From: a virus
Virus record (IMG/VR): IMGVR_UViG_3300042296_000310
Span: 1-47,541 of that record
Direction: 5' to 3' (one strand)
Length of the DNA stretch: 47,541 nt
The notes beneath the pieces were generated by a model that was not told the DNA's origin, did not search any database, and was given only the letters and a program-made list of their open reading frames with translations. Shown here piece after piece: positions 1 to 47,541 of the stretch. The position numbers were made by a program, and so were the translations under genes. Position 1 is the first letter of the stretch, and each line of letters begins with the position of its first letter.

Positions 1-654
1 GATTGTTTGATACCTGCCGGACGTTGATGACAGCACTGTGCATCTCTCTGCGGTCAGTGTGCCATCGGGGGCTATTTCCGAGTTCGCGGCAATGGTTTCG
101 GCTGACCCTGCCAACCCCTCCCACACCCCGTTTTCAAACTCTTGGGATCGCAGCAGCAGGTTCTGCGATCCGACGTGCGCCAGTAACGCCGTTGTGTCTA
201 AATCACCGTTTGCCGTAAAACCAATGTCCGCTTCGGCATTGTCGCTCGACCGGCGCACCCGCATTGCGCTGCCAGTGTAGCTGCGGCTTTCACGGCGCAA
301 CTCATAATTGACCGCTGGCTGCACGGACAATACATCCATCACGCCAACATAAAGAAGCGCCGCCGCCGCGCTGGCATTGCCCGCAGAATTTGTCGCAGTG
401 ACAATACAGCCAAACAAGGCGTTCAAGTCTGCATCTGGAATGGTGTAATTCTGCGATGCCGACGGAGCACCAACAGGCGTTCCGTTGCGCGTGACCTGAT
501 AGGCATAGGTTATCGGCGCAGTGCCCTCCCATGTGCCGGTCGTTACCGATAGCACCGAACCAGTCTGTGTAATAACGGGAAGCGCGGTGTTGACCGGCGG
601 ATCGTTTCCGACAGCTTGTGAGATGTAGCTAAAAAAGTGAGCTGCCGCAGGCAT
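1..654 (-). CDS. Tail fibre / receptor-binding protein, N-terminal part (runs off the window)
   Basis: The frame opens at ATG 654 and stays open for 218 codons to the window edge, so only the N-terminal part is present. Residues about 20-85 look like an Ig-like fold domain (TGTWEGTAPITYAYQVTRNG). The stretch SYTGSAMRVRRSSDNAEADI followed by GDLDTTALLAHVG resembles the arabinofuranosidase-B-like segment common in alphaproteobacterial phage and prophage tail proteins. NLLLRSQEFENGVWE begins a carbohydrate-binding, head-spike-like segment. The likely role is host-surface glycan recognition. The start lies 1 base after the stop of the gene at 656-925, so the two are translationally linked. GC content is visibly higher than in the coat and terminase genes, as expected for an exchanged receptor-binding module. 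The last 24 codons of what may be the same gene are at 47469-47541. Confidence 0.7.
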   Translation of the reverse strand, partial: MPAAAHFFSYISQAVGNDPPVNTALPVITQTGSVLSVTTGTWEGTAPITYAYQVTRNGTPVGAPSASQNYTIPDADLNALFGCIVTATNSAGNASAAAALLYVGVMDVLSVQPAVNYELRRESRSYTGSAMRVRRSSDNAEADIGFTANGDLDTTALLAHVGSQNLLLRSQEFENGVWEGLAGSAETIAANSEIAPDGTLTAERCTVLSSTSGRYQTI

Positions 655-655
655 T

Positions 656-925
656 TTATACTACTCCAAGCAATCCAGAAGCACCACCAGCCGCAGTAAA
701 GGTACCGCCTTGTGTGCCAAGATAAAATGGAAGCGGGTAGTAAATACCTGCAGAAACAGGGTGCGCAGTAAGAATAGTTAGTTGTGGATTTCCGCCAGAG
801 GCATTACGAACAACAGTAATAGTGCCGGCAGTAGTGCAGAGAAAACCGCCAAGAGCAGAGCCTGCAATTTCAACAGTCGCATTAGCCTCAACAGTGTATG
901 GCGTATAGCGTTCTTGAATATTCAT
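656..925 (-). CDS. Small virion-associated protein, unknown
   Basis: This 89-residue protein lies directly downstream of the coat gene. It is rich in Gly, Ala, Thr and Val, has no predicted membrane segment and has a beta-strand-like pattern (TVEIAGSALGG, GTITVVRNASGG). Position and composition suit a head decoration or fibre-base protein, but I recognise no family. A hairpin terminator at 954-989 separates it from the coat gene. Its TAA stop is followed 1 base later by the ATG of the tail-fibre gene, so the two are probably co-translated. Confidence 0.6.
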   Translation of the reverse strand: MNIQERYTPYTVEANATVEIAGSALGGFLCTTAGTITVVRNASGGNPQLTILTAHPVSAGIYYPLPFYLGTQGGTFTAAGGASGLLGVV

Positions 926-953
926 GTGTTAAAGACCTCTAGTTATTATACAA

Positions 954-989
954 GAAAACTGGCCCGTACCTTTCGGCAGAGGGGCCAGT
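954..989 (-). terminator. Rho-independent terminator after the coat gene
   Basis: On the minus strand ACTGGCCC (989-982) pairs with GGGCCAGT (965-958), an 8-bp perfect stem with a 16-nt loop, followed by TTTTCTTGT. It lies between the coat stop (1000) and the next start (925). The U-tract is short, so partial read-through is likely. That would make coat mRNA more abundant than downstream tail mRNA. Confidence 0.7.
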
Positions 990-999
990 CCTTTAGTTA

Positions 1000-2286
1000 T
1001 TATGCGCCGTTGAAGCGTACAATGCGACGACGACCATCAGCGGCCACGTTGCATTCCATAGCCACATCAAAGCGGATACGGTGTTCACCGGTTGCAAATA
1101 CCGAGTCTTGCCACATACGGACAGACAGAGGAACTGCAGTCAAGGCCTTACGGCTTGCAGTACCAGTGGCTGGCATAATGAGGTCGGCAGTGTTGCAAAC
1201 AATTGCGCTCTTGTTAATCAAGAAACGAGGCATCGTTGCAGTGTTTGGTTGACCGACAAAGGTAACAGCAGCAGTATTACCTGCAGCAGCTGCGACTGTA
1301 CGATGAGGGCCCGACGTAATAATCGCAGGGAACACACGTGCAGCGACAGCACCACCAGCCGAAGCTGTGAAGTCACCAACAACACGGAACTGTTGCAAAT
1401 GCTCCAGAACCTTCTTAGCACGATTGTCGTAAGCAAAGACACCAGCGATGGTGAATACTTCACCGTCCTTGATGGTTGCGTTAGCGCCAAGCGAACCAAG
1501 GTTGACCAACTGAGTCAGATACTGACCAGGCGCACCCGAGATAGCAACTGATGCATAGGTCGTAGCCGAGTCAGCAGTACCAGCTGTCAAAGCAGCAGCA
1601 GTCGAACGAGTACCAGTCGTAAGAGGCTGAAGCTGTTGAGTGAACGAAGTTGGAATACCTGCAATCGTGCCGTTAAAGCCTTGACGGTATGTGCCTGCAC
1701 CAACATCTGCCAACGAAGCGTTGTTGTTTACAATGTTAGTACCAAGTGCTTGCCAATCGTCATACGACAGAACAGCTCGCATATCGTCTTCGACACCTTC
1801 CTTTTTGAGGCGGGTGACGGCAGAAGCGATATCAGCAAACGATGCGATGTTAGTCGTACCGTTAGCATTACCTACCCAGTTATTCGAAGCCTTAGCTACG
1901 AAGCCCATGATGTAGGAGTCGATGTCTGTTGCAAGACGGAGAGCAGCCTTTTTAAGGGCTTCGCTTTCACGAGCTGCACCAATGTCACGAATCTTAACAA
2001 AATCCGCCCAACCCATCGAGCTGCCGACAACCTGAGTCAGTTTAAACTGTTCAGAGCCGAAGATCGAGGCTTGAGTGCCGCCAGAAAGGTCAGCAATCGC
2101 GGAGTTAGTAAAGGTAGTCGTGTAGTCAGGAGTGACCTGTTCAACAACAGTCAAACCGTTGCGGTCATTCATTTCGCTGTCGAACTTACGCCATGTGACG
2201 AGGTCCTTCGACATTAGGTTGTTTTGGAAGATAGCTGCAAACGAGTTAAGGACTAGTTTTGCTTGATCTACAGTTACAGTAGCCAT
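1000..2286 (-). CDS. Major capsid protein, P22 coat (gp5)-like
   Basis: At 428 residues this is close to the length of P22 gp5 (430 aa). It follows terminase, portal and scaffold genes, exactly where P22 places its coat gene. It has the low-Cys, Ala/Thr/Val-rich composition of HK97-fold coats and a C-terminal strand pattern (VPLSVRMWQDSVF, HRIRFDVAMECNV) typical of the P22 coat family. It would form the icosahedral shell on the scaffold encoded just upstream. The ATG at 2286 has AAAGGA about 12 bases upstream. The gene is followed by a terminator. The coat role is well supported by context; the P22-family assignment rests on motif memory and gene order. Confidence 0.85.
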   Translation of the reverse strand: MATVTVDQAKLVLNSFAAIFQNNLMSKDLVTWRKFDSEMNDRNGLTVVEQVTPDYTTTFTNSAIADLSGGTQASIFGSEQFKLTQVVGSSMGWADFVKIRDIGAARESEALKKAALRLATDIDSYIMGFVAKASNNWVGNANGTTNIASFADIASAVTRLKKEGVEDDMRAVLSYDDWQALGTNIVNNNASLADVGAGTYRQGFNGTIAGIPTSFTQQLQPLTTGTRSTAAALTAGTADSATTYASVAISGAPGQYLTQLVNLGSLGANATIKDGEVFTIAGVFAYDNRAKKVLEHLQQFRVVGDFTASAGGAVAARVFPAIITSGPHRTVAAAAGNTAAVTFVGQPNTATMPRFLINKSAIVCNTADLIMPATGTASRKALTAVPLSVRMWQDSVFATGEHRIRFDVAMECNVAADGRRRIVRFNGA

Positions 2287-2321
2287 TGTGGGTATTTATC
2301 CTTTATTATGAGATAACACCC

Positions 2322-3326
2322 TTACCGTTTCTTTTTAAATAGTTCAGCGGCAAAGGCGTCTAGGTCGTCCTCATCACCCTTTATTGCCGGCTTAGCACTG
2401 GAGGTTCCTTTATTAAGGTGACCTGGAGGTGCAGGAGCTTTAGATACTCGAGGTTTGGACAGTTGTTTTTCTGCTGCAACATCCGCAAACTTTGCTTCAA
2501 TACGGCCAAGAGCAATAATAGCCTTTGTAGGACCGCTCTTAACGATCTTGTCTGCTTCGTCTAGGTTGTTGGAGAGATAGTACAAAACGTCTGGACCATA
2601 CTCCAAGGACATTAAAGTTGTAGCTAAATACTCGCCATATTTCTGGTCAATACTTTCGAAAGTTGAGAACAATTGCTCACCTTTTTCTTGAAAGTCAGGA
2701 TAACGCTCCTTGGCGGGTTCCAGTTTTTCTTGCCAGTCCGCGGCTAGCTCAAGCTTAGCTTGGGCGTCAGCTTTCTCCTGTTCTTCCTGCATTGAAAGAC
2801 GCCTCTCGTTATCACGTTCCTCTCGGAGGGTGTGCAGCGTTAGGTCTTTAATGTAGTTAGGATCAAACTCACCGAGAGGATACTTCTCAGTACCGTCGTC
2901 GTTAAGTGCGTCAGGGGATGGACCAGTGGAGGTATTAGTTACAGCCTTAAGTGGCTCGGGTTCTGATTTAGAGTCTTGTTGAAGGTTCTGTAGTTTAGCA
3001 AGAGCTTCTTCGAGTTTGCGCTCTGTTTCTCTTTGCTTACCTACTACTTCGTCGATACGTTCCTGAAAACGATTCCTTTTAGGTTTAGGAGTCTCATCGA
3101 CTTCTTCAACTTTTTCAGTTTCATCTTCATCAGGTGCGAGGGTATCGGCATCCTCGTCAACATGAGTATCTTCTTCTTGAGCGTCGCTGTTTTCTGTCGT
3201 GTCTTCTTCTACATCTGAGCTGGCCGGCTCCTCGTCAACTTTGTTCTGGCCAAAGAACTCTGTCGAAAATGTATCCAAGTCTACGTCCATAGGCTCGACG
3301 GGGGTGTTTGTATCATCAGTACTCAT
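2322..3326 (-). CDS. Capsid scaffolding protein
   Basis: The product has 334 residues. The first 85 are extremely acidic (runs of D/E such as EDADTLAPDEDETEK). A basic stretch, PKPKRNRFQERIDE, follows, then a long charged helical or coiled-coil region (about 90-270) and a Lys-rich tail ending ELFKKKR. An acidic N-terminus, central coiled coil and basic C-terminal coat-binding tail between portal and coat genes is the pattern of P22-type internal scaffolds, which direct procapsid assembly and then exit. No protease motif is visible. The 95-bp gap upstream of the start holds a hairpin (3381-3411). Confidence 0.8.
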   Translation of the reverse strand: MSTDDTNTPVEPMDVDLDTFSTEFFGQNKVDEEPASSDVEEDTTENSDAQEEDTHVDEDADTLAPDEDETEKVEEVDETPKPKRNRFQERIDEVVGKQRETERKLEEALAKLQNLQQDSKSEPEPLKAVTNTSTGPSPDALNDDGTEKYPLGEFDPNYIKDLTLHTLREERDNERRLSMQEEQEKADAQAKLELAADWQEKLEPAKERYPDFQEKGEQLFSTFESIDQKYGEYLATTLMSLEYGPDVLYYLSNNLDEADKIVKSGPTKAIIALGRIEAKFADVAAEKQLSKPRVSKAPAPPGHLNKGTSSAKPAIKGDEDDLDAFAAELFKKKR

Positions 3327-3380
3327 AAATAAGGTTTATCGGTCCTTTAACCGTTTGCACAAACTTTATTGCGATGTACT

Positions 3381-3411
3381 CCCTGGACCGTTTGTGCGTT
3401 TGGGCCCAGGG
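3381..3411 (-). promoter_or_regulatory. Hairpin in the scaffold leader
   Basis: CCCTGGACC (3381-3389) pairs with GGCCCAGGG (3403-3411) with one mismatch around a 13-nt loop, in the gap between the portal stop (3422) and the scaffold start (3326). No U-tract follows, so it is more likely an mRNA processing or translation-control structure than a terminator. Function is inferred. Confidence 0.35.
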
Positions 3412-3421
3412 CATCGAAAAC

Positions 3422-5560
3422 TTATTGGTTGTACGGGCGAGATCCTGGTTTACGTTGAGTGTCTGTAGACTTTGCAGTCGCAGCCATTTTACGTACTTCA
3501 CTGTCTGCTCGTTTAATGTCTTGTTCATCTGCCGTAGCAGTGCCGTCAAGAATCATTCCTATTGCTTGCAACGATTGCTGCTGAGCATCAACTTCGTGAT
3601 CTGATAGAGCTCGTATACGTTGCGTTTCAGCATTATACAAAGCAATCTCGTGCTCAACTTCCTTGTTGTATTTTTCCATCTTAAGGGTTTGATTCTCCAT
3701 AGCCAGTTGCTCAAGCTGCTGTTGCATTGCTTGAATCTGTTCAGGAGACATACCACCGCCGCCTTCATCATCTTCTTCAAGGAATTGAGGGGGTATAGTT
3801 TTCTTAAGACGATCCGCAAGTTTATCGGCTCCTGGCCAATCCTGGGCTTTAGCCACCAAGTCACCAGCAACTGTCATAAGCTGCGGCCATACTTGGATAG
3901 CGTCCATCATTGCCTGAGCTGCTTCAACCCGCTTAGTGGTGTAGCTTGAGCCTGTCGATAGTGCAACGTCATACTCACCTACTGACAAGTCAATGGATTC
4001 AGGGTCCATTGGGTCGTTAATGCGAGCAAACTTCTCTACCATATCTTCTCCCAACAAACGAACAGTACGTGTACCGTCGTAGATTTGAGGAATAAGTTGG
4101 TTAATAATATCACCGCATTCCAGAACAGCGTGATTACCGTTGTCGTGGAAGGTTAGGTTAGCAATATCACCTTCACGTTGACGAGCCATAATAGCTCGAC
4201 CGGAAGTTTCATTACTGCGTATACCAAGCGAAGCGTCTTGAATGCCCGTAACATCCTTGATGTCTTGAGCGTTTGTACTTGCTTCATTAAGCAGAGATGC
4301 CTCAACAGGAGGCGGGGGAATAAGTTGTGGAGGTGCCTCAGCCCCGTCATTGTAGACGAGAAGTGGGTCGCGGGAAAGGTGAGCCTTGCGGAACGTGTCT
4401 TCCCTACCTTCTACAGCACTCTCCGGCGCAATCCACTTAGCCTTCGGTGCGTAGCCCAACTGCTCAGCAGCAACGGAACGCCAGAAGTTCTTAAGACGGA
4501 CTGAGTCCTTCATAAACCGCACCAGACCGTACCGAACACGTCGTCCACCTACGTTGGTGACTCGACCTGACATCCGTACAATAGGTACACGGTTCAATTT
4601 GTATTCATAAGGCCCAGAAAGAATCTCAAATCCAGTAACAAGGTGCATCTGTGCGTAAGTGCACCATGATGCTCTTGTACGAATAGGAGGCCCATTCTCT
4701 ACAATAAGCTTTTCCATATTGTCGTCTTCGAGCATAAACGTTTTACCGTTTTCGAAGAGGGCGAGCAGACGCTGACGTTCAACTAGTCGCCAGTACTCTG
4801 TAATTTGATATGAGTCGCTGTCGATCCAGCCTTCAACAGACATTTTAGCAAGTGTGTCGTCGCCATCCAAGGCGCTAGGTGTTTTACCTGGCCACTTTTT
4901 ATCAAACTCTGATTTAGGGATACGGTCATTAACATAGCACCGACGAGCGTCACGGCCTGTAGGGTCTACTGAGTAGCGGTCCCACACGGCAGCAAGAGCA
5001 TCTTCAATTGGGCGGATAAATATATCCTGGTCAAAGACGTTATCCCGGGCGTATTCAACGGAAACGCGAAACGCACCGTCACCGCACTGCACTAGACTTT
5101 CAAATGCTGTGTCATATACCCGCTGTGCTCGACTTTGCAGTTCGATTGAGCGAATCAAATCGCCGCGGATTGCAGCAACATCGGTATCTTCGTCGTTGGA
5201 GGGAACAATCTTAATTGCTTTACGGCTTTCACGCCAGTCGCCAACTAATTGTGCAGTAAACTGTGGAATATTGTTAATGACAAGGCAAGGCAAGCCTTTA
5301 CGTTGTTCAAGAACAATTGGGTCCCACTGTTCGCCAGCTGCAAACTTCTTGTCGTCAAGAGCTGAGTCACGGTTAATTCGGTCAAAATCTACATCTGCTT
5401 GGTATTCTGCTCGCATGTCAGCAAGAAAAGCTTCTTTAGATTCGAAACCCTCAGGAACGTAATTGTCTGAAGCAATACCTTCAACGACTACGACATCTAA
5501 AGTGTCGCCGTCTTTCTTTTTGTAGGGTTTGGTCTTATCCATAGTTATTAAGCCATCCAT
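3422..5560 (-). CDS. Portal protein, P22 gp1-like
   Basis: This 712-residue protein is close in length to P22 gp1 (725 aa) and lies between the large terminase and scaffold genes. Features include a mixed alpha/beta N-terminal half, the segment RFMKDSVRLKNFWRSVAAEQ, the segment ATSNETSGRAI-like at GIRSNETSGRAIMARQ, and a long C-terminal helical, Gln-rich section (QIQAMQQQLEQLAMENQ) matching the portal barrel. It should form the dodecameric DNA channel and terminase dock. The frame begins at ATG 5560, overlapping the terminase stop by 13 bases. A second ATG at 5542, 5 bases after that stop, is equally plausible and gives a 706-residue product. Confidence 0.88.
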   Translation of the reverse strand: MDGLITMDKTKPYKKKDGDTLDVVVVEGIASDNYVPEGFESKEAFLADMRAEYQADVDFDRINRDSALDDKKFAAGEQWDPIVLEQRKGLPCLVINNIPQFTAQLVGDWRESRKAIKIVPSNDEDTDVAAIRGDLIRSIELQSRAQRVYDTAFESLVQCGDGAFRVSVEYARDNVFDQDIFIRPIEDALAAVWDRYSVDPTGRDARRCYVNDRIPKSEFDKKWPGKTPSALDGDDTLAKMSVEGWIDSDSYQITEYWRLVERQRLLALFENGKTFMLEDDNMEKLIVENGPPIRTRASWCTYAQMHLVTGFEILSGPYEYKLNRVPIVRMSGRVTNVGGRRVRYGLVRFMKDSVRLKNFWRSVAAEQLGYAPKAKWIAPESAVEGREDTFRKAHLSRDPLLVYNDGAEAPPQLIPPPPVEASLLNEASTNAQDIKDVTGIQDASLGIRSNETSGRAIMARQREGDIANLTFHDNGNHAVLECGDIINQLIPQIYDGTRTVRLLGEDMVEKFARINDPMDPESIDLSVGEYDVALSTGSSYTTKRVEAAQAMMDAIQVWPQLMTVAGDLVAKAQDWPGADKLADRLKKTIPPQFLEEDDEGGGGMSPEQIQAMQQQLEQLAMENQTLKMEKYNKEVEHEIALYNAETQRIRALSDHEVDAQQQSLQAIGMILDGTATADEQDIKRADSEVRKMAATAKSTDTQRKPGSRPYNQ

Positions 5561-7035
5561 CCGTTAGGCGAAGTAAGTAGTCGTGAATCGTATCCCGACG
5601 TAGCGTCATAGTGTAAACCACTGCTTACAAGAGTCCCATCAGGATTTTTTATTCCCGAGACTCTCCTTCGTGCAGTAATTTTATCAAACAGTTCTGTAAG
5701 TCCCCACACTAGAGCATCAACTCTATCTGGTGATCCGGTAGAAGAGTTACGTACGTTGTCCACTGAGAACAAGCACATTTGATCTTCTAACTTCTCGAAC
5801 ATTCCTACGTGATGTACTCGACCTTGTTCGTACAAAGCAGAGATAGGTTCTGCCCGGACAACCTTACCACGCGAAGCGTGAACCAGTTTAATGGGAACAG
5901 AGCGATCTTGTGCACGAATAACCGAAGCTACCATGTCACCGCCATTGTTCTTTTCTGCTATGATTTTATCAGCCTGCCACTTTCGGTACAGACGTACAGC
6001 TTGTGAAGCCCATTCTTCAGGAGAGCCTTTTAAAGTCCCGTCCTCCAACACGTATCCACGAGCGTACCCGTCTTTATCCCGAGCCAGACCCACAACCACG
6101 ATACCATTTTCATCACTGTTTTCTTCCGATGATGCAGCAGGGTCAACTGCTACATATACTCTTTCTAAATCAACGGGAGCTTCCTTGACCCTTGAATTGT
6201 CGATAGTGTCTCTGTTCCACAGTGCTCCAGGAATGTCTCCAAGAACCTCTCCTTCAAGTTCCTGCCGTCCAAGGCGTGTAGACCCATACCGGTCGTACAA
6301 TTGTTTGAGGGTATTTGCGGCCAAGTTACCGGCATTATCCAAAGTGGACCCTCTGGTAACGATTGTATCTTCATCTGTCATTAGCCTTTTAACAAGAGGC
6401 AAGGGACGAGGAGTAGTGGTTACTAGAACCCTAGGGTGTTCACCCAGACGCAAACCAAACTGCAACTGGTCCCAACACTCTTGCATGTATCGGAATTTAG
6501 CTAACTCGTCAACCCATCCAGCGTGATGCTGTGGTCCACGTAACTGGTCAGGTTCTGTAGCATTGTACAAGAAAGCTACTGCACCATTTGGCCAGGTAAG
6601 CTTTCGATTGGTTTTTTCGTATACGGGTCGATAATCTTTAGGGTGACAAGCAAGGATTCCAGACTCACCCTCAACCATAACATCTCTTGCGTCGGCTGCT
6701 GTCTCAGCAACAAGAGCAATTCGTCCCCATCCAGATGCGCTCCGGCTAAGAGGTGTGTCACCACAGATGTTTTTTCTGATCCACTCACTGCCGATCCTTG
6801 TCTTACCAAATCCACGTCCAGCTAGAATCATCCATGTGTTCCAGAGACCCTCGGGTTCTACCTGATTAGGTCTTGCCCAGAAATCCCAGTTCCACCGAAG
6901 GTCAGCCCTCTGCTTCTCGGTTAGAGAGGCCAGCCACTCCTGACGCTCCTCCTCGCTTAGAGAGGCGAGCAATTGCGCTTTCGAGAGCTGCATTGTCTTC
7001 TCTGACTCGCTGCTCATATTCAATGTTGCCGTCAA
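5548..7035 (-). CDS. terL: Terminase large subunit (ATPase and nuclease)
   Basis: This is the packaging motor, 495 residues. Walker A is GRGFGKT (73-79) and Walker B is WVDE (174-177, D176/E177). A coupling-type TTTPR lies at 206-210. The RNase H-like nuclease half has acidic candidates D298 (VAVDPAAS), E361 (IIAEKNN) and D440 (DRVDALVWG). The 7035 start is TTG with AGGAAG six bases upstream. In-frame ATGs at 7017 and 6993 are alternatives. The N-terminus overlaps the small terminase gene by 134 bases if TTG is used, a long overlap that hints at a later start or strong coupling. Confidence 0.93.
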   Translation of the reverse strand: MTATLNMSSESEKTMQLSKAQLLASLSEEERQEWLASLTEKQRADLRWNWDFWARPNQVEPEGLWNTWMILAGRGFGKTRIGSEWIRKNICGDTPLSRSASGWGRIALVAETAADARDVMVEGESGILACHPKDYRPVYEKTNRKLTWPNGAVAFLYNATEPDQLRGPQHHAGWVDELAKFRYMQECWDQLQFGLRLGEHPRVLVTTTPRPLPLVKRLMTDEDTIVTRGSTLDNAGNLAANTLKQLYDRYGSTRLGRQELEGEVLGDIPGALWNRDTIDNSRVKEAPVDLERVYVAVDPAASSEENSDENGIVVVGLARDKDGYARGYVLEDGTLKGSPEEWASQAVRLYRKWQADKIIAEKNNGGDMVASVIRAQDRSVPIKLVHASRGKVVRAEPISALYEQGRVHHVGMFEKLEDQMCLFSVDNVRNSSTGSPDRVDALVWGLTELFDKITARRRVSGIKNPDGTLVSSGLHYDATSGYDSRLLTSPNGWMA

Positions 7036-7444
7036 TTTTTACTTCCTGTTTCTCAATGAACATCCCAAGATGCTTGGCCAGGAGTTCGTAGCCACGGAGG
7101 GCAGTTGTTAGATTAGCTTTTTCACCGTCTTCTGACTTATTAATCGTACGGAGGATTCCTCGTAAGACGTAGTCGATGTCGATGTGTGTTTCTTTCGAAC
7201 GCTCTGCTAAAAGGTGGTCGATATAAGGTCGAACACCGGCTGCGTTAAGAACTTGATGTCCCATTCGTGATGCGTTCTCAGCTGGAGTGTCATATCCGGC
7301 CTCTAAAACTGCCTTGGCACCATTAAAATGCTTGATGAATGAGTGGCAAAAATTGCGTTGTTTAAAAGACAGAGCATCTTCAATAAGCGTAATGTCTTCA
7401 GACTCTAAAGCCCTGTCCATTTTAGTTTTTCTTATGTCGCCCAT
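6902..7444 (-). CDS. terS: Terminase small subunit (Terminase_2-like)
   Basis: The 180-residue product has the helix-turn-helix pattern of Terminase_2 proteins: LSFKQRNFCHSFIKHFNGA, then AVLEAGYDTPAENASRMGHQ and VRPYIDHLLAERS. This DNA-binding domain selects the packaging site and recruits TerL. A helical middle for oligomerisation and a charged tail follow. It is the first gene of the leftward late block, 27 bases downstream of a perfect sigma70 promoter (7471-7499). ATG 7444 is preceded by AAAGGG. Confidence 0.88.
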   Translation of the reverse strand: MGDIRKTKMDRALESEDITLIEDALSFKQRNFCHSFIKHFNGAKAVLEAGYDTPAENASRMGHQVLNAAGVRPYIDHLLAERSKETHIDIDYVLRGILRTINKSEDGEKANLTTALRGYELLAKHLGMFIEKQEVKIDGNIEYEQRVREDNAALESAIARLSKRGGASGVAGLSNREAEG

Positions 7445-7470
7445 GATACCCTTTCCATACCTTATACCGT

Positions 7471-7499
7471 ATTATACCATATTTCCCTACAAATGTCAA
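7471..7499 (-). promoter_or_regulatory. Sigma70 promoter for the late leftward block
   Basis: Read on the minus strand: TTGACA (7499-7494), a 17-bp spacer (7493-7477) and TATAAT (7476-7471), all 12 consensus bases. Transcription would start near 7464, about 20 bases before the terS ATG. It shares the string TTGACATTTGTA with the promoter at 25050. Confidence 0.85.
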
Positions 7500-8189
7500 G
7501 TAAAAACGTACAAATAGTATAGGGAGTTCGTACAAGAAGGTTCTTCTAGGCGTGGGGCGACCTACGGGAGCCCTTTCCAATTGTCAACAATACCCTCTAT
7601 TTGCCCCGGAAACAGGGTCTACAGTTACATGTGGATACCTTCGGCTACCATAGTAGCTAAACTACTGTTGATATATCTTAAATAGGCTTTTTTTTATTAT
7701 GAATTTTTTTATTTCGTGACTAAGGTCCCTACTTACGCCTTATATACGCGCGCGTGTTCTATCCCCCCCCCACCTGCCCCTATCGGAACAAACCAAGAAC
7801 AAAGGAACAAATTGTGAACAAGGCCAGTCATACGCAATAAAATTACAACACAGTGTAACAATACAACAATCCAGCCAGTATATACGCAATTTAACCATAT
7901 AAATCAATGCCAACGCAATAATCGTGCTTAGTCGCCGTGGTCACGCGTAATAATGTTGCGCCGCTTCCGTGGTCACTTGTAATAAAGTAATGCGAATCGT
8001 TCTTAACACAACAATCTTTCAATCCCACGCAATAAAGTTACAATGAACAGCATATTCACGTAATAATCATGCTAAAATAGGTTGAAAAAAGACATTTACT
8101 TTCAGTTTCGACAAGCCCATAAAGATTGGGCAGCAGGGGACCACTGAAAATTGGGAAGGTGCTCTGCAAACTAGATAGGAGACTATGTT
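7500..8189. other. Divergent intergenic region, probable replication origin
   Basis: No gene is supported in this stretch between the two divergent transcription blocks. From left to right it holds T-tracts (T8 at 7688-7695 and T7 at 7704-7710), a 17-nt perfectly alternating pyrimidine-purine run (7741-7757) that includes ACGCGCGCGT, a C9 tract (7763-7771), four GAACAA copies at 7786, 7797, 7805 and 7816, and a series of ACGCAATAA-type repeats (7832-8066). AT-rich, repeat-rich DNA at the strand switch is typical of phage origins and early control regions. I found no consensus sigma70 promoter pointing right here. The origin call is inference. Confidence 0.5.
7832..8066. repeat. Iteron-like degenerate repeats, ACGCAATAA type
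   Basis: Related motifs begin at 7832 (ACGCAATAA), 7884 (ACGCAATTT), 7913 (ACGCAATAA), 7943 (ACGCGTAATAA), 7974 (ACTTGTAATAA), 8027 (ACGCAATAA) and 8058 (ACGTAATAA). Successive spacings are 52, 29, 30, 31, 53 and 31 bp, so most copies lie about three helical turns apart. Two copies sit in a longer direct repeat starting CCGTGGTCAC (7935-7944 and 7967-7976, 32 bp apart). The arrangement suggests a cooperative DNA-binding array such as iterons or operators. Confidence 0.6.
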
Positions 8190-8537
8190 ATGGCTACTCG
8201 TAACGATAGGCGTCGCAAGGCTTTGGCTAGGCGTCGTGAATTGGAACAAGCCGTTAGTGAAGCGTTTGCTTTAGAGCAAGCCAAAATTGATGCCAAGGCG
8301 GCAAGGGAAAAGTTATTAAGTGACTATCCCGAAAATGCTAGGCGTTCACCTAATCACATAGGCGTATCCCGAATTGGCAAGATTGTGCGACTAGGCAATC
8401 GCAAGATGTTCAAAGCGCAAGCGGTTGAATATGTTGCGCCAAGAGGGAGACTATCTGAAAAAGAATTAGCGAAAGCTAGGTTGACCGGATTATTCGGTGA
8501 AGCTATCAGACGCCCTATCGGTAAATCCAAAAGATAA
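8190..8537 (+). CDS. Small basic early protein, unknown
   Basis: The 115-residue product is strongly basic, with an Arg/Lys-rich N-terminus (NDRRRKALARRRELEQ) that is probably helical and a C-terminal half containing SRIGKIVRLGNRKMF. TAGGAGA precedes the ATG. It is the first rightward gene after the repeat-rich origin region. Its charge would suit nucleic-acid binding, but I recognise no family. Being first in the early block, it could be a host-takeover or origin-binding protein; that is only inference. Confidence 0.65.
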   Translation: MATRNDRRRKALARRRELEQAVSEAFALEQAKIDAKAAREKLLSDYPENARRSPNHIGVSRIGKIVRLGNRKMFKAQAVEYVAPRGRLSEKELAKARLTGLFGEAIRRPIGKSKR

Positions 8538-8936
8538 ACCGATTGAAACAAATTGTTGATAACGCTACGGCTTTAGAGCTGGAAGGCGTTTGATACGCCC
8601 ATAGATAGCAAGGTTACGGCCTAGCAAGTGTCAATATATTGCGCCTAGCGTATATTCTTTGACTAGCTTGCATATAGGTTGCTTGTTCTATCAAGAAACG
8701 TGCCATGCAGTATGCTCTTTAGACTAAGTTTTAAAACATACGGTGGCGGTGTAATGACTATAATCCTTGGCAGGGATAGTGAATTATGCTGGCGGCAATC
8801 TGTAAGCCCGTCGAACGATGTATAAAGCGGCTCTCCAAAATTATGGATACAGAGCCGCCCTAGCGGGGAAATTGTATCTTCATTGGTATTGTTTCCCTGC
8901 TAGGCATAAGGCTAGGGCTTTATCGGAGTAAACCCT
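8538..8936 (+). other. Non-coding, structured leader region
   Basis: No convincing gene in 399 bases. Two clear dyads are present. GCGGCTCT (8827-8834) pairs with AGAGCCGC (8851-8858). CTAGCGGGGAAA (8860-8871) pairs with TTTCCCTGCTAG (8892-8903) with one mismatch. A 37-codon frame (8819-8932) overlaps both but lacks a ribosome-binding site. The hairpins lie just before the small gene at 8937 and may be mRNA processing or translation-control elements. Confidence 0.5.
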
Positions 8937-9230
8937 ATGTTATATAATCGCGCCTCTTATCAGCCTATCAATGGTAATATGTCACTAAAAAAGACTGTTG
9001 CACCTAAGCGGCCTTTCTTATTGTTTAAGAATAAAGAAGGTTTAACATTCACAAAAGCAGTTACGGCATCAACATTGCGTATGATTGCTAAGCATAACAG
9101 TAAATTGACTTCAACTGATATTCTAATCGACCTATTGCATGGCAACACTTTCAGAATTGCCAACGGCGTTTCAGTGACGATAACTTATCGCTAATAAATC
9201 AATCAATCAATCCCTAGCCTTATGCCTAGC
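8899..9230. repeat. 19-bp perfect inverted repeat flanking a small gene
   Basis: GCTAGGCATAAGGCTAGGG at 8899-8917 is the exact reverse complement of 9212-9230. The arms enclose the whole gene at 8937-9194. The right arm is followed by a second dyad, AATAAC (9231-9236) with GTTATT (9243-9248). The left arm overlaps the 8860-8903 hairpin, so alternative folds compete. Possible roles are a long-range mRNA stem closing the gene in a loop, paired protein-binding sites, or the ends of a mobile cassette. Confidence 0.75.
8937..9194 (+). CDS. Small early protein, unknown
   Basis: The 85-residue product is basic in its N-terminal half (SLKKTVAPKRPFLLFKNKEG). No family is recognised. GGAG at 8925-8928 is correctly spaced for ATG 8937; an internal Met at 8982 is an alternative. 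The gene sits wholly inside a 19-bp inverted repeat (8899-8917 and 9212-9230), so it may be a self-contained cassette or be translated under control of a long-range RNA stem. Confidence 0.6.
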   Translation: MLYNRASYQPINGNMSLKKTVAPKRPFLLFKNKEGLTFTKAVTASTLRMIAKHNSKLTSTDILIDLLHGNTFRIANGVSVTITYR

Positions 9231-9270
9231 AATAACGCTAGGGTTATTGATGGAATAGGATAAAGTTATC

Positions 9271-9900
9271 ATGGCTACTACCTTAAAAGCAATCGACAAT
9301 AAAATTGCAACATTTTCGACTAATCGGGCTAAACTACAGTCACTTGGTCACGAAATTGCAATGTTGATTTTCATGCACGCTGCGCCTACGCAAATATCAG
9401 ACGATTGCTCTGGCACTGGCGATTGCACTCGTGCTGTTAAGCTAGCTGCACAGATGCCTAAGTCATGGCAGACGCAGCTTGAAAATTGGTTCAAGGCTTA
9501 TACACCTATTCGTATTGTTACCAAAAATAACAAGTGCGAATATGCCCCCAAGTATAAAGCAGAGAAGGACGTTGACGCTAAACTAGCTTTCTGGAAGCTA
9601 GAAGAAGCGAACAATAATCCTTTTTACGGCTTTGAAGAACCCGAGTCCGCAAAAGAAAGCCCTACACTCGCACGATTGCTTGCGATGATTGAAGGGCTTG
9701 CGGGTCGTATTGACAAGCTGGCTGATAAGAAAGAAGCCGAAGGCGGTGTTATTGACGCCGACAAGCCGCAAGCGAAGATGGTCGTCGCAGCCCTAAAAGC
9801 GATGGATTTTAGCAAAATTAAGGCGTTAGCGACTGCCGCTGCTGCTAACGATAGCGCGACTACTGATGATGATGTAGAGGGCGCTTCCAAGGCGGCATAA
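9271..9900 (+). CDS. Early protein of unknown function
   Basis: The 209-residue product begins with a helical segment (ATTLKAIDNKIATFSTNRAK). The middle holds DDCSGTGDCTRAVKLAAQMP and the tryptophan-rich SWQTQLENWFKAY. The C-terminal third is Ala/Lys/Asp-rich and low in complexity (ATAAAANDSATTDDDVEG), so it is probably disordered and acidic. Proteins of this layout occur in early regions of T7-like phages of alphaproteobacteria, but I cannot assign a function. A strong 12-bp hairpin (9925-9951) lies 25 bases after the stop. Confidence 0.65.
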   Translation: MATTLKAIDNKIATFSTNRAKLQSLGHEIAMLIFMHAAPTQISDDCSGTGDCTRAVKLAAQMPKSWQTQLENWFKAYTPIRIVTKNNKCEYAPKYKAEKDVDAKLAFWKLEEANNNPFYGFEEPESAKESPTLARLLAMIEGLAGRIDKLADKKEAEGGVIDADKPQAKMVVAALKAMDFSKIKALATAAAANDSATTDDDVEGASKAA

Positions 9901-9924
9901 GCATAAAAGTATCTAAGTATGGTA

Positions 9925-10120
9925 ATCGCTGGCGCTCTAAGCGCCGGCGATGCCAGCTTGTAGGTAAACTGCCTCTACTTTATACCTTCAATAGAGCCTA
10001 GGCACCTCATAATATTAATGAGGGATAGACATTGGACCTACGGGAATTGATAGCCCGTATCCTAGGCTCTATTGAGGGTTTCAAGTGTAGTGTAATTGTC
10101 GCCAGCACAAGAGAGGCGAC
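9925..10120 (+). ncRNA. Structured intergenic RNA with three-way junction
   Basis: Three elements lie between genes at 9900 and 10156. (1) ATCGCTGGCGCT (9925-9936) pairs with AGCGCCGGCGAT (9940-9951): 12 bp with one G-U pair and a 3-nt loop. (2) TCAATAGAGCCTAGG (9988-10002) is the exact reverse complement of 10061-10075 and encloses two more hairpins, CCTCAT/ATGAGG (about 10005-10022) and TACGGG/CCCGTA, which gives a three-way junction. (3) GTCGCC (10098-10103) pairs with GGCGAC (10115-10120). This could be RNase III-type processing sites or a discrete regulatory RNA. The folding is seen; the function is inferred. Confidence 0.55.
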
Positions 10121-10155
10121 TCCCCTCAACCCCTCTATCATAAGGAGAATTATGT

Positions 10156-10317
10156 ATGAAATCGACATTTAAGGCCCGCGATTATGTGTTCCGCAAGCCT
10201 ACTATGGCTCAAGCGTTTCTTTCTGCGTTTCCAAATATCAAAAGGCCAATTCCTCACATTCGGGAACCTAAGTTGGCTAAAGACGGTGTGGTTATTAAAG
10301 CAGACTTCAAACGATAA
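10156..10317 (+). CDS. 53-aa basic protein, unknown
   Basis: ATG 10156 follows AAGGAG. An earlier ATG at 10152 stops after six codons. The product is basic and Pro-containing (KSTFKARDYVFRKPTMAQ), with no membrane segment or recognised domain. Its stop overlaps the next start (TAATG at 10315-10319), a clear sign of translational coupling. It is too short to classify but is supported by the ribosome-binding site and the coupling. Confidence 0.6.
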   Translation: MKSTFKARDYVFRKPTMAQAFLSAFPNIKRPIPHIREPKLAKDGVVIKADFKR

Positions 10318-10517
10318 TGGCAATTAAAACGCACATACGTTCGCGTAATGCCTTTTCTTTTAAGAAGCACCTTGAGAAGCAGGGTGTGACTACTCGTGAA
10401 GGCTTTCGCTATCATTTGGATTTTGTAGCTAATGCCGTGAAATTTAACCCACGTTTATCCTTGGGTAGGTATAAGGTTGACCCCAAGAACCCTAACGGGG
10501 GCACATATCATGGCTGA
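10317..10517 (+). CDS. 66-aa basic protein, unknown
   Basis: The product is rich in Lys, Arg and His (AIKTHIRSRNAFSFKKHLEK) with a predicted helix around residues 10-35. It starts by TAATG coupling with the gene upstream and overlaps the next start at 10510 by 8 bases. It is part of a tight run of small early genes. No family is recognised. Confidence 0.6.
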   Translation: MAIKTHIRSRNAFSFKKHLEKQGVTTREGFRYHLDFVANAVKFNPRLSLGRYKVDPKNPNGGTYHG

Positions 10518-10656
10518 TAAAGATGCAGAGAGGTTAATTTGTGAGCTTGTGGATATTGTTCGCGTTACTCCCGGATTGTCAATAAAAGAAAAGCAAGTCT
10601 TATCACGTGCTGAACCTAGGGTTTTAGAAATTGAGCGTAAACTAGAAGAAGTGTAG
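10510..10656 (+). CDS. 48-aa helical protein, unknown
   Basis: The ATG at 10510 overlaps the preceding gene by 8 bases. The 48-residue product is mostly helical and amphipathic (ADKDAERLICELVDIVR and EPRVLEIERKLEEV), possibly a small coiled coil. There is no signal peptide. The stop TAG at 10654-10656 is 7 bases before the next start at 10664, so it fits the operon. Confidence 0.55.
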   Translation: MADKDAERLICELVDIVRVTPGLSIKEKQVLSRAEPRVLEIERKLEEV

Positions 10657-10663
10657 GTGACTA

Positions 10664-11215
10664 ATGAACATCTTTCTCACTGACCCATGTCCACGTCAAT
10701 GCGCTATCAATCTTGACGACAAGCGGGTGAACAAGATGTTGCTTGAGACTGCACAACTGTTGTCGGCTGGTCTTGTATTGCGTTCTAGGCGACTAGGTTT
10801 AGAGTCTCCCAAGGGTTTATATAAGAATACCCATATCAATCATCCTTGTGCAGTCTGGACGCGCTCTTCACGTGCTGCGTTTTGCTGGATGCTTGAGCAT
10901 GGGTTTGCATTAGCTGACGAGTATGCTTATCGCTATAATACTAGACGGCGTGACAAGTCATTACTTGATGATAATAGATATTATGACCATGCCTGTATGC
11001 GTATTCTTGATATTGCTGGGGCTAATTATAATATGTTGTTTCCACTTGATGATTTACCTCTAATCTTTAACTTTAATTCGTCGGGGCAGAATAGTGGCAT
11101 TTCTGTGTTCCATGACTACCAGTTGTGTATGTCTAACAAGTGGATGAATTTAGACAAGGCAAAGCCACTCTTTACTCGACGCAACCGCCCTTCTTTCTAT
11201 ACTCTAATTAAATAG
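10664..11215 (+). CDS. Conserved phage protein, possible pyrimidine-dimer glycosylase-like
   Basis: The 183-residue product opens with NIFLTDPCPRQCAINLDDKR and continues VNKMLLETAQLLSAGL, then HINHPCAVWTRSSRAAFCW. A Met-Ile/Phe-x-x-D, (D/N)K-(R/H)V-x-KM-x-LE-TAQLL layout occurs in phage and cyanophage proteins that annotation often links to the pyrimidine-dimer glycosylase superfamily. A repair role is therefore possible, but I cannot place catalytic residues. AGGTGAC precedes the ATG. It lies in the early operon next to genes of unknown function. Confidence 0.5.
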   Translation: MNIFLTDPCPRQCAINLDDKRVNKMLLETAQLLSAGLVLRSRRLGLESPKGLYKNTHINHPCAVWTRSSRAAFCWMLEHGFALADEYAYRYNTRRRDKSLLDDNRYYDHACMRILDIAGANYNMLFPLDDLPLIFNFNSSGQNSGISVFHDYQLCMSNKWMNLDKAKPLFTRRNRPSFYTLIK

Positions 11216-11224
11216 GAGATTTTT

Positions 11225-11533
11225 ATGTCAGCATATGAAACACAATTCACACGCGAAACACGTGAGGGAGTTAAAAACCCTTCTGTTAATATGTGGAACA
11301 GAAAACCTTATCGTAATAATGAGTTCAAAGCTCTCGAGCCTGGTTGGGAAAATGATGTGGAATTAGAAGAATGGATACCATTGTTTCGTGGTCATTCTCC
11401 TGCCAATTGGAAAAAAGGAATGGCTTGGCGATACGCCGACACTCCTGCATATCCAAGTCGATTGTTTACAAACTTTGAACCTTCTTGGCATCAAGACAGA
11501 GTGTATTATGTTGACAGTAAGGCAATAAAATGA
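11225..11533 (+). CDS. 102-aa aromatic-rich protein, unknown
   Basis: A soluble, Trp/Tyr-rich product (MWNRKPYRNNEFKALEPGW, SPANWKKGMAWRYADTPAYP) without membrane segments. AGGAG precedes ATG 11225. The gene ends 4 bases inside the next one (ATGA-type overlap at 11530), so the two are translationally coupled. No family is recognised. Confidence 0.6.
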   Translation: MSAYETQFTRETREGVKNPSVNMWNRKPYRNNEFKALEPGWENDVELEEWIPLFRGHSPANWKKGMAWRYADTPAYPSRLFTNFEPSWHQDRVYYVDSKAIK

Positions 11534-11946
11534 TTATAACAGATTTTAATTCTTTACCAGACCCTTGTAAGAATTGTATGTATAGAGTTGACACATCAAA
11601 ATCTTTAGGTAATCATAGGGATGATAAATGTAGTCACCCTGCCAACGATTATAGATACATCGAATACCTTCATACAGAATCTTGTCCACATTCTTGTATC
11701 CTGACAGTTATCAAAAATAATTGGTTGTGGTTACGTATGTACAATAAAGGTTTAGAGAAAGCGTATGTAAGGATTACAGACAAAGAAAAAGCCCTCGTAA
11801 GGGCCAATTGGTTTGTAATGAAAATTGCTCATATAGCTGATTGGGTTATAAAGAAACAAGATGAACGTATGGCTAAACGTAAATTGTTATACAATGTCAA
11901 ACAAGCTGTTAATCAGTTTATTTCCGCTCGTGGCTTTGTTGAGTAG
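11530..11946 (+). CDS. 138-aa Cys-containing protein, unknown
   Basis: The N-terminus has a CKNC pair (residues 13-16) followed by further Cys/His (KCSHPAND, ESCPHSCI), compatible with a small zinc site. The C-terminal half is a Lys-rich amphipathic helix (ADWVIKKQDERMAKRKLLYN). TTGACA at 11511 with TATAAC 18 bases later may be a weaker promoter at its start. A perfect minus-strand promoter (12004-12032) points into its 3' end and could produce antisense RNA. Confidence 0.6.
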   Translation: MIITDFNSLPDPCKNCMYRVDTSKSLGNHRDDKCSHPANDYRYIEYLHTESCPHSCILTVIKNNWLWLRMYNKGLEKAYVRITDKEKALVRANWFVMKIAHIADWVIKKQDERMAKRKLLYNVKQAVNQFISARGFVE

Positions 11947-12003
11947 CCCTGTATTCGGATAGTATATATTGTATGTATTAACCGGGACGTACTCTATAAT
12001 AGT

Positions 12004-12032
12004 ATTATACCACACTTTGTCACTGTTGTCAA
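12004..12032 (-). promoter_or_regulatory. Perfect sigma70 promoter pointing left, antisense
   Basis: Minus strand: TTGACA (12032-12027), a 17-bp spacer and TATAAT (12009-12004). It lies in the gap between two rightward genes and points against them, into the 3' end of the gene at 11530-11946. No convincing leftward gene follows. The -35 box lies in a palindrome, TTGTCAAGACAA (12026-12037), which may bind a regulator. An antisense or small RNA is the likely product. Confidence 0.75.
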
Positions 12033-12062
12033 GACAAATCGTATTGTAAGGAGTTAATATTA

Positions 12063-12167
12063 ATGTTTGGACGTTATAAACCTCTCCGTTGGAAGTCATT
12101 TAATGTGACTTTGTGTATCATGCCTCTAACAATGTTTTCATATGCTTTAATTCTTAGCCTGCTCTAA
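12063..12167 (+). CDS. 34-aa single-span membrane peptide
   Basis: AAGGAG precedes ATG 12063 at good spacing. The product has a basic N-terminus (FGRYKPLRWKS) followed by one hydrophobic helix (VTLCIMPLTMFSYALILSLL), giving N-in topology by the positive-inside rule. Such peptides in early phage regions often modulate membrane proteins or depolarise the membrane. Function is unknown; the ribosome-binding site and composition support a real gene. Confidence 0.5.
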   Translation: MFGRYKPLRWKSFNVTLCIMPLTMFSYALILSLL

Positions 12168-12302
12168 TAGGGCAGTGCTTTGCAAGGGGATGCGGAGTTA
12201 GCCACGTAAATCGTAGTATAAACGGCGTTGTGTAAGGGTTTGACTCCCTTAATTCCCAACCAATTTTTTAATGTAGTAACTTTAATAGAAAGGTAATTAG
12301 AT
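12168..12302 (+). other. Short non-coding gap with a T-arm-like hairpin
   Basis: TAAGGG (12233-12238), a 7-nt loop and CCCTTA (12246-12251) form a hairpin resembling a tRNA T-arm, with CCA 9 bases further on and T6 soon after. I found no matching 5' acceptor strand or anticodon arm, so it is not called a tRNA. The short U-tract at about 12265 gives weak terminator potential. Confidence 0.35.
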
Positions 12303-13151
12303 ATGGTTAGTTTAAAAGCACACGGGGGACACTGTTGTGGTGCCCAACATATTCATGGTTTCACACACGGTCGTGCGGCAGACATTTTAGAATTGTATCA
12401 GTTCACACAACAGCGTAACCCTTGTTTACATGAAGTTATTTTAAATGAAAGCCAATGTCGCGCTAACCCAGTACTGCTCAATAAATTAGCTCAATTAGGT
12501 TATGTTTTGACTACAGGGTTTGTCAACGGCAATCACGACTCTTCTGTGTATGTTTTTCATCGGGCCGGTCGGCGGCTTCCTCTTAACAACCTTAATTTTG
12601 ATTGGACTGGGCAGATTGTTTCACCGTCCATTGCCGGTGTTTTACCTCGTTTACCTGTATGTTCGCCTGAAATACGGATGTTTACGGCTGTTCGTGGTGC
12701 TTATGTTTCACCCCTACACATCCGTCCCGGTGATGTATTCACATACCACAACCCACAAAATGATTTACACGGTGCCCAACTCGTTTATTTTGGCCCTAAT
12801 GTTCCATCGCCGGATGATAGTAGAGTAACTTTGAGAGTTCGAGGGAATCGTCGTGTTGTTAGACGTGCAATTTCTTGTTTACGTTGGTATGAACAAGCTA
12901 ATCCTCCGACTGTGGACCAGTTGCCTTTAATTCCTTTGCAGCGTCATACCCAAAACGATAATGATATCCCTGCTCCTGTAGAGCCTCCTCAAGTGGTGTA
13001 TAGCACTTATCACAACGTCTTTAGAGACGGTCGAGTTGGTCCCGGCTACCCTAGCCTAGAAGAGGCCCGTAATGGCGCTCCACGGGTCACTGTGAGGCAT
13101 CGGCAGGATGTTTACAGCGATGGGACTGTCGAGACTACTGTTTTACCATAG
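12303..13151 (+). CDS. 282-aa His/Cys-rich protein, unknown
   Basis: The N-terminus has a dense His/Cys motif (AHGGHCCGAQHIHGFTHGRA) suggestive of metal binding, then HEVILNESQCR. The middle is beta-rich and the C-terminus carries a 25-residue beta-type repeat-like tail (TYHNVFRDGRVGPGYPSLEE and RHRQDVYSDGTVETTV). AGAAAGG lies before the ATG. No family is recognised. It precedes the amidoligase cluster and may belong to that transcription unit. A hydrophobic out-of-frame reading at 12520-12828 is judged a shadow. Confidence 0.6.
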   Translation: MVSLKAHGGHCCGAQHIHGFTHGRAADILELYQFTQQRNPCLHEVILNESQCRANPVLLNKLAQLGYVLTTGFVNGNHDSSVYVFHRAGRRLPLNNLNFDWTGQIVSPSIAGVLPRLPVCSPEIRMFTAVRGAYVSPLHIRPGDVFTYHNPQNDLHGAQLVYFGPNVPSPDDSRVTLRVRGNRRVVRRAISCLRWYEQANPPTVDQLPLIPLQRHTQNDNDIPAPVEPPQVVYSTYHNVFRDGRVGPGYPSLEEARNGAPRVTVRHRQDVYSDGTVETTVLP

Positions 13152-13163
13152 GAGACTTGTATT

Positions 13164-14123
13164 ATGCTCATTAAAGACCTTGAGTTTAACCCCACGTTTA
13201 CTGATACTCAATATGATAAGTGTATCGAGTTTTTTGAAGAAGGTCCTGAAATAGTAATCGATTACTGCACTAAATACATTATTGTAGGTGACACAGTATT
13301 AATAAATGCTCCTGCCGCTTGTCACCAGGCTCTCGGCAGCCATACAGTCAAAAACGTAACTCTTGTTGCTACAGAAATAGCCTTGGTTCGTCGTAATCTA
13401 CAAAATTGTGATGGTGCGATGGAGTTTTTAGATTGGATGCTTAATCATTCATTCGCCAGTAGGTTTATTGTCAACAAACCAGAGCATCGCACTCTTGAGT
13501 GGGTATCTAAAAACGGCATAATTGTATCCTCCGATGTTATGCAACCATTATTTCAAATGATTATGATTTTCTCTCGCTCTCATTCAGAGCGCAGCAGTAC
13601 GCAGTTTGCTAAATGGAAAGAATTGGTCGACGATGGGTTTGACCCACATTTTGCATATCAAGTATGTATGTGTGTAACGGCAGGTGGCGGTTTGCAAACT
13701 TTTCCTGATGAAGGTACTGTAACGACACGCACAGGCCACACAACAACCTATCTGCTAACTTTAAATAGTATGAAGATGTTTTGTGAAGGAGAGTTAGGTT
13801 CTTGTAAATACGAGACTCGTGCTTATAAGGTCAACAAGTCTATTTATGGATGCTTTGATTTGTTTCAAGAACAAACGAGAAAAACCTACAAAGATAATTT
13901 TGTAAAAGATTTGTTTAATCAGTGTCCTGATTTCAGATTGCGAATGAAAGCGTTTCGCAACGAGGACACAGCTGTTGAAGCGTATCGTCCACCAAATCCA
14001 TTCAAACGTCCTTCTATGGTTTATGAGAAAAACCCTGACGACGTAACTTATCAAGAGTATTTTAACGTAGTAATCCCTTACATGAAAGAGAAAGGTTTGT
14101 TTTATAATGCCCCCAACAACTAA
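13164..14123 (+). CDS. 319-aa protein upstream of the amidoligase cluster, unknown
   Basis: A soluble, mixed alpha/beta protein with several Cys (YCTKYIIVGD, CHQALGSHTVKN, QVCMCVTAGGG). No membrane segments and no recognised domain. It has a good ribosome-binding site (AGGAG) and overlaps the next gene, a class I amidotransferase, by 17 bases. That coupling places it in the same pathway unit. It could be a carrier, scaffold or novel enzyme of the cluster; this is inference from position only. Confidence 0.6.
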   Translation: MLIKDLEFNPTFTDTQYDKCIEFFEEGPEIVIDYCTKYIIVGDTVLINAPAACHQALGSHTVKNVTLVATEIALVRRNLQNCDGAMEFLDWMLNHSFASRFIVNKPEHRTLEWVSKNGIIVSSDVMQPLFQMIMIFSRSHSERSSTQFAKWKELVDDGFDPHFAYQVCMCVTAGGGLQTFPDEGTVTTRTGHTTTYLLTLNSMKMFCEGELGSCKYETRAYKVNKSIYGCFDLFQEQTRKTYKDNFVKDLFNQCPDFRLRMKAFRNEDTAVEAYRPPNPFKRPSMVYEKNPDDVTYQEYFNVVIPYMKEKGLFYNAPNN

Positions 14124-14868
14124 AGCACAAGAGCCCCGTAAGTGGGAACGTATTGATTTACCTGACTTTAACGGTCGAAAGGTTTTTGTTACTAACGGCG
14201 CTTTTTATTCACAGATTATATCTTTGATGGCTTCTTGTGGAATGGAACGAGCCTCCACTGTCAAAGACGCTGACATAGTGGTGTTTTCTGGTGGTGCTGA
14301 CGTTAATCCAGCTCTTTATGGACAAGAGTCTTTGCGTGAAACATCTTGGTCTGTTGACCGTGATGACGCAGAAATAGCTGTATATAATGAAGCAGTGGAG
14401 TTGAACAAAATATTGTTCGGCATTTGTCGTGGTGCACAGTTCATTCATGTTATGAACGGTGGTCAGTTATGGCAGCATGTTGAAGGACATGGAGGCACGA
14501 ACCATCTTATCACTGACGTTGAGGACAACTATCAGGTAGTCTCCAACTCTATTCACCATCAGATGTTGATGGAGAATGAAGACATTGAGATTGTGGCAGT
14601 TTGCTCTACTCAAGTATCTTATAAGTTTTTGTGTGACAGTATGTCGGAAGAGTTGTTTGATAATGAGACCATGCTTGAGATTGAAGCAGGGTATTATACA
14701 GATGACCGCTCGTTCTTTGTTCAAGGTCATCCAGAAGTAGGTTCTGACGACTATCGTTCATGGTCTATGAATAAACTTTACGACCACGTTCTTGAGTGGG
14801 AGGTGTTCGACCAAGAAGATTTGGACGACGAAGAAGATTTATACACAGTATCGGAGGAAGTAAACTAA
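14107..14868 (+). CDS. Class I glutamine amidotransferase-like / gamma-glutamyl hydrolase (peptidase C26-like)
   Basis: The 253-residue product has the class I GATase layout: FSGGADVNPALYGQES is the oxyanion-side loop, the nucleophile elbow is GICRGAQ with C107, and the catalytic dyad is H208 and E210 in GHPEVG. The opening SGGxDxxPxxYG is typical of gamma-glutamyl-GABA hydrolase relatives (peptidase C26). It would hydrolyse a gamma-glutamyl or other amide bond, or deliver ammonia. The C-terminus is very acidic. Its stop overlaps the next ATG (TAATG at 14866-14870), coupling it to a class II amidotransferase. Confidence 0.85.
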   Translation: MPPTTKAQEPRKWERIDLPDFNGRKVFVTNGAFYSQIISLMASCGMERASTVKDADIVVFSGGADVNPALYGQESLRETSWSVDRDDAEIAVYNEAVELNKILFGICRGAQFIHVMNGGQLWQHVEGHGGTNHLITDVEDNYQVVSNSIHHQMLMENEDIEIVAVCSTQVSYKFLCDSMSEELFDNETMLEIEAGYYTDDRSFFVQGHPEVGSDDYRSWSMNKLYDHVLEWEVFDQEDLDDEEDLYTVSEEVN

Positions 14869-16304
14869 TGTGTGGTATTGTAGGTATGGCCGGCAAGATA
14901 AATCTTCTTGCTAAGAACACATTGTTCAAGGACATGATGGACGTCTGTCAAATACGTGGTCGTGACAGTGCTGGTGTAATCAAGGTCCGCAACGACGCAG
15001 ACCAGTCATATACATGGGTCAAGGCTGTTGGACCGCCGTCTAATCTGTTTGACTATCGCAAGTATGAGTCAGAGATTGAGCGTGGTGATGCAGTCGCACT
15101 CATTGGTCACACTCGTTCACGCACAGTGGGTGATATCAACCTTAAGAACGCCCATCCTTTTGATTATCCTGATGAGGCGATTGTAGGTGTTCATAACGGG
15201 ACTTTGCGAGAGCATCACACTTTAGACGGCCATGTTTATGGTAAAGTAGATAGCGATATCTTGTACGGACATCTTGCTAAAAACGGCGCAGAAGAGACTT
15301 TTAATGTGGTCAAAGGAGCCTACGCTTGCGTGTGGTGGGATGGCACTAAAAAGACTCTTAACTTTATCCGCAATAATGAACGACCTTTGTGGTTTACTTG
15401 GTCTAAAGACATGGAAATGATGTTTTGGGCTTCTGAAATCTGGATGTTTGGTGCAATTGAGCGTAAGCTAGATTTGTGGAACGGTATTAAGGACGACGGC
15501 GAGGGCAAATATATACAGATAAAACCTCATTCGTGGTGGGCTTTTACTATCAATCCTAAAGCAGTAAAAGACGAAGCCGTCCTTACAATGAAGCCTCAAC
15601 GGACTATTGAACCTAAGGCCGAGCCTGTCCGTTACACTGGTAATTATGGAGTGCAAGGAGGTAAGAGTTGGACTCGTGACCCCCTAGATGGAGACTGGAA
15701 GCCGAATACAGGAGGAGAGGTAACTAACCCTTTTCGGGTAAACAATCTCGACGACGAGGTAGAGGACATACTTCCGTGGACGGCGGAAGGACCGCCACCC
15801 CACCTCGACCTAAAGGCTACCATTGGCAATCCGGCAGAGTCTGGGAATACAAACATTGGCAACGTATCTTTCATGAAGACTTCAGTGAAAGACTCGGCTT
15901 CCTCAACGGACACGAGTTCTTCGCCTCGATTTCCGAAAAAGATTCTTTGCCTTCCTCCCAAGAATTTGCAGAACTCTCCGCCAATCAGCAAAAGAAAGCC
16001 CTTAGGCGAATTAATAAAGTCGCCCGGAAACATCGTATCTCTTTCCGAACAACGGAAACCCCCCCTGCTGCCAGTGTCGGTTAGAGAAGTTAAAAAAGTT
16101 GGCATGTTTATCCGAGATAACCTCAAGGGTATTGAGTATAGTGTTGAGGAGTTTGAACAAAACACTAAAGGTATCTGCTGTCACTGCAAGGAACCAGTAG
16201 GAGACCTATCTGAAGTTCATGAATTTATTAATGAACGTAATTTTATTTGTACGACTTGCGTAACACCTAATGAAGTAGTAGTTCCCACTTTTGTTTATAA
16301 ATAA
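14868..16304 (+). CDS. Class II glutamine amidotransferase with C-terminal zinc ribbon
   Basis: Translation starts at ATG 14868, giving MCGIVG: removal of Met exposes the N-terminal nucleophile Cys, the hallmark of Ntn class II GATases. RGRDSAG, IGHTRSRTVGD and GVHNGTLREH are the glutamine-site loops as in GlmS/PurF-type domains. The GATase domain spans about 1-210. Residues about 300-405 are Pro/Ser/Lys-rich and likely disordered. The end carries a zinc ribbon, CCHCKEP and ICTTC. No synthase domain is fused, so ammonia is presumably passed to a partner encoded nearby. The linker DNA also holds a long open frame in +2 (15776-16084). Confidence 0.85.
   Translation: MCGIVGMAGKINLLAKNTLFKDMMDVCQIRGRDSAGVIKVRNDADQSYTWVKAVGPPSNLFDYRKYESEIERGDAVALIGHTRSRTVGDINLKNAHPFDYPDEAIVGVHNGTLREHHTLDGHVYGKVDSDILYGHLAKNGAEETFNVVKGAYACVWWDGTKKTLNFIRNNERPLWFTWSKDMEMMFWASEIWMFGAIERKLDLWNGIKDDGEGKYIQIKPHSWWAFTINPKAVKDEAVLTMKPQRTIEPKAEPVRYTGNYGVQGGKSWTRDPLDGDWKPNTGGEVTNPFRVNNLDDEVEDILPWTAEGPPPHLDLKATIGNPAESGNTNIGNVSFMKTSVKDSASSTDTSSSPRFPKKILCLPPKNLQNSPPISKRKPLGELIKSPGNIVSLSEQRKPPLLPVSVREVKKVGMFIRDNLKGIEYSVEEFEQNTKGICCHCKEPVGDLSEVHEFINERNFICTTCVTPNEVVVPTFVYK
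15776..16084 (+). CDS. Possible overprinted gene inside the class II amidotransferase linker
   Basis: In the +2 frame relative to the amidotransferase, a GTG start at 15776, with AGAGGA upstream, opens 102 codons. The product looks globular: aromatic-rich (GYHWQSGRVWEYKHWQRIF), then SANQQKKALRRINKVARKHR. The host frame here is low-complexity Pro/Ser/Lys sequence, as expected when a disordered segment accommodates a second coding frame. No homology was checked. The alternative is chance openness. Codon statistics or conservation of both frames in relatives would decide it. Confidence 0.35.
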   Translation: MDGGRTATPPRPKGYHWQSGRVWEYKHWQRIFHEDFSERLGFLNGHEFFASISEKDSLPSSQEFAELSANQQKKALRRINKVARKHRISFRTTETPPAASVG

Positions 16305-16316
16305 GGAAGGTATATT

Positions 16317-17219
16317 ATGAGTGCATTTACAATTGGAGCTGACCCTGAGTTGTTTCTTCGGGAGAATGGTAAAGCAATTAGTGCTTTTGGAATGGTCGAA
16401 GGTACTAAAGAAAGTCCCCATAAAACTTCTAACGGAGCATACCAAGTAGACGGTATGGCACTAGAGTTTAACATTGACCCAGTTAGCACTGTTGGTGCGT
16501 TTGAACAGTTCAATATCAACATCATCAAAACTATTCAAGAAATGAAGCAACGGGTATCTCAGAACAGTGATGTCAAGAAGTATACGTTCGCCATTCAACC
16601 TACTCAAGATTTTGATGAAAAGTACCTTGAGAGTCAGCCTGCTGCTGCGCTTGAATTGGGTTGTGACCCTGATTTTAACGCATATACTGGTGAAGAGAAC
16701 CCTCGTCCAGACGGCACTCGCACTTTCCGTACCGCGGCAGGACACATTCACGTAGGATGGGGTGCCAACATTCCGACTGACAATGAAGAACACCGTGAAA
16801 TTTGTAACAACTTTGTCAAGATGTTGGACGCTACTGTAGGTATGTTCATGACGTTTATTGACCGAGACCCTCGTCGGCGTGAGATGTATGGTAAGGCCGG
16901 AGCATGTCGTTACAAACCATACGGAGTAGAGTATCGGACACCATCTAACGTGTGGATTATTAATCGTGACCGCCGTGAAATGATGTATCTACTTGTTCAA
17001 ATAGCCATTGGAAAGATGCGTAACGGCATGTCTGTAATTGATTTGACTGGTTTGAGCGAGGAAGAGATACAACTTGTGATAAACACAGGAGACTATAAGA
17101 CAGCAAAACGTCTACTTGACCGTCAAGTAGGATTTGTAACAATGTGGAAGAAGATTTGTGAAGACAAGCGTCTCGTGAATCCAGCAAAAGAAACTGTCGA
17201 AGTTAAGGATGCGTTCTAA
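16317..17219 (+). CDS. COOH-NH2 ligase type 2-like amidoligase (phiEco32-type)
   Basis: The 300-residue product begins with FTIGADPELFLRE and continues GAYQVDGMALEFNIDP, the two glutamine-synthetase-fold strands with acidic metal/ATP ligands typical of the COOH-NH2 ligase type 2 family found in phiEco32-like phages. GHIHVGWG (around residue 141) and RDPRRREMYGKAGACRYKP supply further conserved His and Arg positions. The family is predicted to form amide bonds between a carboxylate and an amine using ATP. It has AAGGAAGG upstream and ends at the ATG of the next gene, in one operon with two amidotransferases. Confidence 0.8.
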   Translation: MSAFTIGADPELFLRENGKAISAFGMVEGTKESPHKTSNGAYQVDGMALEFNIDPVSTVGAFEQFNINIIKTIQEMKQRVSQNSDVKKYTFAIQPTQDFDEKYLESQPAAALELGCDPDFNAYTGEENPRPDGTRTFRTAAGHIHVGWGANIPTDNEEHREICNNFVKMLDATVGMFMTFIDRDPRRREMYGKAGACRYKPYGVEYRTPSNVWIINRDRREMMYLLVQIAIGKMRNGMSVIDLTGLSEEEIQLVINTGDYKTAKRLLDRQVGFVTMWKKICEDKRLVNPAKETVEVKDAF

Positions 17220-17890
17220 TGGCTGACATTTTCTGGACTGATTCTAATCAAGCGCGTGAGCGATTAGCCGGTACTGTTGTTTTGTATGATGGGCTGCCTG
17301 TTTTTATTTCTAACGTAGAGGATGGTGAAAACTTTAACGATGGTGTTCCCCGCGCCAACATTACTTTTTGTGGAGACACAGAAGGAAATCGTCAACGTAA
17401 GCGTCTTGACTCTCCTAAATTTAATAAGTTCCGTAGTTTACCTGAATTAGGTTGGTTGAATACTACCAAGTACGGGGCTATTTTACTTTCTCGTAAGGCT
17501 ACTCGCAGTAGATTACACGGCCTTAATTCTAGTAACATTAGCGGGCAGTTTTTTCGTAATATTGGCGTAGGAGAGTATTCACTTACGCCCTATGAACGTG
17601 CATGGGATGCTTTTTACAACTCATCTTCTTTTGTAGATTTGTGTAAAGATATATACCCCGCACTAGGAGATGTGCTGCTTAATGTACAAGAAGAAAGCGC
17701 CCTTGCTTTCTCACGCAAGTTTGTTGTGTATCGTGACACATTAGGGTTACGATGGTTGTATCGTGAGACAGAACGTATTGGTATTTTTACTAACTCCAAT
17801 TCTCTTAATCTTCTTGAGAAGTTCAAGTTCTATCGTGAAGAAATAATGAACGACCGCAAATTTACACTTGACAACATACAGGAGTATTGA
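17219..17890 (+). CDS. 223-aa amidoligase-cluster protein, unknown
   Basis: Located between two ligase genes and coupled to the upstream one by a shared TAATG. The N-terminal half has a beta-barrel-like pattern (GTVVLYDGLPVFISNVEDGE, PRANITFCGDTEGN). The C-terminal half is helical (ALGDVLLNVQEESALAFSRK). No catalytic motif is recognised. Its position suggests a substrate-binding or regulatory partner of the ligases. The final codons overlap a perfect sigma70 promoter (17868-17896). Confidence 0.6.
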   Translation: MADIFWTDSNQARERLAGTVVLYDGLPVFISNVEDGENFNDGVPRANITFCGDTEGNRQRKRLDSPKFNKFRSLPELGWLNTTKYGAILLSRKATRSRLHGLNSSNISGQFFRNIGVGEYSLTPYERAWDAFYNSSSFVDLCKDIYPALGDVLLNVQEESALAFSRKFVVYRDTLGLRWLYRETERIGIFTNSNSLNLLEKFKFYREEIMNDRKFTLDNIQEY

Positions 17891-17896
17891 TATAAT
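17868..17896 (+). promoter_or_regulatory. Perfect sigma70 promoter overlapping a start codon
   Basis: TTGACA (17868-17873), a 17-bp spacer and TATAAT (17891-17896). The -10 box overlaps the ATG (17895-17897) of the amidoligase gene, so RNA made from here would begin inside that gene and lack its start. It would mainly serve the ATP-grasp gene and beyond, or produce a shorter amidoligase from an internal start. Confidence 0.65.
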
Positions 17897-18887
17897 GTCT
17901 GATGGAAATACAGAGTTTTTTAAAAATTATCGCAAAGCTTTTGCCAAGAAGCCTGGTATTCCAGGTCTACATCTTAATCGTCCTTTGTATACAGGCAATG
18001 TTCCTGTAGGAACTATCGGACTTGAACTGGAAATTGAGGGTCGCAATCTTATTAATAATAGTGGCGATTTATTTGATATTACGGGACCTACTACCGCAGC
18101 ACGTTGGCTAGCTAAGGCAGACGGGTCATTGCGCAACGGAGGTATTGAATATGTTTTGTCTGTTCCTTGCGCAGTAGATGAGACAGCCGACCTTGTCAAA
18201 GGATTGTTTAAGAAGTTTAAGTCAGCTGGTTCTAAGATTGAGAATAGTAATCGTTGTTCAACTCATGTTCACATAAACGTAGGCGAACAGCGTATCAATA
18301 TCCTAACATCTATTCTTATATTGTGGGCAGTATTTGAGGAACAACTTATCAAATGGCACGGTATAAACCGTACTCGTAACCACTTCTGCCTAGGTTTTAA
18401 GGACAGTAATACCACACTTAACATGTGGAAAACACTTCTTCGTCACGGTCAATTACCACGAGAAGAAGGTGGTAAGTATTCTGCTTTGAATATTCTAACT
18501 TTGTGGCGCTTTGGTTCGTTCGAGTTTCGCTGTGGTCAAGAACCTAATGACCCAGAAAAGGTAATTATTTGGGCAAAGTTCTTGCATTACTTTGTTAAGT
18601 ATGCTATTTCTAATTACACTAATCCGTATCAAATTGCTTACGACATTTCTGAGCAAGGAGCTATGTTGATGCTTGAGAATATCTGCAAGCAAGACGAAGA
18701 ACTAGCTTCCTTTTACAAAGACATTATCGGCGAACAATTTGAACGACAGTTCAACGAGAGTTGCATGGAGTCTTTCCGAATTGTGCAATCCTTGTGCTTT
18801 GAGTTTCCTTGGAATGACTGGAACCCTTTGATTAACAAGCAGTATGTCCCAAACCCTTTCAGCAAAGCAAAGAGACCGGTCATGTAG
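17895..18887 (+). CDS. Amidoligase_2-type enzyme
   Basis: Starts at ATG 17895, with GGAG at 17881-17884; the frame also extends 9 codons upstream to a TTG that lacks a binding site. The 330-residue product matches the putative amidoligase family (Amidoligase_2): GTIGLELEIEGR (acidic metal ligands on the first strand), WLAKADGSLRNGGIEYVL, STHVHINVGEQ, and FGSFEFRCGQEPND. The fold is that of glutamine synthetase or gamma-Glu-Cys ligase; it should join an amine to a carboxylate with ATP. It is distinct from the ligase at 16317. Confidence 0.8.
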   Translation: MSDGNTEFFKNYRKAFAKKPGIPGLHLNRPLYTGNVPVGTIGLELEIEGRNLINNSGDLFDITGPTTAARWLAKADGSLRNGGIEYVLSVPCAVDETADLVKGLFKKFKSAGSKIENSNRCSTHVHINVGEQRINILTSILILWAVFEEQLIKWHGINRTRNHFCLGFKDSNTTLNMWKTLLRHGQLPREEGGKYSALNILTLWRFGSFEFRCGQEPNDPEKVIIWAKFLHYFVKYAISNYTNPYQIAYDISEQGAMLMLENICKQDEELASFYKDIIGEQFERQFNESCMESFRIVQSLCFEFPWNDWNPLINKQYVPNPFSKAKRPVM

Positions 18888-18928
18888 GTACTAGGTGGAT
18901 ACGTTATGGTATTATAGACGGTATAGGC

Positions 18929-19033
18929 ATGGTTGAAGAATTGGCTCAAAGATTAGAACAACAGGAACGACCGCACAACCGACCGTGGCATCTGGGACAA
19001 CTAGACCTAGGAGAGTTAGGCGATGTCGATTAA
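18929..19033 (+). CDS. 34-aa peptide between ligase genes, unknown
   Basis: ATG 18929 to TAA 19033, overlapping the ATP-grasp start (19023) by 11 bases. The product has a charged N-terminal helix (VEELAQRLEQQERP) followed by HNRPWHLGQLDLGELGDVD. It could be a small peptide substrate or a leader that couples translation to the ATP-grasp gene. No strong ribosome-binding site is visible. Confidence 0.35.
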   Translation: MVEELAQRLEQQERPHNRPWHLGQLDLGELGDVD

Positions 19034-19769
19034 AATTTATCCATACAAGCAGGGTTCTCGCTCTGCCCGTGCCCTTGCCGATGCTCTTGGGGGTCGCGTT
19101 TTGCGGCTCCAAGGGTCCACTTACAGATACCGTGAGCGCGATACAATTATCAATTGGGGTAATTCTACTGCTTTTAGATTTGATGAACAAATGATTAATT
19201 TTATAAATAAAAGTCATTTGTGTAGAGGTGCTTCAAATAAATTATCAGCATTTACTCAGATGTCTTTTGAAGGTGTACAAATCCCAGAGTTCTGGACTAA
19301 TAGAGAAGATATTCCTGACGATGCGTTCCCTATAGTATGTCGTACCATTCTTAATGGTCATTCCGGTGCTGGTATTGTTATTGCTAACAATCGCGGAGAA
19401 ATTGTAAACGCTCCTTTGTATGTAAAATATATGAAGAAGCGTGACGAATACCGTATTCATGCCGGTTTGCATGGTATCATCTCAATACAACGAAAGGCTA
19501 CACGCAATGGTGAACCACCTCTTGATACTCGCATTCGTAATCATAATAATGGTTATGTTTTTATACGTGGTGACGTTGCTCCTCCAGAACAAGTTATTGA
19601 ACAAGCTAGATTTGCAGTTAACAGCCTCGGCCTTGATTTCGGCGCTGTTGATATTATTTACAATCATCATTATCAATTAGCAACCGTTCTTGAAGTGAAC
19701 ACAGCGCCGGGGCTTGAGGGCCAGACAGTTATTGACTACGCCAATTATTTTAGGGAACATTACACATGA
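19023..19769 (+). CDS. ATP-grasp ligase (RimK/YheC-like)
   Basis: The 248-residue product has the ATP-grasp signature set: FPIVCRTILNGHSGAGIVIA (nucleotide-binding strand and Gly-rich loop), APLYVKYMKKRDEYRIHAG (Lys, Arg and strand with Glu), GLDFGAVDIIYN and the metal-binding TVLEVNTAPGLEGQT (E and N). It should activate a carboxylate as acyl-phosphate and add an amine, giving peptide-like products. GGAGAG precedes ATG 19023. Its last 4 bases overlap the next gene. With the two amidoligases it makes three distinct amide-forming enzymes in one phage operon. Confidence 0.85.
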   Translation: MSIKIYPYKQGSRSARALADALGGRVLRLQGSTYRYRERDTIINWGNSTAFRFDEQMINFINKSHLCRGASNKLSAFTQMSFEGVQIPEFWTNREDIPDDAFPIVCRTILNGHSGAGIVIANNRGEIVNAPLYVKYMKKRDEYRIHAGLHGIISIQRKATRNGEPPLDTRIRNHNNGYVFIRGDVAPPEQVIEQARFAVNSLGLDFGAVDIIYNHHYQLATVLEVNTAPGLEGQTVIDYANYFREHYT

Positions 19770-19978
19770 GATGCCACATTTGCAACGCCGTTTTAAGTGA
19801 GAGAGAAATACAAATCAATCGTGACCACGGGGACTTTGACCCATGTGGAACATGTCTTGAAGTAATTGATGAAGTATTTAGCAATGAACCAGAAGAAGTG
19901 ATTGATGAGCAGATTGATTTCGAACTTTTATTCTCACAATCTCAAGACGTTACGGATCTGGAGGAAGATAGTGCTTGA
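19766..19978 (+). CDS. 70-aa zinc-ribbon acidic protein
   Basis: Two Cys pairs, CHIC (3-6) and CGTC (27-30), make a likely zinc ribbon; the remainder is strongly acidic (EVFSNEPEEVIDEQIDFELL). The acidic tail may mimic DNA or bind a basic partner. It is coupled by a 4-base overlap with the ATP-grasp gene and contains the -35 box of the 19975 promoter at its end. No family is recognised beyond the zinc ribbon. Confidence 0.6.
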   Translation: MRCHICNAVLSEREIQINRDHGDFDPCGTCLEVIDEVFSNEPEEVIDEQIDFELLFSQSQDVTDLEEDSA

Positions 19979-20003
19979 CAAAACAGCTGATGCAGGATAT
20001 AAT
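19975..20003 (+). promoter_or_regulatory. Sigma70 promoter for the replication genes
   Basis: TTGACA (19975-19980), 17 bp, TATAAT (19998-20003). Start expected near 20010, about 48 bases before the nucleotidyltransferase ATG (20058). It probably drives the nucleotidyltransferase, primase-helicase and polymerase genes. Confidence 0.85.
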
Positions 20004-20057
20004 ACCTATATAGGGTACAGCGAGGTTAATTACATTCATACTACTAAGCTTAGAAAT

Positions 20058-20714
20058 ATGTCAAATAACACAATGATTGACCTTATGTCTTTGTCTAAAA
20101 GCCTTGATAAACTTACAGACAAATATAATACTAGACCTGTCATTGCAGGAGGGGCTGTTCGAGACCTGCTGATGGGCTACTGCCCAAAAGACTTTGATGT
20201 ATTTGTTGACATATCAGCTGTTGAAGATGAGGATGAACAACAAGACTTTATAGACTCTTTCTTGTACGATTTTTGCGTGGACATGAGTGGTAATTATTTT
20301 TATAATCTAAATAATATAGGTTGGCCTTATTCGATTTTACCTACTGATACCAGTAAGACCCCTTTAGAATACATAAACATGGAAAACACGTTTCAAGTAT
20401 ATGAATGGGGAATGTATCAGTTTATTTTTATGAAGGACCCTATGATACAGGAGAACCCTGGTCAATGGATATTAGACAGGTTTGACTACTCTCTTGTCAA
20501 ATGTTTTATTGACCCTTCTACACACAAAGTATACGCATCCGATGAGTTTATGCGAGACAGAGAAGCTAAACATATTGAAGTTAAAGACATGACGACATAC
20601 GCACGAGTAATGAAATGGACAAAACGTAATGGTATAGACATTACTCCTAACCTATTATATGTAGAGAAAGATAAGAATGAGAGCTACGAAGCAAAGCCAT
20701 CTGCCATGCCCTAA
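20058..20714 (+). CDS. Nucleotidyltransferase-fold protein (poly(A) polymerase head-like)
   Basis: ATG 20058 is the first start downstream of the promoter. The 218-residue protein has IAGGAVRDLLMGYCPKDFDV followed by FVD: the GG-x-V-R-D motif and D-x-D metal pair of the class II CCA-adding / poly(A) polymerase head. The tRNA-binding body of those enzymes is missing (full CCA enzymes are about 400 aa). Stand-alone heads of this type occur in T7-like phages with unknown substrate. It overlaps the primase gene by 38 bases. Confidence 0.75.
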   Translation: MSNNTMIDLMSLSKSLDKLTDKYNTRPVIAGGAVRDLLMGYCPKDFDVFVDISAVEDEDEQQDFIDSFLYDFCVDMSGNYFYNLNNIGWPYSILPTDTSKTPLEYINMENTFQVYEWGMYQFIFMKDPMIQENPGQWILDRFDYSLVKCFIDPSTHKVYASDEFMRDREAKHIEVKDMTTYARVMKWTKRNGIDITPNLLYVEKDKNESYEAKPSAMP

Positions 20715-22317
20715 ATGTTCCTCGACGGACGCCTACAGCATCCAAGAAAATGGGTGGGGCAAATGCTTTTCATGCGGCACACGAGTATCACCTAACAGCA
20801 GCGGCCACGCTGCGGCTAAACAGAAAGAAACTATGACAGAAACAGCAGCAGCTAAAGAAACCAAAACAACACCATTTACCCCCCTAACGGAAGTCTTTCG
20901 TGCCTTCACCGAGAGGGGTTTTTCGAAGGAGACACTCCAACGGTTTAAGGTACACGCTGGTCACGAGGGTGATAACTTTGAAGCCAAGTATCCTCTGTTC
21001 AACGCAGAGACAGGCGAACATATTGGTAATAAGATACGATACAAGAACAAGAGTTTCTCTGTTGAGGGGACTATAAAAGGGGCAGGCCTGTTCGGGAAGT
21101 TTTCATTCCCTCCGGGTTGCGCTAAGGCAATAACTATTGTAGAAGGACAAGACGATGCACTTGCAGCCTATCAAATCATGGGCAGTAAATATCCCGTGGT
21201 ATCCGTACACAGTGCGTCGACAGCAGAACAAGATATTCGTAGAGATTTCGAGTATCTCAATTCCTTTGACACGATTGTCATTTGTTTTGATAGTGACGAG
21301 CCCGGAAAAAAAGCGGCTAAGGCTGTCTCTGGTATTGCTTTCCCTCTAGGCAAAGTAAAAGTCCTAACACTACGTAAGTTCAAGGATGCTAACGACTATC
21401 TTTTAAACGGTGTCTCGGATGAGTTTACTAAGGAGTGGTGGCAAGCACCGACCTACAAGCCAGACGGCCTTAAACTAGGCTCGGACATGTGGGAGGAGAC
21501 TATCAATCGTAAGTCTTCCTTTACTGTACAGTACCCGTTCAACGGACTTAATGATTTGACATTCGGTATTCGTTTGTCAGAAATGGTCATCGTTACCGCG
21601 GACACAGGGGTTGGCAAGACTGCCCTACTCAAGCATATTGAACATAGTCTTTTAATGAACCCAGAAGTTATTGAGAAAGGATATGGTGTTGGACTATTAC
21701 ACCTTGAAGAACCTAATGGTGATACTACTCTTGGCCTCCTTAGTATCCACAATCGTATTCCGTATCACATTCCGGGTATTGAAAGGAACGAAGCTGAGCT
21801 TAGGCAAGCTTTTGACGACGTGGTTAATCACAACCGGCTTGTTCTTTGGGACCATTTTGGCAGTAACTCTGTCGATAAAGTTATTGACAAAGTTCGACAT
21901 ATGGCTGCTCTTGGGTGCAAATACATTGTCCTTGACCACCTTTCTATTGTTGTCTCGGACCAATCTGGTGACGAAAGAAAACAATTAGATGAAATTGCAA
22001 CCAAACTCAAGACGCTCACGATGGAACTGGACATTGCCGTCATTGCTGTCATACATACAAATAGACAGGGTCAGATTAGGGGAACGGCAGGTGTCGAGCA
22101 ACTGGCTAATATCGTTGTTCGATTGGAGAGAGATAAGATTGACCCATCTGAGTGGCGACGTAACATCACTAAGATTACGGTGGAAAAGAATAGGTTCTGC
22201 GGATATACGGGACCTGCGTGTTACCTTTGGTACAACAAAGATACAGCTCGGCTCACAGAACTAGACCGTGAAGAAGCAGAAACATATGAAAACGGAGGAT
22301 CAATCGGTGACGATTGA
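20677..22317 (+). CDS. DNA primase-helicase, T7 gp4-like
   Basis: The 546-residue bifunctional replication protein has a Cys4 zinc-binding domain (CPKC 11-14 and CFSC 30-33), a disordered link, then a TOPRIM primase with TIVEGQDDALAAY (E156) and VICFDSDEPGKKAA. The RecA-like helicase follows, with Walker A ADTGVGKT (K314), Walker B KYIVLDHLSIVV and a C-terminal arginine-finger region. T7 gp4 has 566 aa, so it is full length. It acts at the fork with the polymerase encoded 10 bases downstream. Confidence 0.93.
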   Translation: MRATKQSHLPCPKCSSTDAYSIQENGWGKCFSCGTRVSPNSSGHAAAKQKETMTETAAAKETKTTPFTPLTEVFRAFTERGFSKETLQRFKVHAGHEGDNFEAKYPLFNAETGEHIGNKIRYKNKSFSVEGTIKGAGLFGKFSFPPGCAKAITIVEGQDDALAAYQIMGSKYPVVSVHSASTAEQDIRRDFEYLNSFDTIVICFDSDEPGKKAAKAVSGIAFPLGKVKVLTLRKFKDANDYLLNGVSDEFTKEWWQAPTYKPDGLKLGSDMWEETINRKSSFTVQYPFNGLNDLTFGIRLSEMVIVTADTGVGKTALLKHIEHSLLMNPEVIEKGYGVGLLHLEEPNGDTTLGLLSIHNRIPYHIPGIERNEAELRQAFDDVVNHNRLVLWDHFGSNSVDKVIDKVRHMAALGCKYIVLDHLSIVVSDQSGDERKQLDEIATKLKTLTMELDIAVIAVIHTNRQGQIRGTAGVEQLANIVVRLERDKIDPSEWRRNITKITVEKNRFCGYTGPACYLWYNKDTARLTELDREEAETYENGGSIGDD

Positions 22318-22326
22318 AGGATTCTA

Positions 22327-24168
22327 ATGTACCTAACTCCTACTGATAAATACTGGGCCATCGACATCGAAGGCGATGACCTACCCTCTAACCGCATCTG
22401 GTGTTTGACTGCTAAGAATGTGGTAACAAAAGAACGCATTTCTCTGGTAGGGGCTAACCCTATTCGTGAATGGGTCGATGAGAAGTTGAAGGTAGATTGT
22501 AAGTTTATAGGCCATAACATTATTGGCTATGATGCACCTACTCTTAATCGTTTACTAGGCACACGTTTAGGAATGGCCGATATAATTGACACTATGATAT
22601 TGTCAATGATATTCTCTCCGTCTCTCACAGGAGGTCATTCATTAGAGTCATGGGGTATACGCCTCAAGTCTCCTAAAGGAAAGCACGTAGACTTCTCACA
22701 GTTCACTCCAGAGATGCTAGCATATTGTGAACAAGACACAGCCTTGTGTTGTGACATCTACACCACTCTTCTTACTCGTATGAAACGACTTGGGTTCACA
22801 GACATGGGTCTTGAACTTGAGCATCGGTCATGGTATCTGATACAGAAGCAACAGCAGACTGGTTTTGCATTCAATATTGCAGAAGCCCACGTCCTGTATT
22901 CCAAGCTGAGACAGGAAGAAAACAAACTACAGGAGAAAATACATGAGCAGTGGCCACCCACACTCGAACTTATCCGAACGTATAAGAAGCCTTACAAAAA
23001 CGATGGAAGTCCTACTACCAACCTTGCCCGACATACCGCGGAGTATGTCAGAGTTGATGTACATGGACAAGACAGATATGACTGTTTTGACTACGTTGCA
23101 TTTAACATCGGCAGCCCTGACCAACGAGTTGAAAAACTTCTTGGACTTGGTTGGGAGCCTAGAGAATTTACCAAAACCGGTAAACCTAAGCCCACTGACA
23201 AAGGACGGCTTTCTCCTTCCTTAGAGGAATTCGTACAGGAGACTGACGACCAAGGCGCACGATTAATAGCTCGTTGGATTGAGTATAACTCTCGTGCTAA
23301 CATGATTAACACATGGATTGAGGCATACAATGAAAACACGAAATGCATTCACGGGAATCTATGGTATGCTAATACCTTGCGGTATCGCCATAGCAATCCT
23401 AATACTGCTAACATACCTGCTGTAAGAGTAGGTAAAGTAAACGACATTGAAGTCCCTCTTATGGGAGAACAAGGTGTCTACACATATGAAGCGCGAGACC
23501 TCTGGACAGTCAGAGATTTAACTAACCGAGTTCTTATCGGTGTTGATGCCAAAGGTATCCAACTACGGGTTCTCGCCCACTATCTTAACAACAAGAAATT
23601 TACGGAGGCAGTATTAGATGGAGACCCGCACTCATACAACCAACAGGTGGGAGGATTTAGATCACGAGCTATTGCTAAGACTTTCATCTATGCTTTCCTA
23701 CTCGGAGCAGGAGATGCTAAAGTTGGGCAAATCATTGGCGGAACGACAAGAGATGGTAAGCAAATTAAAGAAAGGTTTATTGGAAACTTCCCAGGTCTTA
23801 AACAATTACTCGATGGCCTTGAGAGACAGGTCCAGAGAACTGGGCGCATTAGACTTTGCGACGGGACTCCCCTTATTGTCACCGCAATGCACACTCGGCT
23901 CGGCTATCTCTTGCAAGGTGATGAGTCAAGAATAATGAAGAAGGCTGCCATCATTACGGCAGAACAAGTACGACGTAGAAAATTAGACATACTTAAAGTA
24001 GGAGATATCCACGATGAATGGCAAAATGATGCCCTTAAAATACATGCTGACGAATTTGTTGAAGACGTATGCCCCCAAGCTTTCAATGCTTCTGGCCAGT
24101 TCTTTAACTACAGGCTTCCTATTGACTGCGATAGTAAGGTGGGCTTGACTTGGGCGGAAACACACTAA
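22327..24168 (+). CDS. DNA polymerase, family A (T7-like)
   Basis: The 613-residue replicative polymerase has an N-terminal 3'-5' exonuclease: exo I AIDIEGDD, exo II IGHNIIGYDAPTLNRLLG, exo III YCEQDTALCCDIY. The polymerase part has motif A GVDAKGIQLRVLAHYL, motif B RAIAKTFIYAFLLGAGDA and motif C VGDIHDEW (H562-D563-E564). All metal-binding acidic residues are present. It is shorter than T7 gp5 (704 aa), mostly between exonuclease and polymerase parts, so a long thioredoxin-binding insertion seems absent. It lies directly after the primase-helicase. Confidence 0.93.
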   Translation: MYLTPTDKYWAIDIEGDDLPSNRIWCLTAKNVVTKERISLVGANPIREWVDEKLKVDCKFIGHNIIGYDAPTLNRLLGTRLGMADIIDTMILSMIFSPSLTGGHSLESWGIRLKSPKGKHVDFSQFTPEMLAYCEQDTALCCDIYTTLLTRMKRLGFTDMGLELEHRSWYLIQKQQQTGFAFNIAEAHVLYSKLRQEENKLQEKIHEQWPPTLELIRTYKKPYKNDGSPTTNLARHTAEYVRVDVHGQDRYDCFDYVAFNIGSPDQRVEKLLGLGWEPREFTKTGKPKPTDKGRLSPSLEEFVQETDDQGARLIARWIEYNSRANMINTWIEAYNENTKCIHGNLWYANTLRYRHSNPNTANIPAVRVGKVNDIEVPLMGEQGVYTYEARDLWTVRDLTNRVLIGVDAKGIQLRVLAHYLNNKKFTEAVLDGDPHSYNQQVGGFRSRAIAKTFIYAFLLGAGDAKVGQIIGGTTRDGKQIKERFIGNFPGLKQLLDGLERQVQRTGRIRLCDGTPLIVTAMHTRLGYLLQGDESRIMKKAAIITAEQVRRRKLDILKVGDIHDEWQNDALKIHADEFVEDVCPQAFNASGQFFNYRLPIDCDSKVGLTWAETH

Positions 24169-24728
24169 CAAAACAGAAAGCTGGAAGGACGTGGGTATAT
24201 AGCGACCCTCATTTCTATCATCAAAATATTTGTAAGTTTACAAACTATGATGGTACCAAGGTTCGCCCTTGGGATGACGCCGAAAAAATGACTAACCAGA
24301 TGATTAACTGGTATAATGAAATGGTTCATCCAGAGGATAGGGTATATATTCTTGGTGACGTAGCTTTTAGTGCTGCTAACATGGAAAAATCTGTTGGTCG
24401 CATGAATGGTCGTAAAGTTCTTGTTCCCGGCAATCATGACCCGGTTAAAATGCGAAAGTATTTTCACCTGTTTGATGATGTACGTGGGTATGTTGTGAAG
24501 AAGGGTTTTATTATGTCTCACATACCTATTCACTCTCAAAGCCTGTCGCGTTGGCAGCTTAACATTCACGGACACCTACATAACAATCAGGTAATGTCAT
24601 ATCCGGAAGATTTTGACGTCAACCAAGAGGAAGTTCCAGACGAACGCTATTACTGTGCTTGCGTCGAACGGACAAACTTTCGTCCAATTCTACTTGACAC
24701 CATTCTTAAAGAGAGAGGAATAGTATGA
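24150..24728 (+). CDS. Calcineurin-like metallophosphoesterase
   Basis: The 192-residue product has the full metal-binding set: YSDPHFYH (D19, H21), ILGDVAF, VPGNHDPVK, SHIPIH and IHGHLHNN. Small stand-alone enzymes of this sort act as phosphodiesterases or phosphatases; the substrate here is unknown, perhaps nucleotides or RNA ends. The start is TTG 24150 with AAGGTGG about 8 bases upstream, inside the polymerase 3' end (19-base overlap). No in-frame ATG occurs before the first catalytic motif, so TTG is needed. Confidence 0.85.
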   Translation: MGGNTLTKQKAGRTWVYSDPHFYHQNICKFTNYDGTKVRPWDDAEKMTNQMINWYNEMVHPEDRVYILGDVAFSAANMEKSVGRMNGRKVLVPGNHDPVKMRKYFHLFDDVRGYVVKKGFIMSHIPIHSQSLSRWQLNIHGHLHNNQVMSYPEDFDVNQEEVPDERYYCACVERTNFRPILLDTILKERGIV

Positions 24729-24889
24729 CAAATACACAAATGTCTCTGATAGTTTTGTTTGAGGACCTTACTACAGAACGTGTGAATGTAGACAGTCTTG
24801 ACGAGGCTCGGTACAGAGCAGAGAACCATTACAAGGATAGTATCATTGACTGGTACGTAGTCGATGGAAAAGGAATGAGATTGCGATGA
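24725..24889 (+). CDS. 54-aa protein, unknown
   Basis: ATG 24725 overlaps the preceding stop (ATGA) and its own TGA overlaps the next start the same way. The ribosome-binding site GAGAGGAA is good. The product is compact and acidic (SLIVLFEDLTTERVNVDSLD) and resembles a small beta-alpha-beta unit; no family is recognised. The double ATGA coupling supports reality. Confidence 0.55.
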   Translation: MTNTQMSLIVLFEDLTTERVNVDSLDEARYRAENHYKDSIIDWYVVDGKGMRLR

Positions 24890-25041
24890 TAGAGAAAGTT
24901 TCTTTCCGACCTAATGAAACATTTTATTTTATAGGCCATGGTTTGCGACGTCCATATTGGACAGCTACTCGTTTTACTGCTTGTAAGATTGGCACAAAAT
25001 GGCAGTTTTCGTTGCGTATTCTTGGTAAGAAATTAATTTAA
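24886..25041 (+). CDS. 51-aa basic protein, unknown
   Basis: ATG 24886 overlaps the upstream stop by 4 bases. The product is basic and aromatic-rich (FYFIGHGLRRPYWTATRFTA), without a clear membrane helix. It ends 8 bases before the -35 box of the 25050 promoter, so it is the last gene of this sub-operon. Function unknown. Confidence 0.5.
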   Translation: MIEKVSFRPNETFYFIGHGLRRPYWTATRFTACKIGTKWQFSLRILGKKLI

Positions 25042-25049
25042 TATAAGTG

Positions 25050-25078
25050 TTGACATTTGTATAAAAACTTGATATAAT
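25050..25078 (+). promoter_or_regulatory. Strong sigma70 promoter for the SSB gene
   Basis: TTGACA (25050-25055), 17 bp, TATAAT (25073-25078). Start near 25085, leaving a leader of about 48 nt before ATG 25133 with AAAGG as ribosome-binding site. High expression suits a single-stranded DNA-binding protein needed in bulk. Confidence 0.88.
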
Positions 25079-25132
25079 ATGTTATAGGGTTAGGAAATCT
25101 CCTGCTCTATGGTGAAAGGTAATTGATTAGAT

Positions 25133-25738
25133 ATGACTACTAGTAAACCACAAACCGCAGTATTCCGCGGCAAAGCACAATACGCTAAAGTTCTTGGCGA
25201 ACCTATGTTGAACTACAACAAGGATGGCAAGGAGTGGAAGATTGACGTTGTCTTTGCTGATGAAAAGGGAATCAAGGCGGAGGCTAAGAAGCTCGGCATC
25301 GCTGACCGAGTGAAGCAGAAAGACACGTACATGGATGGGCAACCTTACATGACGTTCAAGCAAGCTGAGTATAAGCGCAATGGCGAGGCTAATGAACGTA
25401 TTAAAATTACGGACATCCTCGGCAACCCTTGGCCACAAGACAAGTTGATTGGTAATGGTTCAGACATTGACGTTAAGTTTGTTGTTGTTGACTACGGCCC
25501 CGGCAAGAAGCACGGTATTTATATTCGCTCTATTCGTGTTTTGAAACTTGTCGAATACAGTAAGCAAGAGTTTGATGCTATCCCCGACGACGATGAATTT
25601 GCAGCAGAAGCTAAGGCTCTTGCTGAACAACGTGCACGGGAAGATGCTCAGTTCAAGAAGGACTTTACCGTTGATGAGACTCCCTCTTTCAAGGGAACTA
25701 CGAATGATCTCGACGACGACGTAGACGAAGTCCTATAA
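25133..25738 (+). CDS. Single-stranded DNA-binding protein, T7 gp2.5-like
   Basis: A 201-residue protein. The N-terminal two thirds are beta-rich with Lys and aromatic residues (FRGKAQYAKVLGEPMLNYNK, GKEWKIDVVFADEKG) consistent with an OB-fold. The C-terminal 60 residues are acidic and flexible and end DDLDDDVDEVL, the tail type through which gp2.5 contacts polymerase and helicase. It has its own consensus promoter and lies between the replication and recombination genes. No strict catalytic motif exists, so the call rests on layout and context. Confidence 0.75.
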   Translation: MTTSKPQTAVFRGKAQYAKVLGEPMLNYNKDGKEWKIDVVFADEKGIKAEAKKLGIADRVKQKDTYMDGQPYMTFKQAEYKRNGEANERIKITDILGNPWPQDKLIGNGSDIDVKFVVVDYGPGKKHGIYIRSIRVLKLVEYSKQEFDAIPDDDEFAAEAKALAEQRAREDAQFKKDFTVDETPSFKGTTNDLDDDVDEVL

Positions 25739-25871
25739 GGTCCCTGACTAAGGTCAGGTCTCCTAGTCCTAGGGAGTACAGCAGGGGAGGTCCTGTCTGA
25801 TTGAAGGACAGAGGGTGAACGCGTAGCCCCCAGTAGGTGAGAGGCCTACACTATATAGGAATTATATAAGA
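25739..25871 (+). ncRNA. Structured intergenic RNA after the SSB gene
   Basis: About 130 bases without a gene hold consecutive dyads: CCTGAC (25743-25748) with GTCAGG (25753-25758); CTCC with GGAG around 25760-25776; CTGTC with GACAG around 25793-25812, enclosed by GGGG (about 25784) and CCCC (about 25827); and GTAGG with CCTAC around 25833-25850. None is followed by a U-tract. Either an mRNA-stabilising 3' structure of the SSB message, a processing site, or a discrete RNA. Confidence 0.45.
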
Positions 25872-26081
25872 ATGGCTAAGAAGAAACGTCGATACTATTT
25901 TTCTTTTGTACGTAAAGCAGAAACAGTTGAAACAGGACATGTATCAGTAGATGCGTACAATGATAGTGAGGCGCAAGACCAAGCTTTACAAGGAAAGTTT
26001 TCAGAGTTTCTTTGTGAGTCCAAAGAATATAATAATAGCGACTGGGAATTTACTCCAGTAGAAAGTCCCAAAGATGGCTAA
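25872..26081 (+). CDS. 69-aa protein, unknown
   Basis: The product starts with a very basic run (AKKKRRYYFSFVRK) followed by an acidic second half (SKEYNNSDWEFTPVESPKDG). There is a small domain-like pattern but no recognised family. It overlaps the nuclease gene by 8 bases, so it is probably expressed with the recombination genes. No strong ribosome-binding site is visible in TATATAAGA upstream. Confidence 0.5.
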   Translation: MAKKKRRYYFSFVRKAETVETGHVSVDAYNDSEAQDQALQGKFSEFLCESKEYNNSDWEFTPVESPKDG

Positions 26082-26913
26082 ACAAATCGAAACACTCGTC
26101 GAAGACATATACAAGCTTTTCGACCCTAACGAAACACATGTTCCTTGCGAGGATAACTTAGATGAATTTGCAGACAGCCTTAAGGATATACTACGAAAGC
26201 GGCTTAGTGAACGTGAAGAAAGAACAGGAGCCCTTCGGTTTTCGTCCCTTGGTCGCCCTGACAGACAAGCTTGGTATGCCTCAAAAGGATATGCTCAAGA
26301 AGAGTTTACAAGCAAGACCTACTTCAAGTTCCTTTATGGAGACATCATTGAACTGATGCTGTTGTTCCTAGCTAAAGAAGCAGGACACAGTGTAGAAGCT
26401 TTGCAAGCAGAAGTAGAAGTAGATGGAGTCAAGGGACACATTGATGCTATTATTGATGGTGTAGTAGTAGACGTAAAGTCTGCATCACCATTTGGCTTTA
26501 AGAAGTTTGAGAGTAACAGCGTAGTACAAGAAGACCCTTTTGGATATACACAACAGTTAGCAGGATACGCTGACGTATTAACTCCGGGAGAGTCTGCTGC
26601 ATGGCTGGCTCTCAACAAGGTAGACGGAGACATGTGTCTCTCTACACTATCTTCCTCTATTATTGCAGACCATAAACCTGCGCCCCGCATCACCCACCTC
26701 AAAGAGGTCATCGCATCTGACGAACCACCTGAGCGTTGCTATCCTGCTGTAGAGGATGGTAAGTCTGGCAACATGAAGCTTGGAACAGGTTGTTCCTATT
26801 GTGCTTTCAAGAAACATTGCTGGCCTGGGTTGCGTGGCTTCGCTTATAGCGGTGGTCCAAGATACCTAACTAACGTAGTTAAGACACCTGACGTGCCGGA
26901 GTTTGAGTTATGA
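26074..26913 (+). CDS. PD-(D/E)XK nuclease with Fe-S-type Cys cluster (Cas4/RecB-like)
   Basis: The 279-residue protein has the core motif GHIDAIIDG ... VVDVKS (D124, D133, K135) followed by GYTQQLAGYA (the QhxxY motif of RecB-type nucleases). Cysteines C222, C240, C243 and C249 (PERCYP and CSYCAFKKHC) could hold a 4Fe-4S cluster as in Cas4 and AddB. It probably processes DNA ends during recombination or degrades host DNA, taking the place of the T7 gp6 exonuclease. It overlaps neighbours on both sides, in a recombination operon with endonuclease I. Confidence 0.85.
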   Translation: MAKQIETLVEDIYKLFDPNETHVPCEDNLDEFADSLKDILRKRLSEREERTGALRFSSLGRPDRQAWYASKGYAQEEFTSKTYFKFLYGDIIELMLLFLAKEAGHSVEALQAEVEVDGVKGHIDAIIDGVVVDVKSASPFGFKKFESNSVVQEDPFGYTQQLAGYADVLTPGESAAWLALNKVDGDMCLSTLSSSIIADHKPAPRITHLKEVIASDEPPERCYPAVEDGKSGNMKLGTGCSYCAFKKHCWPGLRGFAYSGGPRYLTNVVKTPDVPEFEL

Positions 26914-27104
26914 GTTTAGCCGATACCTTATTGAAAGCAGCTAAGGCTTACTATTGGAACGATGACCCAATAATGTCTGACTACGAGTATGAGAAACTTT
27001 GGCGAGAGTTTAATGCTTCGGATGAAACTCATCCTTTGATAACTACTAAAGGAGATAGTTGTTCTTCTTTGTTTTATATTCGAGAGGAAGACTATTCTAC
27101 ATGA
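26910..27104 (+). CDS. LigA N-terminal (Ia) domain-like fragment
   Basis: A 64-residue protein with AAKAYYWNDDPIMSDYEYEK and WREFNASDETHP, closely following the YYxxDxPxxSDxEYDxLxxEL...HP pattern of domain Ia of NAD-dependent DNA ligase, the part that binds the nicotinamide mononucleotide half. The adenylation, OB, zinc and BRCT domains are absent, so it cannot ligate. It may bind NAD(H) or a host ligase, or be a relic. Overlaps of 4 bases on both sides couple it to two nucleases. Confidence 0.7.
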   Translation: MSLADTLLKAAKAYYWNDDPIMSDYEYEKLWREFNASDETHPLITTKGDSCSSLFYIREEDYST

Positions 27105-27487
27105 AGAAAGATAAAGAACCTACGTTTCGTTCAGGGTTTGAGCGTACAATATGGGAAGAAGCCAAGGCTACTGACGCTGGCATAGAGTTTGAGCCAGCGG
27201 ACCTTAAGATTAATTATGTGATACCTTACAGATACATAGCAGACTTTCGTTTGTCTAACGGCATCATCATTGAGGCCAAAGGTTATCTACGTCCACGAGA
27301 CCGGACAAAGATGCGTAAGATTAAGGAACAGAACCCGTCTCTCGATATTCGATTTGTTTTTCAAGTAGCAAACAAACGTCTCTCGAAATCTAAGAACAGT
27401 GAGACATATTCAGAATGGGCGGAGCGACTGGGATACCAGTGGGCTGAGAAAACTATTCCCCTATCATGGATAGAAGAAAAAGGATAG
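27101..27487 (+). CDS. Endonuclease I, Holliday-junction resolvase (T7 gp3-like)
   Basis: ATG 27101 gives 128 residues. Catalytic positions match T7 endonuclease I: E14 (SGFE), D48 (YIADF), E58 and K60 (IIIEAKG); the D-E-K spacing (10 and 12) equals D55-E65-K67 in T7. LDIRFVFQ and the final IPLSWIEEKG also fit the family. It resolves branched DNA before packaging and helps break down host DNA. An upstream TTG-type extension to 27059 lies within the preceding gene and is not needed. Confidence 0.92.
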   Translation: MKKDKEPTFRSGFERTIWEEAKATDAGIEFEPADLKINYVIPYRYIADFRLSNGIIIEAKGYLRPRDRTKMRKIKEQNPSLDIRFVFQVANKRLSKSKNSETYSEWAERLGYQWAEKTIPLSWIEEKG

Positions 27488-27542
27488 TACATGCAGTTAT
27501 GTTAATGAGACGCTGGCCGCGGCAGCTCTTTGTTTAAGCTCT

Positions 27543-27845
27543 GTGATACATCATGAAGCCAAAGGAGAATCGCTGGAAGGTCAGATAGCAGTGGCTAATG
27601 TTGTATTGAATAGGGTTAAGTCAAACAAGTTTCCAAACACAGTATGTGGTGTTGTTAAACAGCGTGGACAATTCTCTTGGTACGGTAAAAAGCCGATGAC
27701 TAATCAGAAGCAGCAACTTGCTTTAGAAGTTTTAAAAGGAAGACACCCTAACAACGTAAAAGGGGCTTTGTTTTTTACTAACTTTAGTATTAGATTTAAT
27801 AAAAGAATTTTATATGTTGTCGGGAGACACAGATTTTATGGATAA
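27543..27845 (+). CDS. SleB-like cell wall hydrolase
   Basis: The sequence HHEAKGESLEGQIAVANVVL then NRVKS, FPNTVCGVVKQRGQFSW and a closing GRHRFYG follow the Hydrolase_2 (SleB) family; E of HEAKGE is the expected catalytic acid. The family cleaves peptidoglycan glycan strands. The GTG at 27543 has no good ribosome-binding site. The frame stays open upstream to 27474 and includes TLAAAALCLSSVIHHEA, which fits the family better, but no ATG, GTG or TTG is available there; CTG 27513 is possible. It is not in the lysis cassette but in the replication block. Confidence 0.7.
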   Translation: MIHHEAKGESLEGQIAVANVVLNRVKSNKFPNTVCGVVKQRGQFSWYGKKPMTNQKQQLALEVLKGRHPNNVKGALFFTNFSIRFNKRILYVVGRHRFYG

Positions 27846-28011
27846 CGAAGACCACGAAAAAGGCTATCGTGCCGGCGAAGAAGCTGCACAAGCGTTAATA
27901 AAAAACTATTACTATTTGTTAGAGACACAACAAATTCAGCCATCTCATTATGAGAAGAAGGGTTTTATTGAAGCCTTCAAAAACACGATTGGTCAATGGA
28001 ATGCCGAGTAA
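27838..28011 (+). CDS. 57-aa helical protein, unknown
   Basis: ATG 27838 with GGAGA upstream is preferred to the ATG at 27814. The product is helical and charged (NEDHEKGYRAGEEAAQALIK, EKKGFIEAFKNTIGQWNAE), like many small phage helical bundle proteins. It overlaps the cell-wall hydrolase by 8 bases and the exonuclease by 11. No family is recognised. Confidence 0.55.
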   Translation: MDNEDHEKGYRAGEEAAQALIKNYYYLLETQQIQPSHYEKKGFIEAFKNTIGQWNAE

Positions 28012-28720
28012 AATATTATTTTTAGACATTGAAACAAAACCTGCAAAGGTTTATACGTTTCGTATGTGGGATACTTCAATCAACCCTGAACAAGTTATAG
28101 AGCCGGGCGGCACCATATGTGTCGGCGCTAAATGGATGGGAAGTAAAGAAACAATATTCTTTTCAGATTGGGACCACGGACATGAAGCAATGTTACGAGA
28201 GGTTCATGCTCTCATTACAGAAGCCGACGCAATTGTCACTTACAATGGAGACAAGTTTGATTTACCTAAGTTATGGGGTGAGTTTCTTCTTAACGGAATG
28301 AAGCCTCCTCAGCCCCCAACGTCCATTGACATTCTTAAGGCGGTGAAGAAGCTAGGGTTTGACATGAACCGACTGGCCTACATCGGCCCTCTATTGAAGA
28401 TTGGTAAGAAACTGAAACACGAAGGCTTCGGCCTTTGGCGTTCAGTGATGGAAGGTGACGCTAAGGCACAAGGTCGTATGGAAAAGTATTGCGTACAAGA
28501 CGTAGTGCTTCTCGAGAAATTGTACAAGGTTGTGAAACCTTTCATTAAGAACCACCCTCACCTTGGAGACAAGGGCGGTAACGTTTGTGGAGCATGTGGT
28601 TCTAAACATGTTCAAAGCCGCGGCCATCGCCGCACTAAGTTCTTTAAAATACAACGCCTTCAATGCCAAACCTGTGGTTCATGGTCAGAAGGAAGCAGAG
28701 AGAAAATAAAAGTCGCATGA
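28001..28720 (+). CDS. DnaQ-like 3'-5' exonuclease with C-terminal zinc ribbon
   Basis: ATG 28001 gives 239 residues. DEDD-type motifs: ILFLDIETKP (D9, E11), IVTYNGDKFDLPKL and YCVQDVVLLEKLY. The C-terminus carries CGACGSKH ... CQTCGSW, a Cys4 zinc ribbon likely to bind nucleic acid. It resembles stand-alone RNase H-like exonucleases of phages, which may proofread, trim RNA primers or degrade DNA. The polymerase already has its own exonuclease domain, so the role is separate. The stop overlaps the next ATG. Confidence 0.85.
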   Translation: MPSKILFLDIETKPAKVYTFRMWDTSINPEQVIEPGGTICVGAKWMGSKETIFFSDWDHGHEAMLREVHALITEADAIVTYNGDKFDLPKLWGEFLLNGMKPPQPPTSIDILKAVKKLGFDMNRLAYIGPLLKIGKKLKHEGFGLWRSVMEGDAKAQGRMEKYCVQDVVLLEKLYKVVKPFIKNHPHLGDKGGNVCGACGSKHVQSRGHRRTKFFKIQRLQCQTCGSWSEGSREKIKVA

Positions 28721-29094
28721 ACAAGATTGAATACATAACCATGGGTTCTTGGCCAGTGTTGGTAGGGTTTACTGACAGCAAGAAAGCTTTCAATAAGTTA
28801 GTGAAAGATATTGAATGCCAAGAACACCTCGGTTGGATGGCGACTTCTACAGCTATGGCTACAACCCATTGTTTTGTAGACGATGAAGGAACTAACGCAT
28901 TTATTGTTACGTTTGACCCAGATATTTCTGTAGATGCTCTTCCTTCAATTATATCTCACGAAGTATGGCACGTAGTAGAAGGTATCTATGAGTATTTAGG
29001 TGAGAAAAAGTTTGGCAGTGAGGCCACTGCTTACTTAATACAATACCTAGTAGAAAGTATGTATAAAGGATTAGTCAATGGAAGAACTGCATAA
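28717..29094 (+). CDS. Zincin-like protein with HEVWH motif
   Basis: ATG 28717 overlaps the previous stop (ATGA). The 125-residue product contains SHEVWHVVEGIYEYLG, an HExxH zinc motif, and a downstream Glu in GSEATAYLIQYL that may be the third ligand. The helix context is right for a small metallopeptidase. The substrate is unknown; possible roles are host protein cleavage during takeover or processing of a phage protein. Confidence 0.65.
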   Translation: MNKIEYITMGSWPVLVGFTDSKKAFNKLVKDIECQEHLGWMATSTAMATTHCFVDDEGTNAFIVTFDPDISVDALPSIISHEVWHVVEGIYEYLGEKKFGSEATAYLIQYLVESMYKGLVNGRTA

Positions 29095-29266
29095 AGCTAT
29101 CCTCGACCGCCTTGAGCCTTGGGAACTGGTAGACTTTTTGCAGATTCCTATGGTCGAAATCATTGATGCGTTCGAAGAGTTAATTGAAGATAAAATGGTA
29201 GACCTACAAGATTTTGTAGGACTAACTATTGATGATGAAGAAATGGATACAGATTTTAATGGATAA
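29078..29266 (+). CDS. 62-aa acidic protein, unknown
   Basis: A strongly acidic helical product (LEPWELVDFLQIPMVEIIDA, ELIEDKMVDLQDFVG) overlapping the zincin gene by 17 bases and the next by 8. It could be a DNA mimic or an adaptor. Its PMVEIIDAFEELIEDK helix occurs in small phage proteins of unknown role. No metal or catalytic motif. Confidence 0.55.
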   Translation: MEELHKAILDRLEPWELVDFLQIPMVEIIDAFEELIEDKMVDLQDFVGLTIDDEEMDTDFNG

Positions 29267-29405
29267 GAAAGAACCAATGAATTTCTTTTTTTGGATAGGA
29301 GACGACGACAGTCCAGAGTCTCTTACAGAAAAAGATTTTAATGATCGTATAGAAGCTAAGCAAGAGGCAGAAAGGAAATGGCGCAATGTCGAAGTCGACG
29401 GCTAA
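29259..29405 (+). CDS. 48-aa charged protein, unknown
   Basis: ATG 29259 to TAA 29405, overlapping genes on both sides. The sequence has an aromatic patch then acidic and basic helices (NFFFWIGDDDSPESLTEKDF, AKQEAERKWRNVE). There is no recognised family. The dense overlapping of start and stop signals in this stretch is typical of real phage micro-genes. Confidence 0.5.
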   Translation: MDKKEPMNFFFWIGDDDSPESLTEKDFNDRIEAKQEAERKWRNVEVDG

Positions 29406-29754
29406 AAATGAAACAGACCCTACAGGAAAAAACCCTCATGAACCAGGCGCTAAGTTGGACGAGGGCAAGCCGTGTCTTTACCGAGGACTCATTGATTATT
29501 TCCCACGAGCAATTGAACAAGTGGCTACAGTCTCAACCTTCGGGGCATCTAAGTACGCTTGGAAAGGATGGGAAACGGTCGATAATGGAGTGGAAAGATA
29601 TAGCGACGCAATGGTTCGCCACCTTACCAAAGAAGGAAAGGGTGAAGTATTCGACCCTGATTCTGGGTTGCTTCACGCTGCCCATACGGCTTGGGGAGCT
29701 CTTGCCCGTCTCGAACTCCTCCTTCGTAAAAGGGAACAAGACGTAGGTGGCTGA
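29386..29754 (+). CDS. dATP/dGTP diphosphohydrolase N-terminal-domain-like (MazZ-related) protein
   Basis: The 122-residue protein has GAKLDEGKPCLYRGLIDYFP, then VATVSTFGASKYAWKGWETV, RYSDAMVRHLTKEGKGE and DSGLLHAAHTAWGALARL. This follows the dATP/dGTP diphosphohydrolase N-terminal family, an all-alpha NTP pyrophosphatase relative with E/D/H metal ligands (the group that includes MazZ of Z-genome phages). It probably hydrolyses a purine dNTP to tune pools. It is next to an HD phosphohydrolase and the ribonucleotide reductase. No PurZ homologue is present. Confidence 0.75.
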   Translation: MSKSTAKNETDPTGKNPHEPGAKLDEGKPCLYRGLIDYFPRAIEQVATVSTFGASKYAWKGWETVDNGVERYSDAMVRHLTKEGKGEVFDPDSGLLHAAHTAWGALARLELLLRKREQDVGG

Positions 29755-30295
29755 GCAAACCGCGTCTTCAATAAGTGTAACTGGCGGGGAGTATTTTGAT
29801 ATACTAAACCCCGCCGCTTACGACTATCCAATAGAGGTGATTGCTAACGCCCTTTCTAATATTTGCAGATATACTGGCCATGTTGACCGTTTTTATAGTG
29901 TTGCAGAGCATAGTGTACTTGTATCAAAAGCTATTACAAAAAAATACGCCCTAGAAGGTCTTCTGCACGATGCCTCCGAAGCATTTGTAGGTGACGTATC
30001 TAGTCCACTTAAGAAACTGCTGCCGGAGTATCAGAAAATTGAAGAAGCCGTCCAAGAAGCCATTGCTAAGAGCTTTAATCTTGTGTATCCTTTTCCTCAC
30101 GACGTACACGAGGCAGACAAAAGACTTTATTGGGCGGAGAGAGCGACAATCGCTCCAGGTAAAGACACACTTTGGCACCAAGAACTAAGGGCATCACGTA
30201 AGGTAACTCCTTCTGGTATGTCGCCTATTATGGCAAAGCGTATGTTCTTGGCGCGATACAAAGAACTGACGAGTGAACGAAAGATAGCCACATAA
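29747..30295 (+). CDS. HD-domain nucleotide phosphohydrolase
   Basis: Starts at GTG 29747, overlapping the previous gene by 8 bases. The 182-residue HD domain has RFYSVAEHSVLVSKAI (H), LEGLLHDASEAFVGD (HD with second-sphere E and D) and a later D in VHEADKRLYWAE. YfbR/DatZ-type relatives remove phosphate from dNMPs or triphosphate from dATP. Substrate cannot be told from sequence alone, but the place between a dNTP diphosphohydrolase and the reductase points to nucleotide-pool control. Confidence 0.82.
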   Translation: MAEQTASSISVTGGEYFDILNPAAYDYPIEVIANALSNICRYTGHVDRFYSVAEHSVLVSKAITKKYALEGLLHDASEAFVGDVSSPLKKLLPEYQKIEEAVQEAIAKSFNLVYPFPHDVHEADKRLYWAERATIAPGKDTLWHQELRASRKVTPSGMSPIMAKRMFLARYKELTSERKIAT

Positions 30296-32224
30296 ATGAC
30301 AATGACGATTAGCAATAGTCCTTTTAAGAACCAGTTCCAAGAATTTATTTTTAAGAGCCGATATGCAAAGTGGAAACAAGATGAAAAACGACGAGAAGAT
30401 TGGAACGAGACTGTTACCCGTCTTGTTGAGTACTACAAGTCACAAATCTCTAGCACAGTCGATGTTGATAAACATGCAGAAACATTTAGAGAAATTTACG
30501 ACGCAGTCTATGGACTAGAAGTGATGCCCTCCATGAGGGCGCTAATGACAGCAGGTCCTGCGTTGGACCGTTGCCATGTGCCAGCTTACAACTGTGCTTA
30601 CCTACCAGTAGACAGTCCCCGGTCTTTTGACGAGGCAATGTACATACTGATGTGCGGCACAGGAGTAGGTTTTAGTGTAGAGAATAAATATGTCCAGCAG
30701 TTGCCGAAGATTTCTGAGAAGTTTGAAAAGACTGATACTGTTGTCAAGGTGGCGGACTCTAAAGAAGGTTGGTCAAAGGCTTTCCGAGAAATTATCAGCC
30801 TTCTTATTGCAGGCCAGATTCCTTTATGGGATGTCTCTAATGTCCGCCCTGCTGGTGCCCGTCTCAAAACCTTCGGAGGTAGGGCAAGCGGGCCTGCTCC
30901 TTTGGTTGATTTATTTAAGTTCTCTGTCGATATGTTCACGAACGCAGCCGGTCGCCGTCTTACTTCATTGGAGTGCCACGACCTTATGTGTAAGGTGGCT
31001 GACATCGTCGTTGTAGGTGGAGTACGTCGCTCCGCTATGATTAGTCTGTTCGATGTGACAGACGACCGTATGTCTACATCCAAGACAGGAGCTTGGTGGG
31101 AAGCAGCAGGTATTCGTCGACTAGCTAACAACTCTGCTGTGTACGAACATCGGAAACCGGACGTTGGTTTCTTTATGAAGAAGTGGAAAGAACTGTATGA
31201 CTCAAAATCAGGAGAACCTGGACTATTCAGTCGATATGCTTGCCAAAACATTGCTGCACGAAATGGACGCCGTGATCCGTCACATGATTTCGGCACAAAT
31301 CCTTGTTCAGAAATTATCTTACGACCGTTCCAATTCTGTAACCTCACTGAAATTGTTGTCAGAAGTACAGATACAATTGAGAGCCTTGAACGAAAAGCTA
31401 CGGTCGCTGCAATCCTTGGAACGATTCAATCGACATTCACAGATTTCAAATACTTAAGGAAAATATGGCATGATACGTGCAATGAAGAACGCCTTCTTGG
31501 AGTCTCTCTTACCGGAATCCAAGATAATCCTCGACTACTCGGAGACAGCGGAGTTCTCGTACGTCTACGAGATATCGTGGTTGAGACAAATAAGCTTTGG
31601 GCAGAACACCTTGGAATTAATCAGTCTACCGCTACTACTTGTGTCAAGCCTTCTGGGACAGTTAGTCAACTTGTTGATTCTGCCAGCGGTCTACATACTC
31701 GCCATAGTCCTTACTACATACGTACTGTTAGAGCGGACAATAAAGACCCTCTTACAGTGTTTCTCAAAGACGAAGGAGTCTACTGGGAAGAAGATGTAAT
31801 GGCACCAGCCAATACGTCAGTATTCTTTTTTCCTGTTAAATCTCCAGAAGGAGCGAGGACACGACACGATGAGACTGCGATTAGTGCGTTGGAAGGATGG
31901 AAACGTCTCCAAGACAATTGGTGTGAACACAAACCTTCTGCAACCGTTAATGTTCGTGAAAACGAATGGATGGATGTTGGAGCTTGGGTCTATAACAATT
32001 TTGATACACTCTCCGGCGTCGCGTTTCTCCCGTACGATGGAGGAACATACAAGCAAGCTCCGTACACAGAAGTAACGGAAGAAGAATACAACCAGTGGAT
32101 ACAAGAAAAGCCCACCCCAGTAATTAACTGGAGCAGGCTTTCGGAATACGAACAAGAGGACAACACCACAGGTTCCCAAGAGCTAGCTTGCTCTGGTGGA
32201 GTTTGTGAGGTAGTCGCTATTTAA
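30296..32224 (+). CDS. Ribonucleoside-triphosphate reductase, adenosylcobalamin-dependent (class II, monomeric)
   Basis: The 642-residue enzyme makes dNTPs from NTPs using coenzyme B12. Cysteines fit the Lactobacillus RTPR pattern: C100 (YNCAYLP), C337 in NPCSEI (thiyl radical site) and C348, 11 residues later exactly as C408/C419, plus the shuttle pair C632 and C637 (ACSGGVCE, C-x4-C). SLTGIQDNP and KPSGTVSQLVDSASG are also conserved. It is shorter than the 739-aa RTPR. Needing cobalamin links replication to the host's B12 supply. Overlaps no neighbours; ends 22 bases before the next gene. Confidence 0.95.
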   Translation: MTMTISNSPFKNQFQEFIFKSRYAKWKQDEKRREDWNETVTRLVEYYKSQISSTVDVDKHAETFREIYDAVYGLEVMPSMRALMTAGPALDRCHVPAYNCAYLPVDSPRSFDEAMYILMCGTGVGFSVENKYVQQLPKISEKFEKTDTVVKVADSKEGWSKAFREIISLLIAGQIPLWDVSNVRPAGARLKTFGGRASGPAPLVDLFKFSVDMFTNAAGRRLTSLECHDLMCKVADIVVVGGVRRSAMISLFDVTDDRMSTSKTGAWWEAAGIRRLANNSAVYEHRKPDVGFFMKKWKELYDSKSGEPGLFSRYACQNIAARNGRRDPSHDFGTNPCSEIILRPFQFCNLTEIVVRSTDTIESLERKATVAAILGTIQSTFTDFKYLRKIWHDTCNEERLLGVSLTGIQDNPRLLGDSGVLVRLRDIVVETNKLWAEHLGINQSTATTCVKPSGTVSQLVDSASGLHTRHSPYYIRTVRADNKDPLTVFLKDEGVYWEEDVMAPANTSVFFFPVKSPEGARTRHDETAISALEGWKRLQDNWCEHKPSATVNVRENEWMDVGAWVYNNFDTLSGVAFLPYDGGTYKQAPYTEVTEEEYNQWIQEKPTPVINWSRLSEYEQEDNTTGSQELACSGGVCEVVAI

Positions 32225-32246
32225 TTGTTCTAGTGGAGTGATTAAA

Positions 32247-32645
32247 ATGCCTAAGGGTCCGCAAGGACAGAAACGACCTGCCGACGCCATCGCACGTGCT
32301 GTGATGGTGGCGCAGATCGCTACGGGTGAAATTGAAGATACAACCGGCGGGATTGGCCGTTCTGCTGGAGGTAAGGCTAGAGCAATGGTGCTTTCGCCTA
32401 AAAAACGCAAGGAGATAGCTAGCGCGGCGGCCAAGGCGCGTTGGCAGAAAAAGGAATTGGACATGAGTGAACTGAGCATCTTGAAAAGAGAGCTGTTCGG
32501 CGATTCGAGCAGCTCCATTTCTGACATTAAATTTTATCCGGGTGAAAGCACCGAGTTCTCGCCGGATGATATTGCGTGCGCAATCCGCGCCACAATTAGT
32601 GATGTCGCACAAGGAAATGGCGAAGATATTGACCTTTCGTTCTGA
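32247..32645 (+). CDS. 132-aa conserved basic protein, unknown
   Basis: ATG 32247, with GGAG at 32235-32238, is preferred over GTG 32238. PKGPQGQKRPADAIARAVMV then QIATGEIEDT, and RSAGGKARAMVLSPKKRKEI then AAAKARW, match a small family widespread in proteobacterial genomes, often annotated as RNA-binding or transcription related without proof. The GGKARA...KR...A..ARW pattern resembles KGG-type helical repeats. The second half (DMSELSILKRELFGDSSSSI onward) is acidic. GC-richer than neighbours, so it may be a host-derived moron. Its end is embedded in an 18-bp inverted repeat. Confidence 0.65.
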   Translation: MPKGPQGQKRPADAIARAVMVAQIATGEIEDTTGGIGRSAGGKARAMVLSPKKRKEIASAAAKARWQKKELDMSELSILKRELFGDSSSSISDIKFYPGESTEFSPDDIACAIRATISDVAQGNGEDIDLSF

Positions 32646-32682
32646 ATAGTCTTAGAGGCTATCCTCAGAACGAAAGGTCAAT
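32628..32682. repeat. 18-bp perfect inverted repeat at the end of the rightward block
   Basis: ATTGACCTTTCGTTCTGA (32628-32645) is the exact reverse complement of 32665-32682; the 19-nt loop also contains ATAG/CTAT. The stop codon of the gene at 32247 forms the last three bases of the left arm. No U-tract follows. It may act as a bidirectional barrier between converging transcripts, as a processing or stability element, or as the trace of an inserted cassette. Confidence 0.7.
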
Positions 32683-32987
32683 TCTTGCCGTTTAAAGCAC
32701 TTTATAATCGCAGACAGACTGAAGCTACTTGGCTACCCTTGCAATGGTATGTCGATGACGCTCTAAATCTATCTTGGGTAGATGATGTCCAAATCAAACG
32801 GACTTCTGCCTTACCTAAAACACATCTTAGGGGCATGATTATCCGTCACAATACGGGCAACATGCCCCATGCTCTGACATTCACCTACTCAATTAAGTAT
32901 TGTAATATTGTATATGTGCTTTCACTGCGGTGAATGCAAACGGTTTTGCGACCAACTGACGGGTAAAACAGGTGGAAGTGTTGCGGA
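32646..32987. other. Convergent intergenic region without a supported gene
   Basis: Besides the right arm of the 18-bp repeat, it holds GGGGCATG (32830-32837) pairing with CATGCCCC (32861-32868), with CCGT/ACGG nested in the loop. The two opposed transcription blocks end here, so transcription-stopping structures are expected. An 82-codon TTG frame (32685-32933) and a 25-codon Cys-rich frame (32914-32991) lack ribosome-binding sites and are not called. Confidence 0.5.
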
Positions 32988-33425
32988 CTAAAGACCCTTG
33001 GGTAGGGCTCCAGTTCCTTTTTGTTTATCATAGGAGCGGAGCCCTGCTACACCAAGCATAGCAGTAACCAATGCCATAAGCTGACCAGTGTCAGGCATAG
33101 GCATTGCTCCATTATACGAGAACACCGCTCGCGCGATGAATTCAATGAACGGAGCTAGTACGAATGTGTACCCAATACCAACTGCACTAATCCAGCCAAT
33201 AGCAGGACGCCAGCCGGCTACGAAGATAGATGCGTGGGCAGCTTCCTGCTTGTTCACCTCTATCTGCCCCATCATTTGCTCGTGATAACGAGCGTCAGCT
33301 TTATCTAAGAGTTCTTGTACTTTGTACTCGAGCTCTTTTTTCTTGTCTTTGTCAACCACAACTTCACCAATGATATCTGTCACTGGCTTGATTAGGTCAC
33401 CAAGGATACGTCCTAAGATACCCAT
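32988..33425 (-). CDS. Holin, gene-transfer-agent 3-TM family-like
   Basis: The 145-residue product has an N-terminal amphipathic segment (GILGRILGDLIKPVTDIIGE), a charged helix, then AGWRPAIGWISAVGIGYTFV and LAPFIEFIARAVF as membrane spans and a further span (LMALVTAMLGVAGL). The (A/G)GWRPAIGW signature is characteristic of the three-TM holin family known from Rhodobacter gene transfer agents. It should release the lysozyme encoded immediately upstream. Last gene of the late block. Confidence 0.85.
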   Translation of the reverse strand: MGILGRILGDLIKPVTDIIGEVVVDKDKKKELEYKVQELLDKADARYHEQMMGQIEVNKQEAAHASIFVAGWRPAIGWISAVGIGYTFVLAPFIEFIARAVFSYNGAMPMPDTGQLMALVTAMLGVAGLRSYDKQKGTGALPKGL

Positions 33426-34069
33426 TATGCAAGTTCCTTTGTTATATCAATACGCTTAGCTGATTTCCAGTTAGGAGTATACGATGGTTTGTTTACTTTG
33501 GTATACACAGTTACTAGACCAGAGTTTGACCAAAGCCCATCAAAGAATAAGGCAGCTTCTTTCTTACGTCTATCGAAGATTTCAGGAGGTCTTTTCCACT
33601 GTAAAAACTCTCTACGGGCTTGAGCTCTTTTACCTTCCTTGAAGGATCGTACCCAAGACGCCCGCCCAATTGCACCTGTATTGTAATGGAAAGAGACTGC
33701 CGCAGCTAGTTGGCTTTCACTAAGCTTTACTCCCTTAAATGCTTGAAGCACCGGGGGAAGATACTTAGTCTCTAACAACCACTTATAAATCTCAACCACC
33801 TTGGCTATGCTTTGGGGGTTATCTTTGTATCTACCAACATGGTGGCCTGAGGCATCAGTCACGCCGACACCCCAGGTCCATATCCCTTTACTGTCTTTGT
33901 ACGATTCTAAGACGATGCCTTCATGAGATACAATCTCAATCATTGCTCTCTTAGTAAGAGGGCCTTCGTTGCCAATAGGTTTTGGCAAGTCTTTTGTCTG
34001 TTCTCTTAATAAAATTTCAAGTTGTTCAATAAACTCACGAATGATTTGTCTTAACGCGTCTTCATTCAT
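33425..34069 (-). CDS. Endolysin, T4-type lysozyme (GH24)
   Basis: The 214-residue muramidase has the catalytic triad E50 (SHEG), D59 (YKD) and T65 (WTWG), with spacings of 9 and 15 identical to T4 lysozyme E11-D20-T26. GVGVTDASGHHVGRY and LAAAVSFHYNTGAIGRASWV continue the fold. There is no signal peptide or anchor helix, so export depends on the holin encoded next. The first 35 residues form an additional helix. ATG 34069 is preceded by AAAGGAT. Confidence 0.92.
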   Translation of the reverse strand: MNEDALRQIIREFIEQLEILLREQTKDLPKPIGNEGPLTKRAMIEIVSHEGIVLESYKDSKGIWTWGVGVTDASGHHVGRYKDNPQSIAKVVEIYKWLLETKYLPPVLQAFKGVKLSESQLAAAVSFHYNTGAIGRASWVRSFKEGKRAQARREFLQWKRPPEIFDRRKKEAALFFDGLWSNSGLVTVYTKVNKPSYTPNWKSAKRIDITKELA

Positions 34070-34072
34070 AAA

Positions 34073-34279
34073 CTATCCTTTAATCCACATTATTAAAGAA
34101 GAGACAATACCGATTACACCTGATCCTATAATAAGAGTAGCAAGTTGAACTGCTCCCATACCTTTAGCTTTCAACTCTAATAGTTGATCTAGTTTGGCGT
34201 TTATATTTTTAACGTCATCTACTAGTTCAGATACTTGGTGTTCCATAACGGCAATCCTTTCGCCGTCTTTAATTGACAT
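34073..34279 (-). CDS. XhlA-like membrane protein, probable lysis accessory
   Basis: The frame opens at GTG 34297, but AAGGAG lies six bases before ATG 34279, so a 68-residue product is preferred. It has a charged coiled coil (MEHQVSELVDDVKNINAKLD, QLLELKAK) followed by one hydrophobic C-terminal helix (VQLATLIIGSGVIGIVSSLI). This is the layout of XhlA-type hemolysin/holin partners and of some Rz-like proteins. It lies directly before the lysozyme and holin genes, supporting a lysis role. Confidence 0.7.
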   Translation of the reverse strand: MSIKDGERIAVMEHQVSELVDDVKNINAKLDQLLELKAKGMGAVQLATLIIGSGVIGIVSSLIMWIKG

Positions 34280-34289
34280 TGTCATCTCC

Positions 34290-37200
34290 TTATTCACTTT
34301 CTTCTTCGGGAACTAGTCCTAATAAGGGCAGCATGTATTCCTTAGTCAAACCGTATGCTTCAGTCTTAATTTCCTTTACAATAACTATCTTTTCAGCGTC
34401 TGATGCCTGTTTCCATTCATTACTTTGAAGGACATTTCTCATTCCGTCTTTAATCAGACCCCCTTGAACTCTCTGCCATTCTTGTTTTCCGGCAGCATTC
34501 AGTTTTATTTTCTCCCCTTCGTGTTGGAAAGAAGATGGGGCACCAGTTACGATTGCATCATCTGTAGTTCTTTCCAAGCGTTGAAGCTCTTGAGAGACAG
34601 GGTCTTTCTTAATGTCTCGATAGTTATTAAGAGCTGTCCAGCTCCTGCCTTGCTTTATAGGGTCTCCGTACAAGTCATACTTAACAGGAAGGTCATCTGA
34701 TAGGCCGGGAATAGCAGACTTCAACCGTCCCTCAATTTTACTAGAGATAGTTCTGTCTCCTGCTGTGTCCCTCTTAACAGGGTCGACCTCAATCTGGTTG
34801 TACTGACGCATAGCCGCGGGCAAGAACTGTCCTGCCATACCTGCCAGCATACTAGCAGTAGCTGACTCCTTCTCCCATTCAGCACTCTCTTGGAAAGGCT
34901 CAATGTACATCGAGAGGTTTTCAGCAAAGCTGGTAGAGGCAAGCTCAGTCATCAAAGCCTGCCCCGCAAAAGCGATAGCCTTGGCCGTGCTGTCTGTGTC
35001 CTGAAGACCCTTGTTGTACGCAGAACGTATGGTCGCTACGTTAGCAGCTAAAGAGTTCTGAATATTAGTAGGCAAGATGGACAGGTTGAGTGCTGTCGCA
35101 TCAATGTACTTATCTTCAGTCTTGATAGCGTTAGGCATATAGCCTCCGGCCATCAAAGCCGCCATCTTATCAGGATCACTAGGTCCGGCAGGAGTAATTT
35201 TATCCTCACTTGCTTGGTCCCAATAGTACCAAATAAGGGCAGAGCTAAGTGCCATACGACCCAAAGCAATGTCCATACGAGGACCACCAGCAGCCAAGTC
35301 TTCCCTTGTTACTCTGTCTAGCAAAGCCAAAGGACCCATACGACGTATCTTCTGGAATATCAGACGGTCAGTAACACGGAAGAAAGGAAATATGAAGTTA
35401 GCGAAGAATGCTCCCGCTTGTTCCCCTCCCGACATGCCTGGGCGAATAGCCTTAGTTGCCTCCAGTTTAGAGGCAAGGTAAGAGGGAGTATCAACCAGCA
35501 GAGCTACATCAGCCATCTTACGGGCCTCGTCCAGCATTGACTGGTCTGCGTTAATTGCGATATTAGAGCCTTCTTCAAAAGCAGCTAGGCCAGTGAAGCC
35601 CTGCTTCCTTGCTTCTCTAATACCAAGAGTGTACATGTTAGCGTTCTCGTGGAAAGCACGGAAGAACGTGTCGGAAGCATGAAGGAAGTCTTGCACCTTG
35701 TTAAGAGGCTTAAGAATACCTCCCAGCTTTGCGTCCTGCATCTCAACCTTAGAAGAGATTTCACGATTGCCGTGTCCGGAAAGGAAAGCATCCCGAGTGT
35801 TCTTATAGGTATCTACATCTAACGCAGCGCGAAGAATACCGTACATCCTACCAGCCACTTCTTGAGGAGATACTCCGTCTTCTACACCATAGCCAGCGGC
35901 CTGCAATCCTTTACGAATTGGGAAGCCTGCCATGCCTACAGCCTGCTCTTCTATCTCACGTACAATCATGCTTGCGTTATCATAGGTGTTTTTGACGTGA
36001 GTGCCGAGACCAGACAACATCATCGAGTGACGGAAAGTAAGAACCTTCTGCCACCAATAAGGCTTCATCACAGAGCGGAGCAAGGAGTGCGCCCCGTCTG
36101 AGTTACCACTTTCCATTAAGAGCTGTACTTGCTTAACGAAGCGATTGAAGACTTCTTCATCTGCAAATGCAGCAATAGGATTACCCTCGAACTGTGTGAG
36201 GATATCATTGAGTGCTGTGATTTTATTCTTTGTGTACGACAATGCCTTCATTGCATTAAAGGCCCGAGCAATCTCAGCTTGGTCTTTAAAGATGTTAGCA
36301 AGGAGTTCATTGTACGAGAAAACAGTTTCAAGGTACTTGTGTTTGTCTTGAAGATTAAACGTACCGTTGTTCTTCTTCTCATGAAGAGCTACCAATTTTT
36401 CATCAGTAGCTTCTGCTACTGCGTCGTACTGGAATAGCCTCTTATCAAGTTCGCCAATAGACTTGGCCCCTTTGATTTGTTTGGCTGTTAAACCACGCTC
36501 ACGAGCAGCTCTCTTGCCCTCAGCCCACGAGCGGATCTCAGGAGTGTAGTTCTCCAGAGCGCCTTCGAGGATTTCTTTGGCATTACGAATCTTCTCTTGA
36601 TCGTCAGCCTCTGGTGCCTTGCGTTTACTGTATCTGTTATCGTTAACAGACATCATCTCAGAAGCTTTTTCTACTCCATCAATTATGTAGTTATCGGCAG
36701 GAACCTTTTCGTTCTGCGAGGTATAGGCAGGAGTAGCTAGACGCTCATCCATCGTCATATATTGACGAGCTTGCGTGTCACGAGCCTCCACTTCCCCAAG
36801 CAGAGATTCGTATGCTTGGAAAGGAATATGTTCGTCTCGGCTCAAATGTATTCGTACCATATCGACACGATCATCAGCGAGGGCTTTCTGCAAAGACTTT
36901 TGGTAAGTTTCTGCTAGATTAAACTCGTATTCCATATTTCCAATGTGATCACTGCCTTTTTCAAGATTATAGACAAGTTTCCCCCACTCTTTTCGATCTT
37001 CTTTTGAAGCTTCGAGATACCCTCGGGGAAACAAAGCACCTCTTAGTGCTTTTCTCGAAGCGTTAAATTCAGGTAAGAAACCTGTCAATTCTTCATCTAG
37101 TTTTCTGTACTCAAAGTTGCGCAGTAGATCTTCTCTACTAAGTCTTTTAGTTGGACTATTTTCTTGTAGTTTTTTCTCGAGAGCTTCTAGTTCAGTCCGA

Positions 37201-39584
37201 ATTTCTTGAATAATATCTGCGTCTTCAATTAGACGTTTACCTTCTGGCATATTACGAGCCGCTACAATAGCCCCAACTTTAAGCCGCATTTCTTGAAGTT
37301 TATTTTCGTTATAGTTAAGAAGATTTTTACCAGCATTCAATACCTGGGCATCAGGCATTGCATCAACAGCCATATCAGGGTTGCCTCCACGGTCAAAACC
37401 CTCTATCTCTTGAATATTGTGTTGAATTTCGTGGAGAATAGTGCTTAATTTTTCTTCTGTAGACAGATTTTCATTTACGGTTATTAGGTTGGTTGATTGA
37501 TTATATGAGCCTTTGTTGTACTCGCCAGTATCTTTTACTCGAATGCGAGTATTTCTTAAAGAAGGGTATTGCTCGAATAGTTCTTTATGCTCAAGCACCT
37601 GAGGAAGGTAAGCTGTTCCACTTCCCATCTTACTCAGACTACTTAAATCCAAGAAAGCCTTAGCATCAGAAAACTCGAAGCGAGGTTTACCATCAGGGCC
37701 GGTGAACCAGCGTGATTCATCAGGCATACCTAACCAAGTCTTAGGAGGTTTAGCTGCATTAGCACCAGCGTACATATAGCGGAAGCCGTTAGCGGCTACG
37801 TCACGGCCTTTGCCACTGACAACAGCAGTATGGGCCATACCAAGAATAGTCTTGATTTCCCGTTCACTGAACTTCAGTTTAATGTTTGCCTTACGCATAA
37901 GAGCTTTGAACTCATTGGCAAGACGATTAACAAAAGTTACAGGAAGACGCCCCTTGTCTGACATCTCAGCAAGGACTTCTTCAGCAGCACGTAGAGTACG
38001 CTTAGGGTCTCCGAAGTATTCTCTAGGGTGATCTACTAGCCACTTATCCACCTTGTCTTTAAACGTAGTGACGCTGTTGTCGTAGAAACCCTGAAGAACA
38101 TCTTCGAGAGTATCTCCAAACTTTTGTGAAAGACCGTAGTGTCCGAGGGCTTCGTGGAACACAACCGCAGACACAACATCTTCAGGGTCTACCTTCTTCT
38201 CCTTAGCGGCTGCTAAAATGTTTTCAGTATTTAACTGAACCTTGGTTAACCGACCCTGATCATCACGAGTAGTAACACCTAGGGCATCATTGTCAACACC
38301 GTCAAGGTCCTCGAAGTTTTCGTGAACCTCAAACTCTGGGCGATTGGTCCACTCTTTTGTAAGGCTGTCTACATGTTCAACAGCAGCTTCACCAGACTTA
38401 CGGACCTGTGCTTTGTACGCCTTGCTATTCTTACGGCTAGTGGGTTGCGCCATTCTAGGGGCATCAGTAGGAGTAGTAGGAGTAGCAGTTCCCTCAGAAG
38501 GATTGAGGCGTTTGTTTACAGTACTAGCGATGTAGCTTGTGCCCTTAATCACTCCCTCAAGAACCCCCTGCATTGCAGCGCCTTCGATACCTGCCATAGC
38601 TGTCTGACCGTAGTCATAGCTACCTTGGGCACCATAAGATACGTCTTGAGCCTGCATACCAGCGTCAACAAGCATGTTGGCAGCAGCCCCTTCGGCTACA
38701 CGACTACCTAGAGTAATCCCTCGACCAAGAGGGATGATGTCAACAGGAGATATGCCGCCAACCATGTTGGCCCCAAATCGTACAAGAGGATTAACGTCAC
38801 GGGACTCTACTTGTGCTCTGACATTGAGCAGCTCACGACGACGGAGCTCACCGATGAAGTCATCGTGAAGGTCTTCAATAGCTTCGTCTGACAAGGCGGG
38901 GTACTTGGCGCGTAGTTTTTCTTTAGAGATGCCGGCAACAGTTTCACTGTCTGTCCAGTCACCTATGGCACGGGTAAGAATACCCATAGGATTATGCGCC
39001 ATACCTTCTTCAAGGGCTGAGCCTAGACCTCCTACTCCGCTGTCGTCTTGCTGTACGTACTCGCCTAGAGTATCAGTAACACGGTCATAATAAACCACTT
39101 CATCAGAGAGTTGACCTCCTTTGGCAAGGAATTCTAAACGCTTTGCCCGTTCGGCTTCGAACCGTGCGCGTTCACTAGGCCCGCCAAAAGGGCGATTGGT
39201 TCTAGCAAAGAACTCGCCTATTTGATCAGTAGTGATGTTAGGATTTCTATCAAGATCAAGAAACTCAGTAATTTCTTCATCTGACATAGGGAGAGACTGA
39301 GAGCCTTCGGCCATCTGGTCAAACCCGCTACGCCCTACAAGAGGACGCTCAGGGAAAGCCCTCTCACGAGGAGGAGGAGATACTATAGGAGACAAACCTC
39401 GGGGACCTTCACCAACCGAGGCGGGTGCCTGTACATCCTCAGCAACAGGGGAAGGAGCGGCTTGTTCTTGAGAGAGAATGAACTCTCCTAGTTCGTCAGC
39501 AGTTGCTCCTTCAGGTCCTTCAATTTCAAAAATCTTGCCGGTAGTGGCGTCTTCAACTTTATAAATCACCAGCTTATTGGCCAC
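34290..39584 (-). CDS. Giant polyvalent virion/ejection protein with metalloprotease-like motifs
   Basis: 1764 residues starting at GTG 39584 (AGGAG 8 bases upstream). From the N-terminus: a short N-domain, a Pro-rich linker, helical regions, then HEALGHYG (H477-H482), like the HExxGH motif of polyvalent-protein metallopeptidases. A second site, HEIQHNIQEIEGFDRGGN (H718-E719...H722), is a strict HExxH matching the large polyvalent protein-associated (LPD23-like) domain. The last about 250 residues resemble the LPD38-like C-terminal domain. It occupies the position of P22 gp16, so it is probably ejected with DNA and may cleave host proteins or aid entry. Confidence 0.75.
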   Translation of the reverse strand: MANKLVIYKVEDATTGKIFEIEGPEGATADELGEFILSQEQAAPSPVAEDVQAPASVGEGPRGLSPIVSPPPRERAFPERPLVGRSGFDQMAEGSQSLPMSDEEITEFLDLDRNPNITTDQIGEFFARTNRPFGGPSERARFEAERAKRLEFLAKGGQLSDEVVYYDRVTDTLGEYVQQDDSGVGGLGSALEEGMAHNPMGILTRAIGDWTDSETVAGISKEKLRAKYPALSDEAIEDLHDDFIGELRRRELLNVRAQVESRDVNPLVRFGANMVGGISPVDIIPLGRGITLGSRVAEGAAANMLVDAGMQAQDVSYGAQGSYDYGQTAMAGIEGAAMQGVLEGVIKGTSYIASTVNKRLNPSEGTATPTTPTDAPRMAQPTSRKNSKAYKAQVRKSGEAAVEHVDSLTKEWTNRPEFEVHENFEDLDGVDNDALGVTTRDDQGRLTKVQLNTENILAAAKEKKVDPEDVVSAVVFHEALGHYGLSQKFGDTLEDVLQGFYDNSVTTFKDKVDKWLVDHPREYFGDPKRTLRAAEEVLAEMSDKGRLPVTFVNRLANEFKALMRKANIKLKFSEREIKTILGMAHTAVVSGKGRDVAANGFRYMYAGANAAKPPKTWLGMPDESRWFTGPDGKPRFEFSDAKAFLDLSSLSKMGSGTAYLPQVLEHKELFEQYPSLRNTRIRVKDTGEYNKGSYNQSTNLITVNENLSTEEKLSTILHEIQHNIQEIEGFDRGGNPDMAVDAMPDAQVLNAGKNLLNYNENKLQEMRLKVGAIVAARNMPEGKRLIEDADIIQEIRTELEALEKKLQENSPTKRLSREDLLRNFEYRKLDEELTGFLPEFNASRKALRGALFPRGYLEASKEDRKEWGKLVYNLEKGSDHIGNMEYEFNLAETYQKSLQKALADDRVDMVRIHLSRDEHIPFQAYESLLGEVEARDTQARQYMTMDERLATPAYTSQNEKVPADNYIIDGVEKASEMMSVNDNRYSKRKAPEADDQEKIRNAKEILEGALENYTPEIRSWAEGKRAARERGLTAKQIKGAKSIGELDKRLFQYDAVAEATDEKLVALHEKKNNGTFNLQDKHKYLETVFSYNELLANIFKDQAEIARAFNAMKALSYTKNKITALNDILTQFEGNPIAAFADEEVFNRFVKQVQLLMESGNSDGAHSLLRSVMKPYWWQKVLTFRHSMMLSGLGTHVKNTYDNASMIVREIEEQAVGMAGFPIRKGLQAAGYGVEDGVSPQEVAGRMYGILRAALDVDTYKNTRDAFLSGHGNREISSKVEMQDAKLGGILKPLNKVQDFLHASDTFFRAFHENANMYTLGIREARKQGFTGLAAFEEGSNIAINADQSMLDEARKMADVALLVDTPSYLASKLEATKAIRPGMSGGEQAGAFFANFIFPFFRVTDRLIFQKIRRMGPLALLDRVTREDLAAGGPRMDIALGRMALSSALIWYYWDQASEDKITPAGPSDPDKMAALMAGGYMPNAIKTEDKYIDATALNLSILPTNIQNSLAANVATIRSAYNKGLQDTDSTAKAIAFAGQALMTELASTSFAENLSMYIEPFQESAEWEKESATASMLAGMAGQFLPAAMRQYNQIEVDPVKRDTAGDRTISSKIEGRLKSAIPGLSDDLPVKYDLYGDPIKQGRSWTALNNYRDIKKDPVSQELQRLERTTDDAIVTGAPSSFQHEGEKIKLNAAGKQEWQRVQGGLIKDGMRNVLQSNEWKQASDAEKIVIVKEIKTEAYGLTKEYMLPLLGLVPEEESE

Positions 39585-39613
39585 GGTGTTTCTCCTATAG
39601 AGTGTGGATATTA

Positions 39614-40699
39614 CTAATTAACTATTCGGAACCTACTGGCAGGATCTTTGGCATCAGCAGGAGCAGGAGGAGTATTAATCCGGCCTTTCTTGCCTCCGCG
39701 GGTCAGACGTTCTTCGTAGTACTTCTTTTGTGCAGGCGTTGCACGACCGCTTAGAACGGCATCAGCTACTTCAGCATCTACTACACTAAGACCACGTTGT
39801 GTAGGTCTAGGAGCAGCACGAGGACGAGTAGCAGAGATACGTTGACTGTCAGCATTCTTTTCAGCAACTCTTGTACGCCGTTCAGTGTACGGAATCTGCA
39901 TTTGACCAGTAACAGGCATATCGTAAGCAGCTATTTGTTTGCGCTGCTCCATTGTCATCTCAGGAACAATACCTATTGTATTCAACTCTTCTTCAGAAAT
40001 TCCTCTGCTTCTTGCAAGAGCTACAAGATTTTGGTAAGGAACACCAGAAGCTGTCATACGAGCAATACGGCCAAGGTCTTTGTCTTTGTTGTCCGACAAC
40101 CTATCGTTAGCAAGATTCTCGCGTGCCGCAATCTGACTTTGTAGAGCAGCTCTTTCCTGTTCTTGAGCAGCAAAGTTTTGTTGTAAAGCAGAAGCTTCTT
40201 TAATAAAACCTTGAGCAGCTAAACGTTCCATCGCTTGCTGAGGATTATCAGTGAAGCCGTACATGGCATCACTCATACGCTCTCTATCACGAAGATTTTT
40301 ATATTCAGCTTCACCGCCACCTTGTACAAGAAATGCATCACTCAAAGTACCGAGGATGTTACGGAGAGTTCCTTTGGTGCCCCAATATCCATTACGACGA
40401 GGGATGATTTCTTTCATCTCTTCTTCGGTAGGAGGCATTCGGTCGTCATTAAGTACGTACCGCGGAGTTATTTCTGGTCGTTTGGCTGGGTCTGTGTAAG
40501 AAGGATTTCGAGATACTGGACGAGGGTCTGCTTGACGTTTTGATCCAATAACATTAATACCATCTCGAGCAATTTCTGCTTCTTGCTCAGGAGTCAACTC
40601 TTCAAGGTAATCAAATAAATCAGAAGTCAACGCTGCTTTGTTATTTATTTGATTGCCTGAGGCAGACAAAGATTGAAACAATAAATTAAGCGGGTCCAT
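39614..40699 (-). CDS. DNA ejection-type internal virion protein
   Basis: 361 residues, mostly helical and rich in Gln, Ala, Arg and Glu (ASALQQNFAAQEQERAALQS, IAARENLANDRLSDNKDK), with a Pro/Arg-rich disordered C-terminus (ISATRPRAAPRPTQRG). No catalytic motif. Its position between the S74-domain protein and the giant protein corresponds to P22 gp20/gp7, ejection proteins that form a conduit across the cell envelope. Assigned by position and composition, not by direct homology. It overlaps the next upstream gene by 14 bases. Confidence 0.55.
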   Translation of the reverse strand: MDPLNLLFQSLSASGNQINNKAALTSDLFDYLEELTPEQEAEIARDGINVIGSKRQADPRPVSRNPSYTDPAKRPEITPRYVLNDDRMPPTEEEMKEIIPRRNGYWGTKGTLRNILGTLSDAFLVQGGGEAEYKNLRDRERMSDAMYGFTDNPQQAMERLAAQGFIKEASALQQNFAAQEQERAALQSQIAARENLANDRLSDNKDKDLGRIARMTASGVPYQNLVALARSRGISEEELNTIGIVPEMTMEQRKQIAAYDMPVTGQMQIPYTERRTRVAEKNADSQRISATRPRAAPRPTQRGLSVVDAEVADAVLSGRATPAQKKYYEERLTRGGKKGRINTPPAPADAKDPASRFRIVN

Positions 40700-41363
40700 T
40701 TACAATCTCCCGAAGTTTGCCATAGTCTACGGTCATGTATCCGCCAATGACTGGGCCAAGTGCATCGGGATAATGTTCTTCAACTTCTTGTGCCATAACA
40801 CCAACGTACGGACCTTGACCGCTGATGTACTTATAACGGTACAGACCCACTTCACCAAAGTCACCGATCTTTTTAATGTCTTGCTTAAGACGTATATCGG
40901 ATGCTGCCGCAATCTGACCAATAAACTTAGTAATGTCAGGTTTTTCAGAAGAAGTACCTTTGTTGTAAGTACCAGCACCGCTAATAAGATTGCCGGCCTT
41001 AAAACCTGTATCAGCTTGTTGACCAAGTCGATCCATGTAACTACCCACATACTGGTTGTTCATTTGATTACCAAAGTTCATCAAAGCCTTGCCTGTTACA
41101 CCAGACCGCAGAAGCCCTTTAGCCGCCATGTTGCTGGTTATGCCACGAGAGCCTCGTTCTGCCATAAAATCATAACCAGTTGCGTTTTTAAATGCTTCGA
41201 AACCCGATGAATCACCAGACAGGAGGGAATTAAGAGCGTTAGCCCCTGTTGTCGCATTGGTTTGCAGACCTCCAAAGTCACGTTGCATGTTTTCGTAGGC
41301 TAAATTCTTTGACTCTTGTTTTGACCTTTTACCGCCAAAAACAGTCTGCATTATTTTACCCAT
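40686..41363 (-). CDS. Virion protein with C-terminal S74 chaperone domain
   Basis: The first about 150 residues are Gly/Asn/Ala-rich and helical (FGGLQTNATTGANALNSLLS, NMAAKGLLRSGVTGKALMNF), as in gp7-like ejection proteins. The end has SDIRLKQDIKKIG, LYRYKY, YVGVMAQEVEEHYPDALG and YMTVDYGKLRE, the peptidase S74 intramolecular chaperone domain. In tail fibres that domain trimerises and then cuts itself off at a Ser; here S of SDIRLKQ is the candidate. The combination of an ejection-type N-terminus and S74 suggests trimerisation-coupled maturation. Confidence 0.7.
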   Translation of the reverse strand: MGKIMQTVFGGKRSKQESKNLAYENMQRDFGGLQTNATTGANALNSLLSGDSSGFEAFKNATGYDFMAERGSRGITSNMAAKGLLRSGVTGKALMNFGNQMNNQYVGSYMDRLGQQADTGFKAGNLISGAGTYNKGTSSEKPDITKFIGQIAAASDIRLKQDIKKIGDFGEVGLYRYKYISGQGPYVGVMAQEVEEHYPDALGPVIGGYMTVDYGKLREIVNGPA

Positions 41364-41778
41364 GTAAAACTTCCCATTCTTGTTTTGTTAGTAGTACGAA
41401 ACGACAAGGTCCCGCGGTTGTGTCTACTTCTTCATCGTGTCCGAAACCAAGTTGGCGGTTCATCCAAAGAGCGCCTTTCTTTTCAATAGGCGTAAGACCT
41501 GTAATGGAAGTAACATCATAAGGTCCTGTAAATATTTCACGTATCATTTCTTTTGCAGCAGCACGGGCTTGTTTACCTCTGGAGTGAAAGAAGTAGTGAC
41601 CCATAACAGTGCCGTCTAATTCAGCTTTTCGTTCAAACAAACCTACGTCACCGTATTCATTAGTTAATGCTACGTTAGCAGGAATACAAAGCCAGAAGTC
41701 AGGAATGAATCCTGTTAGTTCATGTTTGTAGTTTTTAGTAGCAGCATTAATAATGTCGATGTTGTGTGTGCGATATAT
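41356..41778 (-). CDS. GNAT-like phage protein (P22 gp14-type), start unclear
   Basis: The C-terminal half has GKQARAAAKEMIREIFTGPY, ITGLTPIEKKGALWMNRQLG and FGHDE, the acetyltransferase (GNAT)-like pattern of phage proteins at the P22 gp14 position. The family N-terminus (NAATKNYKHELTGFIPDFWL) is present in frame as far as 41787, yet no ATG, GTG or TTG occurs before TTG 41640, which would remove 46 conserved-looking residues. AGGTGA at 41793-41788 would suit an unusual ATA start at 41778. The tailspike cassette just upstream may have replaced the original start. Confidence 0.6.
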   Translation of the reverse strand: MYRTHNIDIINAATKNYKHELTGFIPDFWLCIPANVALTNEYGDVGLFERKAELDGTVMGHYFFHSRGKQARAAAKEMIREIFTGPYDVTSITGLTPIEKKGALWMNRQLGFGHDEEVDTTAGPCRFVLLTKQEWEVLHG

Positions 41779-41797
41779 TTTAATTAATCACCTATGT

Positions 41798-41977
41798 TTA
41801 AAGAGGCAACCGCAGATAAACGCGGCCAGAATACACGGCAGTAACTCCGTGCTTGCGATAAAAAGTAATGGGGCAAAGGTTGCCCCCGCTACCAATCACA
41901 GCAGTGATGCCAAAAAGCCAAGACGCGCTTCGACCTTGGTCTTTTAGCGAGACAAAATTAATCAGCTTTTCATTCAT
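41798..41977 (-). CDS. 59-aa small protein in the tailspike cassette, unknown
   Basis: ATG 41977 follows the TAG of the upstream mini-gene directly (TAGATG). The product, NEKLINFVSLKDQGRSASWL then FGITAVIGSGGNLCP and a basic end (YSGRVYLRLPL), has a moderately hydrophobic centre. There is no family match. GC content is like the tailspike, unlike the genes beyond. It may be a tailspike-associated small protein or a host-derived remnant. Confidence 0.35.
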   Translation of the reverse strand: MNEKLINFVSLKDQGRSASWLFGITAVIGSGGNLCPITFYRKHGVTAVYSGRVYLRLPL

Positions 41978-42085
41978 CTATTTCAGCAGAATGTCGCGGT
42001 CTGCATCGGCTTTATCCCGATCAGCAAGGCGCAACTTGAGAACCTCAACATCAGCGTGAACGCTGGCGAGCGGGGGCCGTACCAT
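41978..42085 (-). CDS. 35-aa coiled-coil-like peptide, unknown
   Basis: ATG 42085 overlaps the tailspike stop as TAATG, so translation is coupled. The product is short and highly charged (HADVEVLKLRLADRDKADAD), compatible with a coiled coil. Its stop directly precedes the ATG of the 59-aa gene. Only the coupling supports it. Confidence 0.35.
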   Translation of the reverse strand: MVRPPLASVHADVEVLKLRLADRDKADADRDILLK

Positions 42086-43893
42086 TACCAAGACACCAAT
42101 AAGCCGACGCCACTTTCAACGTAGTTGGCTGTGATTGCGTTGTTCAAAAGTGCGCGGCCTAATTCAACGCGGTTGCTGTCCTTGAACCTGACAATATAGT
42201 TTGTGTTGCCCGATCCTTGGATTAGGCTATCGCACCGCGCTACTGACCAATTCTGAATAAGAACAGCGTTGTCACCCACCACAATCCCGCCTGCATTGGT
42301 GAAATGGTTTCCTGAGAAGTTCAGAAAACTAAGCGTAGCAAACGCACCGTTTACACCATCCAGAATTGTCTGCGTCCGGTCAGTGCCGACGAGAAATTTA
42401 TTGCCTGTAATAATAACGCTACCAAGGCTCTTAACACGCAAAAATCCGTTGCGGACACTGTTGTTCGTAAATGAAAAATCAATGCCTCTGCCAATTTGCA
42501 CTGCTACATTACTACCGCCTGCGCTATTGCCTGCAGCGCCTATTTTACACTCGCTTTGTGCAATGTTAAAATTTCGCAAATAGGCATTAGTTGGGTCGGT
42601 CTCAATCTGAAAAATAAACACACCATTCGACGTGCAATTATTCCACGAATGGCTTTCAAAGAAATTTTTGTTGGTATCTGGTGTAGAACCCGCGCCCTGA
42701 TAAACCCACGACAAAGCAACTGTATCTGTATATTTCAAATCAGTGCATTTTGAAGATGCGCTCGCGTAATGATTGATAGTCTGTTCAAACGTGCAAGATG
42801 ATGTTGTGCCAAGCGAACTCCCAAAATGATATTGACTCCAACCTAGCTGTGGCGCGGCGTCGAGCGTTGGGAATGGATATTCCAAATTGCACGGCAACTG
42901 ATCGGGATATTTTTTGGTGTCATAATCCTTACAGTTTATAACCGTGTATTTGCGGCACAGCTCAAAGTGCTGCGCGACCGGGCATCGCTCAAAGTTTGTG
43001 TTAGAAAGCGTGATATGCTCCGGCGTTCCCTCTGCCACAACAAAGCCCGCCATGTTGCAGTTATAGAAATACCCGTCATCTAACGTAATAAACCGCGTGA
43101 AGTCTGAAGGGTTAGTCACACCCAAAGCACGAATATACACACCCCAATACATCTGGTTTTTTATGGTTGGCCGAATAATCTTGACGTTTTTGCAGCCTTT
43201 TAGATTTGCGTCCTCGCCAATCCACATGCCGTCGGTAAACCCTTCAATTGTCACATCAATGAAGTTAAGGTTGTTGGAGCCAATGGCTTTAATGCCAATC
43301 CCTTTGTAACCGTTCTTGATACACAGATTGCGGATGGTTACGTTCGTTTCGCCATCGATTAGGACGCCCGTTCCAGTAACGTCTGCAAGCAAGGCGGCTG
43401 CGTCCGGGCCTTCCAGTATAGTGTCTGGCCCGTCACCGTAAATCTCGATATTTGACGGCAGTGTAAGGCCGGATAGCGTGATTTTGTAAGTGCCAGCAGG
43501 AATGTAAACGCGGGTTGCGCCTGACGAAAAGACTAGTTGCAATGCCGCAGTGTCGTTTACAACGCCATTGCCCATCACGCCAAAATCTTTTACGTTTACT
43601 TGGTCATGCATCTTGGCTTGTGCCGTTAAAAAGGAGTCACAATCGTAAGTAGTTCCGTCCCCATAATTAATTCTACGTCGATAAGAAATTTTTGGGTCAA
43701 GATAAATAGTAGGAAACAATTGTCCCGAAGAAATAACAACAGGATTTGCCGCAGGAATAGTCAGATTGGCGTCAGAATAAATATTCGCAAAAGTTGTAGT
43801 GCCTGTTAAGAAAAAAGAAATAATAGCCGACGTAGGTCGTGCAAGCACGTCTAAAGTTCTAGGCTGGTCTAAAAGAGTTAAAATTCCGGTCAT
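42085..43893 (-). CDS. Tailspike, pectate-lyase-like beta-helix
   Basis: 602 residues. Residues 1-95 form a head-binding domain (GILTLLDQPRTLDVLARPTS, SGQLFPTIYLDPKISYR). After VNVKDFGVMGNGVVNDTAAL, the canonical start of phage pectate-lyase-superfamily helices, there is a long right-handed beta-helix (repeats such as NVTIRNLCIKNGYKGIGIKA). It likely binds and degrades a host surface polysaccharide. The N-terminal DNA is AT-rich (18 of 60 GC at 43681-43740) and the helix is GC-rich (38 of 60 at 43381-43440), a sharp mosaic join near 43.62 kb. Confidence 0.87.
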   Translation of the reverse strand: MTGILTLLDQPRTLDVLARPTSAIISFFLTGTTTFANIYSDANLTIPAANPVVISSGQLFPTIYLDPKISYRRRINYGDGTTYDCDSFLTAQAKMHDQVNVKDFGVMGNGVVNDTAALQLVFSSGATRVYIPAGTYKITLSGLTLPSNIEIYGDGPDTILEGPDAAALLADVTGTGVLIDGETNVTIRNLCIKNGYKGIGIKAIGSNNLNFIDVTIEGFTDGMWIGEDANLKGCKNVKIIRPTIKNQMYWGVYIRALGVTNPSDFTRFITLDDGYFYNCNMAGFVVAEGTPEHITLSNTNFERCPVAQHFELCRKYTVINCKDYDTKKYPDQLPCNLEYPFPTLDAAPQLGWSQYHFGSSLGTTSSCTFEQTINHYASASSKCTDLKYTDTVALSWVYQGAGSTPDTNKNFFESHSWNNCTSNGVFIFQIETDPTNAYLRNFNIAQSECKIGAAGNSAGGSNVAVQIGRGIDFSFTNNSVRNGFLRVKSLGSVIITGNKFLVGTDRTQTILDGVNGAFATLSFLNFSGNHFTNAGGIVVGDNAVLIQNWSVARCDSLIQGSGNTNYIVRFKDSNRVELGRALLNNAITANYVESGVGLLVSW

Positions 43894-43905
43894 TTAAAAG
43901 TATCC

Positions 43906-44487
43906 TTAAAGTTCTACGTAACCCGGTGGATGAAGGCTGTTTCCATCTTGCGAGCCTGCTGTAGGTATTTCTACTGCCCCTACAGAATGTATATTACCTG
44001 TTTGAGCAAAAGGAATTGCGGGGTCTACTGTAAATAAATAGGAAACAGCTCCACCTGTTCGAGCAGGATCGACGTAGTATATTCTAACTACAGAGAGGGG
44101 GGAAGCTGCTGTAGCTACTATTCCGCCAATAACAGATACAGGGGGGTTTATTTCCGAGTCTCCGTATACTCGGTTGTGATTAACTATTGTTACATTACCA
44201 AGATTATCTGCTGATATTAAAGGAGCAGTAAAATTACTTGGATAACTATTAACAAGACTTGTTTCAGAGGCAACAGCACTAGCTGTAGAATTGGCGTTAT
44301 CGGCTGCATTTTGTGCGTTTTGTGTAGCCGTATTTAAATTAATTAAAGCCGCCTCTATCGAAGGTATATCAAGAATGGCGTTTAAAGTTTTTTCTAACTG
44401 AGTCATAGCAATGTCCCAATAGCGTTCAAGAAGTTTGGGTTGATTTTCCCAACCTTGTTGAAGTCTTGGTAATTTAAAATTAGGCAT
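43906..44487 (-). CDS. Coiled-coil tail protein, P22 gp26-position (needle or fibre anchor)
   Basis: The 193-residue product begins PNFKLPRLQQGWENQPKLLE and continues as a helical, Asn/Ala-rich coiled-coil segment (NLNTATQNAQNAADNANSTA), then a beta-rich C-terminal part. It follows the gp10-like gene by a single base and precedes the tailspike, the place of the P22 needle gp26. A trimeric needle or tailspike adaptor is likely. The call is by position and coiled-coil layout. Confidence 0.55.
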   Translation of the reverse strand: MPNFKLPRLQQGWENQPKLLERYWDIAMTQLEKTLNAILDIPSIEAALINLNTATQNAQNAADNANSTASAVASETSLVNSYPSNFTAPLISADNLGNVTIVNHNRVYGDSEINPPVSVIGGIVATAASPLSVVRIYYVDPARTGGAVSYLFTVDPAIPFAQTGNIHSVGAVEIPTAGSQDGNSLHPPGYVEL

Positions 44488-45867
44488 TTAAACCTCGTTC
44501 ATAGTAGCGTAATCAACTCTGAAACCGACTAATCCAGAAAAAGACAAGACAAACAAACGTCCAGGTCTTTTTAAAAGACCTAAAGATCGAAAAGTTAAGT
44601 CTTTGCCATATTCAGCTTTGACGCCCATAGACATTTGTCTAGGATTAGAGAAAGTAAAACCTCCGTCGTCTGACCATTTTATTTCAAGAAGACCTGGGAC
44701 TGTGTAAGAAGTAGACCAACCTACATTAGCCCTGATATTGACTGATGCACACTGTTCTTGCTTGCCTTGTAAAGGTACAAATCCAGACACTTCACAAACA
44801 ATTAATAGATTATTGTCATCAATTTCGTTTGTATCTAAAATCCAAATACGATTATCAATAGATGATCCTGCGTAAACATTATCTTGTTCTTGTAACCCAA
44901 GATGCGCTAACCAATTATCTAAAAGATATGTATTCCATCTAGCCCAAGAATTTTTAGTTATATTATAAACTAAAGTAATTTGGTCAGTTGTAATAACATA
45001 AAAATCGCAACGATTGCTAAGAAATACCCAGCAACGAATGTTAGTCGCGGTTTTTAAAAGTTCTTCTTCACTGTCTGTACTAATTTTTTTAGGATTGCCT
45101 TGAGCAAGAACAACTTCTTTTGTATTAGTAATCCAAAGTAAACAAGGGTACCCGTTATAAGAACTTCTACATACGCTATCTTTATTAAAAGTTCCAGTAG
45201 TATACGCTCTTCCACTTATTCTGGCGTAAGGAGCATCTTGATCTCCTGTTGAAGACCAGACTTCAACACTTTCGCTACCAATAAACCATATTTCATCAGA
45301 AACAATGTTTATAGAAAGAATAGGGTCAGGCTCACGTTCAGCCGATGCAAAATTAAGAGGATCAATTACAGTTTCTAAATAAGGCAACCAATAAAAACGA
45401 AACGTATCTTTAACACCAAATAAAAATGAACCGTCAATTTGCGCAACTGTTTGAAAAAGTTGACCAGGTTCAGGTAAAAAAAGTTCTGTAACTACTCCGT
45501 TTTCAATAAGATGCGCTCTACCGCCAGATACACAGACTGAATAATTTTCGTTTCCAGCAAATTGACAAAAACCTTCCACGGTTAAAGTTGTTAAAAAAGT
45601 AGAAATTTTAGTAATTTGATTAAAAGAATATAAAGAATTTCCAGAAACAACTAACCAATTGTTTTCATTAGAGCCGTCTTGTTGCCACATGCCTTGAATA
45701 GGGCCGGTACCTACTGTCGAAAAAGCGGTAAGGGAAGGTCTTGAAAATCTTGAAATGCCGTCAGGAGAAAAAGGATTATCTCCTAAGTACATATTACTTA
45801 ATTTAATACGAGCAATATCAGTGTCGCGAGACTCCCAATCATTTAACCCTAAAGGTATTGTGACCAT
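44488..45867 (-). CDS. Packaged-DNA stabilisation / tail hub protein, P22 gp10-like
   Basis: The 459-residue product has the length and start of the Phage_stabilise (P22 gp10, 472 aa) family: VTIPLGLNDWESRDTDIARI, then KLSNMYLGDNPFS and beta-propeller-like repeats (GMWQQDGSNENNWLVVSGNS). It forms the tail hub that seals the portal after packaging. It overlaps the gp4-like gene by 19 bases as expected for a pair made together. DNA is very AT-rich (12 of 60 GC at 45601-45660). Confidence 0.87.
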   Translation of the reverse strand: MVTIPLGLNDWESRDTDIARIKLSNMYLGDNPFSPDGISRFSRPSLTAFSTVGTGPIQGMWQQDGSNENNWLVVSGNSLYSFNQITKISTFLTTLTVEGFCQFAGNENYSVCVSGGRAHLIENGVVTELFLPEPGQLFQTVAQIDGSFLFGVKDTFRFYWLPYLETVIDPLNFASAEREPDPILSINIVSDEIWFIGSESVEVWSSTGDQDAPYARISGRAYTTGTFNKDSVCRSSYNGYPCLLWITNTKEVVLAQGNPKKISTDSEEELLKTATNIRCWVFLSNRCDFYVITTDQITLVYNITKNSWARWNTYLLDNWLAHLGLQEQDNVYAGSSIDNRIWILDTNEIDDNNLLIVCEVSGFVPLQGKQEQCASVNIRANVGWSTSYTVPGLLEIKWSDDGGFTFSNPRQMSMGVKAEYGKDLTFRSLGLLKRPGRLFVLSFSGLVGFRVDYATMNEV

Positions 45868-46616
45868 CTGCTAAGACCTTTGTTAAAGCTAATTTCTGAG
45901 ATATTATGATCATATTCATATTCATGGTTATTGACCAAACCTAATTCAGAGCCAATTTCTATAACATTTTTATAACGTGCTTGAAAATTAGTTCTTGCTC
46001 TACGTAACAACAAATAAGATTGTTGATCCATTGTTGCGTTGTAAGCCGGATTAAATCTTAACGCAAGCATGTAAACAAACATTTCGTCGAAAGACTCGGG
46101 AAAAGGAAATACGTCAGAAATTTCAAGGCTTGTGGTTCGCACCCAGTTACCTAAATCTTGTCGATAAAACCATTCTCTTTTTGTACCGGAAGCACTTAAT
46201 GTTAAATTAGACTTATTTTCAATTTGTTGACCATTTCCATTAATTGTTAAATTAAAAGTATCTAAATTGTGACTTACATCCACAATACCAAATCTTGCTC
46301 CATCGTCTGGGGAAGGATGTAAATTTATTGTTGCAGGACTTGTTAAATTTAACATAACTCTTTTATTAAGGGGCAAGTACCAATCAAGTCCTTGTCCCTG
46401 ATCGTACCAAGGGTAGCCTATTGGAGCTTCAATATTATTGTTTCCAAAAGGGAAAGATTGAAGAAGTTCTCCAGCTTCATTTCCAAGTACAGAAGAAACT
46501 ACTCGATTGACATATCTTAATCCTTCTGTTTGTTGAGCTAAATCAGGTTGTTCTCCTAATGCAATAAGATTTCCCAACCTATACGCATCAGTAATGATTT
46601 CAGAAACAAGAGTCAT
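45849..46616 (-). CDS. Head-completion / tail accessory factor, P22 gp4-like
   Basis: The 255-residue protein starts LVSEIITDAYRLGNLIALGE and RYVNRVVSSVLGNEAGELLQ, as in the gp4-type adaptor that binds the portal ring and recruits gp10. The family length is usually about 165-250 aa. The C-terminal helix FDEMFVYMLALRFNPAYN and RRARTNFQARYKN fit. Some gp4 members have muralytic activity; no such motif is visible here. ATG 46616 has GGAGATGAAAG upstream. Confidence 0.82.
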   Translation of the reverse strand: MTLVSEIITDAYRLGNLIALGEQPDLAQQTEGLRYVNRVVSSVLGNEAGELLQSFPFGNNNIEAPIGYPWYDQGQGLDWYLPLNKRVMLNLTSPATINLHPSPDDGARFGIVDVSHNLDTFNLTINGNGQQIENKSNLTLSASGTKREWFYRQDLGNWVRTTSLEISDVFPFPESFDEMFVYMLALRFNPAYNATMDQQSYLLLRRARTNFQARYKNVIEIGSELGLVNNHEYEYDHNISEISFNKGLSRWSQYL

Positions 46617-46647
46617 CTTTCATCTCCTATAATATTGGTATGCCGTA

Positions 46648-47067
46648 TTAAGTGGCTAGGCGGTGCGCAATCGCTCCGACCATATTTGGATTAAACTGCC
46701 AAGGGTCATCAAATTTGAGCGCACCCATAACAATCTCGCTGCAAAACCATAGCGAGGCCGATCCGCTGTGCGGACGCCATACAAAACCAAACAGGCCGAA
46801 ATAGTCATATCCTAAGCCTTCGCGCTCTTCGAAAAATGCCCGCGCATATTCCTCGTCCCCGTCGATCTCGATAATGTCCCAGCGGTCAGGGTGGTATTCA
46901 ATATCCTTAAAACGCACCCCGCCGTCCCGTGAGGATGCCGACGCCGACATGCCGTCACTAAAAACCAGCTCGACATGGCTATACGGCCCCCGCGTCCACC
47001 AACGGACGGAGGCGTCAAACGCACCAGCGAAACCGCCGCGCTTACCCTTGTAAAGCGCAACCTTCAT
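46648..47067 (-). CDS. Permuted NlpC/P60-like papain-fold hydrolase
   Basis: 139 residues with GPYSHVELVFSDG (H31) and LWFCSEIVMG (C109), the His-before-Cys order of permuted NlpC/P60 (YiiX/LRAT-type) enzymes, and YDYFGLFGFVWRP between. Such enzymes cut amide or ester bonds in peptidoglycan or lipids. Placed among GC-rich tail genes (38 of 60 GC at 46921-46980), it may be a tail-associated entry enzyme. The start overlaps the 133-aa gene by 4 bases. Confidence 0.72.
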   Translation of the reverse strand: MKVALYKGKRGGFAGAFDASVRWWTRGPYSHVELVFSDGMSASASSRDGGVRFKDIEYHPDRWDIIEIDGDEEYARAFFEEREGLGYDYFGLFGFVWRPHSGSASLWFCSEIVMGALKFDDPWQFNPNMVGAIAHRLAT

Positions 47068-47465
47068 GGCTCAACAATATCTACCGGCGCAGGCAGATAG
47101 CCCGCAGCCACAGGGTCGTCCACCTCGACAATCTCAAGGCGGCAATCAGGATAATCAAGCGACAATGGCGCATGAAGGAGGATGCCTTGCAATGGTTGAC
47201 CAGTGCCGAACATCTGGTCCGCCACCTCGCGGCCACGGTCGCTAAGATGTGCATAGATTTTCCCATAATCCGCCCAATAAAGCCCCGGCGTTTCAAGGTG
47301 CTCGTGCCATTCGTCCATACCGAACGCATCGGTCGAATAGTATGGATCGTCTAGGCGCAGATAATTGAAACCTGCCCAAATGTTTGCTTGATGCAGAATG
47401 AGCTGTTTTAGCTTTTCTGCGGTCTCTGCGTGCAGCAAAATAAATTGGATGATTTTCATTTTCAT
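47064..47465 (-). CDS. 133-aa protein of the tail module, unknown
   Basis: A soluble acidic product (KMKIIQFILLHAETAEKLKQ, YYSTDAFGMDEWHEHLETPG) without recognisable motif. It lies between the putative fibre C-terminus (stop 47469) and the papain-fold enzyme, in the GC-rich island. Overlap with the next gene (ATGA) supports co-translation. Similar small proteins follow fibres in alphaproteobacterial prophages and may be chaperones or immunity partners; this is inference. Confidence 0.55.
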   Translation of the reverse strand: MKMKIIQFILLHAETAEKLKQLILHQANIWAGFNYLRLDDPYYSTDAFGMDEWHEHLETPGLYWADYGKIYAHLSDRGREVADQMFGTGQPLQGILLHAPLSLDYPDCRLEIVEVDDPVAAGYLPAPVDIVEP

Positions 47466-47468
47466 GTC

Positions 47469-47541
47469 CTATGCGATTGGTATGCCGTAATAAGCGCCAC
47501 GGTTGCGCTCAATAAGTTGGCGCTCGGCGGTGGAGAGTGCC
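47469..47541 (-). CDS. Tail fibre C-terminus (partial, enters from the window edge)
   Basis: The minus-strand frame from the edge reads ALSTAERQLIERNRGAYYGI and PIA before TAG at 47471-47469. A LS-x-AE-x-x-LIERN-x-x-YYGI ending is typical of LamG/concanavalin-like phage fibre proteins. It may be the end of the gene beginning at 654. Joining the two window ends directly would be out of frame by one base, so some sequence is missing between them. Confidence 0.55.
   Translation of the reverse strand, partial: ALSTAERQLIERNRGAYYGIPIA

Follow-up and report, generated by a model that had tools for sequence, protein, structure and literature searches.

The window analysed here is the entire virus record IMGVR_UViG_3300042296_000310 of IMG/VR, 47,541 bases long, in which two gene blocks diverge from an intergenic gap. 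Leftward from 7444 lie structural genes (terS, terL, portal and major head protein), and rightward from 8190 an early/replication block encoding a primase-helicase, a DNA polymerase, exonucleases and a ribonucleotide reductase. The gap between terS (start 7444, minus strand) and the first rightward ORF (8190, plus strand) is occupied by repeats, and a sequence-only reading that had described them at the divergence of the two blocks, and proposed a replication origin there, was right about their existence and their place. The features are given below, where L006 is the nearest differing relative (84% identical over 7.5 kb) and L064 a further relative, found by its motif (TerL 72%).

6902-7444, minus strand: terS, a Terminase_2 small terminase gene, downstream of the array
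7471-7499, minus strand: consensus sigma-70-type promoter (12 of 12 positions) into terS
7555-7573, plus strand: possible RNA hairpin GGGCGACC-UAC-GGGAGCCC, also in L006 and L064
7671-7710, plus strand: AT-rich stretch with two T-runs (7688-7695 and 7704-7710)
7763-7771, plus strand: C9 run (G9 on the terS strand)
7786-7800, plus strand: first GAAC-N7-GAAC box, putative, in the LexA-box form of Caulobacter (sequence match)
7805-7819, plus strand: second GAAC-N7-GAAC box, putative LexA-box form (sequence match)
7833-7847, no strand: palindrome site 1, CGCAATAAAATTACA, strong, identical in L006 (matrix)
7854-7868, no strand: palindrome site 2, TGTAACAATACAACA, weak in the window, clear in L006 (alignment, matrix)
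7885-7899, no strand: site 3, CGCAATTTAACCATA, left half only, below matrix thresholds (L006 alignment)
7914-7928, no strand: palindrome site 4, CGCAATAATCGTGCT, strong (matrix)
7946-7960, no strand: palindrome site 5, CGTAATAATGTTGCG, the strongest, identical in L006 (matrix)
7978-7992, no strand: site 6, TGTAATAAAGTAATG, weak (matrix)
8007-8021, no strand: site 7, CACAACAATCTTTCA, weak (matrix, L006 comparison)
8028-8042, no strand: palindrome site 8, CGCAATAAAGTTACA, strong (matrix, L006 comparison)
8059-8073, no strand: palindrome site 9, CGTAATAATCATGCT, strong, poorly kept in L006 (matrix)
8091-8122, plus strand: 32-bp block identical in the 84%-identical L006, the alignment ending at its right edge

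Elsewhere in the early block, 14107-19769 holds genes with PHROG matches to a glutamine amidotransferase, a glutamine-fructose-6-phosphate aminotransferase-like protein, two amidoligase-type proteins and a RimK-like protein, which is unusual content for a phage early block. The 10664-11215 product has a Pfam match to Pyr_excise (pyrimidine dimer DNA glycosylase; 75% in the relative).

Upon aligning the region with L006, we found that the repeat unit is a 15-bp interrupted palindrome, CGCAA-N5-TTGCG, taking the form CGYAA-N5-TTRCG in the window, and not ACGCAATAA as had been proposed. The consensus is cleaner in other phages, CGCAA-(T/C/G)A(A/T)T(A/G/C)-TTGCG (119 sites). The window has nine site positions at 7833-8073, five strong and four weak, lying about two or three helical turns apart. 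The seven motifs counted earlier correspond to cores at 7833, 7885, 7914, 7946, 7978, 8028 and 8059, although at 7885 only the left half is present, and their spacings, given before as 29-31 or 52-53 bp, measure 52, 29, 32, 32, 50 and 31 bp. The weak palindromes at 7854 and 8007 fill the long gaps, so that the nine sites are spaced 21, 31, 29, 32, 32, 29, 21 and 31 bp, and what had appeared as a 32-bp direct repeat consists of CCGTGGTCAC and the site after it, recurring at a 32-bp interval.

The motif ACGYAATAA occurs six times in the window, four of them within the array region, against 0.87 expected, and none of 100 shuffles reached six. A matrix built from 119 sites at 27 other loci, with the window lineage excluded, places six window sites in one 300-bp cluster with a score of 82.3, compared to a maximum of 21.6 in 200 first-order Markov simulations. 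The sites of one motif are thus clustered in a single intergenic control region, as in an operator array, and they are repeated in phase, as are iterons. Across 76 adjacent spacings from 30 loci, which are not independent inside one array, we observe phasing near 10-10.7 bp (R 0.43-0.44; Rayleigh p 4e-7 to 1e-6). Positions 6 and 10 of the site are complementary in 26% of cases compared to 37% after shuffling, which points to a site bound by a dimer on double-stranded DNA, and a hairpin or single-stranded DNA signal was ruled out on this ground. The half-sites lie 10 bp apart centre to centre with dyad symmetry, and this distance, together with the phased copies, suggests helix-turn-helix dimers on one helix face.

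Conservation in relatives, which had been named as a check, bears the repeats out, since they are kept in L006 and the matrix from other phages recovers the window cluster. Identity to L006 is 83% inside the sites and 71% between them. Per 250 bp, the shared sequence is 76-94% identical up to 8122 and then absent for approximately 1.1 kb, with 60-80% on the early side wherever longer stretches align. The end of conservation at 8122, just past the array, indicates that the array goes with the late module. The product of 8190-8537, earlier named as the candidate binder, has no Pfam or PHROG match, and tblastn (E <= 0.01) found nothing matching it in the searched contig pieces of L006, a relative that keeps the repeats, a 409-base gap lying outside the search; this speaks against it in that role.

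Several further elements adjoin the array. The four GAACAA units reported earlier are present and are really two tandem GAAC-N7-GAAC boxes; none of 2000 local shuffles reached two, and both boxes are kept in L006 although their seven-base spacers differ. The accessible part of PMC12700426 gives GTTC-N7-GTTC as the Caulobacter LexA motif. The pair, as putative LexA boxes, resembles this alphaproteobacterial form in being two exact tandem direct-repeat matches kept in a relative; such boxes occur beside the arrays of the window and its relative only, with none at the other 34 of 36 loci. The consensus promoter into terS is also found in L006 and L064. Perfect TTGACA-17-TATAAT matches number five in the window, at 17868, 19975 and 25050 (plus strand) and at 12032 and 7499 (minus strand), and the one at 25050 is similar to the region of the terS promoter (77% over 48 bp).

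The sequence of contig L005 stops at the C-run (7762), which might mark a virion end but which a homopolymer could also cause. G/C-runs lie within about 100 bp of the array or inside it at 12 of 32 loci, compared to 0.08 per kb in other phage DNA; as this enrichment is absent under a local Markov shuffle, we put no weight on it. The folding energy of the possible hairpin is only modestly better than that of shuffles. Its conserved form is GGGCGACC-UNC-GGGAGCCC, the loop base varying among the window, L006 and L064, and in L064 a consensus promoter pointing toward the array is located upstream of it. No Rfam match was found at E up to 5 across 7400-9300, and a structured RNA was rejected, the leader (z -1.9 in the window, plus strand; -0.8 in L006) folding little better than shuffles.

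In viral contigs, a two-site pattern of the motif, used as the sole criterion, gave 63 stretches, 12 of which have at least three sites within 350 bp, including the relative itself. Arrays hold 3-12 perfect or near palindromes each, and most of the 20 records scanned have a single array. In a set selected solely for TerL homology (the best 80 of 243), an array lies upstream of terL in 14 of 80, one of them having an array downstream as well, and in 12 of the 53 with at least 1.5 kb of upstream sequence. Of the 38 TerL relatives that are of the window's own kind and have sufficient upstream sequence, only the window species and its relative carry the array. A de novo palindrome search upstream of terS at 66 TerL-B loci, with no motif supplied, recovered CGCAA-N5 at eight loci and a different register of it at two more, compared to no locus of 66 with four or more copies in the shuffled control; a few other palindromes with at least four copies also appeared (e.g. 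L277, L306 and L310).

Array-bearing phages are apparently mostly those of alphaproteobacteria. They include a cultured one, Rhizobium phage RHph_X2_26 (host Sinorhizobium americanum), with three sites 21 and 31 bp apart, which emerged as a weak BLAST lead (E = 10) and was then confirmed by the matrix. No array was found in the examined stretches of 13 out of 13 annotated relatives (RHph_Y25, TM3_3_14B, CRP-811, CGphi29, Shpa, SIO1, RHph_Y3_1, NV1.1.1, CRP-821, RHph_N2, Strzyga, ctuI7215 and CRP-6). Carriers and non-carriers are intermixed on the TerL and TerS trees, with 9 and 11 changes in array presence, respectively, against shuffled means of about 12 and 16; well-supported branches force only 4 changes (TerL) and 1 (TerS), the scatter on the trees being weakly supported. 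This mixed presence suggests that the array is a trait gained and lost.

We recognised terS at 24 of the 36 array loci, and the array is 5' of it in all 24, at -52 to +699 bp in 21 cases and at 2.2, 2.8 and 6.7 kb in the others; seven of these loci came from a scan of the DNA upstream of terL and the TerS profiles drew in part on the same TerS proteins, so that the independent part of this count is smaller. The position of the array tracks the terminase/late module and not the replication genes. A packaging-initiation site (cos or pac) would be expected to adjoin terS in this way, the array then being a cosB-like terminase assembly site, possibly aided by a host DNA-bending protein (e.g. IHF). 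The array keeps its side of terS also between co-directional genes (G007, G008 and G012), and in RHph_X2_26 the order is an HNH endonuclease gene, the array and then terS, which begins about 0.5 kb further on, past the record start. In HK97-like phages, cos is located between the HNH endonuclease gene and terS. Stimulation of cos cleavage by the HNH protein gp74 is described in the available portion of PMC11331095.

The same motif, however, stands before three TerS families (19, 3 and 2 loci), where a packaging site should be specific to its own TerS, and close TerS relatives often have no array. The Terminase_2-like TerS proteins are 13-35% identical to that of the window, apart from the 94% relative. 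One motif before three such unlike families makes TerS an improbable binder and a factor whose specificity stays constant a more probable one. Furthermore, the recognition sequences of HK97 and P22 are not palindrome arrays: for HK97 TerS it is a single G with an A-tract, and for P22 the pac site, 22 bp long and asymmetric, in the sources as far as available. Lambda-type cosB, with R sites plus an IHF site, shares with these loci the repeated sites 5' of terS and an IHF-like site beside some arrays, IHF-consensus sites being over-represented in the group as a whole (8 sites at 7 of 36 loci against about 1 expected; none in the reversed control). It differs in that the palindromes here are common to unlike TerS families and in that no exact IHF match lies near the array of the window or its relative. 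Overall, we regard a packaging site as rather unlikely.

The replication origin of the sequence-only reading, in which a dimeric initiator would bind the palindromes as iterons next to an AT-rich element for unwinding, seems to us clearly improbable. A conserved, repeat-based cis-acting locus does stand, whereas the origin loses ground because the array follows terS and not an initiator gene. The window lineage resembles iteron origins in its phased symmetric repeats and an AT-rich neighbour (88% AT over 40 bp at 7671, in the window and L006; the T-tracts noted earlier are there) as in ori-lambda, and semi-palindromic iterons as in the PLE1 origin, going by the accessible portions of PMC7466680 and PMC8263062. 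The AT-rich element is not general, with local AT-richness unusual (null fraction <=0.05) at only 3 of 30 loci. The cumulative GC skew, proposed earlier as a check, has its minimum at 8.0 kb, at the array, which divergent gene orientation alone could give, and among 11 larger records (linear, partly gapped) the minimum lies no more than 1.5 kb from the array in 4 and farther off in 7. There is no enrichment of DnaA boxes beside arrays (2 observed vs 0.84 expected), and the replication genes differ among carriers, the primase of RHph_X2_26 lying about 25 kb from its array. A primase family is nonetheless common to 10 of 25 array records, and a link may exist.

This count comes from phmmer clustering of the 25 array records, many of them fragments, in which TerS and a primase group occur in 10 each and no other family in more than 7. 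Such a distribution counts against a phage-encoded regulator as binder, a reading that we consider very unlikely and that would require the protein to be too divergent or small for sequence clustering. The stricter two-site pattern favours a viral factor, as chromosomal arrays are rare: in the genome collection 5 of 33 stretches have three or more sites, compared to 27 of 35 viral stretches (some being the same virus twice). ParB/parS was discarded as a candidate, PF02195 (ParB_N) occurring in 0 of 12 records.

The strict site was found in 25 of 385 alphaproteobacterial genomes, with 33 sites compared to 4 in a reversed-pattern control. Of these 33, 23 fall inside ORFs of at least 80 aa, and a few intergenic ones lie near metabolic genes. 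A looser pattern occurs in 234 of the 385 genomes, so weak chromosomal targets may exist. No chromosomal regulon emerged in the 385 genomes, which may not include the true hosts, and the motif was not found there to be that of a host regulator. A host regulator should have chromosomal targets, and the missing regulon therefore counts against a host factor. In the alphaproteobacterial genome G303 (loci L223 and L311-L314), the only one with as many as five strict sites, these five palindromes lie within an apparent dispersed hairpin repeat with a GCTTCTGAAAGG-like flank and are probably unrelated to the phage arrays.

The reading we favour, though tentatively and at somewhat less than an even chance, is that the array is an operator for a dimeric DNA-binding protein gating the terminase (late) operon. 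The binder, judged from the site, is probably of helix-turn-helix type, recognising CGCAA-N5-TTGCG, and is perhaps host-encoded, in the manner of the CtrA arrays of other phages of alphaproteobacteria. Dimers would bind the phased sites along one helix face and form a compact nucleoprotein complex, which would gate the operon, and the two LexA-box-like elements next to the window's array would add DNA-damage input. The phased, conserved motif, its terS-side place and its co-inheritance with the terminase/late module support an operator, whereas the gap of about 330 bp that separates the window's array from the consensus promoter of terS is wide for an ordinary one. A broader form is possible but doubtful, namely that one undescribed, host-conserved DNA-binding protein recognises the array before unrelated terminases, and that the array has been gained repeatedly as a checkpoint on late genes or packaging, linked to the state of the host.

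The nearest precedent is the CtrA-site array of Brevundimonas phage vB_BsubS-Delta, for which the accessible text of PMC9437464 describes a divergent gap of 1,312 bp holding 12 CtrA sites, with terminase genes beginning the adjoining structural module. Both have many sites for one dyad-recognising regulator in a large divergent gap beside a terminase-led module. The motifs differ (CGCAA-N5-TTGCG here, TTAA-N7-TTAA for CtrA, with only one match to the latter near the 36 arrays), and here no host regulon was found. Arrays of sites for regulators, initiators or terminases are already known kinds. In the open literature, as far as its text is accessible, the exact motif matched only an unrelated single Lactococcus site; among the matches listed, none for the half-site strings was about phages, and nothing on the motif appeared under terS-upstream repeats, cobavirus origins or cos/HNH. 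The motif and its wide terS linkage therefore appear undescribed.

That phages whose terminases and replication modules are unlike have one cis-element in common points to a shared trans-acting factor, and finding this binder would show how these phages time terminase expression or packaging. The motif is a ready probe for it, one carrier, RHph_X2_26, being cultured.

Site pairs 29-39 bp apart also occur in Bacteroidota, with a spacing near 38 bp recurrent (L124, L127, L129-L134, L136, L137 and L141, and further L143, L145, L147-L149 and L155). Finally, two arrays of exact tandem units coincide with contig ends, one of 18-bp units in L175 (1-293) and one of 36-bp units in L178 (6140-6278).

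Follow-up and report, generated by a model that had tools for sequence, protein, structure and literature searches.

The window analyzed here (the whole stretch of DNA, a record of 47,541 bases from an uncultured virus of bacteria) encodes a 1764-aa protein in which two zinc-protease-like domains that differ in type by their sequence motifs, an HEXXGH domain (D1) and an HExxH domain (D2), precede a large C-terminal core. Sequence and fold prediction give the order N-terminal region, D1, D2, and core, of which the core is shared with phage internal virion proteins. We propose that a P22-like podovirus here encodes an ejection protein of gp16 type equipped with polyvalent-style enzyme modules, with D1 acting in processing and D2 as an effector, a reading whose chances we put at about even. 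The gene and its parts are as follows.

34290..39584, minus strand: whole gene, a single open frame of 1764 aa with a GTG start
38400..39584, minus strand: N-terminal region, residues 1 to 395, conserved in part of the family (by a profile made in this analysis)
37773..38399, minus strand: D1, HEXXGH zincin, residues 396 to 604 (75 distinct sequences, AlphaFold model, structure matches)
38139..38156, minus strand: HEALGH, residues 477 to 482, with putative zinc ligands H477 and H482 and base E478 (73-sequence alignment)
37965..37982, minus strand: EEVLAE, residues 535 to 540, with putative third ligand E536 (73-sequence alignment)
36705..37730, minus strand: D2, residues 619 to about 960, an HExQH zincin that contains a long helical insertion (Pfam DUF6782)
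37419..37433, minus strand: HEIQH, residues 718 to 722, with putative zinc ligands H718 and H722 and base E719 (13 aligned relatives)
36780..36794, minus strand: EVEAR, residues 931 to 935, candidate third ligand of D2 (ExEAR conservation)
34293..36608, minus strand: C-terminal core, residues 993 to 1764, of internal-virion-protein type (phrog_6651)

A real gene with two conserved motifs

The open frame claimed in a preliminary description of this DNA is real; it lies on the minus strand, and its GTG start is closely preceded by AGGAG, a ribosome-binding-like site. Both motifs, HEALGHYG (residues 477 to 484) and HEIQHN (residues 718 to 723), were likewise found where that description had placed them and are conserved across homologues. 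Its two metalloprotease-like centers stand in so far as a predicted fold, invariant putative ligands, and a match to Pfam DUF6782 speak for them, but the motifs are not of one type (HEALGH is HExxxH, not HExxH), and the candidate third ligands, E536 at the first site and E931/E933 at the second, had been missed.

Short motifs of this kind do arise randomly: among shuffled versions of the protein, HE..H occurred in 2.4%, HE..GH in 0.14%, and HE..GH combined with a downstream EE..A[ED] in 0.02%. That both motifs are chance matches is nevertheless already refuted by their conservation, and we give this explanation practically no credence, the motifs being invariant in dozens of homologues, with zincin folds predicted and DUF6782 matched. 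Relatives were obtained by domain-level searches and tblastn; a scan of IMG/VR with the entire protein and a phage megablast search returned no match, and an NCBIfam search gave nothing useful. A Kyte-Doolittle scan of the protein revealed no hydrophobic membrane segment above 1.3.

D1 is a predicted zincin without support for M49 membership

A search that started from three aligned sequences around HEALGH found at least 261 relatives of D1 in IMG/VR, of which 80 were kept. Among 75 distinct sequences, the motif reads HExxGH in 72 and HExxAH in 3, and in an alignment of 73 homologues, with identity down to about 22%, residues H477, E478, H482, G484, and E536 are invariant, the last of these lying within EEVLAE, 52 residues downstream of HEALGH.

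D1 was folded alone, because helical hits to the insertion in D2 had dominated the structure search when both domains were modeled together; a joint alignment with D2-only rows, which put HExQH onto HEXXGH, was left out of the folding. The resulting AlphaFold model (pLDDT 85.6, pTM 0.81) consists of an N-terminal helix, a three-stranded sheet, a helix bearing HEXXGH, and a helix (predicted at 150 to 165 of the model) that carries E536. The best matches to solved structures in VIA-align were mostly zincins, namely YbeY (1oz9; Z 6.5, 4.0 Å over 114), anthrax lethal factor (4pkt; Z 6.3, 4.5 Å over 148), the zincin-like 3e11 (Z 6.1), and PprI (8sln; Z 5.6, 2.8 Å over 91). Since Foldseek E values against the PDB were not significant (above 0.3), the fold assignment rests on the concordance of these weak structure matches with the ligand pattern; no Pfam family matched D1 of the window, and a profile comparison with solved structures yielded no clear relative. 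A fold search against predicted viral proteins returned 8 matches at an E value of 0.001 or better, several of them bearing the name large polyvalent protein associated domain protein; it also pointed to protein A0A482MT02 of the cultured Escherichia phage PTXU04 as having a domain of D1 type. D1 is confidently predicted to have a zincin fold, with H477, E478, H482, and E536 as its putative metal site, and the zincin-type center earlier claimed at HEALGH is supported by the structure prediction, the model having zincin-like secondary structure with helices that carry the invariant putative ligands.

The pairing of HEXXGH with EExxAE about 50 residues downstream recalls peptidase family M49. 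The hexapeptide present in D1 as HEALGH also occurs in dipeptidyl peptidase III and is the hallmark of M49 (PMC5805324). Membership of D1 in that family is not supported, since the M49 sequence model did not match D1 of the window (and matched one of the 73 D1 relatives only weakly, with an E value of 0.0073) and dipeptidyl peptidase III came no higher than rank 27 among the structure matches (Z 4.7). Moreover, dipeptidyl peptidase III is two-lobed, whereas D1 is a single small domain.

D2 matches a putative metallopeptidase family

The Pfam family DUF6782, "putative metallopeptidase" (PF20573), scored 27.8 bits against the whole protein (cut-off, 27) and 32.7 bits against D2 alone, so that D2 matches above the curated cut-off via HEIQH. 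Only some one-third of the model is covered by the alignment, however, and D2 departs from DUF6782 in having about 200 helical residues inserted ahead of the candidate third ligand. There are at least 536 relatives of D2 in IMG/VR. In all 13 that were aligned, HExQHxxQxxE, which includes Q725 and E728, is invariant (the x positions vary). In 51 of 80 further relatives, ExEAR follows HExQH at a distance of 31 to 292 residues, and this motif, with E931 and E933, is the likely candidate for the third zinc ligand of D2; the helix that carries it was predicted at low confidence in the two-domain model. The idea that D1 is a duplicate of D2 was rejected, as the profile comparison found a common zincin core of only about 30 columns (probability, 75%).

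Elsewhere in the window, a 143-aa early-gene protein (positions 28663 to 29094, plus strand) has HEVWH followed by SEATAY and is a third possible zincin, with no Pfam family support.

The C-terminal core resembles internal virion proteins

The C-terminal domain had previously been described as polyvalent type, and this was not upheld by profile searches, which matched neither LPD38 (PF18857; no match at an E value of 1) nor any other LPD domain at the C terminus of the window protein and instead found phrog_6651, "internal virion protein," at a weak E value of 0.003. This is the sole PHROG match in the core; it was obtained in 7 of 25 family members (best E value, 2e-18) and, by genome search, in 9 of 23 records (best, 1.3e-38). 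The C-terminal 770 or so residues can be assigned to the internal virion protein family PHROG 6651, weakly from the protein itself and strongly through its relatives, on the basis of these profile matches. In Roseobacter phage CRP-804 (Autographiviridae), the core lies within a protein annotated as internal virion protein D. Comparisons of the core with P22 gp16 and T7 gp16, made with single sequences only, gave no match by HMM or hhalign.

LPD38 was not detected in 23 records either, in a scan whose 14-genome control was likewise empty; with the same Pfam library, LPD38 scores 161 bits in Vibrio phage 1.211.A. A loose resemblance of the window C terminus to the LPD38 region of that phage was not significant. 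Vibrio phage 1.211.A is itself P22-like; the polyvalent protein encoded in its gp16 slot (L199, positions 4709 to 12856) is 2715 aa long and contains LPD38 as well as a methyltransferase domain.

The gene occupies the P22 gp16 slot

Gene order supports the earlier placement of the protein in the gp16 slot of P22. The window carries, in this order, Hc3, a 193-aa gene, the tail spike, the gene at 41356, a gp7-like gene, a gp20-like gene, and the gene for the 1764-aa protein, which follows the P22 order 10-26-14-7-20-16. The neighbors that bear on this are listed below.

44488..45867, minus strand: head closure Hc3 (P22 gp10 type), which anchors the P22-like order (phrog_578, 2.1e-62)
40686..41363, minus strand: gp7-like DNA ejection protein of 225 aa with a C-terminal S74 domain (phrog_598, phrog_4287, PF13884; synteny)
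39614..40699, minus strand: 361-aa protein in gp20-like position, directly upstream of the 1764-aa gene (syntenic homologues in most relatives)
34073..34297, minus strand: 74-aa membrane protein, next downstream, overlapping the 1764-aa gene by 8 nt (hydrophobic segment)

The same neighborhood recurs among the relatives: of 30 examined, about 25 have a gp7-like homologue upstream of the core gene, mostly with a gp20-like gene between the two; both neighbors are found in most relatives whose sequence extends to that side. In many, a homologue of the 74-aa membrane protein directly follows the core gene. The terminase, portal, scaffold, and coat genes lie on the same strand at the opposite end of the record, which fits a permuted genome.

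Two further observations concern this region. The domain at the C terminus of the gp7-like protein is a Peptidase_S74 intramolecular chaperone domain (PF13884, 1.1e-8); it is kept in 7 of about 25 relatives, and the others consist of the N-terminal part without S74. Within the head-tail block, a 139-aa protein (positions 46648 to 47067, minus strand) matches phrog_1128 (1e-39), named "enoyl-CoA hydratase/carnithine racemase-like."

Relatives exchange the enzymes ahead of the core

Thirty-four proteins combine the core with D1, and half of them (17 of 34) also have D2. This set was gathered mainly via D1. A scan with the core only yielded 16 loci whose N terminus could be read, and 15 of these have D1 (several being records already in the D1-gathered set). 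In one relative (L013), ART-PolyVal matched above cut-off directly after D1, at the place of D2, and three others (L016, L015, and L024) have ADP-ribosyltransferase matches after D1 that are below cut-off. Another relative (L182) has an SLT transglycosylase (E value, 4.3e-17) ahead of the core and no zincin, and in two more (L002 and L005) the core is present without D1 or D2; D1 is therefore dispensable for core function. Domain shuffling of polyvalent type is supported by these exchanges, in which the corresponding gene of a relative encodes ART-PolyVal or SLT. A 2246-aa relative (L018, positions 6513 to 13250) has an above-cut-off HATPase_c region (GyrB/Hsp90-like ATPase) between D1 and the core, possibly a further cassette.

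Proposed role and alternatives

In the ejection-protein model, the C-terminal core would get the protein packaged into the head and ejected through the tail, as extrapolated from T7 and P22 (PMC8954989, PMC8402733). D1, which nearly all close relatives retain regardless of the module behind it, is read as a processing protease that would cut the ejection protein itself or a partner (such as gp7 or gp20), either during assembly or on arrival. The site after D1 would be a cassette position whose content, D2 here and an ADP-ribosyltransferase in relatives, is the released effector, acting on host proteins early in infection; D2 is taken as an effector since it is exchanged with an ADP-ribosyltransferase, which would need cytosolic NAD. 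Proteolysis has precedent in the ejection pathway, as gp7 of P22 is matured by the host protease OpdA. A bolder version, which we advance only tentatively, is that D1 is a dedicated phage-encoded release protease whose cut in the ejection protein, made while delivery is under way or later, frees the cassette behind it, so that the protein in the gp16 slot would be a general delivery platform.

Along the lines of the preliminary description, in which protease activity is delivered into the cell at entry, both zincins could be effectors, which would be ejected, reach the host cytoplasm, and cut host proteins such as defense, transcription, or envelope factors. The position of D2, at the site where relatives carry an enzyme in need of cytosolic NAD, agrees with this, zincins serve as effectors in other conflict systems (PMC5512222), and the distribution of D1 would also fit a second effector. 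However, D1 is far more constant than D2 and in this resembles a shared housekeeping step, not an arms-race effector, and we consider it rather improbable that both domains are effectors, while entry of protease activity into the cell at infection is possible. The converse, in which both zincins mature ejection proteins before packaging and have no role in the host, draws on P1 DdrB, a zincin-bearing polyvalent protein that is cut before packaging (PMC5512222), and again on the cleavage of P22 gp7 by a host protease; yet the zincin domain of the N4 virion RNA polymerase stays uncut in the virion (PMC5512222), and the replacement of D2 by an ADP-ribosyltransferase better fits an effector position, which makes maturation alone unlikely. 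N4 also supplies the argument for a third alternative, that catalysis has been lost in one of the domains or in both, leaving them a role in folding or packaging, in that the zincin-containing region of its virion RNA polymerase is required for encapsidation and the polymerase is packaged unprocessed. A structural use alone explains neither the invariance of the D1 ligands and general base in 73 sequences nor that of HExQH in D2, and we regard loss of catalysis as very unlikely.

Relation to known systems

The polyvalent proteins are a known class, to which this protein adds a good new case. Zincins with HEXXXH, as well as proteins with several zincins, were described among them by Iyer et al. 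in 2017, who had already proposed both the autoprocessing and the effector hypotheses (PMC5512222). D1 has the HEXXXH motif, with a glutamate on the following helix as its putative third ligand, and the fold described for the polyvalent zincins corresponds to the N-terminal helix, three-stranded sheet, HEXXGH helix, and glutamate helix of the D1 model; in distinction from them, D1 belongs to a protein that occupies the gp16 slot and has a defined internal-virion core. The main text of that study contains no mention of P22, "ejection," or "internal virion," and a literature search of an incomplete collection found no paper combining "large polyvalent protein," "ejection," and "phage."

With P22 gp16 and T7 gp16 (internal virion protein D), the likeness is one of position, after the genes for gp7 and gp20 (gp14 and gp15), and also of layout, an N-terminal enzyme being followed by a large C-terminal core. 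T7 gp16 has its SLT domain ahead of the core (PMC8954989), the same arrangement as in the transglycosylase-bearing relative, whereas the window protein has zincins in place of the transglycosylase and, at 1764 aa, is longer than P22 gp16 (609 aa) and T7 gp16 (1318 aa).

What has defined polyvalent proteins is the set of domains they contain, and what has defined podoviral ejection proteins is the part they play in delivering DNA; the D1/core family joins the two, with one core in the P22 gp16 slot that is accompanied, depending on the phage, by a single zincin, two zincins, an ADP-ribosyltransferase, or a transglycosylase. The link between this core and exchangeable zincin, ADP-ribosyltransferase, and SLT modules may be underdescribed, and what is added here is that in close relatives a different enzyme takes the place of the second protease. 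If it is the core that does the delivering, a comparison of cassettes would offer a direct route to what podoviruses send into cells first and would also reveal whether a built-in protease frees the cargo.

D1 is found, too, on contigs of Pseudomonadota, Comamonadaceae included (Comamonas, Delftia, Acidovorax, and Polaromonas; L184 to L196), as part of very large proteins; HE..GH is present in all 13 and EE.LAE in 11 of them.
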